Below are positions 1 through 64,000 of a stretch of 64,000 nt of DNA, one piece after another. Every line of letters begins with the position of its first letter. The stretch's first letter is position 1. Origin of the DNA: Zetaproteobacteria bacterium CG06_land_8_20_14_3_00_59_53 (lineage in GTDB: Bacteria; Pseudomonadota; Zetaproteobacteria; Mariprofundales; Mariprofundaceae); contig PEWE01000030.1 in assembly GCA_002779605.1 (NCBI GenBank), positions 124,001-188,000 on the forward strand. The letters run 5' to 3'. The notes below the pieces were generated by a model. It did not search any database. It had not been told where the DNA came from and saw only the letters and a list, made by a program, of their open reading frames with translations. A program made the position numbers and the translations under genes.

Positions 1-2
1 TG

Positions 3-1718
3 GCTGCCCGCCAACAGTGGGCGATGCTGGGGGATCTGCTTGAGCAGCACCCCGGACTCCGCAAAGCCAGACCCGAACTGGCCATGATGAGCGACTGGTA
101 CACAGGCAGACAGGATGAAGCCCTGCGTGAATACAGCCGCATCTGGCCGCGACTGCGCAAGCAACCGGACATGACGATGCCCCTGCATCAGGCCTGGCTG
201 GCGAGCGGCCACCCGACAACCGAGGAGCAGTGGGAGCACATCATTCGGCTGGCCCGTTCCCGCCAGTGGAAGGTGGTCGAGGCCATCAGCGGCGGGCTGG
301 AAAAGCAGCAGAAGCAGTGGTTGAGCTACTGGAGGAAGCTGCAGAGCAAGCCGCAGAAACAGTTCGAGCACTGGCCCGCCTCGCTCTCCCACCCGGCCCG
401 CATGTCCGCCGATCTGCCGCGCGCGATCTTCAGCGATGGCATGCAGCGACTGGCAAGACAGGACCCGATCAAGGCTCATGCCACGCTGCACCAGATGAAG
501 CATCTGAACATCGCCGGCATCGATCCATCCCTGTTTGCCTCTTTGCATAAACAAATTGCCCTGCGCGCGGCAAAGCAACACTTGCTGATCGCCAGCAAAT
601 GGCTGGCGGAGCTCCCTGAAGACAGCAGCGATGAGGAAACCAGATCGTGGCAGACCCGTCTGTATCTGCTGCAGCAGGACTGGGAGAATGTCAGCAGGAT
701 GATTGCCCGCATGCCTCCGGACGAACAACAACTGGATGTCTGGCAATACTGGAAGGCACGTGCGCTGGACGCCATGGGAACGCAGACTGAAGCCCAGTCC
801 ATCTATGCAGAGCTGGCTCTCGGGCGTGGCTATTACAGCTTCCTTGCCGCCGAACGGGCCGGCCTGCCCTATCGATTCAACCATGAGTCCCTCGAAACCT
901 CGCAGCATGCGCTGCAAGAGCTTGCAGACAGGCCCGGCATGCTGCGGGCCCGGGAGTGGCTGGCTCTGGGCAGCAACAACAAGGCCGGGCGTGAATGGAA
1001 CAGCGCGCTTGCAGGTGCTGACGAACAGACATGGCGGGTTGCAGCCAGTCTGGCTGCAAGCTGGGACTGGCCAGATCAGGCGATCCTTGCCGCTTACAGA
1101 GGCAGGGCCGAAAACGCCCTGACCGAGCGCTTTCCGCTGCAATTCCAGGGAGAGGTCATGCTGGCTGCCAGCCAGACCGGACTGCAACCATCATCCATCT
1201 GGAGCATCATCCGGCAGGAGTCGATCTTCAATTCGCAGGCCACCTCCAACGCCGGCGCGCGCGGCCTGATGCAGCTGATGCCGCGAACGGCAAAGATGGT
1301 GGCAAAACAAATGGGACTTTCGGGCGCGCACCGCCAGCTGTTCACGCCTCAGACGAATATCCAGCTCGGTTCACGTTATCTGGCCGATATGAAGTCGCGT
1401 TTCAACGACAATCTGGCGCTTGCCGCCGCCGCCTACAATGCCGGGCCATACCGGGTCGGGCAGTGGCTGAAGAGCACGCCGTTCGAGTTGCCGGACATAT
1501 GGGTGGAAGCCATCCCGTTCAACGAAACCCGCCGCTATGTGCAGCAGGTCATGGCCTATACGATTGTTTATCAATGGCGGGGAAACCAGCAACATGCAAG
1601 CCTGATGCAGCAGCTACAGATGCAGCCCGACGCATCGAAACCGGATCGGACTGCCGAGCAGGTTGCCGCCGAAGATTCTCTGGTCCTTAACAGGGAGCCT
1701 GCAGACACCAACCCCTAA
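3..1718 (+). CDS. slt: Soluble lytic murein transglycosylase (Slt70 type), 5' end outside window
   Basis: Periplasmic enzyme that cleaves the MurNAc-GlcNAc bond of peptidoglycan with 1,6-anhydro product formation. The reading frame is open to the left edge (residues AARQQWA precede the first visible Met at 24), so the true start lies outside. The N-terminal ~370 visible residues are alpha-helical repeats like the U-domain of Slt70. The catalytic SLT domain follows, with the catalytic Glu in IIRQESIFN (codon 1218-1220) and the family motifs GARGLMQLMPRTA and AAYNAGPYRV. It stands alone on the plus strand, convergent with the transhydrogenase operon. No clear terminator is seen after it. Confidence 0.93.
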   Translation, partial: AARQQWAMLGDLLEQHPGLRKARPELAMMSDWYTGRQDEALREYSRIWPRLRKQPDMTMPLHQAWLASGHPTTEEQWEHIIRLARSRQWKVVEAISGGLEKQQKQWLSYWRKLQSKPQKQFEHWPASLSHPARMSADLPRAIFSDGMQRLARQDPIKAHATLHQMKHLNIAGIDPSLFASLHKQIALRAAKQHLLIASKWLAELPEDSSDEETRSWQTRLYLLQQDWENVSRMIARMPPDEQQLDVWQYWKARALDAMGTQTEAQSIYAELALGRGYYSFLAAERAGLPYRFNHESLETSQHALQELADRPGMLRAREWLALGSNNKAGREWNSALAGADEQTWRVAASLAASWDWPDQAILAAYRGRAENALTERFPLQFQGEVMLAASQTGLQPSSIWSIIRQESIFNSQATSNAGARGLMQLMPRTAKMVAKQMGLSGAHRQLFTPQTNIQLGSRYLADMKSRFNDNLALAAAAYNAGPYRVGQWLKSTPFELPDIWVEAIPFNETRRYVQQVMAYTIVYQWRGNQQHASLMQQLQMQPDASKPDRTAEQVAAEDSLVLNREPADTNP

Positions 1719-1841
1719 AGGTTATAAACCACCCGGAGGGACTTCATTATAAAACGCGCAGGATGGTTGCCGGGTGCGTCGCGCCAACCTAACCTACTGC
1801 TCTACGGTCACCACCGGATTGCTTATCTTCACAGAGCGGGT
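1719..1841. other. Intergenic space, convergent genes
   Basis: Together with 1842-2064 this is a 346-base stretch between slt and pntB. The left part holds no convincing gene or T-tailed terminator. It contains a GC-rich piece (about 1762-1798, with GGGTGCGTCGCGCC followed by AACCTAACCTAC). That piece resembles short intergenic repeats of proteobacteria, but only one copy is visible here. The right part (1842-1988) holds a small minus-strand gene listed separately. Confidence 0.4.
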
Positions 1842-1988
1842 TTAGCTATTGAGAATGTCAGAAAAACCTGTGACATAACAATAGAAAGACCAAATCGCCA
1901 ACGTCGACAAAACAAGAATTGAAATGGAAAAGGATGTCCGCTCAACCTTAACTTCTGATTCGTCTGGATAGCGGGGCTTTTCTGACAT
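1842..1988 (-). CDS. Small single-pass membrane protein downstream of pntB (48 aa)
   Basis: A 48-codon minus-strand frame starting with ATG at 1988 and ending with TAA at 1842. A good ribosome site, GGGAG, lies 6 bases upstream of the ATG. The peptide begins MSEKPRYPDESEVKVERTSF, a charged cytoplasmic-type head. One hydrophobic segment of about 20 residues follows (ISILVLSTLAIWSFYCYVT) and then a short polar tail GFSDILNS. It lies 76 bases after the pntB stop, same strand, so it could be the last gene of the transhydrogenase operon. I do not recognise a family. The ribosome site, the clean single TM layout and the operon position support a real gene. Conservation in relatives would settle it. 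Confidence 0.6.
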   Translation of the reverse strand: MSEKPRYPDESEVKVERTSFSISILVLSTLAIWSFYCYVTGFSDILNS

Positions 1989-2064
1989 TACATCTCCCTT
2001 TTTCACCGTATTTCCAGATAGGGATAGGTATTATCAAGCCATCGGGTGAACGCAGGACTTATCT

Positions 2065-3459
2065 CTACTTCAAAGCGTGCAGGATGGATTCGCAGGCCTT
2101 TTTGGCATCGGAGAACAGCATCATGGTTTTGTCCATGTAGAACAGATCGTTGTCCAGACCGGCATAACCGGCAGCCATCGAGCGCTTCACGAACACCACA
2201 TGCTTGGCCTTGTCCACATCCAGAATCGGCATGCCGTAGATCGGACTGGTCGGATCGGTCTTGGCCGACGGGTTGGTCACATCGTTGGCGCCGATCACCA
2301 GCGCCACATCGGCATCGACGAATTCCGGATTGATCTCGTCCATCTCCTGCACCAGATCATAGGACACATCCGCTTCGGCCAGCAGCACATTCATATGCCC
2401 CGGCATACGGCCTGCCACCGGATGGATGGCGAAACGCACCTTCACACCCTTGGCGGTCAGCACATCCACAACCTCTTTCAGCGCATGCTGCGCACGCGCC
2501 ACGGCCAGACCATAACCGGGCACGATGATCACGGAATCGGCATTCTGCAGCAGGAAGGCGGCATCCTCGGCGGCTCCCGATTTGTACGGGCGCTGCTCAC
2601 GCTCTTCGCCACCGGCAGCGGCCGTAGCACCGCCGAACCCGCCGAGCAGCACATTGAACAGCGAGCGGTTCATCGCCTTGCACATGATGTAGGAAAGGAT
2701 CGCACCGGAGGAACCGACCAGCGCGCCAGCCACGATCAGCATATTATTACCCAGTGTGAAGCCGATTCCTGCGGCAGCCCAACCGGAATAGGAGTTCAGC
2801 ATGGAGACCACCACCGGCATATCCGCACCGCCGATGGGTACGATCAACAGCACACCGAGCACCAGCGCGATGCCGGTCATGATCAAAAACGGCGTCCACT
2901 CACCATTCACGCAGAAGACGATACCAGAGCCGATCATCACGATACCCAGCAACAGGTTCACCCAGTGCTGCCCTGCGAAGACCAGCGGACGACCGGACAC
3001 CAGACCCTGCAGCTTGGCGAAGGCGACCACGGAAGCGGTGAAAGTGATGGCCCCGATGAAGGTGCCGAGGAAAAGCTCGATGCGGCTGGCCATATGCAGA
3101 CTGCCATCGGCTGCGGCGATACCGTAAGCGCCCGGATTATACAGCGCGGAGGTGGCGATCAGTACCGCGGCCAGACCGACCAGCGAATGCATGGCGGCCA
3201 CCAGCTGCGGCATATGGGTCATCGGAATGCTGCGCGCGATCAACGTACCGGCACCACCGCCGATGAGCATGGCGAGGAATATCCAGCCGTAGCTGTGCAC
3301 GCCCGGCATGTTCAGGGTCACAGCGACAGCCAGCGCCATGCCGATCATGCCGAACAGATTGCCGCGTCGTGCCGACACCGGGCTGGACAGCCCCTTGAGC
3401 GCGAGGATGAAAAGAACCGCAGCGACCAGATAGGCCATTGCCACCATATTTGCAGACAT
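2065..3459 (-). CDS. pntB: NAD(P) transhydrogenase subunit beta
   Basis: Membrane and NADP-binding subunit of the proton-translocating transhydrogenase, which moves hydride between NADH and NADP+ using the proton gradient. 464 aa, the usual family length. The N-terminal ~280 residues carry about nine hydrophobic segments (domain II). The C-terminal ~175 residues are the NADP-binding domain III, with VPGYGLAVARAQH and the loop GANDVTNPSAKTDPTSPIYG. The N-terminus MSANMVAMAYLVAAVLFILA matches the family. An AGGGG ribosome site lies 6 bases before ATG. It follows pntAB by 25 bases, completing a three-gene pnt operon. Confidence 0.97.
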   Translation of the reverse strand: MSANMVAMAYLVAAVLFILALKGLSSPVSARRGNLFGMIGMALAVAVTLNMPGVHSYGWIFLAMLIGGGAGTLIARSIPMTHMPQLVAAMHSLVGLAAVLIATSALYNPGAYGIAAADGSLHMASRIELFLGTFIGAITFTASVVAFAKLQGLVSGRPLVFAGQHWVNLLLGIVMIGSGIVFCVNGEWTPFLIMTGIALVLGVLLIVPIGGADMPVVVSMLNSYSGWAAAGIGFTLGNNMLIVAGALVGSSGAILSYIMCKAMNRSLFNVLLGGFGGATAAAGGEEREQRPYKSGAAEDAAFLLQNADSVIIVPGYGLAVARAQHALKEVVDVLTAKGVKVRFAIHPVAGRMPGHMNVLLAEADVSYDLVQEMDEINPEFVDADVALVIGANDVTNPSAKTDPTSPIYGMPILDVDKAKHVVFVKRSMAAGYAGLDNDLFYMDKTMMLFSDAKKACESILHALK

Positions 3460-3484
3460 GTTTAACCCCTAACTGATGCGCACA

Positions 3485-3829
3485 TTATTTGCGCTTTCTG
3501 AACATGGCCAGCATACGCTGCGTGACCAGAAAACCACCGAAGATGTTCACAGCCACCAGCGCCACGGCGATCAGGCCAAGGATGCTGCCGGTGTTCATCT
3601 CCGATGGTCCGGCGGCAAGAATCGCACCGACGATGATGATGCCGGAGATGGCATTGGTGACACTCATCAGCGGGGTATGCAGTGCCGGGGTCACATTCCA
3701 GACCACGTGATAACCGATGAACACGGCCAGCACAAACACTGTGAAACCGAACACAAAAGGATCGACGGCTGCGCCATGTGCGCCGCTCTCTGCAACCGCG
3801 GCAGCGGCCTGACTCATCTCGGCATTCAT
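3485..3829 (-). CDS. pntAB: NAD(P) transhydrogenase subunit alpha, membrane part (alpha-2)
   Basis: 114-aa protein with three hydrophobic helices and the conserved stretch [19 protein letters not shown] typical of the C-terminal membrane part of transhydrogenase alpha. In E. coli this part is fused to PntA; here it is split off, as in Rhodospirillum and many other proteobacteria. The N-terminus has a 20-residue Ala-rich head. Its ATG overlaps the pntA stop by 4 bases (ATGA), so the two alpha parts are translationally coupled. Confidence 0.95.
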
Positions 3830-4971
3830 GCCTTGCCTCCCTTGAGGAACTGCGGCTTGAGGAATTCGCCGCCGCGACAGAGCACCGCAGCCTCGATGAT
3901 TTCATCCTCCTGCACGGTATTCAGCCCGCCCTCGCCATCGCTCATCAGCATCAGAAAGTTGAGCAGATTGCGCGCGTACAGCTGGCTGGCATCGGCGGCC
4001 ACCAGCGAGGGGATATTGCTCTCGCCGAGCAGGGTGACACCGTGTTTGATCACGGTCTTGTCCAGCTCGGTAAGCGGGCAATTGCCGCCCACCCCGTTTG
4101 CACCCATACCCGCGGCCATATCGACGATCACCGAACCGGACTTCATCACCTTGACCACATCCTCGGTGACCAGCACCGGAGCAGGCCTGCCGGGAATCAG
4201 TGCAGTGGTGATCACGATATCGGATTTCGCGGCATGTTCGGCGATCAGTTCGGCCTGCTTCTGCTTGTATTCTGCACTCACCTCTTTGGCATAGCCGCCG
4301 GCATCCTCGGCATCCTCTTCCACCGGCACCTCGACGAACTTCGCACCCAGGCTTTCCACCTGTTCGCGCGCCGCGGCACGCACATCGAAGGCCTCGACCA
4401 TCGCGCCCAGCCTTCTGGCCGTGGCGATCGCCTGCAGACCGGCCACGCCGGCGCCCATCACCAGCACACGCGCCGGCTGCACGGTACCGGCAGCGGTCAT
4501 CATCATCGGGAAGAAACGGCGGTAGTGTTCGGCCGCCATCAGCACGGCCTTGTAGCCGGCAATATTGGCCTGGCTGGACAGCACATCCATGCTCTGCGCA
4601 CGCGAAATGCGCGGCACCATCTCCAGCGCGAAACAGGTTAGGCCGTGCGCGGCATAATCGCTGAGCAGCGGATTGGTGAACGGCGCGAACAGGCTGATCA
4701 CCGCGGCCCTGGCAGGCAGCAGTTTGATCTCGAACTTCTCCGGCGGGCGCACCTTGAGCACCACATCGGCGGCTTTAAGCAGCGTCTTGGCATCCTTGAC
4801 GATGCTCGCACCGGCGGCCTCGTAGTCGGCATCGGCAATCAGAGCGCCATGACCGGCACCGGCCTGCACCTGCACGGCAAAGCCCTGCGCGATGAATTTT
4901 TTGACAGTCTCGGGAGTTGCCGCAACGCGAGCCTCGTTGTCGCGTATTTCGGCGGGCACCACCAGCAGCAT
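3826..4971 (-). CDS. pntA: NAD(P) transhydrogenase subunit alpha, NAD-binding part (alpha-1)
   Basis: Soluble NAD(H)-binding domain I of the transhydrogenase, 381 aa, related to alanine dehydrogenase. Visible: N-terminal [18 protein letters not shown], the RAQSMD motif at residues 124-129 and the nucleotide-binding loop GAGVAG at 173-178. It ends just before the domain II helices, which are encoded by the next gene. A GGAG ribosome site sits 6 bases before ATG at 4971. First gene of pntA-pntAB-pntB. The 90 bases upstream presumably hold the promoter, but I could not pick out convincing -35 and -10 boxes. Confidence 0.96.
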
Positions 4972-5061
4972 GCGTATCTCCTAAAGGGTGAAAAAACGGG
5001 TTGGGGAAGTGTAAACAGCAGCGTTGGTTTTACAAGCAAACATTGGAAAGCCGCCGCATGA

Positions 5062-5490
5062 TCAAAGCATCAGGGAGGTTCGCAATAGACCTTCCGAATC
5101 CACTTCGGCATGCGGAATAATGCTCAATTCGCACGCCGGAACATAAGCATGGGCATAACAGAACAGCTCGTCGTCCAGCACCTCGTCCCCTGCCATCAGC
5201 AGATCCAGATCGAGGGTGCGCGGCCGCCAGGAACCGTGCGAGCGGTCACGCCCGTGTGCATCCTCCAGCTGCTTCAGCCACACCTGCATCTGGGCAGGTG
5301 AGCTGTTGCTGCTCAGCAGACAACAGGCATTCAGAAAGTCCGCCGCATCCTGCATACCCACGGCTGCCGAGCGGTACACGGCTGAAAAACGCACCCCGGG
5401 AAAGCGCTCGCGGATGGCTGCTGCCGCAGAGCACAGGTAGCGTTCCGGCTCGATATTCGAGCCCATGCCGATGAGGTAGGTCTGCTTCAC
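5062..5490 (-). CDS. folK: 2-amino-4-hydroxy-6-hydroxymethyldihydropteridine pyrophosphokinase
   Basis: HPPK, the folate-pathway enzyme that transfers pyrophosphate from ATP to 6-hydroxymethyl-dihydropterin. 142 aa. Visible: GSNIEPE near the N-terminus and the signature GSWRPRTLDLDLL, in which Asp95 and Asp97 are the expected Mg ligands. Its ATG overlaps the folB stop by 4 bases (ATGA), so folB and folK form a coupled pair for two consecutive folate steps. Confidence 0.95.
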   Translation of the reverse strand: MKQTYLIGMGSNIEPERYLCSAAAAIRERFPGVRFSAVYRSAAVGMQDAADFLNACCLLSSNSSPAQMQVWLKQLEDAHGRDRSHGSWRPRTLDLDLLMAGDEVLDDELFCYAHAYVPACELSIIPHAEVDSEGLLRTSLML

Positions 5491-5858
5491 TCAGCTTGCA
5501 GGCTACCGCGCTCGATCAGCACGGCGACATTCTCGCTGCCACGCACAGCTCCGGGCTTGGAAAGCTTCAGGCGCATCCAGGGCACATGGAACTCATCGAT
5601 CAGAATACGTGCACAGGCCTCGGCCAGCGCCTCGATCAGGCCGAAACTGGAGGCCTCGATAAAGGCGATCAGGCGCTTGGATACCGCCTTGTAGTCCAGC
5701 GTATCGGCAATGTCGTCGCTCTTTCCCGCGCGGCTGACATCCCAGGCCATTTCCATATCCAGACGCACCGTCTGGCGGATCTCCCGCTCCCAGTCATAGA
5801 TGCCGATCACGGTGCGCACTTCCAGCCCTTCGATCAGAATCCTGTCCAATTTCTGCAT
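5487..5858 (-). CDS. folB: Dihydroneopterin aldolase
   Basis: Converts 7,8-dihydroneopterin to 6-hydroxymethyl-dihydropterin and glycolaldehyde, directly before FolK in folate synthesis. I set the start at ATG 5858 (MQKLDRILIEGLEVRTVIG, 123 aa). An AGGGAG ribosome site lies 7 bases upstream, and family members begin at this point. The frame is open further up to 5984, but that extension is not like the family and would run across the neighbouring gene start. Visible motifs: GIYDWEREIRQTVRLDMEM, the D-YKAVS region and FGLIEALAEACA with the catalytic Glu. Coupled to folK. Confidence 0.93.
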   Translation of the reverse strand: MQKLDRILIEGLEVRTVIGIYDWEREIRQTVRLDMEMAWDVSRAGKSDDIADTLDYKAVSKRLIAFIEASSFGLIEALAEACARILIDEFHVPWMRLKLSKPGAVRGSENVAVLIERGSLQAE

Positions 5859-5971
5859 ACCTGCACTCCCTGCGATAAGATAATTTTCCGGCCCCGAACT
5901 TGACATCGCGGCCCCGCCCGACACAATGCGCGCCTTCATTCGTAGCCGGCACAAGTATTCGGGAGGTATAA

Positions 5972-6142
5972 GTGACAGCCACAATCAAAGTAACAGAACC
6001 CATCGTTTCATGTTCAGACAACGGGCAGCACCCTCTGGTTTACATCAACCTGAAGAACGGCAGCGGCCGTTGCCAGTACTGCGGCAAGAGCTTTGTCCGC
6101 GTCGGCACCGAAACCGCCAGAGACGATAAAAAAGCTGCCTGA
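5972..6142 (+). CDS. CHCC zinc-finger domain protein (56 aa, GTG start)
   Basis: A 57-codon frame starting with GTG at 5972, preceded by GGGAGG with 5-base spacing. The product contains VSCSDNGQHPLVYINL followed by GRCQYCGKSFV. That is a Cys-x5-His plus Cys-x2-Cys arrangement matching the zf-CHCC family, the domain of the NDUFS6 accessory subunit of mitochondrial complex I and of small bacterial proteins. Zinc binding is expected from the family. The cellular role here is unknown. It is divergent from folB, with 113 bases between the two starts. It is easily missed because of the GTG start. Confidence 0.88.
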   Translation: MTATIKVTEPIVSCSDNGQHPLVYINLKNGSGRCQYCGKSFVRVGTETARDDKKAA

Positions 6143-6153
6143 TATCACATTGC

Positions 6154-6924
6154 TCAGGCCGGCTCAGCCGTGTTTCTGACCGCCTGCAAGCGCTGACGTA
6201 CCACCTCGAACAAGGTCACCCCTGTAGCTACCGACACATTAAGCGATTCGACATTGCCCGGCATAGGAATACTGAGCACGGAGTCGCATTGCTCGCGAAC
6301 CAGCCTGCGCATACCCTTGCCTTCTGCTCCCATCACCACACCGATGCGTCCGCTCAGGTCCGACTGATATATCGAAGCCTCGGCCTCGCCTGCCAGACCT
6401 ATCAGCCACAATCCCTTTTCCTGCAACTGCTGCATGGCTCGCACAAGATTGGTTACGGTCATCACAGGAAGACGGGAAATCGCACCGCATGCCGCCTTGG
6501 CGGCGACAGGCGATTCCACATCCGCCGCATGATCTCTGGGAACAATGACCGCCGAACAACCTGCAGCCTCGGCGCTGCGCACGCAGGCCCCGAGATTGTG
6601 AGGATCTGTCACACCATCGAGCAACAGCACAAGCCGAGCTTCCGATGCTCCGGGGGATTCGAGCCATACGCTGAAATCAAGTTTACGGGCAGTCGCGACG
6701 CGCGCCACAACCCCCTGATGCGCCACACCCTCGCCAAGTCGCTCCAAGGCCTGTCTCGGCTGGAATGAAATACGGATGCCGCGAACTTTCGCAAGGTGAA
6801 TCAGTTCATTGAGACGCGGATGCCCTTTACCGCGTTCGCCTTTGCCGCGCTCGATAACCAGCTCGCTGACCGGTTCGTCGGATTCCAGAGCATGCTTCAC
6901 CGCATGAATACCTGCCAATATCAA
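6154..6924 (-). CDS. rlmB: 23S rRNA (guanosine-2'-O-)-methyltransferase RlmB (TrmH/SpoU family)
   Basis: SAM-dependent 2'-O-methylation of 23S rRNA. 256 aa. An N-terminal substrate-binding domain (GIHAVKHALESDEPVSELV) precedes the SPOUT knot with motif 1 DGVTDPHNLGACVRSAEAAG, motif 2 GAEGKGM and motif 3 IPMPGNVESLNVSVA. The start is TTG at 6924, supported by GGAGGG 5 bases upstream and by the usual N-terminus just behind it. It is 47 bases downstream of the TPR gene, same strand, with a 15-bp AT-rich palindrome in the gap. Confidence 0.94.
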   Translation of the reverse strand: MILAGIHAVKHALESDEPVSELVIERGKGERGKGHPRLNELIHLAKVRGIRISFQPRQALERLGEGVAHQGVVARVATARKLDFSVWLESPGASEARLVLLLDGVTDPHNLGACVRSAEAAGCSAVIVPRDHAADVESPVAAKAACGAISRLPVMTVTNLVRAMQQLQEKGLWLIGLAGEAEASIYQSDLSGRIGVVMGAEGKGMRRLVREQCDSVLSIPMPGNVESLNVSVATGVTLFEVVRQRLQAVRNTAEPA

Positions 6925-6949
6925 AACATCCCTCCTGAGAACTGATCAT

Positions 6950-6964
6950 TAGAATTTAATTCTA
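6950..6964. repeat. 15-bp AT-rich palindrome between TPR gene and rlmB
   Basis: TAGAATTTAATTCTA, a perfect 7-1-7 inverted repeat in the 47-base gap. It could be an operator or just a weak hairpin. No T-tract follows on either strand. Confidence 0.4.
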
Positions 6965-6971
6965 GCGGACA

Positions 6972-9020
6972 TCAACCACCTGCCTTTTTCGCATCCGATG
7001 CTCTTGCCTTTCTTACCTCGGTCAGCGTATCGGCAATCGCCGCATCGCCCGGCATGATGGTCAGAGGCCGAGCAGCAAGTTGTTCGGCCTTCCCGAGATC
7101 ACCGCCACCCTGCAACAGACTGTAGGCAAAATTGTTCAATGTGGCCGGATCATCCGGCGCGACCTTCATCAACTGCTGCCAGAGATCGATGGCCCTGGCC
7201 CAATCTTTCTGAACCATGTAAGCCTGCGCACGGAACAACATCGACACATTGCTCTGCAGTGTACCCGGCCAGTGCGCTGACACATTCGCCCATGTCTCGA
7301 TAGCCTCCGCCTGCTGGCCGAGCTTGTACTGCAGCTCGCCGATCAGGCTCTCCAGCCCGGGGCCGTCCGCCTGACTCGTCCTCGCCCCCAGCAAGCCGGA
7401 AAGCGCCTGCTGCGGATCGCTTTCGGCCTTGGCGCGAGCCCAGACCAGCCAGACATCACCGTGCTCAGGATAGAGCTTGCGCAAGGCTTCGAGCTGCGTC
7501 AACGCTTGCGGCTTGCGGTTCAACTGCATCAGGGCAATCACACCGAGCAATTGCAGATCGGCATCCGGTTTTTTCACCCCATCGAGCAGCGCCAGCACCT
7601 CGGCACCGCGCCCCTGGCCCAGCAGGACTCTGGCGCGCGGCAGCAGATCGGCACTATCCAGCGCCTTCTGCATGGCCCGGATCCGCATCAGCCCCTGCTC
7701 CGCCTGCGCGGTGAAAGGACCGGGATGCACCTTGCCCGCCTCGATCAGGGTGACGAGCCGCTTCTCCGCCTCCTGCAGCCGGCCGGCACGTACATCCAGT
7801 TCCGCTTCGACCAGCGACTTCCTGTCCTTGTCCGCGATACCATCGACCATTTTCGCGGCCTCGCCGTAACGCCGCAGGGCAAACATGGCCATGATACGAT
7901 TGGTGATAGCGTCGTCGCTGTCCAGATCCACCGGCTTGCGCTCATCCAGCAACTCCAGACCCCACACAGGCTGGCCGCGGGCGATACACCACTGCACCAG
8001 GGCATTGAACTCGGATGCACTGCTCACAGGCTGCATGCCGTCGAGCAGACCGAGAAAGACTCCTTTGTCACCGCTCAGCACCTCGAAATACATGCGCACG
8101 ATCAGGCCCTGCCGGTCCTCCGGGTAGAACTTGGACAGACGGTCGATGAAGTATTTTTTCGCCTCGGCCGTTTTACCCATTTTCATCGCGAACATTCCGC
8201 CATTGAGCAGCGATTGCAGCGCCGGAGGCTGGCCGACCAGCGAAGCGCGAATGAACACATCCAGTGCGGCATCCGACTTGCCCTGCTGGGTCAGCGCGGC
8301 GGCATAACAGTTGAGGGCATCGATGGCGTCGGGATCCGCTTCGAGCAGCACAGCGAACAAGGCGCCGGCCTCAGCCGCCTTGCCGGCAGCAAGCAGGCTC
8401 TGCGCCCAATCCAGCTTTGCCAGATAATTCTGAGCATCAGCATCGACAAGCCGGGCAAACAAGCTGGCGGATTGCTCATAGTCGGCTGCCTGATAGGCAG
8501 CGCGGGCCTCCAGCATCTCGGCCATCCATTGCACATCCTTTGGCAGCGACTGGCGTATCCGCCCGGCCATCGCCAGCAATCTCTCCGGCTTCATGGCCGA
8601 ACGCGCAAAACCGTAATATTCCGAAAATCGCTGACGGTGAGCATCGTCGCCATAGGGCTGCATCAACAGGATAGTTTCCATCTCAGACAGGCCCTGCTCC
8701 ACCTTCCCGTCTGCGAACAAACTGGACATCAGCATGTAGCGCACACCCTTGTCATCCGGATAAATGTCCAGAGCCTTGCGCAGAGCAACCACACCCTCAC
8801 CCCATGCCTTCTGCTCCATCATTTCGCGTGCATGCTCGATCAGATTCTGCTGTTTCTTTCCAGGTGTCATCTGCCAGGCAGACCAGCCCAGAACACCTAC
8901 CAGACCAACAGCCAGCGAAACCAGAACCAGCAGCTTTATACCTACCAATAGGCGTTTCTGCTTTCGTTTCTGTGTTAACTTATTTGTCTTTCTTGATCTG
9001 TGTTTCTGTTTCTTAAGCAC
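6972..9020 (-). CDS. Membrane-anchored TPR-repeat protein linked to exosortase
   Basis: 682 aa with a GTG start at 9020 and GGGAG 9 bases upstream. Residues 1-23 are extremely basic (many Lys and Arg), residues about 25-50 are one hydrophobic helix (LLVGIKLLVLVSLAVGLVGV), and the rest is helical TPR repeats (for example KALDIYPDDKGVRYMLMSSL and WQQLMKVAPDDPATLNNFAY). This predicts an inner-membrane anchor with a large periplasmic TPR arm. TPR proteins such as PrsT often accompany exosortase loci. This one is head-to-head with the exosortase and only 18 bases separate the likely start codons. A role as scaffold for the surface-sorting system is inference. Confidence 0.8.
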   Translation of the reverse strand: MLKKQKHRSRKTNKLTQKRKQKRLLVGIKLLVLVSLAVGLVGVLGWSAWQMTPGKKQQNLIEHAREMMEQKAWGEGVVALRKALDIYPDDKGVRYMLMSSLFADGKVEQGLSEMETILLMQPYGDDAHRQRFSEYYGFARSAMKPERLLAMAGRIRQSLPKDVQWMAEMLEARAAYQAADYEQSASLFARLVDADAQNYLAKLDWAQSLLAAGKAAEAGALFAVLLEADPDAIDALNCYAAALTQQGKSDAALDVFIRASLVGQPPALQSLLNGGMFAMKMGKTAEAKKYFIDRLSKFYPEDRQGLIVRMYFEVLSGDKGVFLGLLDGMQPVSSASEFNALVQWCIARGQPVWGLELLDERKPVDLDSDDAITNRIMAMFALRRYGEAAKMVDGIADKDRKSLVEAELDVRAGRLQEAEKRLVTLIEAGKVHPGPFTAQAEQGLMRIRAMQKALDSADLLPRARVLLGQGRGAEVLALLDGVKKPDADLQLLGVIALMQLNRKPQALTQLEALRKLYPEHGDVWLVWARAKAESDPQQALSGLLGARTSQADGPGLESLIGELQYKLGQQAEAIETWANVSAHWPGTLQSNVSMLFRAQAYMVQKDWARAIDLWQQLMKVAPDDPATLNNFAYSLLQGGGDLGKAEQLAARPLTIMPGDAAIADTLTEVRKARASDAKKAGG

Positions 9021-9038
9021 TTGGATACACTCCCGCCG

Positions 9039-10637
9039 ATGTTAGATGCACTGATTCAACGACTCAATCCTGCAGCCTGGTGGTTGAGTGCGGCCCTGCT
9101 TAGCGCCCCCGCATACTACATAGCCCCGTGGTTTCTCCAATCATGGGCCACCGACCCCTATTTCAGCCACGGATGGATGGTCATGCTCTGGGGGGTGGGG
9201 CTGGCGATCTGGCGACTCTCTGCATCCGAACAAGAGCAGGAAGTAACAAGCGCAGGAGTCCGGCGAAACACATTGAGGCCTGTTTTCCTGACAACCCTGG
9301 AGCCGCTGATGCTCCCAACCGGTGCTTTCATACTTATGCTGGGACTGAGCCTTGATATTGCCACCCTGAAAGCGCTTGGCTGGATGTTTTCCATCTTCGG
9401 CCTGTTGCATTGGCGTCTCGGCGCAAAACGGTTCGGATATGTTGCCGCACCGCTTTATTTCACCCTGCTGTCCATCCCCTGGCCGTGGAGCATCGTGCAA
9501 TACATGGCGCTGCCGCTGCAGGAGGTATCGTCAACGATGGCCCGTTTCATCCTCGACACTCTGGGCCTGCCTGTCTGGCAGGAAGGCGTTACGCTGGATT
9601 CGGGGCGATTCAAGCTGGTTGTCGAGGAAGGCTGTTCCGGCATGCGCTCCTTTGTCGCCGTGCTCACCGTCGCCATTTATTTCATGGGCATGGGCTGGGG
9701 CAGCATCACCCAGCGCTGGCTGCATCCGCTGGTCGTTCTCATCATCATTCTTTGCGGCAATGGCATCAGGCTGGTAACCGCTCTTGGCATAGGTCACTAC
9801 TGGAGCCATGAATGGGCGATGATATGGGTGGAAGATATTTCACCCTTTCTATTGATTGTGTTCGAGGCGGCGCTTTTGCTGACATGGCTTGATAAGCCTG
9901 CGCATAGCTTCAGGACCAAAGCTGTGCCCCTGGCCGGGATCCCGTGCATCCTGAAAGAACTCTGGCAGGACAGTGCAGTTGCATTCACGGCTTCGCCCCC
10001 GGGATCGCTGCACCTCGGCGGACTTGCCCTGCTGCTTGTCGGCATCCTGTCCTTCGCCATTCCGGGCGAGAAGTCGAGCGTGGTTTTACCCGAATGGAAA
10101 ACCCCGGCCGACTGGCAGAGCATAGAATCGGGCGTGGTCGATGCCTCATCGAAAGAGATACAGGACGCCATGCAAGCCGGCGCCATCGTACGTGTGGTGC
10201 GCATGCAATCGCTGAGCAATCCGGGTGATATTGTTGACGGACAGATGATCATCAGCCTGGGCGGCCCCGGACGTGATGTGGACGACCCGCGCTTCTGCTA
10301 TCGCAGCAAAGGCTGGCGCATGCTGGCTGAGCAACTGCATAGCATTGACTCAACCACAGCCCCCCAGGTACCGGTAGTGAATGAAATCCTTGAAGAATTA
10401 CCGCGCATGCATACCACACGGCTGGACTGGTTCGCCTATCGGGTCGATGGTCGCTGGGTGCACGGCTATATGGAATTCCGTCTGCACCAGATGCTGGCCC
10501 GCGCCATGCGCCGCCTGGACAGCATCGCCGTGGTGCATATCTCCACCCCGCTCGGGCAAAGCGGCCACCGGGAGAATGAAATCCGCATGGCCCGGGAGCG
10601 CCTTGCAGCCATCTGGCAAACCATGCCCTTACAATAA
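9039..10637 (+). CDS. xrt: Exosortase fused to an EpsI-type C-terminal domain
   Basis: Polytopic transpeptidase thought to recognise PEP-CTERM signals and hand substrates to the cell surface. From ATG 9039 it is 532 aa. The N-terminal ~290 residues have about eight membrane helices. Expected active residues are Cys199 in EEGCSGMRSF, Arg244 in NGIRLV and a His in GHYWSHEW (253 or 257). The C-terminal ~230 residues, after another hydrophobic segment, resemble the EpsI/DUF3485 domain (GGPGRDVDDPRFCYRSKGW, YRVDGRWVHGY), so two usually paired functions are on one chain. The frame is open from a GTG at 9000, but no ribosome site supports either start. No exopolysaccharide genes are adjacent. Confidence 0.88.
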   Translation: MLDALIQRLNPAAWWLSAALLSAPAYYIAPWFLQSWATDPYFSHGWMVMLWGVGLAIWRLSASEQEQEVTSAGVRRNTLRPVFLTTLEPLMLPTGAFILMLGLSLDIATLKALGWMFSIFGLLHWRLGAKRFGYVAAPLYFTLLSIPWPWSIVQYMALPLQEVSSTMARFILDTLGLPVWQEGVTLDSGRFKLVVEEGCSGMRSFVAVLTVAIYFMGMGWGSITQRWLHPLVVLIIILCGNGIRLVTALGIGHYWSHEWAMIWVEDISPFLLIVFEAALLLTWLDKPAHSFRTKAVPLAGIPCILKELWQDSAVAFTASPPGSLHLGGLALLLVGILSFAIPGEKSSVVLPEWKTPADWQSIESGVVDASSKEIQDAMQAGAIVRVVRMQSLSNPGDIVDGQMIISLGGPGRDVDDPRFCYRSKGWRMLAEQLHSIDSTTAPQVPVVNEILEELPRMHTTRLDWFAYRVDGRWVHGYMEFRLHQMLARAMRRLDSIAVVHISTPLGQSGHRENEIRMARERLAAIWQTMPLQ

Positions 10638-10709
10638 CAAAGCTTTTCTTGACACCCCCCCCCTCGCCATCGTCACATTTCGCAAAATTTGTCTAATAGG
10701 AATGAACCT

Positions 10710-11336
10710 ATGAAAAAACCAATGATGATCGCAGCCCTGCTGCTCATGCCGCTGCTGCTGGCCACTAAAGCCGAGGCCGCACCTCTCTATGAAGGCACCG
10801 CTATCTATACCCTGCCGAATTCCACCCTCGTTACCATGAACTGGGCTATTGACAACCCAGGAACCAACGGGGCGGCCTATAGGTACAGATACCAATTAAT
10901 TGGCACCAGCAATAACTCCGCGCAAACCTTCGACTTTACCGCATTGACCGGTGTCACTTCAATTACACAGGGTGGCTCGAGCAGGACCCCCGGTATAACA
11001 AATTTCACCCAGACACCGAGCAGTGGAGTTCCAGTAACCGGATTGTCATCCCTGCAGTCGACTTTTGTAACCCCGGCCACTGCCACCGCATCCACATGGG
11101 CTGTTAATTTATTCTGGGACAGCAACGTCACCCCGGTCACGTCAGGTTCGGTCACCATTAATAACGTCACCATTAGCGGCATCGGCCCATCCGGTGCTGC
11201 CGGTGCTGGTGCCGCCACCCCTGGCGCACCGGAGCCGCAGACTTGGGCGCTGCTGATTACCCTAATGGGCTTCGCCACCTTCTGGTTGCGCCGTCGTCAG
11301 GATGACGAACAGCTGCAAGCAAGCATCGCCGCCTGA
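10710..11336 (+). CDS. PEP-CTERM sorting-domain protein, intact copy
   Basis: 208 aa, starting ATG 10710 (MKKPMMIAALLLMPLL) with AGGA upstream. A cleavable signal peptide ends near TKAEAA. The middle is Thr, Ser, Gly and Val-rich and probably beta-sandwich. Near the C-terminus is the PEP-CTERM signal: PEPQTWALLITLMG, a short hydrophobic stretch, then RRR. Unlike the common form, about 12 further residues, acidic and polar, follow the arginines (QDDEQLQASIAA). Exported, and presumably sorted by the adjacent exosortase. A strong terminator follows. Its paralog lies directly downstream. Confidence 0.88.
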   Translation: MKKPMMIAALLLMPLLLATKAEAAPLYEGTAIYTLPNSTLVTMNWAIDNPGTNGAAYRYRYQLIGTSNNSAQTFDFTALTGVTSITQGGSSRTPGITNFTQTPSSGVPVTGLSSLQSTFVTPATATASTWAVNLFWDSNVTPVTSGSVTINNVTISGIGPSGAAGAGAATPGAPEPQTWALLITLMGFATFWLRRRQDDEQLQASIAA

Positions 11337-11362
11337 TCGCACGACAGCAACGAGAACCCCAA

Positions 11363-11389
11363 GGGGCGCGTTACCGCGCCCCTTTTTTT
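11363..11389 (+). terminator. Rho-independent terminator after first PEP-CTERM gene
   Basis: Stem GGGGCGCG / CGCGCCCC with loop TTAC, followed by seven T (11383-11389), 26 bases after the stop codon. It ends transcription of the exosortase and first PEP-CTERM gene, so the second paralog probably has its own promoter. Confidence 0.92.
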
Positions 11390-11555
11390 GTTTGCATGGA
11401 TTGCCCCCACATGCGGTATGCGCCCGCATTGCCCTGTGAAAAGCCCACGCCACCACGCTGAATCCTGCCTTTCCCTGTCACCTGTTATGGTTATTGACCA
11501 AAATCTCCCGCGTTCCTACATTCGGGACTTGCCATTAGGATCCGCACGAACCTCA

Positions 11556-12172
11556 ATGAAAAAGACTCTCACGCTTGCCGCACTGCTGCTGATGCCGCTG
11601 CTGTTCACCCCGTCCCAAGCGCAGGCAGCCCCGCTGTATTCCGGCACAAGCCTGTTTGCTTTGAACGGCGGTTCGGACTCGATGAGCGTTAACTGGTCTG
11701 TGTACGCTTCTACAGCCACCGCGCCGGGTGGACTCGCAGGATTGGGAGCCGGCTATGTCTATCAATACTCACTGGCATCCGGGAATGGAAGTGCAGGGAC
11801 GTATAATTTCTCAGCCTTGCTCGGAGCCTCGGTTCCCATCACCGGGGCCATGTTCGCCGACGCACCCAATCTACTCGTTACGTCCCAAACCCCGAGCGGA
11901 GCAACCTCTGCAAGCGCTCTGAGTGCCACGCTAACTACCAATGGCCCGGTGGGCGATGCGGTCGGTTTATGGTGGAGCAGTACGGCAGCCCCGGTGATCT
12001 CGAGCGTCACCATCAATGGCGTGACCGACACGTCAACGATAATGGCGCCCGGTGTGCCAGGCCTGCCAGAACCGCAAACCTGGCGCTGCTGATTACCCTC
12101 ATGGGTTTCACCACATGGTGGCTAAGCCGCAGACAAGACGACGATACACAGGAATCCAATATCGCCGCCTGA
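11556..12172 (+). pseudogene. Second PEP-CTERM protein, frameshifted at its sorting signal
   Basis: Paralog of the gene at 10710. Start ATG 11556 (MKKTLTLAALLLMPLL), with a signal peptide ending near SQAQAA and a Ser, Thr and Gly-rich body. In the paralog the signal is coded CAG ACT TGG GCG CTG. Here one G is missing (CAA ACC TGG CGC TGC TGA), so translation stops at 12092, right after PEPQTWRC. In the +1 frame the rest of the signal is intact (ALLITLMGFTTWWLSRRQ and a polar tail) to a stop at 12170-12172. As read, the protein keeps the PEP motif but loses the membrane segment and arginines. A sequencing error, recent mutation, or a phase switch are all possible. Confidence 0.85.
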
Positions 12173-12196
12173 TTATACGACAACCTTTCAACCCCC

Positions 12197-12225
12197 GGGG
12201 GCGCGACATCGCACCGTGCTTTTTT
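12197..12225 (+). terminator. Degenerate terminator after second PEP-CTERM copy
   Basis: It sits where the first copy has its terminator and looks like a decayed version: a GC-rich left arm, loop ACAT, right arm CGCACCGTGC with mismatches, then six T. Pairing is imperfect, so function is uncertain. Confidence 0.4.
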
Positions 12226-12264
12226 GCACTGGCCAGGCGATTTGCCTTGCCGTAGGCTCAATAA

Positions 12265-14565
12265 ATGCGATACCTTGGCTCACTTCTTCGCCGTGCTTGC
12301 CTGATGCTTGCGCTGCTGAGCTGCGGCCTGCTGCTGGCATTCTTCCCGTCAACCGGCCAGATACCCGAAATCCGAAGCCTGGACATTCAGGGAGTCAAAC
12401 GACTTGCCTTTCTGCCGACACCTCACGGCTGGCCGGTTTCCGTGGCGACAAGCGGCAACCATGTGCTGCTAAGCAACGGCGAAACCTGGCGCGGCCTACA
12501 AAACATCAACTGGCGCGATGTCTCCGCGCCACACATCGAACAGACCTTCGACACCGGGAACACCAATGCGGCGATGGTGATGCTGGGTAACCGGGTCTAT
12601 GTTCTTGCCAATTATCACGGTATCACGATGTTCGATATGGATGCGGACGGAAAACTGACCCGGATCGGTCGCTGGAGGCTGCCACCGCCTGCCGATCACG
12701 GGAGGATGATGGTTGGCCTGCAGCGTGATGGCAGGCAATACCTGTACCTATCCATCAAACCGGAAGGCAACTGGAAAGATTGGCCTGTAAACCCCGCCAT
12801 ACCCGAACCGGGGCTGTATATGCTTGATGTGACCGATGCAAAAGACATTCAGGTGTATCACCTTGGCAAACAACCAATGTTCAGCACAATCGCTGAAGGC
12901 TACGGCTATATCATCCAGGGCAGCCGACTTGATATCTATGCGCTGGATCGACCCACCAGCCCGCGTCGAATCAGCGGCTACCAGGCGACAGGCAACATCA
13001 CCGGCTTGAGCATTGAGCAGGGGCATGCCTGGCTAACCGTTCAGGGGAGTTCTCTGGAATTGATTGATGTGAACGAGGCTTACGCACCCAGACTTCTGGC
13101 CCAAAGCAACGAAGGGGACATGCGACATGCGACGTCTCTGGCTGCACAAGGCGATTGGGCCTATGTGCTCGAGTCCGGAATCGGTTACGACGGTCCGGAT
13201 GGCGGCATGCATGTCTTCCATTGGCACGATGGGCAATTGCAACACATCAGGCACGCGACGTGGGGGCGCAGCAATATGCAGCGTATTACTCTGGCCGGTA
13301 ATGCGGCCTATGTAACCGACCAGTATTACGGGCTCTGGCGATTCGATATCAGCCAGCCGGACCTGCCGCAGCGCGGCGCACTATTCATGAGCGCCGGTGA
13401 AAACCAGCAACTTCTCATTGAAAAAAATATCGGACTTCTCAATCTGGAGTGGGGAGGGACGGTAGGGATCCTCGACGCTTCAGATCCCCTGCACATCGGA
13501 ATCAAGGGGTATTACCGTCCGGGGCGTTTCGACGACTATGCCGTGGGCATCAGTGGGTCTTATTTCTACTATGGCAAACATGCATCACGGCGCATCATCG
13601 ACATACACGATCCAGCAAATCCCACCGAGGCGGGTGAATGGAAACTCCCGGGGCAACCGCTTATGCCACCGCAGAAATGGAGGCATCTTTTCTATGAATG
13701 GCTGCGAACAGGGAAACAACAGATCAGCCTGCTAGCCTTCGACATGGGCAATCCGCTCCATCCACGCCAGATTGGCAACATGATTCTACCCGAAGAACTA
13801 TCCTTAGCCTTCGGTAGCTCTGCCACGGATGGACAGCGCATGTTCGCCGTGGCCGACAACGGCATTGTTTCCGTGGATATATCTGATCCGGCTCGCATGC
13901 AAATCACCGGCATCTACTCTGAGCAGGGTATCGGCGCGCGAGCACCATACACATGGCAGGGTTCGGGGCGGCGCACTGCATTGAACGGCGATTACCTGTA
14001 TGTCATACAGGGCGCTGAAGATATGGATTCTCCACACATTGCCGTCATCGACGTATCCGACACAAAGCATATGCGCCGGGTGCATAACACCGCCGATACC
14101 CCTCCCGCCTTTCAGGATGACTGGTTTGATGAGCGTTTACTGCATCAGGGAGACATGCTCAACGACATGGTGATTCACGATGGCAAACTCTATGTCAGCG
14201 ATTACTGGGGCGGCATACGCATCTACGATTGCAGCATTCCGTTTCGTCCGCGACTGAGCCACTGGGAATTCCAACCCTACCTTTCACTACTCCCTGCCGA
14301 TTGGAGTCGTCAGCGTTACAAAGAGGCTGTGGCCTCTGGCAAATTGCACAAGTCTCTCAACCTGGATACCGAAAAATGGGAGCAACGACATGTCATTGGT
14401 CATCGTTTGTGGGATAGGCCCTTGGAATATCATCCCGGCTACGAACTGTTCGGCTGGAATATCGGCGGCTTTGTCGGCCAGTACCTGTTACAACCCAAGC
14501 TGGGAGGCATCGCTGTCTACCGCATATCTGATACTGTTACTCCCTCTGACAGCACGAAAAATTAG
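12265..14565 (+). CDS. LVIVD-repeat beta-propeller protein, exported or membrane-anchored
   Basis: 766 aa, starting ATG 12265 with AGG about 9 bases upstream. An N-terminal hydrophobic segment (residues about 10-28) serves as signal or anchor. The rest is built of some eleven ~45-residue repeats ending in the LVIVD-type pattern, for example LYMLDVTDAKDIQVYHLG, VGILDASDPLHIGIKGYY, RIIDIHDPANPTEAGEW, IVSVDISDPARMQITGIY and VIDVSDTKHMRRVHN. The family is predicted to fold as a beta-propeller and is found on bacterial surfaces. No enzyme motif is seen. It lies directly after the PEP-CTERM pair on the same strand, so a surface or adhesion role with the exosortase system is an inference from position. 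Confidence 0.8.
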   Translation: MRYLGSLLRRACLMLALLSCGLLLAFFPSTGQIPEIRSLDIQGVKRLAFLPTPHGWPVSVATSGNHVLLSNGETWRGLQNINWRDVSAPHIEQTFDTGNTNAAMVMLGNRVYVLANYHGITMFDMDADGKLTRIGRWRLPPPADHGRMMVGLQRDGRQYLYLSIKPEGNWKDWPVNPAIPEPGLYMLDVTDAKDIQVYHLGKQPMFSTIAEGYGYIIQGSRLDIYALDRPTSPRRISGYQATGNITGLSIEQGHAWLTVQGSSLELIDVNEAYAPRLLAQSNEGDMRHATSLAAQGDWAYVLESGIGYDGPDGGMHVFHWHDGQLQHIRHATWGRSNMQRITLAGNAAYVTDQYYGLWRFDISQPDLPQRGALFMSAGENQQLLIEKNIGLLNLEWGGTVGILDASDPLHIGIKGYYRPGRFDDYAVGISGSYFYYGKHASRRIIDIHDPANPTEAGEWKLPGQPLMPPQKWRHLFYEWLRTGKQQISLLAFDMGNPLHPRQIGNMILPEELSLAFGSSATDGQRMFAVADNGIVSVDISDPARMQITGIYSEQGIGARAPYTWQGSGRRTALNGDYLYVIQGAEDMDSPHIAVIDVSDTKHMRRVHNTADTPPAFQDDWFDERLLHQGDMLNDMVIHDGKLYVSDYWGGIRIYDCSIPFRPRLSHWEFQPYLSLLPADWSRQRYKEAVASGKLHKSLNLDTEKWEQRHVIGHRLWDRPLEYHPGYELFGWNIGGFVGQYLLQPKLGGIAVYRISDTVTPSDSTKN

Positions 14566-14753
14566 TGCTGCATCCGAATTCCTTACGCGGCATGCATTTC
14601 AAGCTGTTTCGCATCCATAGTGACAGGCATGCATCGGGTCTATATGGTATCTTGCGGGAAACGTTCATGGAGGGGATTTTACATGCCTGATCTCCATCCT
14701 CAGACAGTTTGCCGATCAGCATCATCGATCACATTCACCCTAGGGAGAAATGC

Positions 14754-15122
14754 ATGAAACATACAATGACCATTGCAGCAATCGCACTGCTTGCCACTGT
14801 CGGCATAACCGGCACGTCCCACGCAGGTGCGGAACAAAAATGTGCGACCTGCCATAATTTCGATAGCAGCAACAAAGTCGGCCCAGGACTTGGCGGAATC
14901 ATCGGACGCCCGGCCGGCAAGCTCGAGGGATTCAAGTACGGCCCCGGCCTATCGGATGCCAACTGGAACTGGGATGAAGCCAAGCTGCGCGAGTGGATGT
15001 GCAACTCTAAAGACGCCGTGAAGAAGTTCACCGGCGACGACAAGGCCAAGACCAAGATGCCACCACAGAAGGTCTGTGATCCGGCCGCACAGAACGAGGT
15101 GCTGGCAAAGCTGAAGGGTTAA
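14754..15122 (+). CDS. Small periplasmic monohaem c-type cytochrome
   Basis: 122 aa, start ATG 14754 with GGGAG 7 bases upstream. A signal peptide ends near SHAGA. The haem site CATCH follows at about residue 29, with a Met ligand expected in TKMPP near residue 104. The layout GPGLGGIIGRPAG and FKYGPGLSDANWNWDE matches class I cytochromes of the c2/c550 type. Two further cysteines flank the Met-ligand region (WMCNS and KVCDP), so a disulfide that clamps this loop is possible. Probable periplasmic electron carrier; its partner is not evident here. A terminator follows. Confidence 0.92.
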   Translation: MKHTMTIAAIALLATVGITGTSHAGAEQKCATCHNFDSSNKVGPGLGGIIGRPAGKLEGFKYGPGLSDANWNWDEAKLREWMCNSKDAVKKFTGDDKAKTKMPPQKVCDPAAQNEVLAKLKG

Positions 15123-15141
15123 GCCCTTTATGTCAAAATGG

Positions 15142-15166
15142 AAAGGCGGCCTGCGGGCTGCCTTTT
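15142..15166 (+). terminator. Terminator after cytochrome c gene
   Basis: Stem AAAGGCGGCC / GGCTGCCTTT with loop TGCG and one G-T pair, ending in a T-run. It could also work from the opposite strand (AAA on the left arm), separating convergent genes. Confidence 0.8.
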
Positions 15167-15227
15167 CTCACTCAGTAACCCAGCTACGAAAATCAGCCGA
15201 TCCGATTCGGCCAGGAGCACTGCTTTC

Positions 15228-15827
15228 CTATTGGCCGCGCACAAGACGGATATTTGCATACAATAGTTTTGGCCTGACCTCGATAAAACCGACGTTATAA
15301 AATTGGGTGGCCCAAGCCTGATTCGCATCGGCGACAAAGGGGGAAGACGACCAGTACCAATCCCCCGGAGATGGAAAAACCTGCGTATTCAACGCCGGAT
15401 AGTTGCACTGCTCTTCCATGATTGAATTCAGCTCTTTGACATTGGGAACACGCCAATCCGTGTATCCTGCAAACCCGCCAGTGCTGTTCACCTGTGCGAC
15501 CCATTCCAAAGCTCCCAGCCAGGTTAATGGCGAGGCAGCACCGGCACAACCTGCCCAGTCCCATACCTTGCCTTCCGAACAACGTTTCCACATCAACCCG
15601 GTATCCGAGTCCGTCACAGTTCCATCTCCGTTGTCTGTGAAATCTGAAGTGGGCGTACTGGCAACAATCGTCGATTGACATGTCTGTGCGGCCACGGCCG
15701 GGCAACTCCATAAAAACATGGCAACAAACGCATAAAAAACACCACTGACTTGCAGCAAGCGACGGCCTCCCTTGCGCCCGTCACAATCTTCAAACCGACA
15801 CTCGCTCATATCGTTCTCCCGTTTCAT
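15228..15827 (-). CDS. DUF1566 domain protein, exported
   Basis: 199 aa. An N-terminal hydrophobic segment ending in WSCPAVAA is a likely signal peptide, although a 25-residue polar head precedes it. A start downstream of the annotated ATG is possible. The remainder is one DUF1566 (Lcl C-terminal-like) domain with the usual landmarks: DTGLMWKRC, TDWRVPNVKELNSI, WYWSSSP and the final ANIRLVRG. The family is secreted or surface-bound and its function is mostly unknown. Its ATG overlaps the stop of the upstream Calx-beta gene by 4 bases, so the two are coupled. Confidence 0.83.
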   Translation of the reverse strand: MKRENDMSECRFEDCDGRKGGRRLLQVSGVFYAFVAMFLWSCPAVAAQTCQSTIVASTPTSDFTDNGDGTVTDSDTGLMWKRCSEGKVWDWAGCAGAASPLTWLGALEWVAQVNSTGGFAGYTDWRVPNVKELNSIMEEQCNYPALNTQVFPSPGDWYWSSSPFVADANQAWATQFYNVGFIEVRPKLLYANIRLVRGQ

Positions 15828-17104
15828 CTGACACCCCCATCGCGAACGAGACGGACATGATCTATCCAGTCTTTCTTGCCCAGACCAGTATTATCGGGAT
15901 AACTGAAACCTACGCCCCATACAAGAACCGGATGATAGGCTGATGTTGCAGACCAGTACCATGCCTTGAACGTGTTGGGGAAATAGTTCAAGTCAATGGA
16001 AAAGCCGGTTGTCGAGACCCCGTAATCCTTGATTGAATTCAGCTCTTCCTTACCAGGCATCCGCCAATCGGTATAACCGCACAAAGCCACTGCATTCACT
16101 GCAGCAACGAATTTCTCAGTATCACAATTCACAGTGTCCGCGCAGATTCCAAGGTTTGAACCTCCCGCAAATCCCCCGTTCGAGGTTGGATCGGAATTGT
16201 ACCAGGAGTATTCGTAGGTGGAGTCCCGCAGGCCACCTGCGCCTGCCGGTGTTTTCACCTCCCACATCAGGCCGGTGACATTATCCTGTACACAGTCCCA
16301 TGGGGTGATGCTGTAAATCGCTGTCTGGTCGGCTAAAGGGGCACCTGTGCTATCCAATTTGGTAAAAGTGAATCCGGCCCGGCCATCCGCATTACTGTTT
16401 AGAAACGGATCAGCATCCCGCCCATATGCTGCGTCCTGGCCTAGCAACACAGAAGTTGCAACAGCAGGCGAAAGACTCACTGCATCCGCCAATATTGTGA
16501 TGCCGGTATCATTCATGCGGGAGACATCATCGTTGATAATGGTACCGGTTGCGGTTGCTGAGCCCAGCAAAAGGTTTCCGGACGGTGAGAAAAGCGTCAT
16601 GATCAGGGTTTCATCCGATTCGGGTACGGACTCCCCCTTCACATCCACCTTGATAATCGCAGTGGTACTCCCTGCAGGTATCGTCAGTGTGCCGCTGACC
16701 GGGCTGTAATCCGCACCGGCACGTGCCGTGCCGTCTACTGTTGCATACCTCACATCCACATGGCCGTCAGCCAGACCGCTCAGGGTAACAGCAAAGATCA
16801 GACGGGTTTTACCCGACAGTCCTTCAACAACGCTGCCACCGCTAATGTTTGCCGTAGGCAGGACATCATCAGCTTCATGCCATTCACGCCTTCTATTGGA
16901 CTTCCCTGAATCCATTCTGTCTTCGTCATCGGTTTCAACATGTGCGGTATAGGCATGGTCTTTCGACTTGTCCTTTCGATGACCATCACCGGCAACAGCT
17001 TGATTACCCGACATAAAAAATGGGAGCAACAATAATAGACACGCGAGGCCGCTTAGCATTCTCCGCAACAGCGCCCCGCCCATGAGACATGCAAATTCAA
17101 GCAT
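15824..17104 (-). CDS. Calx-beta plus DUF1566 surface protein
   Basis: 426 aa, start ATG 17104 behind a G-rich ribosome site. Order: signal peptide (to about residue 38), a charged low-complexity stretch rich in Asp, Lys, Arg and His, one Calx-beta domain (about 85-195, with VRYATVDGTARAGADYSPVS and VPESDETLIMTLFSP), then a DUF1566 domain (GLMWEVKTPAG, TDWRMPGKEELNSI, YWSATS, HVRLVRDGG). Calx-beta modules bind calcium in other proteins. It is coupled to a second, shorter DUF1566 gene. Probably a secreted or surface-exposed pair. No PEP-CTERM signal is seen in either. Confidence 0.82.
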   Translation of the reverse strand: MLEFACLMGGALLRRMLSGLACLLLLLPFFMSGNQAVAGDGHRKDKSKDHAYTAHVETDDEDRMDSGKSNRRREWHEADDVLPTANISGGSVVEGLSGKTRLIFAVTLSGLADGHVDVRYATVDGTARAGADYSPVSGTLTIPAGSTTAIIKVDVKGESVPESDETLIMTLFSPSGNLLLGSATATGTIINDDVSRMNDTGITILADAVSLSPAVATSVLLGQDAAYGRDADPFLNSNADGRAGFTFTKLDSTGAPLADQTAIYSITPWDCVQDNVTGLMWEVKTPAGAGGLRDSTYEYSWYNSDPTSNGGFAGGSNLGICADTVNCDTEKFVAAVNAVALCGYTDWRMPGKEELNSIKDYGVSTTGFSIDLNYFPNTFKAWYWSATSAYHPVLVWGVGFSYPDNTGLGKKDWIDHVRLVRDGGVR

Positions 17105-17226
17105 ACCGATCCCCCGCCCCAGAAATCAAACCCAACAACGAGCACTGACTATAAGTCGGCTTTTTTAGGGAAACAACAATTAATATCGCCAAGATCGCTC
17201 CCAGAATAAAAAATATCCGGCTTTGG

Positions 17227-17910
17227 CTAGAGCCACCCCTCTTCCTTGAAAGACAGCACCTGCGTTCCCGCCACCAGAAAATGATCCAGCAGCTTGATAT
17301 CCAGCGGGGCACAGGCCTCAATCATACGCCGGGTCAGCGCCATATCCTCTTCACTGGCGCGCGCTGTGCCACCGGGATGATTGTGAAACAGGATCAGGCC
17401 CTTGGCATCGAGTTCCAGCGCCCGCTTCATCAGGTTGCGCGGATACACCGCAGTGCGGTCCACCGTGCCTTCGAACATGATCTGTGTGGCCAGCAGGCGA
17501 TGCTGCTGATCGGTAAACACCGCGCCGAAGCATTCCATGCCGCGCGACTGCAGCAAAAAGCGCAGATGTGCTTTGACCTTCTCCGGCCTGTCGAACACTG
17601 AACGCCCCGGCAAATCAGAAGCCAGATATCGCATCTCGGCCTGTTTGATGATACTCAGGAACACCGCCGCTTTCTCCCCCACGCCCGGCACCTGCGCCAA
17701 CTCCACCACCGGAGCATCAAATATCCCGGCCAGGGTGTGAAAGGTTTCAATCAGGCGTTTGGCCACCGGCTTTACGTCGATTCTCGGTATGGCGTAGGTA
17801 AGCAGCAACTCGACAACCTCGTCATCGCGAAAACCTTCAAAACCGTGCCCGGCGAAGCGCGCCCTGAGTCGTTCGCGATGCCCCCTGACCGATTCGTCCA
17901 CCGTTCCCAT
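17227..17910 (-). CDS. radC: RadC-type JAB/MPN domain protein
   Basis: 227 aa from ATG 17910 (MGTVDESVRGHRERLRARF). The frame is open upstream, but that part overlaps the divergent moeB gene and lacks family resemblance. An N-terminal helix-hairpin-helix part (VPGVGEKAAVFL) is followed by the JAB metalloprotease-like fold with the JAMM motif HNHPGG...SEED (His-x-His and Ser-x2-Asp). Widespread in bacteria. The name comes from an old DNA-repair assignment that has not held up, and the real activity is uncertain. Divergent from moeB. Confidence 0.88.
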   Translation of the reverse strand: MGTVDESVRGHRERLRARFAGHGFEGFRDDEVVELLLTYAIPRIDVKPVAKRLIETFHTLAGIFDAPVVELAQVPGVGEKAAVFLSIIKQAEMRYLASDLPGRSVFDRPEKVKAHLRFLLQSRGMECFGAVFTDQQHRLLATQIMFEGTVDRTAVYPRNLMKRALELDAKGLILFHNHPGGTARASEEDMALTRRMIEACAPLDIKLLDHFLVAGTQVLSFKEEGWL

Positions 17911-17988
17911 GCCGCATTTATACACCCGGCCCGACGAATTGAACAAGGACGCATTGAACAGGCCATCCCCTGCCGCCATAATCGGCTG

Positions 17989-19146
17989 ATGAACAGCATC
18001 CTTTCCCCCGAAGAACTTGCACGCTTCAACCGCCACATCATCCTGCCGCAGGTCGGCCTTGAAGGTCAGGAAAAGCTCAAGCAAGCGAAGGTGCTGTGTA
18101 TCGGTACCGGCGGACTGGGCAGCCCGATCGCGCTTTATCTATCCGCTGCCGGCGTGGGTACACTGGGCCTGGTGGATTTCGACGTGGTGGACGATTCCAA
18201 TCTGCAACGCCAGATCGCCCACTCCACAGCCGATATCGGTCGCCCGAAGGTGGAGAGCGCCCGCGACAAACTGATCGGCATCAACCCGCATCTTAAGGTG
18301 AACCTGCATGGCGAGGGCATCCGTCGAGACAATGTACGCGCCATCGTGCGCTCATACGATCTGGTAGTGGACGGCACCGATAACTTCCCGACACGCTATC
18401 TGGTCAACGATGCCTGTGTGCTGGAGGGCAAACCGCTGATCTATGCCTCGATCTTCCAGTTCGAAGGGCAGGCCACAGTATTCAACCATCAGGACGGCCC
18501 CTGCTATCGCTGCCTGTATCCCGAGCCGCCTCCGCCGGGCCTGGTGCCCTCCTGTGCCGAGGGCGGTGTACTGGGTGTGTTGCCGGGTGTGATCGGGGTC
18601 ATACAGGCCACCGAAGCCATCAAGATCATCCTCGGCAAGGGCAGCAGCCTGTCCGGACGATTGTTGTTGTACGATGCCATGGACATGAAATTCCGCGAGG
18701 TTAAGCTGCGCCGTGACCCTTCGTGCCCGGCCTGCGGTGACCATCCCGTCATCCACGAGGTCGTCGAGTACGAACAATTTTGCGGCCTGCCGCCCACCGA
18801 GACACAACGACAGGAGGAAGCCTTGGCTGACTACGACATCACCCCGAAGGAACTGAAAACCATGCTGGACGACAGCGACAAGCTGTTTGTACTGGATGTG
18901 CGCGAGCCGCACGAAATCGAGATCTGCGCCATCGATGGAACCTCGAAGATTCCGCTCGGCCAGATCGCCGAACGCTATGCCGAAGTCCCCAGCGATATGC
19001 CGGTGGTGGTGCACTGCAAGCTCGGCGGCCGTTCCGCGCAGGCGGTCGAGTTCCTGCGCTCCAGGGGCTACGACAATGTCATGAATCTGTCGGGCGGCAT
19101 CATCCGCTGGATCGACGACATCGACGGCTCACTGACCAAATACTGA
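17989..19146 (+). CDS. moeB: MoeB/ThiF-type adenylyltransferase fused to rhodanese
   Basis: 385 aa, start ATG 17989 (MNSILSPEELARFNRHIILP). The E1-like domain has the ATP loop GTGGLGS (39-45), conserved Cys189 (SCAEGG) and zinc cysteines 172/175 and 246/249. The C-terminal rhodanese domain (about 283-385) has the active Cys343 in VVHCKLGGRSA. In this MoeZ-like layout the first domain adenylates the C-terminal Gly-Gly of a sulfur carrier (MoaD, ThiS or similar) and the rhodanese supplies sulfur. Which carrier is served cannot be told from here, since no moaD, thiS or cysO is adjacent. Confidence 0.92.
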   Translation: MNSILSPEELARFNRHIILPQVGLEGQEKLKQAKVLCIGTGGLGSPIALYLSAAGVGTLGLVDFDVVDDSNLQRQIAHSTADIGRPKVESARDKLIGINPHLKVNLHGEGIRRDNVRAIVRSYDLVVDGTDNFPTRYLVNDACVLEGKPLIYASIFQFEGQATVFNHQDGPCYRCLYPEPPPPGLVPSCAEGGVLGVLPGVIGVIQATEAIKIILGKGSSLSGRLLLYDAMDMKFREVKLRRDPSCPACGDHPVIHEVVEYEQFCGLPPTETQRQEEALADYDITPKELKTMLDDSDKLFVLDVREPHEIEICAIDGTSKIPLGQIAERYAEVPSDMPVVVHCKLGGRSAQAVEFLRSRGYDNVMNLSGGIIRWIDDIDGSLTKY

Positions 19147-19173
19147 TTACTGCCGGAGTTGGCAGTTCTAAAT

Positions 19174-19205
19174 AAAAACGGGCCGGATTATCCAGCCCGT
19201 TTTTA
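19174..19205. terminator. Bidirectional terminator between moeB and lpxC
   Basis: Stem AAAACGGGC / GCCCGTTTT around an 11-base centre that can pair further (GGAT/ATCC), with A-run and T-run on the two sides. It serves both convergent genes. Confidence 0.9.
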
Positions 19206-19231
19206 TTTGATCGTATGAAGACAGCTGCGGG

Positions 19232-20143
19232 TTAAACCGGTTGAGCGGCCGTCTGCTCCTGCATGGACTGCACGGCCGAATCCTCGGCTTTGAGCTCTTC
19301 GATGCACCATGCCGAGGCATCGGCCAGCAGGGCCGAAACCAGACGGTGGTTCATGTCATGACCGGTACGCTCGCCTTCAAAGGCACCGACCACCGGAAGA
19401 CCGGCCAGCGACAGATCGCCGACGGTATCCAGAATCTTGTGGCGCACGCATTCATCCTCGTAACGCAGGCCGCCTTCGTTCACCACGCGGAAGGCATCCA
19501 GCACGATGGCGTTCTCCAGCGAACCGCCCAGCGCAAGACCGGCCTTCTGCAGGGCTTCGATCTCGTGCAGGAACCCGAAGGTGCGCGCACGCGCCACTTC
19601 GCGGGTGTAAGCCTGGGTGGAGAAATCGATATGCGCTTCACGATGACGCAGCAGCGGATGATCGTAATCCAGCAGGTAGCTGATCTTGAAGCCGCGCGCC
19701 GGATGCAGACTGCATTCGCGGTTGCCGTCCTGCACCGTCACCTTCTTCAGCACGCGGATCACTTTCTTGGCAGCCGACTGCTCGCGGATACCTGCGCACT
19801 GGATGAGGAACACGAAGGGTGCCGAAGAACCATCCATGATCGGCACTTCAGGACCGTCCACTTCGATAATAGCATTGTCGATACCCAGACCGGCAAGGGC
19901 TGAAAGCAGATGCTCGACGGTGCCGATATACACATCATCGCGGCCCAGCGTCGTGCACATGCGGGTATCGGTGACGAACTCGGAACGTGCAGGAATCTCG
20001 GTAACCTTATCGTCATGCAGGCGATGGAACACGATGCCGGCATCCACCGGCGCAGGGCGAAGCCAAAGTCCGACCTTATGCCCGGAGTGCAGGCCGATGC
20101 CACTGCATCGAATCGGATGCTTCAGGGTTCTCTGCGGAATCAT
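19232..20143 (-). CDS. lpxC: UDP-3-O-acyl-N-acetylglucosamine deacetylase
   Basis: Zinc enzyme for the first committed step of lipid A synthesis. 303 aa, close to the E. coli length. Expected zinc ligands are His78 (GTVEHLLSALAG), His235 and Asp239 (RHKILDTVGDL); the catalytic His262 is in GHDMNH. GGAGG lies 5 bases before ATG 20143. It is the last gene of the division cluster, 168 bases after ftsZ, the same order as in E. coli. That gap may carry its own promoter. Confidence 0.97.
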   Translation of the reverse strand: MIPQRTLKHPIRCSGIGLHSGHKVGLWLRPAPVDAGIVFHRLHDDKVTEIPARSEFVTDTRMCTTLGRDDVYIGTVEHLLSALAGLGIDNAIIEVDGPEVPIMDGSSAPFVFLIQCAGIREQSAAKKVIRVLKKVTVQDGNRECSLHPARGFKISYLLDYDHPLLRHREAHIDFSTQAYTREVARARTFGFLHEIEALQKAGLALGGSLENAIVLDAFRVVNEGGLRYEDECVRHKILDTVGDLSLAGLPVVGAFEGERTGHDMNHRLVSALLADASAWCIEELKAEDSAVQSMQEQTAAQPV

Positions 20144-20311
20144 GGATACCTCCGGGTCTGTTTAAACAATCGTATCCGGCTTAACAGGCGTGCTCAGACT
20201 ACCCGTGTCGGGAAGGGTATACGTGACGCATACCACAAACCCCGCGCATGGTGCCATATTGCACGCTGCCCGCAAAGCCTTGTTTGACGAATGGTTTGCC
20301 TTTGCTCTACC

Positions 20312-21505
20312 TCAATCCGCCTGCCTGCGAATCCATGTCGGCACCTGCAGGGTTTCCTCGTCATAGGCCAGATTCTGACCGGAGACAGCGGCAACTGCAC
20401 TGCGCGCACCCATCGGCATGGACTCATGAGCGCCACCCATCGGAGCGGCCTCGAAACCGCCGCCCATCATGATGCTGGATACCGGTGCCTTCACCGGTTC
20501 CTTGTGGCTGGTGACACTGGTCAGACGCACACCGGCCTCGCCGGCCAGCCCTGTTGCCACCACGGTCACGCGCATCTCATCGCCGGCGGACTGGTCGTAC
20601 ACCATACCGCAGATGATATTGGCATCTTCATCGGCCATGTTATGGATGATGCTCACGGCTTCATCGTACTCGGCCAGCGTCATATCTTCGTTGCCAGTGA
20701 CATTGACCAGGATGCCGCGGGCACCGTGGATATCGACATCCTCCAGCAGAGGAGAGGAGATGGCGCGCTCAGCCGCTTCGCATGCACGGTTCTCGCCGCT
20801 TGCCACACCGCTGCCCATCATGGCCATACCGGCGGTGTCGCTCATCACGGCCTTCACATCGGCAAAGTCGACGTTCATGTAGCCTGTATGGGTGATCAGC
20901 TCGGCGATGCCCTTCACAGCCTGCAACAGCACATCATCGGCCTTGCGGAATGCCTCCAGCATGGTCGTGTGCTTGCCGACCGCCCCGATCAGCTTCTGGT
21001 TCGGGATGATGATCAGCGTATCCACATTGCGCGACAGCTCGGCGATGCCGGCCTCGGCCTGACGTAGACGACGCTTGCCCTCGAAATTGAACGGCTTGGT
21101 GACCACGGCGACGGTCAGGATGCCCAGTTCCTTGGCAACCTCTGCAATCACCGGCGCACCACCGGTCCCCGTGCCGCCGCCCATGCCTGCGGTGATGAAC
21201 ACCATGTCGGTATCGGCCAGCACCTCGCGCAGGCGGTTCTTCTCGGCCTCCGCTGCGGTTTTACCGGTCTGCGGATCGGCACCCGCGCCCAGCCCGCGCG
21301 TGATGTCCGTACCCAGCTGGATCTTGATATCCGCCCGGCTCATCTGAATAGCCTGCGAGTCGGTGTTGGCGACGATAAAGTCCACCCCGCGCAGGTTCTG
21401 GCTGATCATATTGTTCAGTGCATTGCCGCCGCCGCCACCGACACCGACCACCTTCAATCGGGCCGACTGGCCCAGCGTGTCATCCAAAGTAAATAGTGTA
21501 TCCAT
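20312..21505 (-). CDS. ftsZ: Cell division GTPase FtsZ
   Basis: Tubulin-like GTPase that forms the division ring. I set the start at ATG 21505 (MDTLFTLDDTLGQSARLKVV, 397 aa) because AGGAGGAG lies just upstream. The ATG 42 bases earlier lacks such a site. Visible: GVGGGGGNALNNMI, the tubulin signature GGGTGTG (109-115), the T7-loop region and the C-terminal anchor peptide LQVPTWIRRQAD, which binds FtsA and ZipA-like partners. It lies 118 bases downstream of ftsA, a likely place for a separate ftsZ promoter. Confidence 0.97.
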   Translation of the reverse strand: MDTLFTLDDTLGQSARLKVVGVGGGGGNALNNMISQNLRGVDFIVANTDSQAIQMSRADIKIQLGTDITRGLGAGADPQTGKTAAEAEKNRLREVLADTDMVFITAGMGGGTGTGGAPVIAEVAKELGILTVAVVTKPFNFEGKRRLRQAEAGIAELSRNVDTLIIIPNQKLIGAVGKHTTMLEAFRKADDVLLQAVKGIAELITHTGYMNVDFADVKAVMSDTAGMAMMGSGVASGENRACEAAERAISSPLLEDVDIHGARGILVNVTGNEDMTLAEYDEAVSIIHNMADEDANIICGMVYDQSAGDEMRVTVVATGLAGEAGVRLTSVTSHKEPVKAPVSSIMMGGGFEAAPMGGAHESMPMGARSAVAAVSGQNLAYDEETLQVPTWIRRQAD

Positions 21506-21623
21506 AATCTCCTCCTGATTTTCCCTTTCGTTATTTGTATCAGCCACCGGCTGCCCTGTTCCTGTTCATTCTGCCAAATCCATTGCCTTGTATTCCGCCA
21601 CCCGTCGCTCAATCACCCATGCA

Positions 21624-22859
21624 TCAACCATCATCCCCGAACCACTGCCGCACCCTTGCAAAGAACCGGCTAAGCACCGACGGACCGCCGCGACCCACAG
21701 CGACCGACGATGTCTGCCGATAGTTGAAGCCATAACGAATCAGGCCGACTCCGGTGGCATACATCGGACTGGAGACAACATCCACCAACCCGCCCACGCC
21801 ATCGGGACGACCCAAACGTACAGGCATATCGAAAATTTCCTCGGCCAGATCCACCATACCTTCCAGCAAGCTGCTGCCGCCTGTGATCACCAGCCCCGCG
21901 GCCAGCAATTCCTGATAACCGGAGCGCGTCAGCTCGGCCTTCACCAGTTCGTACAATTCCTCGACTCGCGGCTCGAGAATCTGCGCCATAACCTGTCTGG
22001 GCATCGGCCGAGGTGGCCGTCCGCCAACGCTCGGAATTTCGATCTGCTCTTCCGGAGACACCATGGAGACCATGCATGCGCCGTATTTGCGTTTCAGTTG
22101 ATCCGCCTCCCGGGCACTGGTGCGCAGACCGACCACAAGATCGTTGGTCAGATGATCACCGCCGATAGGAATCACCGCCGTGTGGCGGATGGCTCCGTCG
22201 AGGAACACCGCTATATCGGAGGTGCCACCGCCGATATCCACCAGCGCCACGCCGATATCCTTTTCGTCCTGATTCAGCACAGCCTCGCTGGAAGCCACCT
22301 GTTCGAGCACCATATCGGCCACATCAAGGCCGCAACGGTTACAGCATTTGATGATGTTCTGTGCCGAGGACACCGCACCGGTGACGATATGCACCTTCAC
22401 CTCGAGGCGGACACCGCTCATGCCGATGGGCTCGCGTATACCGTCCTGCGCATCGATGATGTATTCCTGCGGCAGGATGTGGAGGATCTTCTGATCTGCC
22501 GGGATCTTCATGGCGCGCGCCGCATCCACCACGCGATCAACATCCTCGGCGGTCACTTCGCCACCCTTGGTGGCGACCACGCCGTGACTGTTGTAGCCGC
22601 GGATATGCGAGCCGGCGATACCGGTGAATACGGATTTGATCTCGATGCCGGCCATCAGCTCGGCTTCCTCGACCGCCAGTTTGATGGACTCCACCGTACT
22701 CTCGATATTCACCACCACGCCCTTGCGCAGACCGTGCGACGGGTGTGTACCGATACCGATCACGTCCAGTCTGCCGTCAGGGCCCGCCTCGGCGACCACG
22801 CAGGCGATCTTGCTGGTGCCGATATCCAGTCCGACATATATCTGATCGTGCTTGGACAT
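21624..22859 (-). CDS. ftsA: Cell division protein FtsA
   Basis: Actin-like membrane tether for FtsZ, 411 aa. Visible: phosphate-1 loop VGLDIGTSKIACVV, the SHDS-type insert (1C domain), the second phosphate loop ALVDIGGGTSDIAVF, adenosine motif VITGGSSLLEG and a C-terminal amphipathic tail LSRFFARVRQWFGDDG for membrane binding. Start ATG 22859 shares one base with the ftsQ stop (TAATG). Confidence 0.96.
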   Translation of the reverse strand: MSKHDQIYVGLDIGTSKIACVVAEAGPDGRLDVIGIGTHPSHGLRKGVVVNIESTVESIKLAVEEAELMAGIEIKSVFTGIAGSHIRGYNSHGVVATKGGEVTAEDVDRVVDAARAMKIPADQKILHILPQEYIIDAQDGIREPIGMSGVRLEVKVHIVTGAVSSAQNIIKCCNRCGLDVADMVLEQVASSEAVLNQDEKDIGVALVDIGGGTSDIAVFLDGAIRHTAVIPIGGDHLTNDLVVGLRTSAREADQLKRKYGACMVSMVSPEEQIEIPSVGGRPPRPMPRQVMAQILEPRVEELYELVKAELTRSGYQELLAAGLVITGGSSLLEGMVDLAEEIFDMPVRLGRPDGVGGLVDVVSSPMYATGVGLIRYGFNYRQTSSVAVGRGGPSVLSRFFARVRQWFGDDG

Positions 22860-23617
22860 TATACCATGCCTCCAAGTTTTGATTTGCGTATGAACCAGCG
22901 TGTCGATGCGCGTACATCCACCCGCCAGTCGCCATCTTTCCAGCGATGATCCTGCATCAGGGCCATCACCTGCCCGATACGTTCGGCAGCGCCATCACCC
23001 TTGGGTAACAACCAGCAGCGCCCTCGGTCGAAATTCAGTTTCCAGCCATCCGGTTCAGCGATCCATTCACTGAGGGTCGCGTAGCGTGCATCGTCCATCT
23101 GTTTCAGGCGCAGCATTAGCGCCACGCTTTGCTTCACCTCATCGGCGGGAACGCGCAACACAGGCAGATCCAGTCCCTCGCCGGGTTTCAGCGGGCGGTA
23201 TGCCAGACCATGACCATCCACCAGCTGCACCGTGCCCGACGTATCGCTCCACAGCGCCACCGGCATGCGCATGCTGGCCGAGATCTCCAGCCTGTCGGGC
23301 AGGTGTCGGGAGATATTCACCTCTGCCAGATCCGGCAGGCTGTCCAGCAAACGGGAGCGCAACAGCGAGGGCCATGCATGCGCCAGATCAAGCGGCTGCA
23401 TATCGTTCAATTGCTTGTCGATGGCGGTTTCCAGTGCCTCGGGAACGCCATGCACCTGCCATGACTGCACCGCCAGCGCCTGATTCAGCCACCAGCCCGC
23501 AGCCAGCAGCAGGCAGGCAACCGAGGCCAGCGCCATCCCGCGCAGCAGCCCGAAGAGCACGCGTCTGGGCGAAACGACGGAACGGGTCGGAGCGCGACGA
23601 CGATTCGTCTGACTCAT
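22859..23617 (-). CDS. ftsQ: Cell division protein FtsQ
   Basis: Bitopic divisome protein linking early and late division proteins. 252 aa from ATG 23617 (MSQTNRRRAPTRS) with GGGGAGG 4 bases upstream. A basic cytoplasmic head and one transmembrane segment (about 27-47) precede the POTRA region starting SWQVHGV and the FtsQ beta domain. Sequence is divergent, as is normal for FtsQ; position between ddl and ftsA secures the call. The ATG overlaps the ddl stop by 4 bases. Confidence 0.92.
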   Translation of the reverse strand: MSQTNRRRAPTRSVVSPRRVLFGLLRGMALASVACLLLAAGWWLNQALAVQSWQVHGVPEALETAIDKQLNDMQPLDLAHAWPSLLRSRLLDSLPDLAEVNISRHLPDRLEISASMRMPVALWSDTSGTVQLVDGHGLAYRPLKPGEGLDLPVLRVPADEVKQSVALMLRLKQMDDARYATLSEWIAEPDGWKLNFDRGRCWLLPKGDGAAERIGQVMALMQDHRWKDGDWRVDVRASTRWFIRKSKLGGMV

Positions 23618-24549
23618 GACCTCCCCTCCCCGCCGCCATCCAGCGGCGATTTCAGAGAGGCTGTCTGCAGCAGCTTCATGCACAGGGCATCGAAATCCAT
23701 ACCGGCAGCGGCAGCCGACTTGGGCAGCAGGCTGGTTTCGGTCATGCCGGGAATCGTATTCACTTCAAGCACCACCGGTTCACCGCCATCGGACACGATG
23801 ATGTCCACGCGCGGCGCACCCTCGCATCCGGTGGCGCGCACAGCCTCTTCTGCGCGCTGCATGCACAGGCCCATGGTTTCGGCAGGCAGCCGCGCCGGAC
23901 AGAAATATTGCGTGGCTCCGGCGGTGTATTTCGAGGCGTAGTCGTACACGCCGGATTTCGGCGCCACCTCGACAGGCGGCAGCGCATCGCCGCCCAGTAC
24001 CGCCACGGCGATCTCCACACCGGCGACCGGCATCTCGGCCATCCAGCCGTGCACATCCGCGATCCCCAGCGCCTGCCATTCGGCCTGATTGTTCACCCTG
24101 TGCAGGCCCACGCTGGACCCCTCGGCCACAGGTTTAACGAACACCGGATAGCGCAAGGGCCCCGACACGCTCAATGGAATATCCACCGGCACCTTGACCC
24201 CGGCGCGCTGCAGCACGGCCTTGGTCAAAGCCTTATCCATGCACAGCGAGGAGGCGGTGACACCGGAGCCGGTATAAGGGATGCGCAGTATCTCCAGCAG
24301 ACCCTGCACACAGCCATCCTCGCCCCAGGTGCCATGCAGGGCGATGAAGGCGGTATTGATGCCTGCGTCACGGATCTGTGCGACCCAGTCGCTGGTCAGA
24401 TCGATGCCGACTGCATCCACGCCGCCCCGTGTAAGCGCAGCCAGCACGGCCTTGCCGGAGCGCAAAGAAACCTCGCGCTCACTGGACACGCCGCCCATCA
24501 GCACACCGACACGTCCGGCGGCAGTGGAGTTCAACACTGCGGCATTCAT
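23614..24549 (-). CDS. ddl: D-alanine--D-alanine ligase
   Basis: ATP-grasp enzyme joining two D-Ala for the peptidoglycan stem. 311 aa. Visible: N-terminal VGVLMGGVSSEREVSLRSG, FIALHGTWGEDGCVQGLLE, YPVFVKPVAEGSSVGLHRV and the Mg site region VLEVNTIPGMTETSL. Coupled on both sides (murB and ftsQ) by ATGA overlaps. Confidence 0.96.
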   Translation of the reverse strand: MNAAVLNSTAAGRVGVLMGGVSSEREVSLRSGKAVLAALTRGGVDAVGIDLTSDWVAQIRDAGINTAFIALHGTWGEDGCVQGLLEILRIPYTGSGVTASSLCMDKALTKAVLQRAGVKVPVDIPLSVSGPLRYPVFVKPVAEGSSVGLHRVNNQAEWQALGIADVHGWMAEMPVAGVEIAVAVLGGDALPPVEVAPKSGVYDYASKYTAGATQYFCPARLPAETMGLCMQRAEEAVRATGCEGAPRVDIIVSDGGEPVVLEVNTIPGMTETSLLPKSAAAAGMDFDALCMKLLQTASLKSPLDGGGEGRS

Positions 24550-25439
24550 GCCGACTCTCCCAGCATGCGTACTTCGGGCTCGAGATTCACCCCGAACTGT
24601 TTTTTCACAGTACTCTGTGCCAACCGGATCAGGGCCAGCACATCGCCGCTCGATGCCTCGTTATCGTTGACAATAAAATTCGCATGCTTGGCGGAAATAC
24701 TCGCCCCGCCGATACGATGCCCTTTCAGCCCTGCGGCCTCGATCAGACGCGCGGCATGATCGCCCGGCGGGTTCTTGAACACCGAACCGCAATTCGGCAA
24801 CTCCAGCGGCTGTGTGAGGCTGCGCCGGCTTCTCATCTGGCGGATATTTTCGCGCACCGCCTCGCCGTCGCCCTGTTGCAGCGTGAACTCAGCCGATACC
24901 ACCAGCGAACCGTGCGGCAACCTGGTGTGCCGATAGGACATCTCCAGCTGCGAGGCCTGCAATTCCTGCACTTCGCCGTCACGCCGCACCACGCGGATGC
25001 GGGTCAGACAATCGGCCACCTGCTGCCCGAAGGCACCGGCATTCATCACCACACCGCCACCCACATCACCGGGTACCGTGGCCATGAACTCCAGACCTGT
25101 CAGCCCGTGATCGGCACAGATACGCGACACCCGGCTCATGCGCACACCGCATTCGGCAGTCAACGTGCTCTCATACACCTGGATATGATTCAGATTGCTC
25201 AGATCCAGCACCACACCGTCAAAGCCGGTATCCGGCGGCAGCAGGTTGCTGCCACGACCCAGCGGCAGCAGCGCGATCCCCGTGGGAATACAAAGCATCG
25301 CGGCGCACAGGGCATCCTGATTTTCCGGACGGAAGAACCAGCGCGCCGGCCCGCCCACGCCGAGCGTGGTGTGGCTGGCCAGCGGCTCGTCTTGCAGCAC
25401 GCTGCCGTAGCCCTGCAGGATATTCACCCAGTCGTTCAT
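24546..25439 (-). CDS. murB: UDP-N-acetylenolpyruvoylglucosamine reductase
   Basis: FAD enzyme that reduces UDP-GlcNAc-enolpyruvate to UDP-MurNAc. 297 aa. Visible: HTTLGVGGPARWFF, LGRGSNLL, FMATVPGDVGGGVVMNAGAFG and PNCGSVFKNPPGDHAARLIE. The proton-donor position of the last motif is Cys here rather than the Ser of E. coli, a known variant. Overlaps murC by 4 bases. Confidence 0.96.
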   Translation of the reverse strand: MNDWVNILQGYGSVLQDEPLASHTTLGVGGPARWFFRPENQDALCAAMLCIPTGIALLPLGRGSNLLPPDTGFDGVVLDLSNLNHIQVYESTLTAECGVRMSRVSRICADHGLTGLEFMATVPGDVGGGVVMNAGAFGQQVADCLTRIRVVRRDGEVQELQASQLEMSYRHTRLPHGSLVVSAEFTLQQGDGEAVRENIRQMRSRRSLTQPLELPNCGSVFKNPPGDHAARLIEAAGLKGHRIGGASISAKHANFIVNDNEASSGDVLALIRLAQSTVKKQFGVNLEPEVRMLGESA

Positions 25440-26830
25440 GACCGTTGACCGCCCGCCGGACTACCCAGGTCTTTGCGCAGCGATGCCGCCAGACCGCCGA
25501 TCGAGCCTGCCCCCATCAGCAGCACAACCCGCCCTTCGGCCAGTCCTTTGATTGCGATCTCGCGCGCTTCGTTCAGATCGGCACAGCTGCGCACATTGCG
25601 ATGACCGCGCTGCTGCATGCCGCTTGCCATGATCTCGCTGTTCACCCCGTCGATTTCCTTCTCGCCGGCTGCATAAACAGGCAGCAGCACCACCTCGGCG
25701 GCATCGTCGAAGGCACCGAGGAACTCGTTCATCAGATCGCGGCTGCGGGTGTAGCGATGCGGCTGGAACAGCACCAGCACTTGCTCATCCGGCCAGCTCA
25801 GCCGTGCCGTCGCCAGGGTTGCCATGACCTCGGCCGGATGATGGCCGTAATCGTCCACCAGCGTGCCGCTACCCAGCTTTATGGTCTGGAAACGACGCTG
25901 GATTCCGGAGAAAGATTGCATGCCCTTGCAGATGGTCGGCATATCCATACCCAGTTCGCGCAACACGGCCACGGCTGCCAGCGCGTTCTCGGCATTGTGA
26001 TATCCCGGCATCGGCAGCTCGAAACTGACCTGCTCGCCGCCATCGGCATAACCGAAGGTGATGCGCTGACCGCCGGCGCGTGTCTCAATATCCAGAATAT
26101 GGTAATCGGCCTGCGGACTGCGCCCGTAGGTGCTCACGGCCTTATGCAGGTCGTCGCGCAGCAGTGCCACATTGGGATGCTCATGATGCAGCACCGCCCG
26201 CCCGTAGAACGGCACGGAATTGACGAACTGGCGGAACGCGGCCAGCAGGTGATCGAAATCGCCATAGTGATCCAGATGCTCGGGATCGATATTGCTGACC
26301 ACGGCGATGGTCGGCGACAGACGCAGGAAAGAGCCATCGCTTTCATCGGCCTCGGCCACCAGATAGGGGCTTTCGCCCAGCCGCGAATTATCCCCGCTGG
26401 CGATCAGACGTCCGCCGATTACATAGGTCGGGTCCAGTCCTGCGACTTCCATACCGTGGGCGATCAGCGAGGTGATGGTGGTCTTGCCATGGCTTCCGGC
26501 CACCGCGATGCCCTGTTTCATGCGCATCAGTTCGGCCAGCATCTCGGCGCGCGGGATCACCGGGATGCCCCGGGCCTGCGCCTCGACGATTTCCGCATTG
26601 TCCGGCTTGATGGCCGAAGATGCGACCACCACCTGGGCTTTGCCAAGCTGCCCGGCAGCATGCCCGACAAACACGGCGATACCCAGTGCACGCAGGCGCT
26701 CGACATTCGGGCTTTCCGCCGCATCCGAGCCCTGCACCGAGTATCCCTGATTATGCAGCACTTCGGCGATGCCGCTCATGCCGATACCGCCGATGCCGGT
26801 GAAATGGATGCATTGCACGCGACCTTTCAT
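25436..26830 (-). CDS. murC: UDP-N-acetylmuramate--L-alanine ligase
   Basis: Adds the first amino acid of the stem peptide. 464 aa from ATG 26830 (MKGRVQCIHFTGIGGIGMSG), with GGAGG 7 bases upstream; an in-frame codon 18 bases earlier is less likely. Visible: the ATP loop AVAGSHGKTTITSL, EADESDGSF, the H-Y-N-A-N motif as GYHNAENALAAVAV and DDYGHHPAEV. Overlaps murG and murB by 4 bases each. Confidence 0.96.
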   Translation of the reverse strand: MKGRVQCIHFTGIGGIGMSGIAEVLHNQGYSVQGSDAAESPNVERLRALGIAVFVGHAAGQLGKAQVVVASSAIKPDNAEIVEAQARGIPVIPRAEMLAELMRMKQGIAVAGSHGKTTITSLIAHGMEVAGLDPTYVIGGRLIASGDNSRLGESPYLVAEADESDGSFLRLSPTIAVVSNIDPEHLDHYGDFDHLLAAFRQFVNSVPFYGRAVLHHEHPNVALLRDDLHKAVSTYGRSPQADYHILDIETRAGGQRITFGYADGGEQVSFELPMPGYHNAENALAAVAVLRELGMDMPTICKGMQSFSGIQRRFQTIKLGSGTLVDDYGHHPAEVMATLATARLSWPDEQVLVLFQPHRYTRSRDLMNEFLGAFDDAAEVVLLPVYAAGEKEIDGVNSEIMASGMQQRGHRNVRSCADLNEAREIAIKGLAEGRVVLLMGAGSIGGLAASLRKDLGSPAGGQRS

Positions 26831-27939
26831 ACTGCCACCTCCAGCCATGTGCCGAGCACACCGAGCATGCGCGCCTCGCTATCGGCGGGTTGTGCGCTGC
26901 GCGCCGCCTTGCTCATCGTCTCAAGCCGGCGGGGATCGAACAGCAACTCGCCGAGCACGCCTGCCAGACGTCCGGGGATGATGCCCTGCTGCTCGATGAG
27001 CAGTGCTCCACCTGCTGCCACCAGCGAGGCGGCATTATGGAACTGATGATTGTCGGCGGCATGCGGCAGCGGCACGAAGATACAAGGCAGGCCGACAGCC
27101 GCCGCTTCGCACACCGTCATCGCACCGGAGCGGGCCAGCATCAGATCGGCTGTGGCATACAAGGCCGGCATATCGCGGCAGAAATCCAGCACCTCGGCAT
27201 CCACCCCTGCCCCGGCATACGCAGCCACCAGTTGCGGCACACGCCCGGCGGCACCGGCCACATGCGTGACCCGGAATTCGCGCCCGCTTTCAAGCAGCAG
27301 GCGGCAGGCATCGGGAAGATTTTCATTCAACACGGTGGCGCCCTGCGAACCGCCCAGCACGATCAGATGCGGCGGTTGCTTTAGCGAACGGCGCACGGCG
27401 CGGATCGCCGCACTGACCAGATTACCGGTGAATTCGGTTTTATCCTTTGGTAGCAGTCCGGATGCATCGGCAAAGCCCAGCATGATCCGCCGGCTGAACT
27501 TCGCCAGCTTGCGGTTCACCAGCCCCGGTACGGCATTCTGTTCGTAGAGCACCACAGGGATGCGCGCCACAAAGGCGGCCAGCACGCCGGCCACGCTGGC
27601 ATACCCGCCCACGCCGACCAGCAACTGCGGCTTGTTGCCGCGCCACTGACGGATGATGGCCAGCACCGCACGCGGCAACTCCCAAGCCAGCACGCGCAAC
27701 TTCTGAGCCAGACCTGCGCCCTGCACGCTGTGCATGGTCAACAGGAACACCTCTTCGCCGCGCTCGGGCAGCAGCTTCGCCTCAATGCCGCGCTCTGCAC
27801 CGATAAAGGACACCTTCATATCCGGCCAGCGGCGACGCACCGCGTCCGCCAGCGCCAGCGCCGGGAACACATGCCCGCCGGTGCCGCCACCGGCGATGCA
27901 CAGCTGCCGGGAAGAGGAAGGATGCTGCATGCCGTTCAT
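26827..27939 (-). CDS. murG: UDP-GlcNAc:lipid I GlcNAc transferase
   Basis: Makes lipid II at the inner face of the membrane. 370 aa. Visible: N-terminal IAGGGTGGHVFPALALADAV, the acceptor region YEQNAVPGLVNRKLA, LGGSQGATVLN and the donor-site region RSGAMTVCEAAAVGLP. Overlaps ftsW by 4 bases, putting lipid II synthesis and polymerisation next to each other. Confidence 0.96.
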   Translation of the reverse strand: MNGMQHPSSSRQLCIAGGGTGGHVFPALALADAVRRRWPDMKVSFIGAERGIEAKLLPERGEEVFLLTMHSVQGAGLAQKLRVLAWELPRAVLAIIRQWRGNKPQLLVGVGGYASVAGVLAAFVARIPVVLYEQNAVPGLVNRKLAKFSRRIMLGFADASGLLPKDKTEFTGNLVSAAIRAVRRSLKQPPHLIVLGGSQGATVLNENLPDACRLLLESGREFRVTHVAGAAGRVPQLVAAYAGAGVDAEVLDFCRDMPALYATADLMLARSGAMTVCEAAAVGLPCIFVPLPHAADNHQFHNAASLVAAGGALLIEQQGIIPGRLAGVLGELLFDPRRLETMSKAARSAQPADSEARMLGVLGTWLEVAV

Positions 27940-29096
27940 GCCTTCGCCCCGGATAACGGCTTGCGGGCTTCATGTGCCCTGCCGCCGTCGCGCTGCATGT
28001 TCTGCGCCTGATGCCGCTGCACGGAAAAGATCAGGCCGAGCAGAATGCAGGCACCGAACAGCGCGCTGCCGCCGTAGGACATCAGCGGCATCGGCATGCC
28101 CTTGGTCGGCATCACGCCCATGGCGGCACCGAGGTTGATAAAGAAGGTGGTAGCCAACAGCGTCACACAGCCGACCACGATCAGCCGCTGGAACACATCC
28201 GGGGTCTTGCGGGCCAACTGCATACCGCGCATCAACATCACGCCGAACAGCAGGATCAGCGCGAACATGCCAGGCATGCCGAGTTCTTCGCCGATGACAG
28301 CGGAAATGAAATCGGTGAACGGCTCCGGCAGGTAGAACAGCTTCTGCACACCCTGACCAAGACCTGCGCCATGCACCCCGCCCACCCCGAAGGCGACCAT
28401 CGACTGCAGCAACTGATAGCCGCTGCCCAGCGGATCGGCCCAAGGATCGACAAAGCTCAGGAAGCGTTTCACGCGATACGGCTCGGCCAGCATGATGATG
28501 ATACCAACCGGTACCACACTGCCGACCATCAGACTCAGATGCCTTAGCGGTACGCCACCGACGAACCACATGCTCACGCACAGGGCCACCAGCAGCACGG
28601 AGCTGCCGAAATCCGGCTGCACCAGCAGCAATACGACTGCGACCAGCAGCACCACCAGCATCGGGGCAAGTCCGGTCGAGAAATATTTCATACGCTCGGG
28701 AAAGGCGGTCATGTAGTAGGCCATGTAGATCACCACCACCGGCTTGAGCAGTTCCACCGGTTGCAGGGTCAGTCCGAGCAGCGAGAACCAGCGGCGTGCG
28801 CCGTTGATCTCCATGCCGATCCCGGGGATCAGCACCAGCGCCATCAACAACAGTGCAAATCCGAGCAGCGGCATGATCATGGCCTTCCACCAGTCCGCCT
28901 CGATACGCGATACGCCCCACATCAGTAGCAGGCCTATGGGCACATACACCGCCCAATGCCCGATGATCCGATAGGCATCACCATAGCGCACTGCCGAAAT
29001 GCTCATGCTGGAACTGGCCACCATCAACAGACTGGAAGCCAGCATGGCAAGCACGCAGGTCAGCAGCACCGGATCGAAAGGAGCAAGGCGCCTCAC
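27936..29096 (-). CDS. ftsW: Peptidoglycan glycosyltransferase FtsW (SEDS family)
   Basis: Polymerises lipid II at the septum together with FtsI. 386 aa with about ten membrane helices. Visible SEDS landmarks: NGARRWFSLLGLTLQPVELL, QPDFGSSVLL (containing the catalytic Asp), the GVGGVHGAGLGQGVQKLFYL loop start, LPEPFTDFISAVIGEELG, and the C-terminal MPLMSYGGSAL. A Ser, Arg and Lys-containing cytoplasmic tail ends the protein. Confidence 0.96.
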   Translation of the reverse strand: MRRLAPFDPVLLTCVLAMLASSLLMVASSSMSISAVRYGDAYRIIGHWAVYVPIGLLLMWGVSRIEADWWKAMIMPLLGFALLLMALVLIPGIGMEINGARRWFSLLGLTLQPVELLKPVVVIYMAYYMTAFPERMKYFSTGLAPMLVVLLVAVVLLLVQPDFGSSVLLVALCVSMWFVGGVPLRHLSLMVGSVVPVGIIIMLAEPYRVKRFLSFVDPWADPLGSGYQLLQSMVAFGVGGVHGAGLGQGVQKLFYLPEPFTDFISAVIGEELGMPGMFALILLFGVMLMRGMQLARKTPDVFQRLIVVGCVTLLATTFFINLGAAMGVMPTKGMPMPLMSYGGSALFGACILLGLIFSVQRHQAQNMQRDGGRAHEARKPLSGAKA

Positions 29097-30457
29097 GGCT
29101 TCTTCTCCAGCGAAGCCACGGCGGCACAGAAACTGCGCCCGCGGTCGGCGTAATCCTTGAACTGGTCCATACTGGCAGCCGCCGGACTGAGCAGCACCGG
29201 CAGGTCCAGACTGCTGCGACCGGCCTGCACCACAGCCTCGTCGATATGCGTCACCACGCGGTAGTTCACATCCGCATCTTCAAGCATGGCGGCAAATGGA
29301 CGCGGATCGGCACCGATGACAAAAGCCAGCGCCACATGCTTCTGCACCTCCGGCATCATGGGCATCAGATCCAGCCCTTTGGTCAGGCCGCCGCACACCC
29401 AGATGACCTTGTCGAAGGAGTTGAGAGCGGCCACAGCGGCATCCGGATTGGTGGCCTTGGAATCGTCATACCAGGCCTTGCCGGACACCTTGCCGACATA
29501 GCGCAGGCGATGATCCAGCCCGCGGAATGCCGTCAGGGCCTCGGATATCACTGCGGCTGAGACCCCGGCATCGGCAGCGCCCTGCGCGGCCACGGCCAGA
29601 TTGATCTGCTGATGCTCGCCGCGCACCTTCACCTGATCGATGGCGATCTCATGCACCTTATCCCCGCAGCGCCAGAAGATACGGCGGTTACCAGGTTCAC
29701 CGAGCAGACCGGCATAGGCCTCGCCACTGTGCTGTACCGCTCCGAAACGCCGCACCTCCACGCCCTTCTCGCCCAGATGCCAGGCTGTGTCGTTCCAGTG
29801 CTGATCAACCGGCAGCATCGCGATATCGCCCTGACACTGCTGCTCGAACAAGCGCAGCTTGGCGGCCTCATATTCGACCATACTGCTATGCATATCTGCA
29901 TGATCCGGCTGGATATTCAACAACACCGCCCAGCTGGGGTGAATACCGCGGCAACGCTCCAGCTGAAAACTGGACAGCTCCAACACCGCACGCGGTGAAA
30001 GCTCCGGTTTGGACAGCATATCCAGCATCGGAACGCCGATGTTGCCGCCAATCTCCACCCCGCCCGGTAACACCTCCAGAATCTGGCCCATCAGATGCGC
30101 CACGGTGCTCTTGCCGTTGGTTCCGGTCACCGCCATCAGGCTTCCGTGGAAGTTCTCGTGAAAGAAATCGAGATCACCGAGCAGCTCCACACCGGCAGCC
30201 TTCGCCTCTTCCAGTGCCGGGTGATGCCATGGGATGCCCGGACTGACAATCAAGCGCCCGAACTGTTTCAGAACACTGCCCTGCAAGGCGCCGCTGCGCA
30301 GGGTGCCGGCGATATCCCCGGGCAGCACTGTCATTTTCTCGTCAAAAGCGATGTAGGCAATGTGCCGCGCATCGAGGAAGCGGGCCACCGAGCAACCGGT
30401 GCGGCCCATGCCGATGATCGCCACGTCGGGGGAGGAGGTGTTCATAACGTCGCTCAT
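29093..30457 (-). CDS. murD: UDP-N-acetylmuramoylalanine--D-glutamate ligase
   Basis: Adds D-Glu to UDP-MurNAc-L-Ala. 454 aa from ATG 30457 ([20 protein letters not shown]), which overlaps the mraY stop by 4 bases; the long open frame upstream lies inside mraY and is not family-like. Visible: [35 protein letters not shown] and [11 protein letters not shown]. Confidence 0.95.
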
Positions 30458-31524
30458 CGCAGCTTCAACGTGGACAGGGCCACGAGTGCCAGAAGAAATG
30501 CGATGATCCAGAAGCGGACAATGACCTTGGGCTCGGCCCAGCCCTTGAGTTCGAAGTGGTGGTGGATCGGTGCCATGCGGAACACCCGCTTGCCGGTCAG
30601 TTTGAATGAGGCCACCTGCACCATCACGCTGACGGCCTCCAGCACGAACAGGCCGCCGGCAATGGCCAGCAGCAGCTGCTGATGCACTGCGCATGCCACG
30701 AAACCGAGCGCACCGCCCAGCGCCAGCGCGCCGACATCACCCATGAACACCTGCGCCGGATAGGTGTTGAACCACAGGAAACCGAGGCATGCCCCGACCA
30801 TCGCCCCGCAGAAAATGGTCAGTTCGCCAGCACCCGGCACATACGGGATCAGCAGGTAATCGGCGAATGTCGCATGCCCTGTCACATATACGATCACGGC
30901 CAACGCGATGGCCACCATGAAGGTCGGCGCAACGGCCAGACCATCCAGACCATCGGTCAGGTTCACTGCATTGGATGAACCGACCAGCACCAGCACGACG
31001 AACGGGACGTACCAGATGCCCATATCCCACTGCGTCTTGAAGAATGGGATATCCACCACCGGGGAGGTGAATTGCACGAGCAGATAGGCGGCGATACCAC
31101 CGATCAACACCTGCATGAACAATTTCCAGCGACCGGCCAGACCCTTCGGATTGGCGCGGATGATCTTCAGGTAGTCGTCGTACCAACCGATCAACCCGTA
31201 ACCCAGGGTGACGAACAGTGCCAGCCAGATAAATCCGTTTCCCATATCCGCCCACAGCAGCGTGGAGATGGTCAGCACCAGCAGGATCAGGGCGCCGCCC
31301 ATGGTCGGCGTCCCGGCCTTGGCCAGATGCGTGGACGGACCGTCGGAGCGGATCGGCTGCCCCTTGACCTGATAGGTCTTCATGCGGCGGATGAATCCCG
31401 GCCCCATGATCCAGCACAACACCAGCGCAGTGATCAGCGCATACACCGTGCGGAAGGTGATGTACTGGAAGAGGTTGAAGATCGGATACTGCTCGTGCAG
31501 CGGATACAGCAGATTAAACAGCAT
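30454..31524 (-). CDS. mraY: Phospho-N-acetylmuramoyl-pentapeptide transferase
   Basis: Transfers phospho-MurNAc-pentapeptide to undecaprenyl phosphate, forming lipid I. 356 aa from ATG 31524, chosen because AAGGAGG sits 6 bases upstream; two GTG codons just before it are also in frame. About ten helices. Visible: [22 protein letters not shown] with the Asp pair, [10 protein letters not shown] and the histidine loop [14 protein letters not shown]. It starts 11 bases inside the end of murF. Confidence 0.97.
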
Positions 31525-32857
31525 CACCACCCTCCTTCAGAGCATCAATCACCCGCTCCATACGCATGCAGCGACTTCCCTTGACCAGCAGCGTATCGTT
31601 TTCGTTCAATCCCATCCCCCGCAGAGCCTTTTCAACCGACCCGACATCATCCATGTGCCGCGCACCGGCATGGCTTGCCGCCAGATACCGCATCTGCGCG
31701 CCGAGCAGCAGCACCGCATCCAGGCCATCCACGCGCAGGCCGGCATGCAGTGCTGCCGAATCCCTGCCCAGCTCGGCCATATCGCCGAGCACGGCGATGC
31801 GCCGTCCGGAAAGGCTGCGCAGGGTATCGAGCGCTGCCTGCATCGAAACGGGGTTGGCGTTGTAACTGTCGTCCAGCACGGTGCAACCGCCCGTTCCCTT
31901 CAGGCTCTTCAAGCGACCGCCCACCGGCTGCCAGTTCTGCATGGCATCGGCCGATTCGCACAACGTGGCGAGACCGAGGCGGATAACGATACTGGCAGCC
32001 AGTGCGGCATCTGCAGCCCAGTGCCTGGCCGGCAGGGCAAGCTCGAGTGCCGCCTGTTCTGTGCCGCGCTGCAGACGCACGGCGCAACCGTTCATCTCCC
32101 AGCGCACAACGGCATCATCGTCGCTGTCCATATCAAGCAGCATCACACCATCAGGCAGTGTCCTGTTGCCGAGCAGTGCTTTCACACCATGCCCGAGCAC
32201 AGCACAACCACCGGCTGCAACCGCATCCAGCAGCAAGGCCTTTTCCGCAGCCACACCGGCCAGACTTCCCAACCCTTCGGCATGCGCCGCTGCGATTCCG
32301 GTGATCACTGCCACATCGGGGCGGACCATACCGGCCAGGCGCTGCATCTCGCCGGGCTCACTGATGCCGCATTCGATGATGGCGGCATCATCCTCCGTGC
32401 TGACACGCAACAGGGTCTGCGGCACACCGATCAGATTGTTGTCGTTGCTGCGCGTGGCCGTCAGACGCAGCCCCTTGTGCTGCAGCATATGTTCAAGCAT
32501 CGAGCGCAGCGTTGTCTTGCCGTAGGAGCCGGTGATGGCAACCACCGGCAGGGAAAGCTTCTTGCGCCAGCCGCCCGCGATATCGCCGAAAGCCAGCAGA
32601 GAATCGCCAACCTCAAGCTGCGGCACATGCATCCCCTGCCAGACGCGCATACCGGCCGAATCGCCGATCAATGCCGAGGCACCCCGCTGCACCGCTTCGG
32701 CGGCAAAGGCATGGCCGTCGAAGTTCGGACCGCTCAGGGCCACAAACGCATCTCCGGGGTTGAGCCTGCGGGTATCGGTCGTCACACCGGTGAGCATCAC
32801 GGGCGGCGCACCGTGCCAGCGCCCGGCGGTGCAGGTTTGCAGGTCGAGGCCGCTCAT
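31514..32857 (-). CDS. murF: UDP-MurNAc-tripeptide D-alanyl-D-alanine ligase
   Basis: Adds D-Ala-D-Ala to the nascent stem peptide. 447 aa from ATG 32857 ([14 protein letters not shown]), preceded by AGGG at 7 bases and overlapping the murE stop by 4 bases; ATG 32863 is an alternative. Visible: [45 protein letters not shown] and [15 protein letters not shown]. Confidence 0.95.
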
Positions 32858-34380
32858 GCGCATGCCCTGAATTCCGTCATACCGGATTTTTCGTGCAGCG
32901 CATCCGATGCGATACCCGCATCGCTCCACGCCAGCCGCCTGCCGCCGATCTCCATGTAGTCCTCATGACCCTTGCCGGCGATCACCAGCACATCACCGGG
33001 CTGCATCGCCGCGACCGCCGACTGGATAGCTGATTCGCGATTCAATTCCAGATGCACCTCGGCCGGATACGGGTGCGGCATGCCGGATTCGACCTCCGAG
33101 GCGATCAATTCTGGCAGCTCGCCGCGCGGATTGTCCGAGGTCAACCACACCACATCGGCCAGTTGCACGGCGATGCGCCCCATCTGCGGACGTTTTTCGC
33201 GGTCCCGCTCGCCACCGCATCCGAACACCACGATCAGATGCTTTTCGGCCAGCCGACGGGCCGATTGCAGACATGCCTGCAGAGCCTCCGGGGTATGTGC
33301 ATAATCCACATACACCTGCCAGCGACCGATATTCATCGCCTGCATGCGCCCCGGTGGTGCACTGATGCCGGTCAGCAGTTCCGGAAGTTCACTGAAACCC
33401 ACCCCGGCCTGCATCAGTATCAGGGCCACACAGGCTATGTTCACCGCATGGAATTCGCCCAGCGGGATCTCGTCGATGACCAGCTCTGCATGCTTGCGCT
33501 TCAAGCGCAGCATACCCGGCAGCTCCTGTTCCCAGGCCAGTTCCACATCGTCACGGAACAGACCATGCCCGAAACGCGTTGCGCCGCGCGGCAGACGCTC
33601 AAGCACGCCTGGCTGGTCGGCATTGCCCACAGCACAGGCCCCGCTTTCAATCACGGATGCGATGAACGATTGCTTGATCGCGGCATAGGCCTCGAATCCG
33701 CCGTGATCCTGCAGGTGATCGTGGCCCAGCGTCGTCCATGCAGCACCGCTGAACGGCAGACCGGCAATACGCCCCTGCGCGATACCATGCGATGACACCT
33801 CGCAGCACATCGCCGCCACTCCCTGCCGTGTCGCCGCAGCCAGCAATCCATGCAGGGTCAGAAGCGACGGTGTGGTATTGCCGATATCGGCAAAGCTGCC
33901 ATCTTCACGCACCCAACCCAGCGTACCCACCGCCCAGCTCCTGCCGAAGTGGCGTTGGCAGGCCTCGCGCAACATCCACGCCACGCTGGTCTTGCCGTCG
34001 GTGCCGGTGATTCCGAACAAACGGACCTTGGTCTTCTGCGTGGCAAACCAGCGACGCAACAAGGCACCGAGACTCTCCATGTCCGGAAACAACAGCTGCG
34101 GCAATGAACTGTCGATCTCATGAACACCCACAACGATCATGCAGGACGCGCCATGTTCTGCCGCAGCCTTCGCATAAACAGCCGCATCCTTGACCGCCCT
34201 CGGCATGCACAGAAAAGCTTCGCCCGACCTGATGCTGCGCGAGTCGTCACACATGCCGCAGACCAGTGCATCGCCGCTCAACTCACCGGCACCTGCCGCC
34301 AGCTCGGAGAGCATGCGGGCCGGCAGATCGCCGATCATTTCTTTGAGCTCAAGCAGCGGGGCGCGCTTCGTGTCACTCAT
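32854..34380 (-). CDS. murE: UDP-MurNAc-dipeptide--meso-diaminopimelate ligase
   Basis: Adds the third stem residue. 508 aa from ATG 34380 (MSDTKRAPLLELKEMIG). ATP loop GITGTDGKTSVAWML (family more often TNGKTT), YVDYAHTPEAL, FGCGGERDREKRPQMG and the specificity motif DNPR (416-419), which indicates meso-DAP rather than lysine and so a Gram-negative-type wall. It starts 8 bases before the end of ftsI and overlaps murF by 4 bases. Confidence 0.95.
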   Translation of the reverse strand: MSDTKRAPLLELKEMIGDLPARMLSELAAGAGELSGDALVCGMCDDSRSIRSGEAFLCMPRAVKDAAVYAKAAAEHGASCMIVVGVHEIDSSLPQLLFPDMESLGALLRRWFATQKTKVRLFGITGTDGKTSVAWMLREACQRHFGRSWAVGTLGWVREDGSFADIGNTTPSLLTLHGLLAAATRQGVAAMCCEVSSHGIAQGRIAGLPFSGAAWTTLGHDHLQDHGGFEAYAAIKQSFIASVIESGACAVGNADQPGVLERLPRGATRFGHGLFRDDVELAWEQELPGMLRLKRKHAELVIDEIPLGEFHAVNIACVALILMQAGVGFSELPELLTGISAPPGRMQAMNIGRWQVYVDYAHTPEALQACLQSARRLAEKHLIVVFGCGGERDREKRPQMGRIAVQLADVVWLTSDNPRGELPELIASEVESGMPHPYPAEVHLELNRESAIQSAVAAMQPGDVLVIAGKGHEDYMEIGGRRLAWSDAGIASDALHEKSGMTEFRACA

Positions 34381-36250
34381 TGAGCCACACCTCCAACGCA
34401 CCGTTGCCATCCAGATGACTCAGGGCCACCGGCTTCTGACGCACCACCCAACCCCTGCCGTGCACCTGCAACTGATAGCCGTTCTGCACCGCCAGCCGGC
34501 GCACCTCGCGCAGCGATTTGCCGTACAGCGACGGCACCTCGCCCTGATTGCCCGGTTCGGACTTCGGCTGCTCGACCGAAGCCAGCATGCCCTGCCATTG
34601 CGATTCCTTCTCGGGGGGCACACCCAGATAGGGTAGCGCAGCCGATGCGATGCGCCGGAAGATCGGTGCCGCCACGGTGCCGCCGTAGATACTGCCCTGC
34701 GGCTCATCCACCATCACGGCGATGACCAGCTGCGGATCATCGGCCGGCACAGCCCCTGCGAACACGGCTGTGAACTTACCCTTGGAATATCCGCCCCTCG
34801 GCGACGGCTTCTGCGCCGTACCGGTCTTGCCGGCCACGCGATATCCCACCGGCACGGCATTCATACCTGTTCCGTCCGGCCCCGTGGCGTGCTCCATCAT
34901 GCGCATCACCACGCGCGCCACCTGCTCGCTCATCACGCGATAAGGCGGCTCGACTTCATCGCCATGAATCAACTTCGGAGACACATGCATACCGCCATTG
35001 GCTAAAACGGAAAATGCCGCTGCAAGCTGCAACGGCGTCACGGCAATCCCCTGACCGAAGGCAATGGTGGCGGTTTCTACTGGCCCCCAACCATCGAAAG
35101 GCGGCAGTATACCCGGAGATTCACCGCTTAAACCGATCCCGGGCCGCTGCCCGAAACCGACAGATTCAAGCATCGTTCCCAATTTCTGCGAGCCGATATC
35201 CAGCGCGATCTTGGCAGCACAGATATTACTGGAGCGCACCAGCATACCGGTCATATCCAGCCAGCCTTCGGGATGCACATCGTGGATCACATAATCGGCC
35301 ACCCGATAACTGCCGTTCTCGCAGTAGATCAGCGAATCTCGCTTCCAGTGATCGGTTTGCAAAGCGGCGGCAGCGGCGAACGGCTTGAGCACCGAGCCCG
35401 GTTCGAACATGTCGGTGACCGCGCGGTTGCGCCAGTCCTTCGGACGATAATTGCGGTAGTCGTTCGGGTTGAAGCCCGGCCAGCTCACCATGGCCAGCAC
35501 TGCACCGTCGGATGGCCGCATCACCACCACCGAACCACCCTTGGCATCCTGCGCCTCGATTCCCTCGGCGAGCGCCGCATAACTCATGCTCTGTATGGTG
35601 GCATCGATATACAACTGAACCTTGCCACCCATCTTCGGTTCGTTCAGCCAGCGCGCTCCCGGCAGGTAATGGCCTCGCGCATCGCGCTGCACATGCTTGC
35701 GACCCTCCACACCGACCAGTTGATCGTCCTGACTGTGTTCCAGACCTTCCAGACCGTGCCCGTCCATACCGACAAAACCCAGCAGATGCCCGGTGGCCGG
35801 GCCAAGCGGGTTGAACCGGCGCCATTCGGTTTCTTCACGAACACCGGGAATATCCAGCGCATCGACGGCACGCGCCCTGGCCGGATCGATCTGCCGGGCC
35901 AGCCAGACAAAGCCCGGACGCTTCAGGCTTGCAACCACACGCGTCTCGGGAAGACCCAGTGCCCTAGCCAGCTCCGGAATCCTGTCTTTCGGCACATCCC
36001 GACCGACTGCGGCGATGGACGGCACCTGAATACTCTCGGCCAGCACGCGCCCCTGCACATCGAGCACCGGCCCGCGCGGCGCCTGCACCGTGTACTGACG
36101 TTCACGCTGCTTGTCGGCCAGATCCTGCAGGCGGTCGGCCTGCACCCATTGCAGATCCACCACGCGCACCAGCAGCAACACCAGACCGAGCACGATCATG
36201 CCGGTCAGCGCATCGATGCGGCGACGCAGGAAGATATCCGGCTTACTCAC
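34373..36250 (-). CDS. ftsI: Septal transpeptidase FtsI (PBP3) with a C-terminal PASTA domain
   Basis: Class B penicillin-binding protein of the divisome, 625 aa. A short cytoplasmic part, one membrane helix (about 16-33), a PBP dimer domain, then the transpeptidase with catalytic Ser286 in SVLK, SSN (340-342) and KTG (475-477). After the transpeptidase a ~55-residue module (about 571-625: VPSLYGKSLREVRRLAVQNG, then a beta strand ending EVWLNE) has the PASTA pattern. PASTA is standard in Gram-positive PBPs and sporulation SpoVD but is less common in proteobacterial FtsI. ATG 36250 overlaps ftsL by 4 bases. Confidence 0.95.
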   Translation of the reverse strand: MSKPDIFLRRRIDALTGMIVLGLVLLLVRVVDLQWVQADRLQDLADKQRERQYTVQAPRGPVLDVQGRVLAESIQVPSIAAVGRDVPKDRIPELARALGLPETRVVASLKRPGFVWLARQIDPARARAVDALDIPGVREETEWRRFNPLGPATGHLLGFVGMDGHGLEGLEHSQDDQLVGVEGRKHVQRDARGHYLPGARWLNEPKMGGKVQLYIDATIQSMSYAALAEGIEAQDAKGGSVVVMRPSDGAVLAMVSWPGFNPNDYRNYRPKDWRNRAVTDMFEPGSVLKPFAAAAALQTDHWKRDSLIYCENGSYRVADYVIHDVHPEGWLDMTGMLVRSSNICAAKIALDIGSQKLGTMLESVGFGQRPGIGLSGESPGILPPFDGWGPVETATIAFGQGIAVTPLQLAAAFSVLANGGMHVSPKLIHGDEVEPPYRVMSEQVARVVMRMMEHATGPDGTGMNAVPVGYRVAGKTGTAQKPSPRGGYSKGKFTAVFAGAVPADDPQLVIAVMVDEPQGSIYGGTVAAPIFRRIASAALPYLGVPPEKESQWQGMLASVEQPKSEPGNQGEVPSLYGKSLREVRRLAVQNGYQLQVHGRGWVVRQKPVALSHLDGNGALEVWLNE

Positions 36251-36519
36251 GGGTTCACCACCTGGGCTGCTGTCGGCGGACGCATGCCAAGCTCATTGAT
36301 CGCCAGCTCGCGCAGGCGCTCGGGACGGGTCAGCATGGCCAGCTCGATATTCAGGCGATTCACCTCATCGCCGGCCTGCTGCACAGCGCGCTGCAAAAGG
36401 TTGGCCTCGCCGGCCACCGTCAAACGCTGATGCGCCACAGCCACCTGGGCCGTGGCAAGCATCACCACAGCTAGGCAGAGCAGCAGCCAGGGACGGACAA
36501 GACGCGGTGCGGCGGTCAT
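36247..36519 (-). CDS. ftsL: Cell division protein FtsL
   Basis: 90-aa bitopic protein: short basic head, one membrane helix (WLLLCLAVVMLATAQVAVAH), then a coiled-coil-like periplasmic helix (AVQQAGDEVNRLNIELAML) ending in ERLRELAINELGMRPP. That length, pattern and position between rsmH and ftsI identify it. It forms the FtsQLB complex; no ftsB is nearby. Overlaps both neighbours by 4 bases. Confidence 0.92.
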   Translation of the reverse strand: MTAAPRLVRPWLLLCLAVVMLATAQVAVAHQRLTVAGEANLLQRAVQQAGDEVNRLNIELAMLTRPERLRELAINELGMRPPTAAQVVNP

Positions 36520-37469
36520 GACAGACGCTCGGCGATACGCAACAAGGCGGAACGACTGCGCGGGTTCACAGCCACCTCGTCGTCTGTTGCGCGAATCGGT
36601 TTCTTCTGCACCCAGCGCATGGAGGCCACACGACCGCAGGCGCAGATCGGAAAATCCGGCGGGCAGATGCAGGGATGCACCTCGGCCTCGATCAGATCGC
36701 GAACCCTGCGGTCCTCGCCGGAATGGAAAGAGATCACGGCCAGCCGCCCGCCCGGAAGCAGACGACGCATAGCTGCCTTGATGCCGCTGTCGATCTGGCC
36801 CATCTCATCGTTTACCCAGATGCGCAGGGCCTGAAAGGTGCGCGTGGCGGGATGCGCGCCGCCGAACCGCCCCTGTTTGGGTACGGCGTGAAACACCACA
36901 TTCTCCAGCTGGGAGGTGCGCGTCATGGCACCCTCCTGCACAGCCTTGAGAATGGCGCGGGCGATACGCCCGGCAAACCGCTCGTCACCGAAGCGACGGA
37001 TAATATCGGCCAGCTCGCGCTCGCTGATGCGCTGCAAGCGTTCACACACCGGTTTGCCGCTGCTGCTGTCCATGCGCATATCGAGCGGGCCGTCATTGGA
37101 AAACGAGAATCCGCGCCCGGCATCATCCAGCTGCGGGGAGGAAACACCGAGATCGAAACCGACACCGTGCACCTGCCCCCAGCCGGCCGCATCCAGCGCC
37201 GCATCCAGATCGGCGAACGCGGCGTGGCGGATACAAAATCGGCCATCCTGCGCAGCCAGCCGCTCACCTTCGCGAACCGCCTCGGGATCACGATCGAGCC
37301 CCAGCAGCCGGCCTTTTGGCGACAGGCGTTCAAGCACGGCGCGGGCATGCCCGCCACGACCAAAGGTGGCATCGACATAACAGCCATCGGGATCTGCACA
37401 GTAGGCATCAACGAAAGGTTCGAGCAGAACCGGCGCATGGCGGCCCACATCAGGGCTGTGGAGGGCCAT
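36516..37469 (-). CDS. rsmH: 16S rRNA (cytosine-1402-N4)-methyltransferase
   Basis: SAM-dependent methyltransferase (MraW), 317 aa. Visible: HAPVLLEPFVDAY, YVDATFGRGGHARAVLERL, LGLDRDPEAV, GVSSPQLDDAGRGFSF and FHSGEDRRVRDLIE. The ATG at 37469 lies 20 bases inside the end of mraZ, so the two genes overlap. The ribosome site in front is weak (GAGAA), consistent with translational coupling. Confidence 0.96.
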   Translation of the reverse strand: MALHSPDVGRHAPVLLEPFVDAYCADPDGCYVDATFGRGGHARAVLERLSPKGRLLGLDRDPEAVREGERLAAQDGRFCIRHAAFADLDAALDAAGWGQVHGVGFDLGVSSPQLDDAGRGFSFSNDGPLDMRMDSSSGKPVCERLQRISERELADIIRRFGDERFAGRIARAILKAVQEGAMTRTSQLENVVFHAVPKQGRFGGAHPATRTFQALRIWVNDEMGQIDSGIKAAMRRLLPGGRLAVISFHSGEDRRVRDLIEAEVHPCICPPDFPICACGRVASMRWVQKKPIRATDDEVAVNPRSRSALLRIAERLS

Positions 37470-37884
37470 TTCTCAGCATGGCCAGATCCAGCTCCAGTTG
37501 CGCATCGCGGCGCGTGACGTCCCAGATTTCGAAGTGTCCGGCGCCACCGGCGAACAACACGGTCTTATCCAGACCGGCATACTCCCGCAGGGTCGGCGGC
37601 AGAAGAATCCGCCCCTGCTTGTCGGGCAGGCAGGTGACGGCAGGCGACACCACAAAGCGCTCATAACCGCGACGCCATGCATCAGTAGCGGGAAGATTGC
37701 GCACCACACTGAGCACATCGCGCTCCCATTCCTTGGGCGGATAGGCATGCAGACAACCGTCGTAATCGCGGGTGATGATGATGGTCTCGTCGCCGTAACG
37801 GTTGCGCAGGGTGTCGCGGAAGGAGGCGGGGATATTCACCCGCCCCTTGGCATCCATCGAATTTTTGAACTCACCCTGGAACAT
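37450..37884 (-). CDS. mraZ: Transcriptional regulator MraZ
   Basis: 144 aa, two AbrB-like SpoVT domains, each with its signature: MDAKGRVNIPASFRD and PDKQGRILLPPTLREYAGL. In E. coli MraZ represses the dcw operon by binding short TGGG direct repeats upstream of mraZ. Repeats of that kind lie 70-103 bases upstream here, so autoregulation is expected. First gene of the division cluster. Confidence 0.95.
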   Translation of the reverse strand: MFQGEFKNSMDAKGRVNIPASFRDTLRNRYGDETIIITRDYDGCLHAYPPKEWERDVLSVVRNLPATDAWRRGYERFVVSPAVTCLPDKQGRILLPPTLREYAGLDKTVLFAGGAGHFEIWDVTRRDAQLELDLAMLRNGPPQP

Positions 37885-37953
37885 TCTGGCTCTACCCTCC
37901 CCCGCTAACGCTTCGCGCTAGGGGATGCTTGCAGGTACCTGTTGGGGCATTAA

Positions 37954-37987
37954 CCCACTATTACCCACTTCGCGCCAATATTGCCCA
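37954..37987 (-). promoter_or_regulatory. MraZ operator: four repeats at 10-bp spacing
   Basis: Read on the minus strand, TGGG, TGGC, TGGG and TGGG occur at exactly 10-base steps (plus-strand complements at 37984-37987, 37974-37977, 37964-37967 and 37954-37957). MraZ operators are runs of TGGG repeats on one helix face, so this fits autoregulation of the cluster. The array covers the -10 of the predicted promoter, which suits repression. Confidence 0.82.
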
Positions 37988-38005
37988 TATAAGACTTATT
38001 GTCAA
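37977..38005 (-). promoter_or_regulatory. Predicted sigma-70 promoter of the dcw cluster
   Basis: A perfect -35 TTGACA (complement at 38000-38005) and, 17 bases on, AATATT (4 of 6 against TATAAT; 37977-37982). The -10 lies inside the MraZ repeat array. The rest of the 368-base gap between mraZ and the next gene (37885-38252) holds a second MraZ-like motif on the other strand and a UUCG hairpin. I see no further gene there. Confidence 0.7.
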
Positions 38006-38089
38006 CCGCATTCCGCCAATAATTCAAAGAGATGGGCTGCCAAACCGAGTAATAAGCAAGGTTTTTCCATATGCAGACTGGGCTGCCGA

Positions 38090-38113
38090 TGGGTGGTTGA
38101 TAGTGGGTAATAA
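38090..38113 (+). promoter_or_regulatory. Second, plus-facing MraZ-like motif
   Basis: TGGG at 38090-38093, TGGT at 38094-38097 and TGGG at 38104-38107. The latter sits in GTGGGTAATA (38103-38112), the same 10-mer found on the minus strand inside the main MraZ array. It faces the small gene at 38253. Fewer and less regular repeats than the main array, so weak. Confidence 0.35.
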
Positions 38114-38213
38114 GTGTCCGGAGCGTCTATACGGAGCGAATTCCGGGGATTTCGGGGGGAAACCGGTGTCATTCAGATGTAACAGCACCGCCCTATTGTT
38201 CGCCACCCAGGCG

Positions 38214-38229
38214 ATGCCGTTCGCGGCAT
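38214..38229 (+). other. UUCG tetraloop hairpin upstream of small ORF
   Basis: ATGCCG-TTCG-CGGCAT, a 6-bp stem with a UUCG loop, 11 bases before the ribosome site of the 58-aa gene. No T-run follows, so it is not a simple terminator. It may stabilise or control the 5' leader. Confidence 0.5.
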
Positions 38230-38252
38230 GCAAGCCCACAAGGGGGTATAAA

Positions 38253-38429
38253 ATGGCTTTGCACGATCTGCTTCAGAACGACCGGATGGCGATGCTCAAA
38301 TGGGTCAGCGAGCGCAATGTGCACGTACCGCTTGCCGACCTGGCATTCATGCTCGACCTGAGCCACGACATACTGGCCGGTGCCAACAACGACCCTGTAA
38401 ACAGCCTTTACGATTACCACGCCGATTGA
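38253..38429 (+). CDS. Small acidic protein of unknown function (58 aa)
   Basis: ATG 38253 with AGGGGG 6 bases upstream. Begins [20 protein letters not shown], ends [12 protein letters not shown]. Predicted mainly helical, acidic, no membrane segment or cysteine. The frame is open much further upstream, but that part crosses the regulatory region and is not protein-like. It sits divergently from mraZ and 34 bases before ybjQ, same strand. I recognise no family. Confidence 0.6.
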
Positions 38430-38463
38430 CAGCCTGCCCGCAACATCAGTCCGGGAGGTTCAG

Positions 38464-38784
38464 ATGATCTTCAGCACCACGCCTTCGATCGAAGGCAGAG
38501 CAATCAGCGAATACAAGGGCATCGTGGTCGGCGAGGCGATCCTCGGCACCAATATCTTCCGCGACATGTTCGCCGGCATCCGCGACATCGTCGGCGGACG
38601 CTCCGGTGCCTACGAAAAGGAACTGGCCAAGGCCAGGCAGATCGCCTTCACAGAGATCGAGCAGCGCGCCGTCGAACTGGGTGCCAACGCCGTGATCGGC
38701 ATCGATATCGATTACGAGGTGGTCGGCAAGGACGGCAGCATGATGATGGTCAGTATCTGCGGCACCGCGGTGGTGCTCGCTTAG
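38464..38784 (+). CDS. ybjQ: YbjQ/UPF0145 family protein
   Basis: 106 aa, GGGAGG 5 bases before ATG. Matches the DUF74 family: [35 protein letters not shown] and [17 protein letters not shown]. Small pentameric cytoplasmic protein in solved structures; suggested metal binding is unproven. Its stop codon shares three bases with the stop of the convergent DUF1499 gene, leaving no room for a terminator. Confidence 0.93.
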
Positions 38785-39218
38785 GGCTTGAGTCTTTCGC
38801 GGATGGCTTCCACCCGCTTGCGGTTCACCCCGAAATCCGAATGCCCGACGCGCGAGGCCGAGCGGATATGAACAAAGCCGCTTGCCGCATCCCTGCGCAA
38901 TTCGACATCGTCCACGAAACGGAACAGTCGCGAGGCGAAGGTGGCATGCAGGTAATCATCATCCGCCTGCATGACTGTTCCACCCGCCGATTCAACGGCC
39001 CGCCGGACAGCCTGCCAATCGCTTTCAGTCAAAGGCGCGATGGCATGACCGCCATCGCTTGCCGGAGCCTCGCTGTTCACACAGTTCGGCTTGTCGGGAC
39101 AGGCGCGCAGATGCCCGTCAACCGGCCCGAGCGCCGGCGGTGTCTGCGACTGCCAGCCACGCACGGCAAACAAACCGATCAATACCACTGCAACCACCGC
39201 GAGTCCCGTCAACAACAT
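38781..39218 (-). CDS. DUF1499 domain protein, membrane-anchored
   Basis: 145 aa from ATG 39218 ([19 protein letters not shown]), chosen because AAGGGAGG lies 4 bases upstream; ATG 39233, which would overlap the ychJ-like stop by 4 bases, is equally allowed. One N-terminal membrane helix, then a periplasmic DUF1499 domain with [26 protein letters not shown] and [18 protein letters not shown]. Function of the family is unknown. Confidence 0.88.
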
Positions 39219-39229
39219 CCTGCCTCCCT

Positions 39230-39697
39230 TCATGCGCCGGCCTTCGCCGCGCAACACTGCTTGAACTTCCTGCCACTGCCGCACGGGCAGGCATCGTTGC
39301 GCCCGATATCGCTCACCCTGCAATCGCCATCCACATAGCACCAGCGCCCGCCTTCGCGCACGAAGCGGCTGGTTTCATGCAGCATCTTCGCCTTGCCGCG
39401 ATCCATAAAGCCGGCGATGAACTCAACCTCGCCGCCACCACCCCCTGATTGCGCACGCACGATCTGCAGGCCGATCCAGTGCAACTGCGTGCCGCCCAGC
39501 GAGCCTGCCTGCGGGCGCGTGGAGGCATGCCATGTGGCATAAAGGTAGTCGTGCCGCCCCAGCACGTAGGCGGTGTAGCGCGAACGCATCAGGGATTCTG
39601 CATCGGGCGCGGAACAATCAGCAAAATAGCGCGCGCAGCAGGCATCTTCCGGACGCCCCGAACCGCAGGGGCAGCAGCCCGTCGCAGCACCGGTCAT
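39230..39697 (-). CDS. ychJ: YchJ-like protein with two SEC-C zinc motifs
   Basis: 155 aa. N-terminal CPCGSGRPEDACC and C-terminal ACPCGSGRKFKQCC are SEC-C type zinc-binding motifs like that at the end of SecA. Between them lies the YchJ domain (RSRYTAYVLGRHDYLYATWH, LQIVRAQ). The UPF0225 family is cytoplasmic with no settled function. Downstream of the mutarotase by 9 bases. Confidence 0.93.
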   Translation of the reverse strand: MTGAATGCCPCGSGRPEDACCARYFADCSAPDAESLMRSRYTAYVLGRHDYLYATWHASTRPQAGSLGGTQLHWIGLQIVRAQSGGGGGEVEFIAGFMDRGKAKMLHETSRFVREGGRWCYVDGDCRVSDIGRNDACPCGSGRKFKQCCAAKAGA

Positions 39698-39706
39698 ATC
39701 GGAGCT

Positions 39707-40612
39707 TTACAGAGGCTGGCTGGAATATTCGGCCCGCAAGCGATGCGTGGCCCCTGCTGCCAGCTGCACGACATCGTCGGCGGCATTGGTGGTTTCCACA
39801 CAGAGCATCTTCAGATAGCCGGATGGACCCAGATCACCCATCTTTTCGGCGGTCTTGTCCCACGGATTCCATACCACCATGGATGCGCTTCCGGAGCTCT
39901 TGATGACGATCCTGCGATCCATGTCCGGATCGATGATCTCGGCCTGATCGCCCGTTCCCAGATAGATGCGGTCGGTCTCTTCGGTAAGAGCCAGATTGCC
40001 GGACTGACGCTTGCGATTGCCGCCATCCATCTTATCGATGTATTCGCAATCGTGCAGTCCTTCGACATGCACATGGCTCACATCGCCGACCTGAAAATAG
40101 GTATGCAGGGCTTCACCCAGCGTGAACGGAGTGCTGCCGAGGTTGGTGGTTTCCATGTCGATGGAGATACTGCACCCGACCGTCACATGCAGCTGAACGC
40201 GCAGTGCATGAGCGCACTGCTGACGGGTCTTTTCGCTCTCCACCATCTCGAAGCTGATGCTGGTCGCGCCATCATCCAGTGCCCTGGAGGCCACCGGCTT
40301 CCAGTCCACGGTGCGCGCCGGACCATGCCCCGGCAGGGAAGCATCGGAGATATGCGGCCCGAACCACGGCCAGCAGATCGGCACGCCGCCGCGCAGCGAT
40401 TTACCCGGTGCATATTTGGCCGCATCCGACATCCAGATGATCGGCTTCTGGCCGCGGGTGCGGAAGCTGAGCACATGTGCGCCCTGCAATGCGATGGCAG
40501 CCTCACCGAGGTCGTTGTGAATCTCGGCGACCGGCATACCCCCGGGACCGTCCACAAACACCAGACCACCCTTGATACCGAACTGCTTATTCAACGCTTG
40601 CAACGCACTCAT
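39707..40612 (-). CDS. D-hexose-6-phosphate mutarotase (YeaD-like)
   Basis: Aldose-1-epimerase fold enzyme that interconverts anomers of hexose 6-phosphates. 301 aa from ATG 40612 (MSALQALNKQFGIKGGLVFV), with a GGGAGAGGGAA ribosome region. Visible: GAHVLSF, LRGGVPICWPWFGPH, GEALHTYFQVGDV with the catalytic His, and LCVETTNAADDVV. It lies 74 bases after the RND pump gene and may be co-transcribed, though the function is unrelated. Confidence 0.92.
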   Translation of the reverse strand: MSALQALNKQFGIKGGLVFVDGPGGMPVAEIHNDLGEAAIALQGAHVLSFRTRGQKPIIWMSDAAKYAPGKSLRGGVPICWPWFGPHISDASLPGHGPARTVDWKPVASRALDDGATSISFEMVESEKTRQQCAHALRVQLHVTVGCSISIDMETTNLGSTPFTLGEALHTYFQVGDVSHVHVEGLHDCEYIDKMDGGNRKRQSGNLALTEETDRIYLGTGDQAEIIDPDMDRRIVIKSSGSASMVVWNPWDKTAEKMGDLGPSGYLKMLCVETTNAADDVVQLAAGATHRLRAEYSSQPL

Positions 40613-40686
40613 TTCCCTCTCCCTTGGCGTGAACAGTCTGAAAACCTGTTTGAGCATACAACGCGGGCGGGCGAAAACAACAGGGG

Positions 40687-43600
40687 CTAGACTGGCAGCT
40701 CCTTCAGCTTCGCTCGGTCTGTGGCCAGCAACATGTACACCGCAGGCACCACGAACAGCGTGAACAGCGTGCCGATGGAAAGTCCGGTGAAGATCACGAT
40801 TCCCATCGCCTGCCGCCCTGCCGCACCCGCACCGCTGGCCATCACCAACGGCAGCACACCGAGCACCATCGCGGCCGTGGTCATCAGGATCGGACGCAGG
40901 CGGATCGCCGCCGCCTCCTCAATGGCTTCGCGCTTGCTCTTGCCGGTCAGCTGAAGATCGTTGGCGAACTGCACGATGAGGATGCCGTGCTTGCTGATCA
41001 GCCCCATCAGCGTCACCAGACCCACCTGCGTGTAGATATTGATGGTTGTCACACCCAGATTGATGAATAGCAGCGCACCCATCAGCGCCATCGGCACCGA
41101 CACCAGAATCACGATCGGATCCCGGAAGCTGTTGAACTGAATAGAGAGCGCCAGAAACACAATGACAATGGCGAACATCATGGTGAACACAAAGCCGCCG
41201 GATTCCTGCATGAACTGCCGCGACTGGCCGGAATAATCCACCGAATAACCCGACGGTGCGACCTCTTTGACTGCATTGCGCATGAAATTCAGCACCTGCT
41301 CCTGCGACACACCCGGCGCATACACGCCCTGAATGGTCGCCGAATTCAACTGTTGGAAGCGATTGATGGATTCCGGCACCACCTCGTGCGAAATCGTCGC
41401 CACGGTAGAGGCAGGAATCACCGTCCCGTCGGCAGCACGGATATAGTAATCCAGCACCTGTTCCGGATTCTGCCGGTGCGCCTGCAACACCTGCGGAATC
41501 ACGCGGTAGGAGCGCCCTTCAATCGAGAAATAATTCACATAACCGCCGCCGAGCGCCGCGCCCAGCGCATTGCCCACATCGCGCTGGGTAAGTCCGAGCG
41601 TGCTGACCAGATCGCGATCCACCTGCAGTGTGGCCTGCGGCTTGTCGATCTTCAGATCGGAATCGATAAAGAAGAACATACCCGATGCCTGCGCCTTGCC
41701 CACAACCTGACTGGCCACCTCGTTGAGGCTTTCGAAATTCTCGGTGGTCTTGATCACAAACTGTAGCGGCAGACCACCGGCTCCCGGCAGCGAGGGAAAC
41801 TGGAAGGCGGCGATATGCGCACCGGCAATGGTGCTCCACTTCTGCTGCAGTATCCCCATCAATTCGGCAGCCGAGCGTTCACGCTGATCCCACGGCTTGA
41901 ACAACACGCCGCCGATACCCTGATTGATGGTCGGCATGCCGGTCAGCTGGAACATCTGGTCATACTCCGGCAGTTCCTTGGACAGATCGAACACCTGCCT
42001 GGCATACAGCTGCATCTGCTGCGCCGTGGCGTTCGGTGCTCCCTGCATATGTGCCGCCACCAGCCCCTGATCCTCCTGCGGCGCGAGCTCGGACTTGGCG
42101 GTGGAAAACAGGTACACCGTGATGAAAAGCAGCAGCACGCCCATCACCACCTGCACCACCCAGGTATCCAGCGAGCCATGCAGGCGGCGCTGATAGCCTT
42201 GGTGCAACCGGCTGAACACGGCATCGATCTTGTGTACCAGCCAGGTGTCTTCCTGCTCTTTTCTAAATATCCGCGAGGCCATCATCGGCGAGAGGGTCAG
42301 CGCGATAATGCCCGAGATGGTCACGGCCCCGGCCAAAGTGAAGGCGAACTCGCCGAACAGAGCACCGGTCAGCCCCCCCTGATATCCGATTGGAACATAA
42401 ACCGCGATCAGCACCACGGTCATGGCAATGATCGGGCCGCCCAGTTCGCGCGCGGCCAGCAGCGCGGATTCAAACGGTGTTTTATGCTCTTCCCTCATAT
42501 GCCGGTCAACGTTCTCGACCACGATGATCGCATCGTCCACCACCAGTCCGATGGCCAGCACCAGAGACAGCAGGGTGAGCAGATTGATGGTGTAATCCAG
42601 TGCCTGCATGATCTCAAACGCCCCGATCATGGACAACGGAATGGCAATCACAGGCACCACCACGGCGCGGAAGTTGCCGAGGAACAGGAACACCACCGCC
42701 GTCACGATCAGCAGCGCCTCGATCAGGGTTTTCATCACCTCGTCAATCGAGCTGTGGATGAACTTCGTACCGTCATAGACGATCTCGCCGGTCAGTCCCG
42801 TCGGCATCTGGGCCTGAATATCCGGGAAGGCGGCGCGTACGCGGTCGATCACCTCCAGCACATTGGCATCGGGTGCGACTTTCACACCGATAAACACCGA
42901 ATCGCGCCCGCCGAAGGCCGTGGTCAGGTTATAGTCCTCCGCTCCCAGCACCACATTGGCTACATCCTCAAGGCGCACGATGGTGCCGTCCTGCTGACGG
43001 ATCACCAGTTGCTTGAACTCGTCCACCGAGTGCAGGCTGGTGGCTGCGGTCAGTTCCACACTGACCATCTGCCCCTTGCTGGTGCCGAGTGCGGTCAGGT
43101 AGTTATTGCCGGCCAGCGCCGCATACACATCCGCTGCCGTGATGTTCAGTGACGCCATACGCTCCGGATCGAGCCATGCACGCAGTGCGAACTGACGGGC
43201 GCCGATAATATCGGCACGTTGCACGCCCTCGATCCCATCCAGCTGCGGCTTGACCACCCGCAGCATATAATCGGTCAGGTTGTTATTGGGCAAATCCTTG
43301 CTGAAGAAGCCCATATACATCGAAGCCACGGTTTCGCCGACCTGCACCGAGATCACCGGCTGCTGAGCCTCGGCGGGCAACTGGTTGCGCACAGCATTCA
43401 CCTTGCTGCTGATATCGGTGAGCGCTTTATTGGCGTCGTAGTTCAGACGAAGTGTGGCGGTAATCGTCGAACTGCCGCTCACACTCACCGAGGACAGGTA
43501 ATCGATACCGCCGGCCTGTGCGATGGCTGTTTCCAGCGGCTGGGTGATAAAGCCGGCCACGGTCTTCGCATCCGCGCCGTAGTAAGCAGTATTCACGGTG

Positions 43601-43737
43601 ATCACTGCATTCTGCGTTTCGGGGAACTGGCGCACCGGCAGCAATTTGATGGCCTGCAGACCGAGCACCAGGATCAGCAGACTGATGGTGGTGGCCAGCA
43701 CGGGCCGGCGGATAAACAGATCGGTGAAGTTCTTCAC
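40687..43737 (-). CDS. RND multidrug efflux transporter, inner-membrane pump (HAE1 type)
   Basis: 1016 aa, full length for AcrB/MexB/MexI-type pumps. N-terminus MKNFTDLFIRRPVLATTISL, then the porter loop (YYGADAKTVAGFITQPLETA), TM helices 2-6, a second porter loop and TM 8-12. In TM4 LAIGLVVDDAIIVVENV carries the Asp pair needed for proton relay. It exports drugs or other amphiphiles using the proton gradient. Closest in feel to MexI, but substrates cannot be told. Partner genes lie upstream: adaptor, outer-membrane factor and TetR. Confidence 0.95.
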   Translation of the reverse strand: MKNFTDLFIRRPVLATTISLLILVLGLQAIKLLPVRQFPETQNAVITVNTAYYGADAKTVAGFITQPLETAIAQAGGIDYLSSVSVSGSSTITATLRLNYDANKALTDISSKVNAVRNQLPAEAQQPVISVQVGETVASMYMGFFSKDLPNNNLTDYMLRVVKPQLDGIEGVQRADIIGARQFALRAWLDPERMASLNITAADVYAALAGNNYLTALGTSKGQMVSVELTAATSLHSVDEFKQLVIRQQDGTIVRLEDVANVVLGAEDYNLTTAFGGRDSVFIGVKVAPDANVLEVIDRVRAAFPDIQAQMPTGLTGEIVYDGTKFIHSSIDEVMKTLIEALLIVTAVVFLFLGNFRAVVVPVIAIPLSMIGAFEIMQALDYTINLLTLLSLVLAIGLVVDDAIIVVENVDRHMREEHKTPFESALLAARELGGPIIAMTVVLIAVYVPIGYQGGLTGALFGEFAFTLAGAVTISGIIALTLSPMMASRIFRKEQEDTWLVHKIDAVFSRLHQGYQRRLHGSLDTWVVQVVMGVLLLFITVYLFSTAKSELAPQEDQGLVAAHMQGAPNATAQQMQLYARQVFDLSKELPEYDQMFQLTGMPTINQGIGGVLFKPWDQRERSAAELMGILQQKWSTIAGAHIAAFQFPSLPGAGGLPLQFVIKTTENFESLNEVASQVVGKAQASGMFFFIDSDLKIDKPQATLQVDRDLVSTLGLTQRDVGNALGAALGGGYVNYFSIEGRSYRVIPQVLQAHRQNPEQVLDYYIRAADGTVIPASTVATISHEVVPESINRFQQLNSATIQGVYAPGVSQEQVLNFMRNAVKEVAPSGYSVDYSGQSRQFMQESGGFVFTMMFAIVIVFLALSIQFNSFRDPIVILVSVPMALMGALLFINLGVTTINIYTQVGLVTLMGLISKHGILIVQFANDLQLTGKSKREAIEEAAAIRLRPILMTTAAMVLGVLPLVMASGAGAAGRQAMGIVIFTGLSIGTLFTLFVVPAVYMLLATDRAKLKELPV

Positions 43738-43746
43738 AAAATAGCC

Positions 43747-44907
43747 TTATTGTTCCTGCGGAGCCGGATCGGACTCGAAGGCAGGCTGCACGCTATTATT
43801 CACGATCAGCGGCGTGCCGTTCTTCAGCTTCATCTGCCCGCTGGTCACCACAAGATCACCTTCGTTGATACCGCTCTCCACAACGATCTGGTCGCCGCGT
43901 GTCAGTCCGGTTTTGACGAACACCTGTTCGGCCAACGGCATGGCCGGCTTGCCATCAGCCGACGGCTCAGCAGCAGCCTTCCCTTCAGCGGGCTTGGCCG
44001 GACGCGCCAGAAACACGGTCGAACCATAGGCATTAAACGAAATCGCAGTCTGCGGCAAGGTCAACAGGCTGCGACTTTCGCCGACCTGCACGCGCACCTC
44101 GGCATACATGCCGGGCAGCAGTTCGTCCTTCGGGTTATCCACCTTCGCTTCGATGCGCACATTGCGGGTACTTGCATTCACCCGGCTATCAATCGCACTG
44201 ATTTCCCCGATGAAATCGCGACCTTTGAAAGCGTCGCTACCCAGCAGCACACGCTGTCCCACCTTCAACTCGGCGACCTGCCGCTGCGGCACACTGAAAT
44301 CCACCAGAACCGGATTGTTGGCCTGCAGACTGACCAGCACCTCACCCTGCCGGACATACTGACCGGGACTGAGCGCGCTGACTCCCAGGCGACCGGCAAA
44401 CGGGGCACGGATATGCATCTTGCCCAGCACGGCACGCAGACGCGCAGCCTCGGCCTGTTTCACTTTTACATCGGCCGCATCCAGATCCAGCTGAGCCTGA
44501 CTGACCGCCTGCACCTTGAACTGCGCCTTGTCGCGCTCGAAGATACTCTTTGCAAGCTCCGCTGCGGCCACGGCTGCATCCAGCTGTGCCTGCTCTTCAT
44601 CGGCATCCAGTTCGATCAACAGCTCTCCGGCCTTGACCGCATCACCGGATTTGAAGTGCAGCGCCTGTACCGTTCCGGCTATCTCTGCGACGACCTCCAC
44701 GCCATTTCTGGCGCGCAGCGTGCCGACCGAACGAATCTCCGGCTGCCAATCCTGCACACCCGCCACCATCGTGGTCACCGTGGCGGGCGGCAGGCCGTTG
44801 CCGGCCAGCCATTTGCCCATCATGTAGGCCCCGAACATCCTGTAGCCGACCAGCAATGCAAAGCAGGTGCCGACAATCGCCAGCATGATCAACATGCGCT
44901 TTTTCAT
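43747..44907 (-). CDS. RND efflux periplasmic adaptor (membrane fusion protein)
   Basis: 386 aa. One N-terminal membrane segment (about 5-25), lipoyl-like halves (IAGTVQALHFKSGDAVKAGE and MHIRAPFAGRLGVSALSPGQ) around a helical hairpin, a beta-barrel part, and a Gly, Ala and Pro-rich insert near residues 310-335. Bridges the RND pump and outer-membrane channel. Starts 4 bases inside the end of the outer-membrane factor gene. Confidence 0.95.
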   Translation of the reverse strand: MKKRMLIMLAIVGTCFALLVGYRMFGAYMMGKWLAGNGLPPATVTTMVAGVQDWQPEIRSVGTLRARNGVEVVAEIAGTVQALHFKSGDAVKAGELLIELDADEEQAQLDAAVAAAELAKSIFERDKAQFKVQAVSQAQLDLDAADVKVKQAEAARLRAVLGKMHIRAPFAGRLGVSALSPGQYVRQGEVLVSLQANNPVLVDFSVPQRQVAELKVGQRVLLGSDAFKGRDFIGEISAIDSRVNASTRNVRIEAKVDNPKDELLPGMYAEVRVQVGESRSLLTLPQTAISFNAYGSTVFLARPAKPAEGKAAAEPSADGKPAMPLAEQVFVKTGLTRGDQIVVESGINEGDLVVTSGQMKLKNGTPLIVNNSVQPAFESDPAPQEQ

Positions 44908-46379
44908 GGTCTGTTCTCCGTCATTGCATGGGTTTGGTTATCTGTTTTTTCTGTCGAAACTTCATTCCACCAGCCACCGCCCAGCGCATGAATCAGCGCT
45001 GCGGAGTCGGCAAAACGTGCAGCCGATGCCAGTGTCCGGGCGATGCGCGCCTGCTGGTAATCCTGGCTGGCATTGAGCAATTCAAGCTGACTGGCGGCAC
45101 CGGCCGCATACTGCCGGCGCAACAGTTCAAGCGATTCCTGCGCAGCGTTCTCCGCATCCTGTTGCAGGCGCAGGCTCTGCCCGTCCATCTCCAGCGCCAG
45201 CAGGGTGTCGGCGACATCACGGAAGGCGCCCAGCACCGTATTGCGGTAGTTCGCTCCGGCCTGCTCGAAAGCCGCCTCGGCACCGCGCTTCCTGGCACGC
45301 AATTCGCCACCATGGAACAATGGCTGCACCAGCCCCGCTCCGGCATCCCACACCGTGCTGCCACCCTTGAACAGATTGGCCACGGTGCGCGACTCACTGC
45401 CGAAGCTGCCGGTCAGGGTGATGCGCGGATAAAGGTTGGCCGTGGCCACGCCGACATTGGCATTGGCCTGATGCAGCATCGCCTCGGAGGCCAGGATATC
45501 GGGCCGCTGGCGCACCAGCTCGGAAGGCAGGGACAGCGGCAGTTCGGCGGGCAGAGTTAATTCGGCGAGGGTGAACTCGGGCAGGCTGCTTTCCGAAGGC
45601 AGATCGCCGACCAGAACATTCAACAGATGCCGGTTCTGCTGCAATTGCTTACGCAACGACGGCAGAGCCGTGCGCACCTGCGCAAGCCGGCTGCGCTGGG
45701 CCAGCACAGAGGATTGCGCCACAGCGCCAAGCGCAAAGCGCTGCTCGATCATTTCCAGCTGCGCCCGGGAATCTGCAATGATGCTGTCTGTCGCGGCAAT
45801 CTGCTCACGCAACGAGGCTTCCTGCACAGCGGCGGTAACGATATTGGCCGCCAGTGTCATGCGTGCCGCCTGTATCTGGTATTTCTCGTAGTCCACCTGC
45901 GCTTCGAGCGTTTCGAGATAGCGCGTGCTGGCCCCGAACAAGTCGATGCCGTAACTCACCGATACCGAGGCGTTGTGCAGGGTGTAGGTGCGCGAGGTTC
46001 CGCCGAACGATGTGCCGGAAATCTTCTTGCGCGAGCTCGAGGCATTGGCATCCACACTCGGCACCAATACCGCGCCGACCTGCGAATTGAGGTTTTCCTG
46101 CACCTCGCGCAGGCGTGCCTTGGCTGCCACCACTGTCAGACTGTTGTCCAGACCGCGCGCTATCAGCGCATTCAGTTTTTTCGACTTGAACATCGTCCAC
46201 CAGTCGGCGGATACGGCGGCCCCCGCAACAAATTTCTGCCCGGATTCACTCTCCGCCTTCAGATCGGCAGACGAATAACTATCGGTTTTCGGGGTATCCG
46301 GGGATTTGAAATCCGGGCCCATCACGCAGGCGGACAGGATGAAAGCGGTCAGCAATCCAATCGGGCGTAGCATCGTCAT
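44904..46379 (-). CDS. Outer-membrane efflux lipoprotein (NodT/OprM family)
   Basis: 491 aa. Signal peptide with lipobox LSAC (Cys at about residue 18), so a lipid-anchored TolC-like channel. Two repeated OEP helices-plus-barrel halves (LNALIARGLDNSLTVVAAKA and RPDILASEAMLHQANANVGV). Completes the tripartite exporter. Its ATG overlaps the TetR stop by 4 bases, so repressor and pump genes are one transcription unit. Confidence 0.94.
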   Translation of the reverse strand: MTMLRPIGLLTAFILSACVMGPDFKSPDTPKTDSYSSADLKAESESGQKFVAGAAVSADWWTMFKSKKLNALIARGLDNSLTVVAAKARLREVQENLNSQVGAVLVPSVDANASSSRKKISGTSFGGTSRTYTLHNASVSVSYGIDLFGASTRYLETLEAQVDYEKYQIQAARMTLAANIVTAAVQEASLREQIAATDSIIADSRAQLEMIEQRFALGAVAQSSVLAQRSRLAQVRTALPSLRKQLQQNRHLLNVLVGDLPSESSLPEFTLAELTLPAELPLSLPSELVRQRPDILASEAMLHQANANVGVATANLYPRITLTGSFGSESRTVANLFKGGSTVWDAGAGLVQPLFHGGELRARKRGAEAAFEQAGANYRNTVLGAFRDVADTLLALEMDGQSLRLQQDAENAAQESLELLRRQYAAGAASQLELLNASQDYQQARIARTLASAARFADSAALIHALGGGWWNEVSTEKTDNQTHAMTENRP

Positions 46380-46951
46380 ACCCTCAACCCCTCATGCAAC
46401 AAATCGATGACAGCCTGCAGCCTTTCCTCAAGCACATCCAGCGGCTCATGCATGAAGATCGGCACGCAGAACATGATGCTGGCCATGAAGATGGAGGCCG
46501 CAGAGCGCCTGGCGGGCTGACCGCGGAATTCGCCGCGCTCGATGCCGCGCTGCACGATGGCCTCCAGCCAGTCGATGGCGCGCTCGTCGTAGCGATTCAG
46601 CACATCGCGGTGACGCTCGGTGATCAGCTGCACCAGTTCATGCAGATGCGAACCGCCGCAACTGAAGGCATGCGTAAAACGCAGCCGGGCGAAAAGGTAC
46701 TGGCGCAACTGCTCGATGGCAGGAAGCAAGGTATCGGTGGCTGTTTCGCAGGCGATGGATTTTTCCTCCAGCTTCTGCTGCACACCGGCGATGGCGATGG
46801 CTTCCTTGCTTTCGAAATAGCGGTACACATTGCCGCTGCTCATGCCGCAATCGCCCGCAATCTCGGCGATGGTGGTCTTGCCGTAACCATAGTCGGTGAA
46901 GCGCCGCGCTGCGGCATCGAGAATCCGGATTCGAATACTGTCTTCCTGCAT
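46376..46951 (-). CDS. TetR-family repressor of the efflux operon
   Basis: 191 aa from ATG 46951 (MQEDSIRIRILDAAARRF). ATG 46966 and 47002 are also in frame and none has a strong ribosome site. N-terminal helix-turn-helix with YGYGKTTIAEIAGDCGMSSG and NVYRYFESKEAIA; the C-terminal ligand-binding part is variable. First gene of the operon, so autoregulation of the pump is likely. Confidence 0.93.
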   Translation of the reverse strand: MQEDSIRIRILDAAARRFTDYGYGKTTIAEIAGDCGMSSGNVYRYFESKEAIAIAGVQQKLEEKSIACETATDTLLPAIEQLRQYLFARLRFTHAFSCGGSHLHELVQLITERHRDVLNRYDERAIDWLEAIVQRGIERGEFRGQPARRSAASIFMASIMFCVPIFMHEPLDVLEERLQAVIDLLHEGLRV

Positions 46952-47050
46952 GGCGAGAGTGTACATGCCTGAAAAATGAACGCAAACGGAATTCTTCAAC
47001 ATTCACACAAAACATCTACGGGCTCATGGTGTGGCATCGTTCTTTCTTAA

Positions 47051-47075
47051 TGATAATCAACCAGTGCATACTGGT
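47051..47075. promoter_or_regulatory. 16-bp palindrome next to a Fur-like core
   Basis: ACCAGT-GCAT-ACTGGT (47060-47075) is a perfect inverted repeat between the divergent TetR and hemerythrin genes and a good operator candidate for TetR. Directly left of it, AATGATAATCA (about 47049-47059) equals the central 11 bases of the classic 19-bp Fur box, but the outer bases do not match. Confidence 0.5.
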
Positions 47076-47101
47076 GCAGCTCATGGCAAGGAGTCGCAAG
47101 C

Positions 47102-48562
47102 ATGATCCAGATATCCGAGATATTCCCGTGGGACGACAACTTCGGAACCGGGATTGAGATCATCGATGAACAGCACAAGAAGCTGGTCATGCTGGTCAAC
47201 AAGCTCGCCATGAAGATCGCCACCGACTCGGGCGAGCTGACCATCAACCAGGTACTCGATGAACTGACCGACTACACCATCTACCATTTTGACTCGGAAG
47301 AGAAAATCTGGCTGCAGTATCTGCCCGTCGACACATTGACCACGACGCACCAGGAAACCCATCGGGACTTCGTGGATGAGATCAGCAAGGCCAAGGGAGA
47401 ACTCGGCAATCTCAGCAATATCGAGATCATTGATGACGTGCTTTCCTTCCTCACCCACTGGCTGGCCTTTCATATCCTCGATACGGACAGACATATGGCA
47501 AAGATCATCATGGCCGTGCAACAGGGCATGACTGCAGAGCAGGCCAAGTCGCATGCGGCGGATGAGATGAGTGGCGGAACACGACTGCTGGTCGAGGCCA
47601 TCCTCAAGATGTACGACTCGCTCTCCTCTCGTACGCTGGATCTGATCCGCGAGATCGCGCAACGACAGCGCGCCGAGCAAAAGCTGCAACTCTCGAAGAA
47701 CGTCATCGACAGCAGCATGGAGGCCATTTTCATCACCGATGCCGATGGGCTGATCATCGATGCCAACCCGGCCTTTTGCAGCGATGTGGCCATCGATCCC
47801 GCACAACTCGCAGGCCGTGACATCCGAAGCATCAAGCCATCGTTATTTAACAGCCGTGAGGATGGAACCGACACATGGTCCCTGGCCAGAGATAATGGCC
47901 ACTGGGGCGGTGAAGTCGTGCTGATCAACGGACAGGGGGATTCGGAGGCCGTGTGGCTGACCTTATCCACCGTCAGGGATGCGCAGGAAAATATCGAGAA
48001 CTTCGCCGGCGTACTCACCTCCATCTCGCAACTGATCCAGCGGCAGCATGTTCTGGAGCTGGAAGTGAACCACGACAGGCTCACCGGCCTTCCCAACCGG
48101 CGTCTGCTTGAAGACCGCCTGAAGCTCGCCATCGCCCACCATGCGCGGAACAAACGACTTCTGGCTGTCTGCTTCATCGATCTGGACGGATTCAAGGCGG
48201 TGAACGACACACTGGGCCACGATGCCGGCGACGAATTGCTGCGTGTTGTTTCCCGTCGGTTATCCGACCTGCTGCGGTCGGAAGACACTGTCGCCAGACT
48301 GGGCGGAGACGAATTCGTCATCCTGCTCGGCGATCTGGTCAGCAAAGAAGATATTGAACCCCTGCTCGGCAGGATCTTGAACACGATCGAACAACCCATC
48401 CCGATCGGGCCCGATGAGGCTCATGTTTCCGCCAGTATCGGCGTCACCCTGTATCCCGCAGATAACAGCACACCGGAAGGCCTGCTGAAACATGCTGACG
48501 AGGCGATGTATGCCGCCAAGCATGCCGGCAAGTCCCGCCACCATGTATGGTCCGACGGGTGA
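47102..48562 (+). CDS. Hemerythrin-PAS-GGDEF diguanylate cyclase
   Basis: 486 aa, AAGGAG 8 bases before ATG 47102. Residues 1-140: bacteriohemerythrin with all seven diiron ligands in place (His25, His62, Glu66, His83, His87, His124, Asp129). Residues about 195-310: a PAS-like sensor (SMEAIFITDADGLIIDANPA). Residues 325-486: GGDEF domain with the intact motif GGDEF (401-405) and a product-inhibition site RSED (392-395). This predicts c-di-GMP synthesis tuned by oxygen or redox state at the diiron site, a plausible switch between attached and free life near an oxygen gradient. Cytoplasmic; no membrane segment. Confidence 0.95.
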   Translation: MIQISEIFPWDDNFGTGIEIIDEQHKKLVMLVNKLAMKIATDSGELTINQVLDELTDYTIYHFDSEEKIWLQYLPVDTLTTTHQETHRDFVDEISKAKGELGNLSNIEIIDDVLSFLTHWLAFHILDTDRHMAKIIMAVQQGMTAEQAKSHAADEMSGGTRLLVEAILKMYDSLSSRTLDLIREIAQRQRAEQKLQLSKNVIDSSMEAIFITDADGLIIDANPAFCSDVAIDPAQLAGRDIRSIKPSLFNSREDGTDTWSLARDNGHWGGEVVLINGQGDSEAVWLTLSTVRDAQENIENFAGVLTSISQLIQRQHVLELEVNHDRLTGLPNRRLLEDRLKLAIAHHARNKRLLAVCFIDLDGFKAVNDTLGHDAGDELLRVVSRRLSDLLRSEDTVARLGGDEFVILLGDLVSKEDIEPLLGRILNTIEQPIPIGPDEAHVSASIGVTLYPADNSTPEGLLKHADEAMYAAKHAGKSRHHVWSDG

Positions 48563-48642
48563 TATACAAAACCGCCCATAGCCATCATTGCCTGTAAGTC
48601 CGTACACTCGACAGCCGACCAAGGGCTGAACAGGAGCTTGCA

Positions 48643-49062
48643 ATGCGAACATGGAAAAATCCGGACGACGATGAATTGCGCGCGTTATTGCAAACGTCCA
48701 GAACCATCGCCGTGGTCGGCTGCCATCCCGATCCGGACCGCGCCAGCCACCGCATCGCGGCCTTCCTGATCGAGCAGGGTTACAACGTCATCCCCGTGCA
48801 TCCGCAAGCGGACACCATCCTGGGCTGCAAGGTGTACCCCGCACTGGCCGACATCCCCGAAGCGGTGGACATCGTGAACGTGTTCCGCAAGCCGGAGTCC
48901 ACTCCGCCCGTCGCCGAAGCCGCCGTCTCCATCCACGCCAAAGCCCTGTGGCTGCAACAGGGTATCGTCAACGAGGATGCATACAAAGTCGCCACCGCAG
49001 GCAACCTGACCTGCATCATGGACCTGTGTATCGCCACCATGCACCGCCTGCTGCTGCGCTGA
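48643..49062 (+). CDS. CoA-binding domain protein (YccU-like)
   Basis: 139 aa, AGGAG 6 bases before ATG. CoA_binding_2 Rossmann domain: TIAVVGCHPDPDRASHRIAA, YNVIPVHPQ, VDIVNVFRKPE and ALWLQQGI. Stand-alone small versions of this domain bind CoA in structures. The cellular role is unknown. Confidence 0.93.
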   Translation: MRTWKNPDDDELRALLQTSRTIAVVGCHPDPDRASHRIAAFLIEQGYNVIPVHPQADTILGCKVYPALADIPEAVDIVNVFRKPESTPPVAEAAVSIHAKALWLQQGIVNEDAYKVATAGNLTCIMDLCIATMHRLLLR

Positions 49063-49140
49063 TACCCATCCGGTGACCTTGCTTAAAAGGGTAGTGCCCT
49101 ATTCAGTGATGTTCCTTTCGTTCATGGATGGGAATGAAAA

Positions 49141-49170
49141 TTTCCTTGCGCCTTAGGAATGGCAAGGAGA
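49141..49170. repeat. Stem-loop in the gap after the CoA-binding gene
   Basis: TTTCCTTGC / GCAAGGAGA can form a 9-bp stem with one G-T pair around a 12-base loop. No T-run, so not a typical terminator. The 168-base gap (49063-49230) shows nothing else I can call. Confidence 0.45.
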
Positions 49171-49230
49171 AATGGTAAGGCCCAAGGTGGGTTGTAACGG
49201 ACAAGCCATGAATGCTGCAATCACTGCGGT

Positions 49231-49737
49231 CTAGGTTTGACTACGCTCGGGCAAAACCCAATCCGGGCGCGGGTAGTGGCAGGTATAGCCGCCGGGAGTC
49301 AGCTGCAGATAATCCTGATGCTCAGGCTCGGCTTCCCAGAAATCCCCCACGGGTTCAACCTGCGTCACCACCTTGCCCGGCCACAGGCCGCTGGCATTCA
49401 CATCGGCAATGGTCTCTTCGGCCACCTGCTTCTGTTGTTCATTGGTATAATAAATAGCAGAGCGATAGGACAAGCCGACATCATTGCCCTGCCGGTTCAC
49501 CGTGGTCGGGTCGTGAATCCGGAAAAAGAACTCCAGCAGCTTGCGATACGATAACACTTCAGCATCAAAGATGATCTCAATGCCCTCGGCATGGGTGCCA
49601 TGATTGCGATAGGTGGCATGGGGAACATCACCACCCGTATACCCCACCCTGGTAGAAATCACACCGGGTATTTTGCGGATCAGATCCTGCATACCCCAGA
49701 AACATCCCCCTGCCAAAACCGCGCGCTGATGCATCAT
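49231..49737 (-). CDS. msrA: Peptide-methionine (S)-S-oxide reductase
   Basis: Repairs oxidised methionine. 168 aa. Active site GGCFWGMQ with the nucleophilic Cys12, then [30 protein letters not shown] and the C-terminal YPRPDW. No signal peptide, so cytoplasmic. Starts with two Met codons (49737 or 49734). Alone on its strand. Confidence 0.96.
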
Positions 49738-49988
49738 CTGCTTACCGTCCTTAGAGTCGAATGACTATCCTGCCGCCAAAAGAGAAATAGGAGCAAGTTA
49801 TGCTTTCCGGTTTCTGCATATTGCACCAGCACTGGATTCATTTCAGGTTATGAAAAGTAGCTAGCAGTCCGTCGGACTTGATTCGCGCCATATACTTATG
49901 TCACTTCTGATTACCAGATGATCTTCCGGCAACCATTCATCCAGTGACGAAGGCAATCAATACGACGTACCGCGATCCAGTGAAGAAA
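49738..49988. other. Intergenic space between msrA and pdh terminator
   Basis: This contains AGTCCGTCGGACT (49866-49878), a perfect 6-1-6 palindrome, and a 17-codon plus-strand frame at 49800 behind AGGAG. Neither is enough for a gene or element call. Possibly remnant DNA. Confidence 0.4.
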
Positions 49989-50014
49989 GTAAAAAAGGGG
50001 AGCCGAAGCTCCCC
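49989..50014 (-). terminator. Rho-independent terminator of the pdh operon
   Basis: On the minus strand GGGGAGC-TTCG-GCTCCCC followed by six T, 24 bases after the lpd stop. Perfect 7-bp stem with UUCG loop. Confidence 0.95.
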
Positions 50015-50037
50015 TGTTAAACGTGATTCTAAATCAC

Positions 50038-51852
50038 TCAGATGTGAATCGCGCGACCTTCGGAATCAAGCACTGATTCGTGGATCATCTCGGAGAGCGT
50101 CGGATGCGGGAACATATGATGTGCGATTTCCGCTTCTGTGGTTTCGAAGGTACGGGCCAGTTGCAGGGAGACGATAAGCTCCGTGGCTTCGGCACCCACA
50201 ATATGCGCCCCCAGAAGTTCACCGGTCTCGGCGTGGAAGATGGTCTTCACCATGCCCTCGGTCTCAGCCAGACCCATGGCCTTGCCGTTCGGGGCATAGG
50301 ACATGCGGCCGATCTTCACAGGGATGCCCTCTTCCTTGCACTGGTTCTCGGTCTTGCCGCATGAACCGACCTGCGGCTGGCAGTAGGTGCAACCCGGCAC
50401 ATTACCGTAATCCACCTTGTGCGGATGACCGCCGGCGATGGCCTCGACGCAAACGATGCCTTCATGCGATGCCACATGCGCCAGAGCCGGCGCACCGACC
50501 ACGTCCCCGATGGCATACACGCCAGGATGATCGGTACGATACCAGTCATCCACGGCGATGGTGTTGCGCTCGATCTGCATGGAGGTGTTCTCGGCGCCGA
50601 TATTTTCCGTATTGCCGATCACGCCGACTGCGACCAGCACGCAATCTCCCTCGATGGTTTCAACCTTACCCTTGGCCTCGTATTCGACGACACCCTTGGT
50701 CTTCACCTTTTTGGCGGACTTCACCATCGCGCCGGTGATGATCTTGATGCCGTTCTTTTTAAACGAACGGTCCACCACCCTGGATATCTCATGATCCTCC
50801 AGCGGCAGGATCTGCGGGGCGGCCTCGATGACTGTCACCTCGGAACCCATGGCATTGTAGAAATAGGCGAACTCCATGCCGATGGCACCGGAACCGATGA
50901 CCAGCAGCTTCTTCGGCAGCTTCTCCATGGAAAGGGCTTTCTTGTAGGTGATGACGGTTTCGCCGTCCACTTCCATGCCGGGGAAGGCACGTGCGCGCGC
51001 GCCGGTCGCCACGATCACATGTTTCGCGGTGACCTGTTTTTCGGCACCGTCTGCGCCCTTGACCATCAGCTTGTTGCCGGCGGCGAAGGATGCGAAGCCC
51101 TCGATATGGGTGATCTTATTCTTCTTGAACAGGAAGCTGATACCGCCGGAGAGCTTGTTGGCGATGCCACGGCTGCGCGCGATTGCCGCATCCAGATCCG
51201 GCTTGGTCTTGTTCACGCCGATGCCCAGCTCGTCGCCGTGGTGCTCGATGACATTGATGATCTCGGCGGTGCGCAGCAGGGCCTTGGTCGGGATACAACC
51301 CCAGTTCAGGCAGATGCCGCCCAGATGGGTGGACTCGATGCAGGCGACCTTCAGGCCGAGCTGCGCGGCGCGGATGGCGGCCACATAACCGCCGGGGCCT
51401 GCGCCGATCACCACCACATCGTATTCGCCATCGGCATTGAACACGCCTGCAGGCTTCAGATTCAGTTCGTGTTCGTCATCCTCATGCGCAGGAGCGGCAG
51501 CCAGTGTTTCCACGACCTGCTGCGGCGATACGGGCGCTTCTGCGGCCGGTGCCGCGGCAGGCGCGGCAGCCATGGCGCTGCCATCCGGCATGTAGTCCGC
51601 GGGGATATCCTCTCCGTCTTCGGCGATCACCGCGATCGGTGCACCCACCGTGACCAGCGAGCCTTCCGGCGCGAGGATCTTGTGCAGCACACCTTCATCG
51701 ACGACCTCCATCTCCATGGTGGCCTTGTCGGTCTCTACCTCAGCCATCACCTCGCCGGAGGAAAGCTCATCGCCTTCCTTCTTCAGCCAGCGGACAATCT
51801 TGCCCTCGGTCATGGTCGGTGAAAGCTGGGTCATGTAAACGTCAATCGGCAT
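50038..51852 (-). CDS. lpd: Dihydrolipoyl dehydrogenase (E3) with N-terminal lipoyl domain
   Basis: FAD enzyme that reoxidises dihydrolipoamide with NAD+ in the pyruvate dehydrogenase complex. 604 aa, longer than the usual ~470 because residues 1-90 are a lipoyl domain (lysine 43 in ETDKATMEMEV) and a Pro, Ala-rich linker to about 125. Then FAD loop IGAGPGGYVAAI (149-160), redox cysteines 181 and 186 (CLNWGCIPTK), NAD domain GSGAIGMEFAYF and the C-terminal catalytic HPTLSEMIHE. An additional Cys-rich loop GCTYCQPQVGSCG lies in the interface domain. GAGGA lies 5 bases before ATG. Last gene of the operon. Confidence 0.96.
   Translation of the reverse strand: MPIDVYMTQLSPTMTEGKIVRWLKKEGDELSSGEVMAEVETDKATMEMEVVDEGVLHKILAPEGSLVTVGAPIAVIAEDGEDIPADYMPDGSAMAAAPAAAPAAEAPVSPQQVVETLAAAPAHEDDEHELNLKPAGVFNADGEYDVVVIGAGPGGYVAAIRAAQLGLKVACIESTHLGGICLNWGCIPTKALLRTAEIINVIEHHGDELGIGVNKTKPDLDAAIARSRGIANKLSGGISFLFKKNKITHIEGFASFAAGNKLMVKGADGAEKQVTAKHVIVATGARARAFPGMEVDGETVITYKKALSMEKLPKKLLVIGSGAIGMEFAYFYNAMGSEVTVIEAAPQILPLEDHEISRVVDRSFKKNGIKIITGAMVKSAKKVKTKGVVEYEAKGKVETIEGDCVLVAVGVIGNTENIGAENTSMQIERNTIAVDDWYRTDHPGVYAIGDVVGAPALAHVASHEGIVCVEAIAGGHPHKVDYGNVPGCTYCQPQVGSCGKTENQCKEEGIPVKIGRMSYAPNGKAMGLAETEGMVKTIFHAETGELLGAHIVGAEATELIVSLQLARTFETTEAEIAHHMFPHPTLSEMIHESVLDSEGRAIHI
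51590..51852 (-). repeat. Lipoyl-domain DNA repeat, copy in lpd
   Basis: Codes residues 1 to about 88 of E3. It matches the copy at 52966-53228 closely in both protein and DNA: long identical runs such as ATCTTGCCCTCGGTCATGGTCGG on the plus strand are shared in part, and the ribosome site (GAGGAT plus AT-rich spacer) is alike. Points to duplication or gene conversion. Confidence 0.8.
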
Positions 51853-51917
51853 AATGAATCCTCAATAGCTTGTCCGCGAAATCGCACGGGCCGAGCCCAT
51901 GCGTCCGCAGTGTTGTG

Positions 51918-53228
51918 TTAGATCAGCACGCTGGCGGGGGTTTCGATGTGCTTCTTCAGCGCGGCAAGGAATTCGGCACCCACGGCCCCGTCCACCACAC
52001 GGTGGTCGCAGGACAGTGTCAGGCTCATCATCTTCTTCACCACCACCTGGCCGTTCTCCACCACGGCGCGGTCTTCAGTGCCGCCCACGGCCAGAATCGC
52101 ACCCTCGGGCGGATTGACGATGGCCGAGAACTTCTTAATGCCGTACATCCCCAGATTGGAGATTGAGAAGGTGCCGCCGGTATATTCCTCGGGCTTGAGT
52201 GCGCCTTGGCGTGCCTTGGTAGCCAGCTCCTTCACTTCGTTGGAAATCTCCACGATGCCCTTCTGCTCGGCGAAACGCACTACCGGCGTGATCAGCCCGC
52301 CGTTGATGGCCACGGCCACCGAGATATGCGTGTGCTTGTGCTGCAGGGTATGCGTATCGGTCCACGAGGCATTGGCCGCCGGCACATCGACCAGCGCCTT
52401 GGAAACGGCCTTGATGATGAAATCGTTCACCGAAAGCTTGAACGAACCGTTGGCCGCCTCATTGAGCTGCGCACGCAGGTCCATCAGGCGATCCATGGCG
52501 GCATCGATGGTCAGATAGAAATGCGGCACATGCTGCTTGGATTCGGTCAGACGACGGGCAATGGCTTTGCGCATCATGGAATTCTCGACGCGCTCGTACT
52601 CGTCCTCATGATAGGGCATGGGGCCTGCCGGCAACGGACGAACCGGAGGAGCGACAAAGCCGGCCGCGCCGGCGCCGAGGCTGATGCCGCGCTTACCGGC
52701 CATATCCACATCGGCCTTGGTGATGCGTCCGCCGGGGCCGGTGCCGGTGATGGCTGCCAGATTGATACCCTTCTGTTTGGCCAGCCTGCGGGCCAGCGGG
52801 CTTGCCTTGATGCGACCGCCACGGGGCGCGGGGGCCGGAGCCACAGGATCTGATGCAGCCACAGGTGCAGGCGCTGCTGCAGGAGCGGGGGCAGCTGCGG
52901 CTGCAACAGCTGCAGGGGCCGGCTGTGCGGCAGGTGCCTCAGCTTGCTGCTTGCCGGCATCCGGCTTGTAATCGGCAGGAATCTCTTCGCCGTCATCGGC
53001 GATCACCGCGATCGGCTGTCCGACCGGAACCAGCGAGCCTTCCGGAGCAAGGATGGCGTGCAGCACGCCTTCATCAACGACCTCCATCTCCATGGTCGCC
53101 TTGTCGGTTTCCACCTCGGCCATCACATCGCCGGAGGTCAGCGTGTCGCCTTCCTTCTTCAACCAGCGGGCAATCTTGCCCTCGGTCATGGTCGGCGACA
53201 GCTGGGTCATAAATACATCAATCGGCAT
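51918..53228 (-). CDS. aceF: Dihydrolipoyllysine acetyltransferase (E2 of pyruvate dehydrogenase)
   Basis: Core of the PDH complex; passes acetyl groups from lipoamide to CoA. 436 aa: one lipoyl domain (1-88, Lys43), an Ala, Pro-rich linker (about 93-133), a peripheral-subunit-binding domain (KASPLARRLAKQKGINLAAI) and the catalytic domain ending with CDHRVVDGAVGAEFL, with active His and Asp. Short form with a single lipoyl domain, as in alpha-proteobacteria and mitochondria, consistent with the E1 alpha/beta type in this operon. GAGGA before ATG 53228. Confidence 0.96.
   Translation of the reverse strand: MPIDVFMTQLSPTMTEGKIARWLKKEGDTLTSGDVMAEVETDKATMEMEVVDEGVLHAILAPEGSLVPVGQPIAVIADDGEEIPADYKPDAGKQQAEAPAAQPAPAAVAAAAAPAPAAAPAPVAASDPVAPAPAPRGGRIKASPLARRLAKQKGINLAAITGTGPGGRITKADVDMAGKRGISLGAGAAGFVAPPVRPLPAGPMPYHEDEYERVENSMMRKAIARRLTESKQHVPHFYLTIDAAMDRLMDLRAQLNEAANGSFKLSVNDFIIKAVSKALVDVPAANASWTDTHTLQHKHTHISVAVAINGGLITPVVRFAEQKGIVEISNEVKELATKARQGALKPEEYTGGTFSISNLGMYGIKKFSAIVNPPEGAILAVGGTEDRAVVENGQVVVKKMMSLTLSCDHRVVDGAVGAEFLAALKKHIETPASVLI
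52966..53228 (-). repeat. Lipoyl-domain DNA repeat, copy in aceF
   Basis: Codes residues 1-88 of E2. Partner of the repeat at 51590-51852, about 1.4 kb away in direct orientation. Differences fall mostly at third codon positions, so selection on the protein is also at work. Confidence 0.8.
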
Positions 53229-53314
53229 AATTTATCCTCGGTCCCTTTGACCACGAAGGGAGCGAAGCGGTTTACCGGACTTCATATCCCTGGTGGTGAA
53301 CAGAATGTCTGTTA

Positions 53315-54301
53315 TCAGGCGCGGTGGCAGACCACGCGGGCGGCTTCAACGATGTCGGCCACACTGGGCAGCGTCATGCGCTCAAGATTGGCGGCATAGG
53401 CCATCGGCACATCCTTGCCGGTGACGCGCGCCACCGGGGCATCCAGATGATCGAAACCCTTCTCCATGATGCGTGCCGAGATCTCGGCGCCGATACCGGC
53501 AAAACGCCAGCCTTCTTCGGCCACCACGCAACGATTGGTCTTGGCCACCGAGGTCAGGATGGTGTTCTCATCCAGCGGCTTGATGGTGCGCGGATCGATG
53601 ATCTCGGCCTGAATACCCTGCCTGGCCAGTTCTTCGGCCGCCTGCAATGCAAAGCCGGTCATGCGCGAATGCGCCACGATGGTCACATCCGAGCCGGCGC
53701 GTTTGATGTCGGCCTTGCCCAGCGGAATGATGTATTCCTCATCCGGCACTTCGCCGATATCACCGTAATTGATCTCGTTCTCGATGAAGCAGACGGTATC
53801 GTTGTCACGGATCGCCGCTTTCAGCAGACCCTTGGCATCGGCCGGATTGGAAGGCATCACGACCTTCAGGCCCGGCACGTTGGCCAGCCAGTTCTCCAGC
53901 GACTGCGAATGCTGCGAACCCACGCGCGCGGCAGAGCCGCCCGCGCCGCGAAACACCATCGGCACGCTGTACTGACCGGCCGACATATACTTCATCTTGG
54001 CAGCTGCGTTGACGATCTGGTCGAGTGCCAGAATCGCAAAGTTCCAGGTCATGAATTCGATGATCGGACGAAGTCCTGCCATCGCGGCACCCACGCCGAG
54101 ACCGGCAAAGCCAAGCTCGGTGATCGGCGTATCGATCACACGCTTCGGACCGAACTTCTCCAGCATGCCCTGACTGACCTTGTAGGCGCCGTTGTATTCG
54201 GCCACCTCTTCACCCATCAGGAAGACGCGCTCGTCGCGCGCCATTTCCTCGCACATGGCCTGATTCAATGCTTCACGGTATGTGATTTTCGACATGCTCA
54301 A
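53315..54301 (-). CDS. pdhB: Pyruvate dehydrogenase E1 subunit beta
   Basis: 328 aa. With PdhA forms the thiamin-diphosphate decarboxylase. Visible: N-terminal ITYREALNQAMCEEMARDER, GFAGLGVGAAMAGLRPI, HSQSLENWLANVPGLKVVMP and the C-terminal half with AEEGWRFAGIGAEIS. ATG overlaps pdhA stop by 4 bases. An 86-base gap separates it from aceF. Confidence 0.96.
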   Translation of the reverse strand: MSMSKITYREALNQAMCEEMARDERVFLMGEEVAEYNGAYKVSQGMLEKFGPKRVIDTPITELGFAGLGVGAAMAGLRPIIEFMTWNFAILALDQIVNAAAKMKYMSAGQYSVPMVFRGAGGSAARVGSQHSQSLENWLANVPGLKVVMPSNPADAKGLLKAAIRDNDTVCFIENEINYGDIGEVPDEEYIIPLGKADIKRAGSDVTIVAHSRMTGFALQAAEELARQGIQAEIIDPRTIKPLDENTILTSVAKTNRCVVAEEGWRFAGIGAEISARIMEKGFDHLDAPVARVTGKDVPMAYAANLERMTLPSVADIVEAARVVCHRA

Positions 54302-55359
54302 CCCACCTGTCCGGGATAGGGATACGCACCCTCAATCGGATCGGTATACACATCCGTCCAGATTTCTGCGGCGTCGGGCTCCGGCATATCCTCGGCAGCC
54401 TTGGCAATTTCGGCGACCTGCTTCTTGATGTCGCGGTCCTTGTCTTTGAAATCGGCTTCTGTAGCCAGACCTGCTTCGATCATCTGCACCTGCAGACGGG
54501 CGATCGGGTCGCGCCCGGTACGCCATTCGTCCACTTCCTGACGCGAACGGTAGGTCGCCGGATCGGACATCGAATGGCCACGGTAACGATAGGTGATGGC
54601 CTCGACAATGATCGGACCTTCACCGGAACGGGCATGCTCGATGGCTTCGCTCATCTTGCGCTCCACTTCCAGCACATCCATACCGTCGATATGCATGCCC
54701 GGCACCTTGAAGGAGATACCGCGCTTGAACAGATGGGTTTCCGCCGAGGCGCGGGAAAGCGAGGTGCCCATGGCGTACTGATTGTTTTCCACCACGAACA
54801 CGACCGGCAACTTCCACAGCGAGGCCATGTTCAACGATTCGTACACCGCGCCCTGATTGATGGCGCCGTCGCCCATGAAACACAGGGTGACGCGCCCGTC
54901 GTCGCGGTAGCGGGAGGCGAAGCCGAAGCCCAGCCCGATCGGCACCTGCTCGCCGACGATACCGTTACCGCCCGCGAAGTTCAGGTTGGAGTCGAACATA
55001 TGCATCGAACCACCCTTGCCCTTCACGATGCCGCCTGCGCGACCGAGCAGCTCGGCCATGATGGCTGTCGGATCGGCACCACGCGCCAGAATATGGCCGT
55101 GATCGCGATAGCCGGTCATCATGTAGTCGGTCGGCTGCGCGGCATGTTCCACACCCACACACACAGCTTCCTGGCCGTTGCAAAGATGGCAGAAGCCACC
55201 GATTTTTTTCAGGCCGTAGAGCTGCCCCGCCTTCTCTTCGAAACGGCGGATGAACAGCATGGAATCGTGCATGGCGTGCAGGGTTTCGGCGCTGTAGTCG
55301 CGACCTTCGTGGGTCAGGCCCGGAGCGGCCTTGGATGTCTTGCTTTGTTTCGCGGACAT
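54298..55359 (-). CDS. pdhA: Pyruvate dehydrogenase E1 subunit alpha
   Basis: 353 aa from ATG 55359 (MSAKQSKTSKAAPGLTHEGR), AGGGAG 6 bases upstream. Thiamin-diphosphate motif GDGAINQGAVYESLNMASLW ending in the Asn pair (VENNQYAMGTS); phosphorylation-loop region YRYRGHSMSDPATYRSRQEV. First gene of pdhA-pdhB-aceF-lpd. Makes acetyl-CoA from pyruvate with NAD+ as acceptor. Confidence 0.96.
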   Translation of the reverse strand: MSAKQSKTSKAAPGLTHEGRDYSAETLHAMHDSMLFIRRFEEKAGQLYGLKKIGGFCHLCNGQEAVCVGVEHAAQPTDYMMTGYRDHGHILARGADPTAIMAELLGRAGGIVKGKGGSMHMFDSNLNFAGGNGIVGEQVPIGLGFGFASRYRDDGRVTLCFMGDGAINQGAVYESLNMASLWKLPVVFVVENNQYAMGTSLSRASAETHLFKRGISFKVPGMHIDGMDVLEVERKMSEAIEHARSGEGPIIVEAITYRYRGHSMSDPATYRSRQEVDEWRTGRDPIARLQVQMIEAGLATEADFKDKDRDIKKQVAEIAKAAEDMPEPDAAEIWTDVYTDPIEGAYPYPGQVG

Positions 55360-55495
55360 GAACACTCCCTGTAAGCTTTGGGGGCGCATCATGCCTCACC
55401 GGAATCACAGCGGCAACCTGAGTTGAAAAAAGGAATATCCATAATTGCGACAAGGATCACAGTTTTTGGCCGCTCCATGGACATATTGAGCCTTC

Positions 55496-55546
55496 CCACC
55501 CGGCGGCCTTGCTGCCATCCCCTTCCGTCGGCATACCGCCGGGTGG
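55496..55546. repeat. 11-bp perfect inverted repeat in the pdhA/cNMP divergent region
   Basis: CCACCCGGCGG (55496-55506) and CCGCCGGGTGG (55536-55546) separated by 29 bases. It lies 55 bases before the ATG of the cyclic-nucleotide-domain gene, so it could be a leader structure or an operator for either divergent unit. Confidence 0.6.
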
Positions 55547-55600
55547 CAGATTTCAAGCAACCGCAAGTATAGCCGGAGCATACACAGCGAGGAGAGCACC

Positions 55601-56359
55601 ATGGCGCGCACATTACGATTCCACAAAGGCGACATCCTGATGCAACAGGGCGATGTCGGCGAAGCTGCCTACCTGATTCAGGAAGGATGGCTGCAGGTGT
55701 GCCGTAATCACATGGGTAAGCGTCAGCTGACCTCGCGGCTGGGGCCCGGCGAGATCGCCGGCGAACTGGCCCTGACCGGTGCATCCAACAAGCGCACGGC
55801 CACGGTGCGTGCACTGACCGATGGCAGTGCCGAGATCATCGACCGCGGCAGCCTGATCCGTCTGGTCAACGGTCCGGGCAACCGCCTGATGCCGCTGCTC
55901 GGCGCACTGTTCTCCCGCCTGCAATCCACCCTGATCGATGCCGACAAGAAGGTCGAAGCCGCAACCCCGCATTACGCCGTGCTGCACGGCGTCAACAACA
56001 AGGCCAAGCGCACGCTTTGCAACAGCTCCTGCTGCGTGAGCCAGTTGCCATGGATATTCGGCGCCTATATCAATCCAGTGAGTGTCACCGAGCTGTTCAG
56101 CAGCCGCACCATGCCCGATGTCCGCCTGCCCGACGAAAGCCGCAAGCTGCGCGAGAAGCATCTGGTCATCGAAGCCTGTCGCGAGGGCGGCCTGCAACTG
56201 CGTGTGATCAATCACGGCGACTATTGCATGCTTGATGAAGAGCGTATCGGCTACGGCAGCACACCCGACACCATCCGCCTCACGCCGGGCCGGCATGAGA
56301 TCACCTTCGGCCAGATGGGCGAGCCGTTTATCTTCGCCATCGAAGTTCCCGCAGCCTGA
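55601..56359 (+). CDS. Cyclic-nucleotide-binding domain protein with unknown C-terminal domain
   Basis: 252 aa, GGAG 7 bases before ATG. Residues about 5-110 form a cNMP-binding (CAP-like) domain: RFHKGDILMQQGDVGEAAYL, LGPGEIAGELALTGASNKRT and ATVRALTDGSAEII. No helix-turn-helix follows, so it is not a Crp-type DNA binder. The C-terminal ~120 residues (with NSSCCVSQLPWIFGAYINP and INHGDYCMLDEERIGYGSTP) match nothing I know. A ligand-controlled cytoplasmic protein of unknown output. Divergent from pdhA. Confidence 0.75.
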   Translation: MARTLRFHKGDILMQQGDVGEAAYLIQEGWLQVCRNHMGKRQLTSRLGPGEIAGELALTGASNKRTATVRALTDGSAEIIDRGSLIRLVNGPGNRLMPLLGALFSRLQSTLIDADKKVEAATPHYAVLHGVNNKAKRTLCNSSCCVSQLPWIFGAYINPVSVTELFSSRTMPDVRLPDESRKLREKHLVIEACREGGLQLRVINHGDYCMLDEERIGYGSTPDTIRLTPGRHEITFGQMGEPFIFAIEVPAA

Positions 56360-56379
56360 GCTCACGCTGTCTGAGTTCC

Positions 56380-56424
56380 CTGCAGTTTCTGCAGTTTCGA
56401 TTCCATTCAGTTTTGATTCCATTG
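56380..56424. repeat. Short tandem repeat tract
   Basis: CTGCAGTTT twice in tandem (56380-56397), and CAGTTT(C/T)GATTCCATT twice in tandem (56392-56407 and 56408-56423). Sits between the cNMP gene stop and the terminator-like hairpin, outside coding sequence. Probably slippage-derived. Confidence 0.7.
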
Positions 56425-56429
56425 CATTG

Positions 56430-56458
56430 AGCTCCCTTCCACCTGGAAGGGGGCTTTG
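56430..56458 (+). terminator. Terminator-like hairpin after the cNMP gene
   Basis: Stem AGCTCCCTTCC / GGAAGGGGGCT with loop ACCT and one G-T pair, then TTT. Short T-run; on the minus strand an AAA-to-TTT run is lacking, so mainly a plus-strand terminator if active. Confidence 0.6.
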
Positions 56459-56465
56459 AGCATCC

Positions 56466-56984
56466 TCAGGCAACAAACTCGGACATATCCGGCACCAGTT
56501 CGCGCGATGCGGTCACCACCGGCAACAACACGCAGGCCGTTCCGGGAAACAGCAGCCAGACATAATCCAGATAGGCCAGACGCCCGTCGTAGTGAGCAAG
56601 CGGAGCGGCCATCAGCACAGCCAGGAGCAAGGCACACAATGCCTTAAGCAACACGGGAAGCGGATCGAACAACAGACGGCGCAGCCCCAGAAACTGGGCC
56701 AGAACGGCGACGGCCAGCGTGCCGCAAACAGCCACAAATGCCAGTTGCAGCGAGCTCTGCCAATACGGGACCAACTCGACGACTCTGTTCAACATCCCGA
56801 ACAATGCCGGATGCTGCTGCGAGAACTGCCCGCCCATACCTGTATCCCTGAACATCGCCAGTGACATCGTGTCCGCCGAAAACAACAGCAGATTGAGCAG
56901 TGCTGCGAACAACACGGCAAGCGACATACGCACCGCCTGCACGATCACATCCAGAATATAAGAAAATACAGCTTGCAACATCAT
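56466..56984 (-). CDS. Integral membrane protein of unknown function
   Basis: 172 aa starting with a double Met (56984 or 56981) behind GGGAGG. Four hydrophobic segments: about 5-38, 77-100, 108-128 and 138-158. Between the first two is a ~35-residue polar loop (FRDTGMGGQFSQQHPALFG). No recognisable motif or family. Between two plus-strand genes, so monocistronic. Confidence 0.65.
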   Translation of the reverse strand: MMLQAVFSYILDVIVQAVRMSLAVLFAALLNLLLFSADTMSLAMFRDTGMGGQFSQQHPALFGMLNRVVELVPYWQSSLQLAFVAVCGTLAVAVLAQFLGLRRLLFDPLPVLLKALCALLLAVLMAAPLAHYDGRLAYLDYVWLLFPGTACVLLPVVTASRELVPDMSEFVA

Positions 56985-57095
56985 ACACCTCCCGGGCAGG
57001 CCTTCTCACCGGAACATACCGGCGCTTTGCCATCATCCTGCGGGTGTCTTATCGTCTCACTCACCGGGCAGCACAAAACATGATGGAGAGCACAC

Positions 57096-57464
57096 ATGAC
57101 TGAGAAAGCACGACTGGTGTATTCCACCGAGCACGGACAGATCGGTAAAGCAATGGACAAACAGAGCAAAAAGAACAAGCCAGGCAAGGCGGCACCCGCT
57201 GCGGCATCCATCAAGAACCCCGCCAGGCAGGGCGTGCGCATCAGTCGCGAAAGCAAGGGGCGCGGTGGCAAAACCGTATGTGTGATCAGCGGCCTGAACC
57301 TCCCGGCGGAGCCGCTCAAGGAATTACTCAAGCGCCTGAAGACAAAACTCGGCACTGGCGGTGCTCTCAAGGACGACTGCATCGAGATCCAGGGCGATCA
57401 TCGCGACAAGCTGCTTGCCCTGCTGGAATCCGAGGGCATCAAGGCCAGAGCCGCGGGCGGCTGA
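57096..57464 (+). CDS. yciH: SUI1/eIF1-like translation initiation factor homologue
   Basis: 122 aa, GGAG 7 bases before ATG. A Lys, Ala-rich N-terminal tail of ~45 residues precedes the SUI1 domain: GVRISRESKGRGGKTVCVIS, LKTKLGTGGALKDDCIEIQG and the C-terminal LLESEGIKARAAGG. E. coli YciH influences start-codon selection in vitro and is not essential. Tail longer than usual. Confidence 0.9.
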   Translation: MTEKARLVYSTEHGQIGKAMDKQSKKNKPGKAAPAAASIKNPARQGVRISRESKGRGGKTVCVISGLNLPAEPLKELLKRLKTKLGTGGALKDDCIEIQGDHRDKLLALLESEGIKARAAGG

Positions 57465-57570
57465 ACGGCTGGCAACAAATCCCTGAAGCGGGGATGGTCA
57501 TGCCACACACGCGGTAGTAAGATGTCTGCTGCTTTTGGCGTATCAAACCACCCCGAAGAGAGCCCTGCCG

Positions 57571-59213
57571 ATGCCCAAGATGGACCTGACCGCTCAACCA
57601 GACCTCACCAAACACGATGCCGGAACAGGCGCCCAGCGCAGCCGCATCCCGGTGTATATGGATTTCCTGCCACCGTGCAATCATGCATGTCCGGCGGGCG
57701 AGGACATCCAGGCCTGGCTGGCCCTGGCTCAGGAAGGGAAATATGAAGCGGCTTGGCAGAAACTGATCGAGAACAACCCCTTCCCCGCCATCCACGGCCG
57801 CGTCTGTTATCACCCCTGCGAAACATCCTGCAACCGCGCCTTCACCGATCAGGAGGTCAGCATCCATGCCGTCGAGCGTTTTCTGGGCGATCTGGCGCTG
57901 GAAAAAGGCTGGACACCGAGCTTCAATGCCCCAGCCAGTGGCAAGAAGGTACTGATCATCGGCGCCGGACCCAGCGGTCTGTCCTGCGCCTTCCATCTCA
58001 GGCGCCTCGGCCATGAGGTGGAGATCCATGAGGCAGGCCCGTTCGCCGGCGGCATGATCCACTTCGGCATCCCCGCCTACCGCATGCCGCGCAAGGAACT
58101 CAATGCCGAGATCAAGCGCGTCGAGGACATGGGCGTGAAGATCGTGCTCAATCATCGTGTCGAGAATGTCGCGGCGGAAAAACAGGCGGGCGGATTCGAT
58201 GCCGTGTTTGTGGCCGTCGGCGCGCACCTCTCCAAGAACATCGACATCCCCGGCCGTGACGCGGCCAAGATCATGGATGCGGTGAGTTTCCTGAAAAGTG
58301 TGGAAAACGGCGAGGAGCTGTATCTGGGCCGCCGCGTCGCCATCTACGGCGGCGGCAACACCGCGATGGATGCGGCGCGTACCGCGAAAAGACTCGGCGC
58401 CACCGAAGCGGTGATTATCTACCGCCGCGACCGGGCCAGTATGCCGGCGCATGATTTCGAGGCCGACGAGGCCATCGAAGAGGGCGTGAAGATCAACTGG
58501 TTGAGAACCATCAAGGAGATCGACGCCACCACCTTCAAGGTCGAGGTCATGGAACTGGACGATGCGGGCCGCCCGCAGCCGACCGGTCGCTTTGAAACCC
58601 TGGAGGCCGATTCGCTGATCATGGCCGTCGGGCAGGACACCGATACCGGCTTCCTGCGTCAGGTACCGGGCATCGAGTTCAACCGCGATGACACGGTGAT
58701 CGTGAATCCCGGCATGATGACCGGCGCGGAAGGCATCTTCGCCGGCGGCGATATGGTGCCCAGCGAGCGCTCCGTGACCATCGCCACCGGGCACGGCAAG
58801 AAGGCGGCACGCCACATCGATGCCTGGCTGCGCGGCACCAGCTACACCGCGCCCGATAAACACCCCATCGTCGGTCACGAGAACCTGCACCTGTGGTACC
58901 GCACCGAAGCGCCGAAGAAAAAGCAGGGGGAACTGGCCCCGGAACAGCGCCTCGGCGGTTTCGAGGAGATCATGCAGGGACTGTCCGAATCTGAAGCTCT
59001 GTTCGAAGCGCGCCGCTGCCTGTCCTGCGGCAACTGCTTTGAATGCGACGGCTGCTACGGTTCCTGCCCGGAGGATGCCATCATCAAGCTCGGCAAAGGC
59101 AACCGCTATCAGTACGACTACGACCGCTGTACAGGCTGTGCCACCTGCTTCGAACAATGCCCCTGCCATGCCATCGAGATGGTCATGGACACTTCCTCTC
59201 AGGGAGGCAAGGC

Positions 59214-59217
<4 letters not shown>
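57571..59217 (+). CDS. Iron-sulfur flavoprotein: GltD-like NAD(P)H oxidoreductase with C-terminal ferredoxin domain
   Basis: 548 aa from ATG 57571; ATG 57580 is possible and neither has a strong ribosome site. N-terminal Fe-S helical domain (CNHACPAGEDIQAWLALA, GRVCYHPCETSCNR), FAD loop VLIIGAGPSGLSCAFHLRRL, NADPH loop VAIYGGGNTAMDAARTA and GEDG-like FAGGDMVPSERS, as in glutamate synthase small subunit. At the C-terminus two 4Fe-4S clusters (CFECDGCYGSCP and CTGCATCFEQCPC). Its stop overlaps the PFOR start (ATGA), so it most likely moves electrons between NAD(P)H and ferredoxin for PFOR. This coupling is inference. Confidence 0.88.
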
Positions 59218-62798
<3,581 letters not shown>

Positions 62799-62842
62799 CT
62801 CAACGCTCCAGATGCAACCGATTCCCCGGAGGGGTAACGCAG

Positions 62843-62871
62843 CATGGATGTCCGGTTTCCGGACATCCATG
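62843..62871. repeat. Perfect 13-bp hairpin between convergent genes
   Basis: CATGGATGTCCGG-TTT-CCGGACATCCATG. Lies between the PFOR stop and the patatin stop. No T-run on either side, so if it ends or protects transcripts it does so without the classic signal. Confidence 0.85.
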
Positions 62872-62877
62872 TCAGTG

Positions 62878-63801
62878 TCAGCCGAAGAGCTTCAAACCGC
62901 CTGCTTTCGCAAGCGCTTCGACAGCAGCCTCACCTTCCTCCATCGCCTCGCCTGCACGGTCGAATTCCATGATACCCATATGCCCGAGATGCGGCTCGAT
63001 CAGCACATCCGGCTTATCCTCCCTCAGGCGCTGCTGCGTGATGCGGTCCTGCATGATATCAATCGAGCCAGCCACGACCTCGAACAGACCCGGGCGGCGC
63101 GGCCCGTCATCCTCGTCGGGCAGCCATTCCTGCATGCGCTCCCTGAACGGTGCCAGCCCCTCGCTGATACGCTGGAAGAATTCATTCTCCGGCAGGCTCA
63201 GCGACAGGCGGGTTTCACGTCCGGCAAAACGGGCTCTGGTTCCGGCGATGCCGGTATTCAGATTCACCCCGATCACCACATCCGCCCCCAGTTCACGGCA
63301 CACGGACACCGGCACCGGATTGACCAGTCCACCGTCCACCAGCCATACCCCGTCGCGACACACCGGCGCAAACAGGCCGGGCAGGGCGGTTGATGCACGC
63401 ACCGCCTGCGACAGCGAGCCCTCGCGCATGCATATCTCCGCCCCGCTATCCAGATCGGTGGCCACCGCCGCAAACGGAATGGCCAGCGATTCGATCGACT
63501 CGTCGGCCACGAACGAAGCGAGCTCATCCATCAGCCGCTCGCCCTGGATCAGGCCACCACTGGAAAGTGAAAAATCCATCAGACGCAGCACCTGCCGGTT
63601 GCTCAGCTTCGCCGCCCACTGCGCCAGCCCGTCAAGATTTCTCGCGGCATAGGCAGCTCCGATCAGTGCACCCATGGAACAGCCGCAGACGATATGCGGC
63701 CGGATACCGTGCCGGGCCAGCGCCCGGATCACACCGATATGCCCCCAGCCACGCGCAGCCCCGCTTCCCAGCGCCAGACCGATCCTTGTCGATTCACCCA
63801 T
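62878..63801 (-). CDS. Patatin-like phospholipase (RssA family)
   Basis: 307 aa. Ser-Asp lipase fold: oxyanion loop GSGAARGWGHIG, nucleophile Ser42 in GCSMG, and catalytic Asp156 in DGG (LVDGGLVNPVP). No signal peptide, so cytoplasmic. Acts on lipid acyl esters by family; physiological substrate unknown. GGAGG lies 6 bases before ATG 63801. Confidence 0.94.
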   Translation of the reverse strand: MGESTRIGLALGSGAARGWGHIGVIRALARHGIRPHIVCGCSMGALIGAAYAARNLDGLAQWAAKLSNRQVLRLMDFSLSSGGLIQGERLMDELASFVADESIESLAIPFAAVATDLDSGAEICMREGSLSQAVRASTALPGLFAPVCRDGVWLVDGGLVNPVPVSVCRELGADVVIGVNLNTGIAGTRARFAGRETRLSLSLPENEFFQRISEGLAPFRERMQEWLPDEDDGPRRPGLFEVVAGSIDIMQDRITQQRLREDKPDVLIEPHLGHMGIMEFDRAGEAMEEGEAAVEALAKAGGLKLFG

Positions 63802-63832
63802 CGTTCACCTCCGAGCGGGTCTAGTATGGCAT

Positions 63833-63856
63833 AAAAAAGGGCCGCATATGCGGCCC
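63833..63856 (-). terminator. Terminator after hsp20
   Basis: Stem GGGCCGCA / TGCGGCCC with a 2-base centre; on the minus strand six T follow. It ends the Hsp20 transcript before the patatin gene. TTT on the plus side also allows weak plus-strand activity. Confidence 0.9.
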
Positions 63857-63901
63857 TTTACACGGGCGAGCCCGATTGTTTGTCAGTGATGCCGTGAGGG
63901 T

Positions 63902-64000
63902 TCAATGAACCTCGATGGACTTCGGTTTGGCGCTTTCGCGTTTGTGCAGCCGCACCTCCAGCACACCGTCCTTCATTTCGGCCTGCACGTTCCCGCTATC
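63902..64000 (-). CDS. Small heat-shock protein Hsp20, C-terminal end only
   Basis: Minus-strand frame open to the right edge; 32 residues are visible before the stop at 63902. It reads SGNVQAEMKDGVLEVRLHKR and ends KPKSIEVH. The KDGVLEV-L pattern and final I-x-V are the end of an alpha-crystallin domain. An ATP-independent chaperone is expected; the N-terminal part lies outside the window. Confidence 0.85.
   Translation of the reverse strand, partial: DSGNVQAEMKDGVLEVRLHKRESAKPKSIEVH

Follow-up and report, generated by a model that had tools for sequence, protein, structure and literature searches.

A candidate mobile cassette pairing an exosortase of an unnamed clade with a single PEP-CTERM substrate in a Zetaproteobacterium

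For the exosortase family, the established or proposed route comprises export of the substrate by Sec, its retention by the C-terminal tail, recognition of a motif in this tail at the outer face of the inner membrane, attack by a cysteine, and transfer to an acceptor. The family was defined by the presence of the motifs C-x-G, N-x-x-R and H-x-x-x-G (Haft 2006, PMC1569441). The corresponding three residues are reported to be critical in the related archaeosortase A (ArtA), in which the third one is an arginine that is critical for activity (review PMC9263693). According to one report (PMC12188702), PEP-CTERM systems stabilise exopolysaccharide (EPS) at the cell surface. A sorting system is considered to be dedicated when, within a genome, the sorting enzyme has just one target (PMC3237569). 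The literature that we searched yielded no paper naming both exosortases and Zetaproteobacteria.

The window analysed here, i.e., the whole stretch of 64,000 nt, belongs to the 2.37-Mb genome, 99.95 % complete and designated G000, of an iron-oxidiser-like bacterium, and contains an island coding for a TPR protein, an exosortase-EpsI fusion, two putative substrates and an LVIVD propeller (Table 1). The island is flanked on one side by RlmB, folate and transhydrogenase genes, and on the other side by radC, lpxC and the dcw cluster; the GC content does not set the exosortase and TPR genes apart. Further along the window, positions 19232-37469 and 40687-47002 hold lpxC and the dcw cell-wall and division cluster, followed by an RND efflux operon with a TetR-type regulator, all of them ordinary neighbours. 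Exosortase relatives were sought in 100 relatives of G000, in 78 genomes of its class and in 398 genomes of its phylum; sampling was deep in this phylum only, and the clade is known from four genomes. Among the relatives named below, G001 and G003 belong to the same genus as G000, G007 to the same family, and G065 to another family of the same phylum. The comparator set of exosortases (n = 72) consisted mostly of proteins from the phylum recovered with PF09721, together with plasmid-borne examples of XrtA, XrtV and XrtD. We consider it fairly likely that the island is a horizontally moving, dedicated cassette of an unnamed exosortase clade, operating by the mechanism proposed below.

Table 1. 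Positions in the window of the island, its genes and the neighbouring features.
Feature	Position	Strand	Description	Models
rlmB-type rRNA methyltransferase	6154..6924	-	Left border of the island, outside it	
Island	6972-14565		Genes for the TPR protein, exosortase-EpsI fusion, substrate 1, substrate 2 and LVIVD propeller	
TPR protein	6972..9020	-	682 aa, N-terminal TM helix	PF14559 and other TPR models
Exosortase-EpsI fusion	9000..10637	+	545 aa from GTG; ATG 13 codons in	PF09721 and PF11984, over cut-off
Substrate 1	10710..11336	+	208 aa; signal peptide, PEPQTW-TM-RRR tail and short acidic C-terminal extension	TIGR02595
Intrinsic-terminator-like hairpin	11361..11384	+	10 pairs then T-run, directly 3' of substrate 1	
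Substrate 2	11556..12172	+	ATG at 11556, stop at 12092; TM/basic tail in other frame to 12172	
LVIVD-repeat beta-propeller protein	12265..14565	+	766 aa, N-terminal signal/anchor	PF08309 (60 bits, cut-off 20)
Cytochrome c	14709-15122		Same strand as the plus-strand genes of the island	
radC	17227..18084	-	Right border of the ancestral insertion site, outside the island	

The exosortase domain is of the eight-helix type and is fused to EpsI at its C-terminal side. Matches to PF09721 (118.9 bits, cut-off 25.7, E 3e-34) and to TIGR04178 (41.4 bits, cut-off 23) place it within the superfamily. The EpsI/DUF3485 domain exceeded the cut-off of PF11984 (43.2 bits against 26.1, E 5e-11) and stayed under that of TIGR02914 (32.9 bits, cut-off 42.8), which the G065 member surpassed with 48.4 bits. 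A previous sequence-only reading of this DNA had singled out the presence of both partners on one chain; the fusion is indeed there, but it is not unusual, given that exosortase-EpsI fusions were already reported (Haft 2006, PMC1569441). The score with the general exosortase model TIGR02602 was under the cut-off (76.6 bits against 105.55; 77-80 bits for the other members), and none of the named Xrt/Crt subtypes (A, B, C, D, J, N, O, T, V, W and CrtA-C) reached its own: the top-scoring one was XrtW, with 80 bits against 425, and the others remained below about 38 % of their cut-offs. In the phylogenetic tree, the enzyme and its relatives grouped on a long stem (support 100/99), apart from XrtA, XrtV and XrtD. 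By these scores, it is a member of the superfamily that is neither a canonical exosortase nor any of the named Xrt types, and by the tree it forms a separate, so far unnamed clade. Sequence searches identified no credible relative of solved structure for either the exosortase or the LVIVD protein, and a search of IMG/VR did not return any match. A different exosortase-like protein, with the canonical His and an apparent C-terminal CAAX-protease-like region, is encoded in another Zetaproteobacterium (G053:C3:341797-342510) and is XrtE-like by eye; additionally, G065 has a second exosortase-like membrane protein (2859-4010 of its locus), seemingly without the catalytic Cys.

The active-site positions of the window exosortase are Cys212, Asn254, Arg257 and Glu278, the last one in the place usually occupied by His. 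The motifs Cys212-Ser-Gly and Asn254-x-x-Arg257 are kept in the four members of the clade, with the same spacing as in the comparators, and the sequence WVE[DQ]I[SG][PA] is found in all four instead of the third motif, H-x-x-x-G. The third catalytic position is therefore Glu in 4/4 clade members versus His in 72/72 comparator exosortases, a change that went unnoticed in the sequence-only reading and that stands out most among the features of the cassette. This difference does not derive from a misalignment, because Asn, Arg and Glu are situated at +42, +45 and +66 from Cys, a gap-free spacing that is the same in the comparators. We also considered whether His266, which all four members share, might compensate as a catalytic residue; this was unconvincing because many XrtA proteins have a His at this position too. 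Even clade members with identities as low as 40 % retain the Cys, Asn and Arg motifs unchanged, from which we argue for a working enzyme, and the exosortase probably still processes its substrate.

The tail of substrate 1 scored over the cut-off of TIGR02595 (17.9 bits against 16) and under that of Pfam PF07589 (14.6 bits against 20.7). Its AlphaFold2 model (mean pLDDT 70) consists of a beta-sandwich and then a C-terminal helix; the top fold match was a cohesin, with E 2.5e-3 and TM-scores of 0.33-0.43, and we consequently claim only a beta-sandwich for this fold. The two substrates were initially read as very similar small proteins with PEP-CTERM tails, and this was only half right. Substrate 1 does carry the tail, but both products are about 40 % identical, the close similarity not extending outside the signal peptide and tail, and substrate 2 has no intact motif-helix-basic tail. 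One base is missing from its gene relative to substrate 1, resulting in a -1 frameshift directly after PEPQTW (about position 12083); the annotated frame ends ...PEPQTWRC*, two codons past the motif, and the helix and basic cluster (ALLITLMGFTTWWLSRRQDDDTQESNIAA*) run on in another frame. Because this downstream frame still encodes the conserved tail, the break would be either recent or an assembly error, and could thus correspond to early decay or to such an error. A short acidic extension following RRR, RRRQDD...(I/F)(A/T)A (window positions 11307-11336 in substrate 1), is common to three substrates from Zetaproteobacteria and to the other frame of substrate 2; to our knowledge, it is usually absent from ordinary PEP-CTERM tails.

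As anticipated by the sequence-only reading, the TPR protein is a membrane protein: it has a single TM helix at residues 25-43, with a strongly basic N-terminus ahead of it, and is expected to be located in the inner membrane with the TPRs in the periplasm. It scored 113 bits with TIGR02917 (PrsT), under the equivalog cut-off of 312, and is by this measure distantly PrsT-like. Its orthologues adjoin the exosortase gene, in divergent orientation, in the four loci (48, 39 and 27 % identity). TPR genes similar to this one also occur near 10 comparator exosortases; having a TPR neighbour is thus a recurring trait and not a speciality of the island. The LVIVD propeller, likewise detected in the earlier reading, is present in two of the four loci (G000 and G003), which rules it out as a core component, and it is, judging by this distribution, an accessory of the cassette. 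The G003 copy occupies the same place and is 59 % identical; the predicted structure is all-beta, of low confidence (pLDDT 52), with PDB matches of the propeller type only. Between the LVIVD gene and radC, positions 14709-17104 of the window contain the cytochrome c gene and then two overlapping DUF1566/Lcl_C genes, one of them with a Calx-beta domain. These three genes were found in G000 only, and in G003 the LVIVD gene abuts radC.

The exosortase was found in 3/78 genomes of the class and in 4/398 genomes of the phylum, namely in G000, G003, G007 and G065 only. A search of named genomes with one exosortase sequence gave no match, and a search with an alignment recovered only two MAGs, SZUA-26 and SZUA-181, that were already in the set. 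The TPR protein, the Xrt-EpsI fusion and a tail-bearing substrate occur together in all four genomes with the exosortase, so that the co-occurrence proposed for the whole set of genes holds for these three, but not for the LVIVD protein. G065 might be taken for a substrate-less exception, which was ruled out by a six-frame reading: a convergent gene directly downstream of the exosortase gene, on the opposite strand, codes for a DUF4114 protein ending PENDTWILLLSAGLFMALTLWWRARP..., whose tail (PENDTWILLL...WWRAR) matches the type and is missed by the profile models. Thus, the body of the substrate varies among loci, the tail type being constant.

Comparison of the insertion sites showed that radC and rlmB overlap in G001, which has an empty site without the island, and that the island is situated exactly between these two genes in G000 and G003; the core of G007 is at another site, near panB/panC/panD-like genes (names assigned by eye). 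The island of G003 is bordered at both ends by a 25-bp perfect direct repeat (locus coordinates 7389-7413 and 14255-14279), corresponding to the radC/rlmB junction that occurs once in G001 and that takes in the radC end with its stop codon, together with the rlmB start. By comparison, 280 random pairs taken from this stretch gave a longest match of 14. The repeat may be the trace of a duplication that accompanied insertion, or a means of precise excision. No integrase was seen. For several flanking proteins, the G000 sequence is nearer to that of G001 than to that of G003 (e.g., pntA, 89 % versus 80 %), so both a precise loss through the repeat and a repeated gain are possible. In the explanation that we favour, the cassette moves horizontally.

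A genome-wide profile search of G000 identified one exosortase and one PEP-CTERM tail over the cut-off, that of substrate 1; two other, sub-threshold matches were rejected because they lack the motif and the order of elements of the tail. Similarly, G003 and G007 each have one tail over the cut-off, directly downstream of the exosortase gene. One enzyme with one such tail in G000, and the single tails of G003 and G007, agree with the definition of a dedicated system (PMC3237569), and, together with the recurrence of the core in four genomes, favour the earlier description of the island as self-contained. The same description had it devoid of polysaccharide genes, which is correct for the island, and none was seen beside the exosortase in the stretches scanned at the four loci, but G000 has an EPS-type locus on another contig, with relatives of WcaJ, WcaI, GalE and FkbM. 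Two undecaprenyl-phosphate sugar transferases are encoded outside the contig of the island, one of them in this EPS-type cluster. The locus could supply the acceptor, and the genes might constitute an ordinary EPS-linked PEP-CTERM/exosortase system, only separated, with the substrate coupled to the polysaccharide of a distant locus. Such an arrangement would suit the stabilisation of EPS described in PMC12188702, as well as the comparator exosortases inspected on plasmids, which sit in EPS loci. We nonetheless deem it unlikely, because EPS genes adjoin the exosortase in none of the clade loci and there is essentially one substrate, not many. Furthermore, no XrtA-type marker reached its cut-off among the EPS-locus genes scanned (209 bits with TIGR03013, cut-off 393), and the regions directly upstream of the two substrates showed no sigma-54-like site.

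Less probable still is that the system is decaying or inactive, with a Glu enzyme that no longer cleaves and a broken tail of substrate 2 signalling its loss. The replacement of the catalytic His, the frameshift in the second substrate and the lack of the cassette in most relatives would all be consistent with decay. However, the Glu is common to the four members of a deep clade that kept Cys, Asn and Arg, the reading frames are open in all of them, the exosortase dN (0.33) is well under a saturated dS of 2.2, and intact tails remain in 4/4 genomes. Finally, the cytochrome c had been included in the unit, with a speculated role in surface electron transfer, on account of its proximity on the same strand; this and the affiliation of the relatives to the Zetaproteobacteria are the whole case for an electron-transfer display system, to which we assign a very low probability. 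The cytochrome c has a signal peptide and no PEP-CTERM tail, and the substrates have no haem-binding motif. The cytochrome gene is missing from the orthologous island of G003, which excludes it from the cassette, and the ORFs that neighbour the loci of G007 and G065 do not include it. We found no evidence for a role in electron transfer.

In the dedicated cassette that we favour, substrate 1 would be exported by Sec and remain anchored in the inner membrane through the helix and the RRR cluster of its C-terminal tail. The exosortase would recognise PExxTW at the outer face of this membrane and cleave there, with Cys212 as the putative nucleophile and Arg257 in support, and the fused EpsI domain probably hands the acyl-enzyme intermediate to an acceptor, be it a glycan, a lipid or water. 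The TPR protein may act as a periplasmic scaffold for both substrate and enzyme, and the LVIVD propeller could be an optional accessory partner in the envelope of two of the genomes. The predicted product would be a single small protein with a beta-sandwich fold, either exposed on the surface of the cell or set free from it.

A bolder reading, which we advance tentatively and with more doubt than confidence, is that these genes represent a new Cys-Arg-Glu class of exosortases, with altered chemistry or another acceptor, within a minimal, mobile surface-display cassette (TPR, Xrt-EpsI and one substrate) that is independent of EPS. If true, Cys-Arg-Glu would be a third variant beside the Cys-Arg-His of exosortases and the Cys-Arg-Arg of archaeosortase A. 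A clade with the third residue swapped, and Cys and Arg kept, offers a natural experiment as to whether this residue acts as a general base or as a structural partner, or can be dispensed with. Comprising a single enzyme, a single EpsI domain and a single substrate, with no EPS locus next to it, the cassette is close to the smallest testable unit, and bears on the long-standing questions of the exosortase acceptor, the catalytic mechanism and the function of EpsI.

The cassette shares with the XrtA PEP-CTERM/EPS system with PrsT (Haft 2006, PMC1569441) a PF09721 enzyme with C-x-G and N-x-x-R, a PEP-CTERM substrate, the presence of EpsI and a TPR partner, here distantly PrsT-like. It differs in the low score of the exosortase with the XrtA model (76 bits, cut-off 208), the Glu in place of an invariant His, a TPR protein under the PrsT cut-off, a single substrate instead of many, and a locus without EPS genes or the sigma-54-type site of XrtA systems with PrsK/PrsR, none being evident directly upstream of the cassette substrates. 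Its tail, PEPQTWALL, resembles the PEPxxWA of the XrtV/PEPxxWA-CTERM system, and XrtV also pairs with EpsI, there as a separate gene (Novosphingobium plasmid p2); nevertheless, the cassette is under the cut-offs for both enzyme and tail (76/313 and 20/35 bits), and XrtV has His, belongs to a separate clade in the tree and is found in loci carrying EPS genes. The models for XrtD (VPLPA-CTERM) and XrtW, of 486-494 residues, approach the size of the fusion and were among the top-scoring ones, but with 72-91 bits against cut-offs of 400-425; the cassette tail is PExxTW, not VPLPA, and XrtD has His and groups elsewhere. ArtA from Haloferax volcanii shares its superfamily with the cassette enzyme and, like it, has a residue other than His at the third catalytic position, although this residue is Arg (Arg253) and not Glu; ArtA acts on PGF-CTERM substrates, and its lipid attachment has been shown. 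Lastly, the rhombosortase/GlyGly-CTERM dedicated systems (PMC3237569) possess an unrelated family of enzymes, but have the same organisation as the cassette, with one enzyme and one target encoded by adjacent genes.
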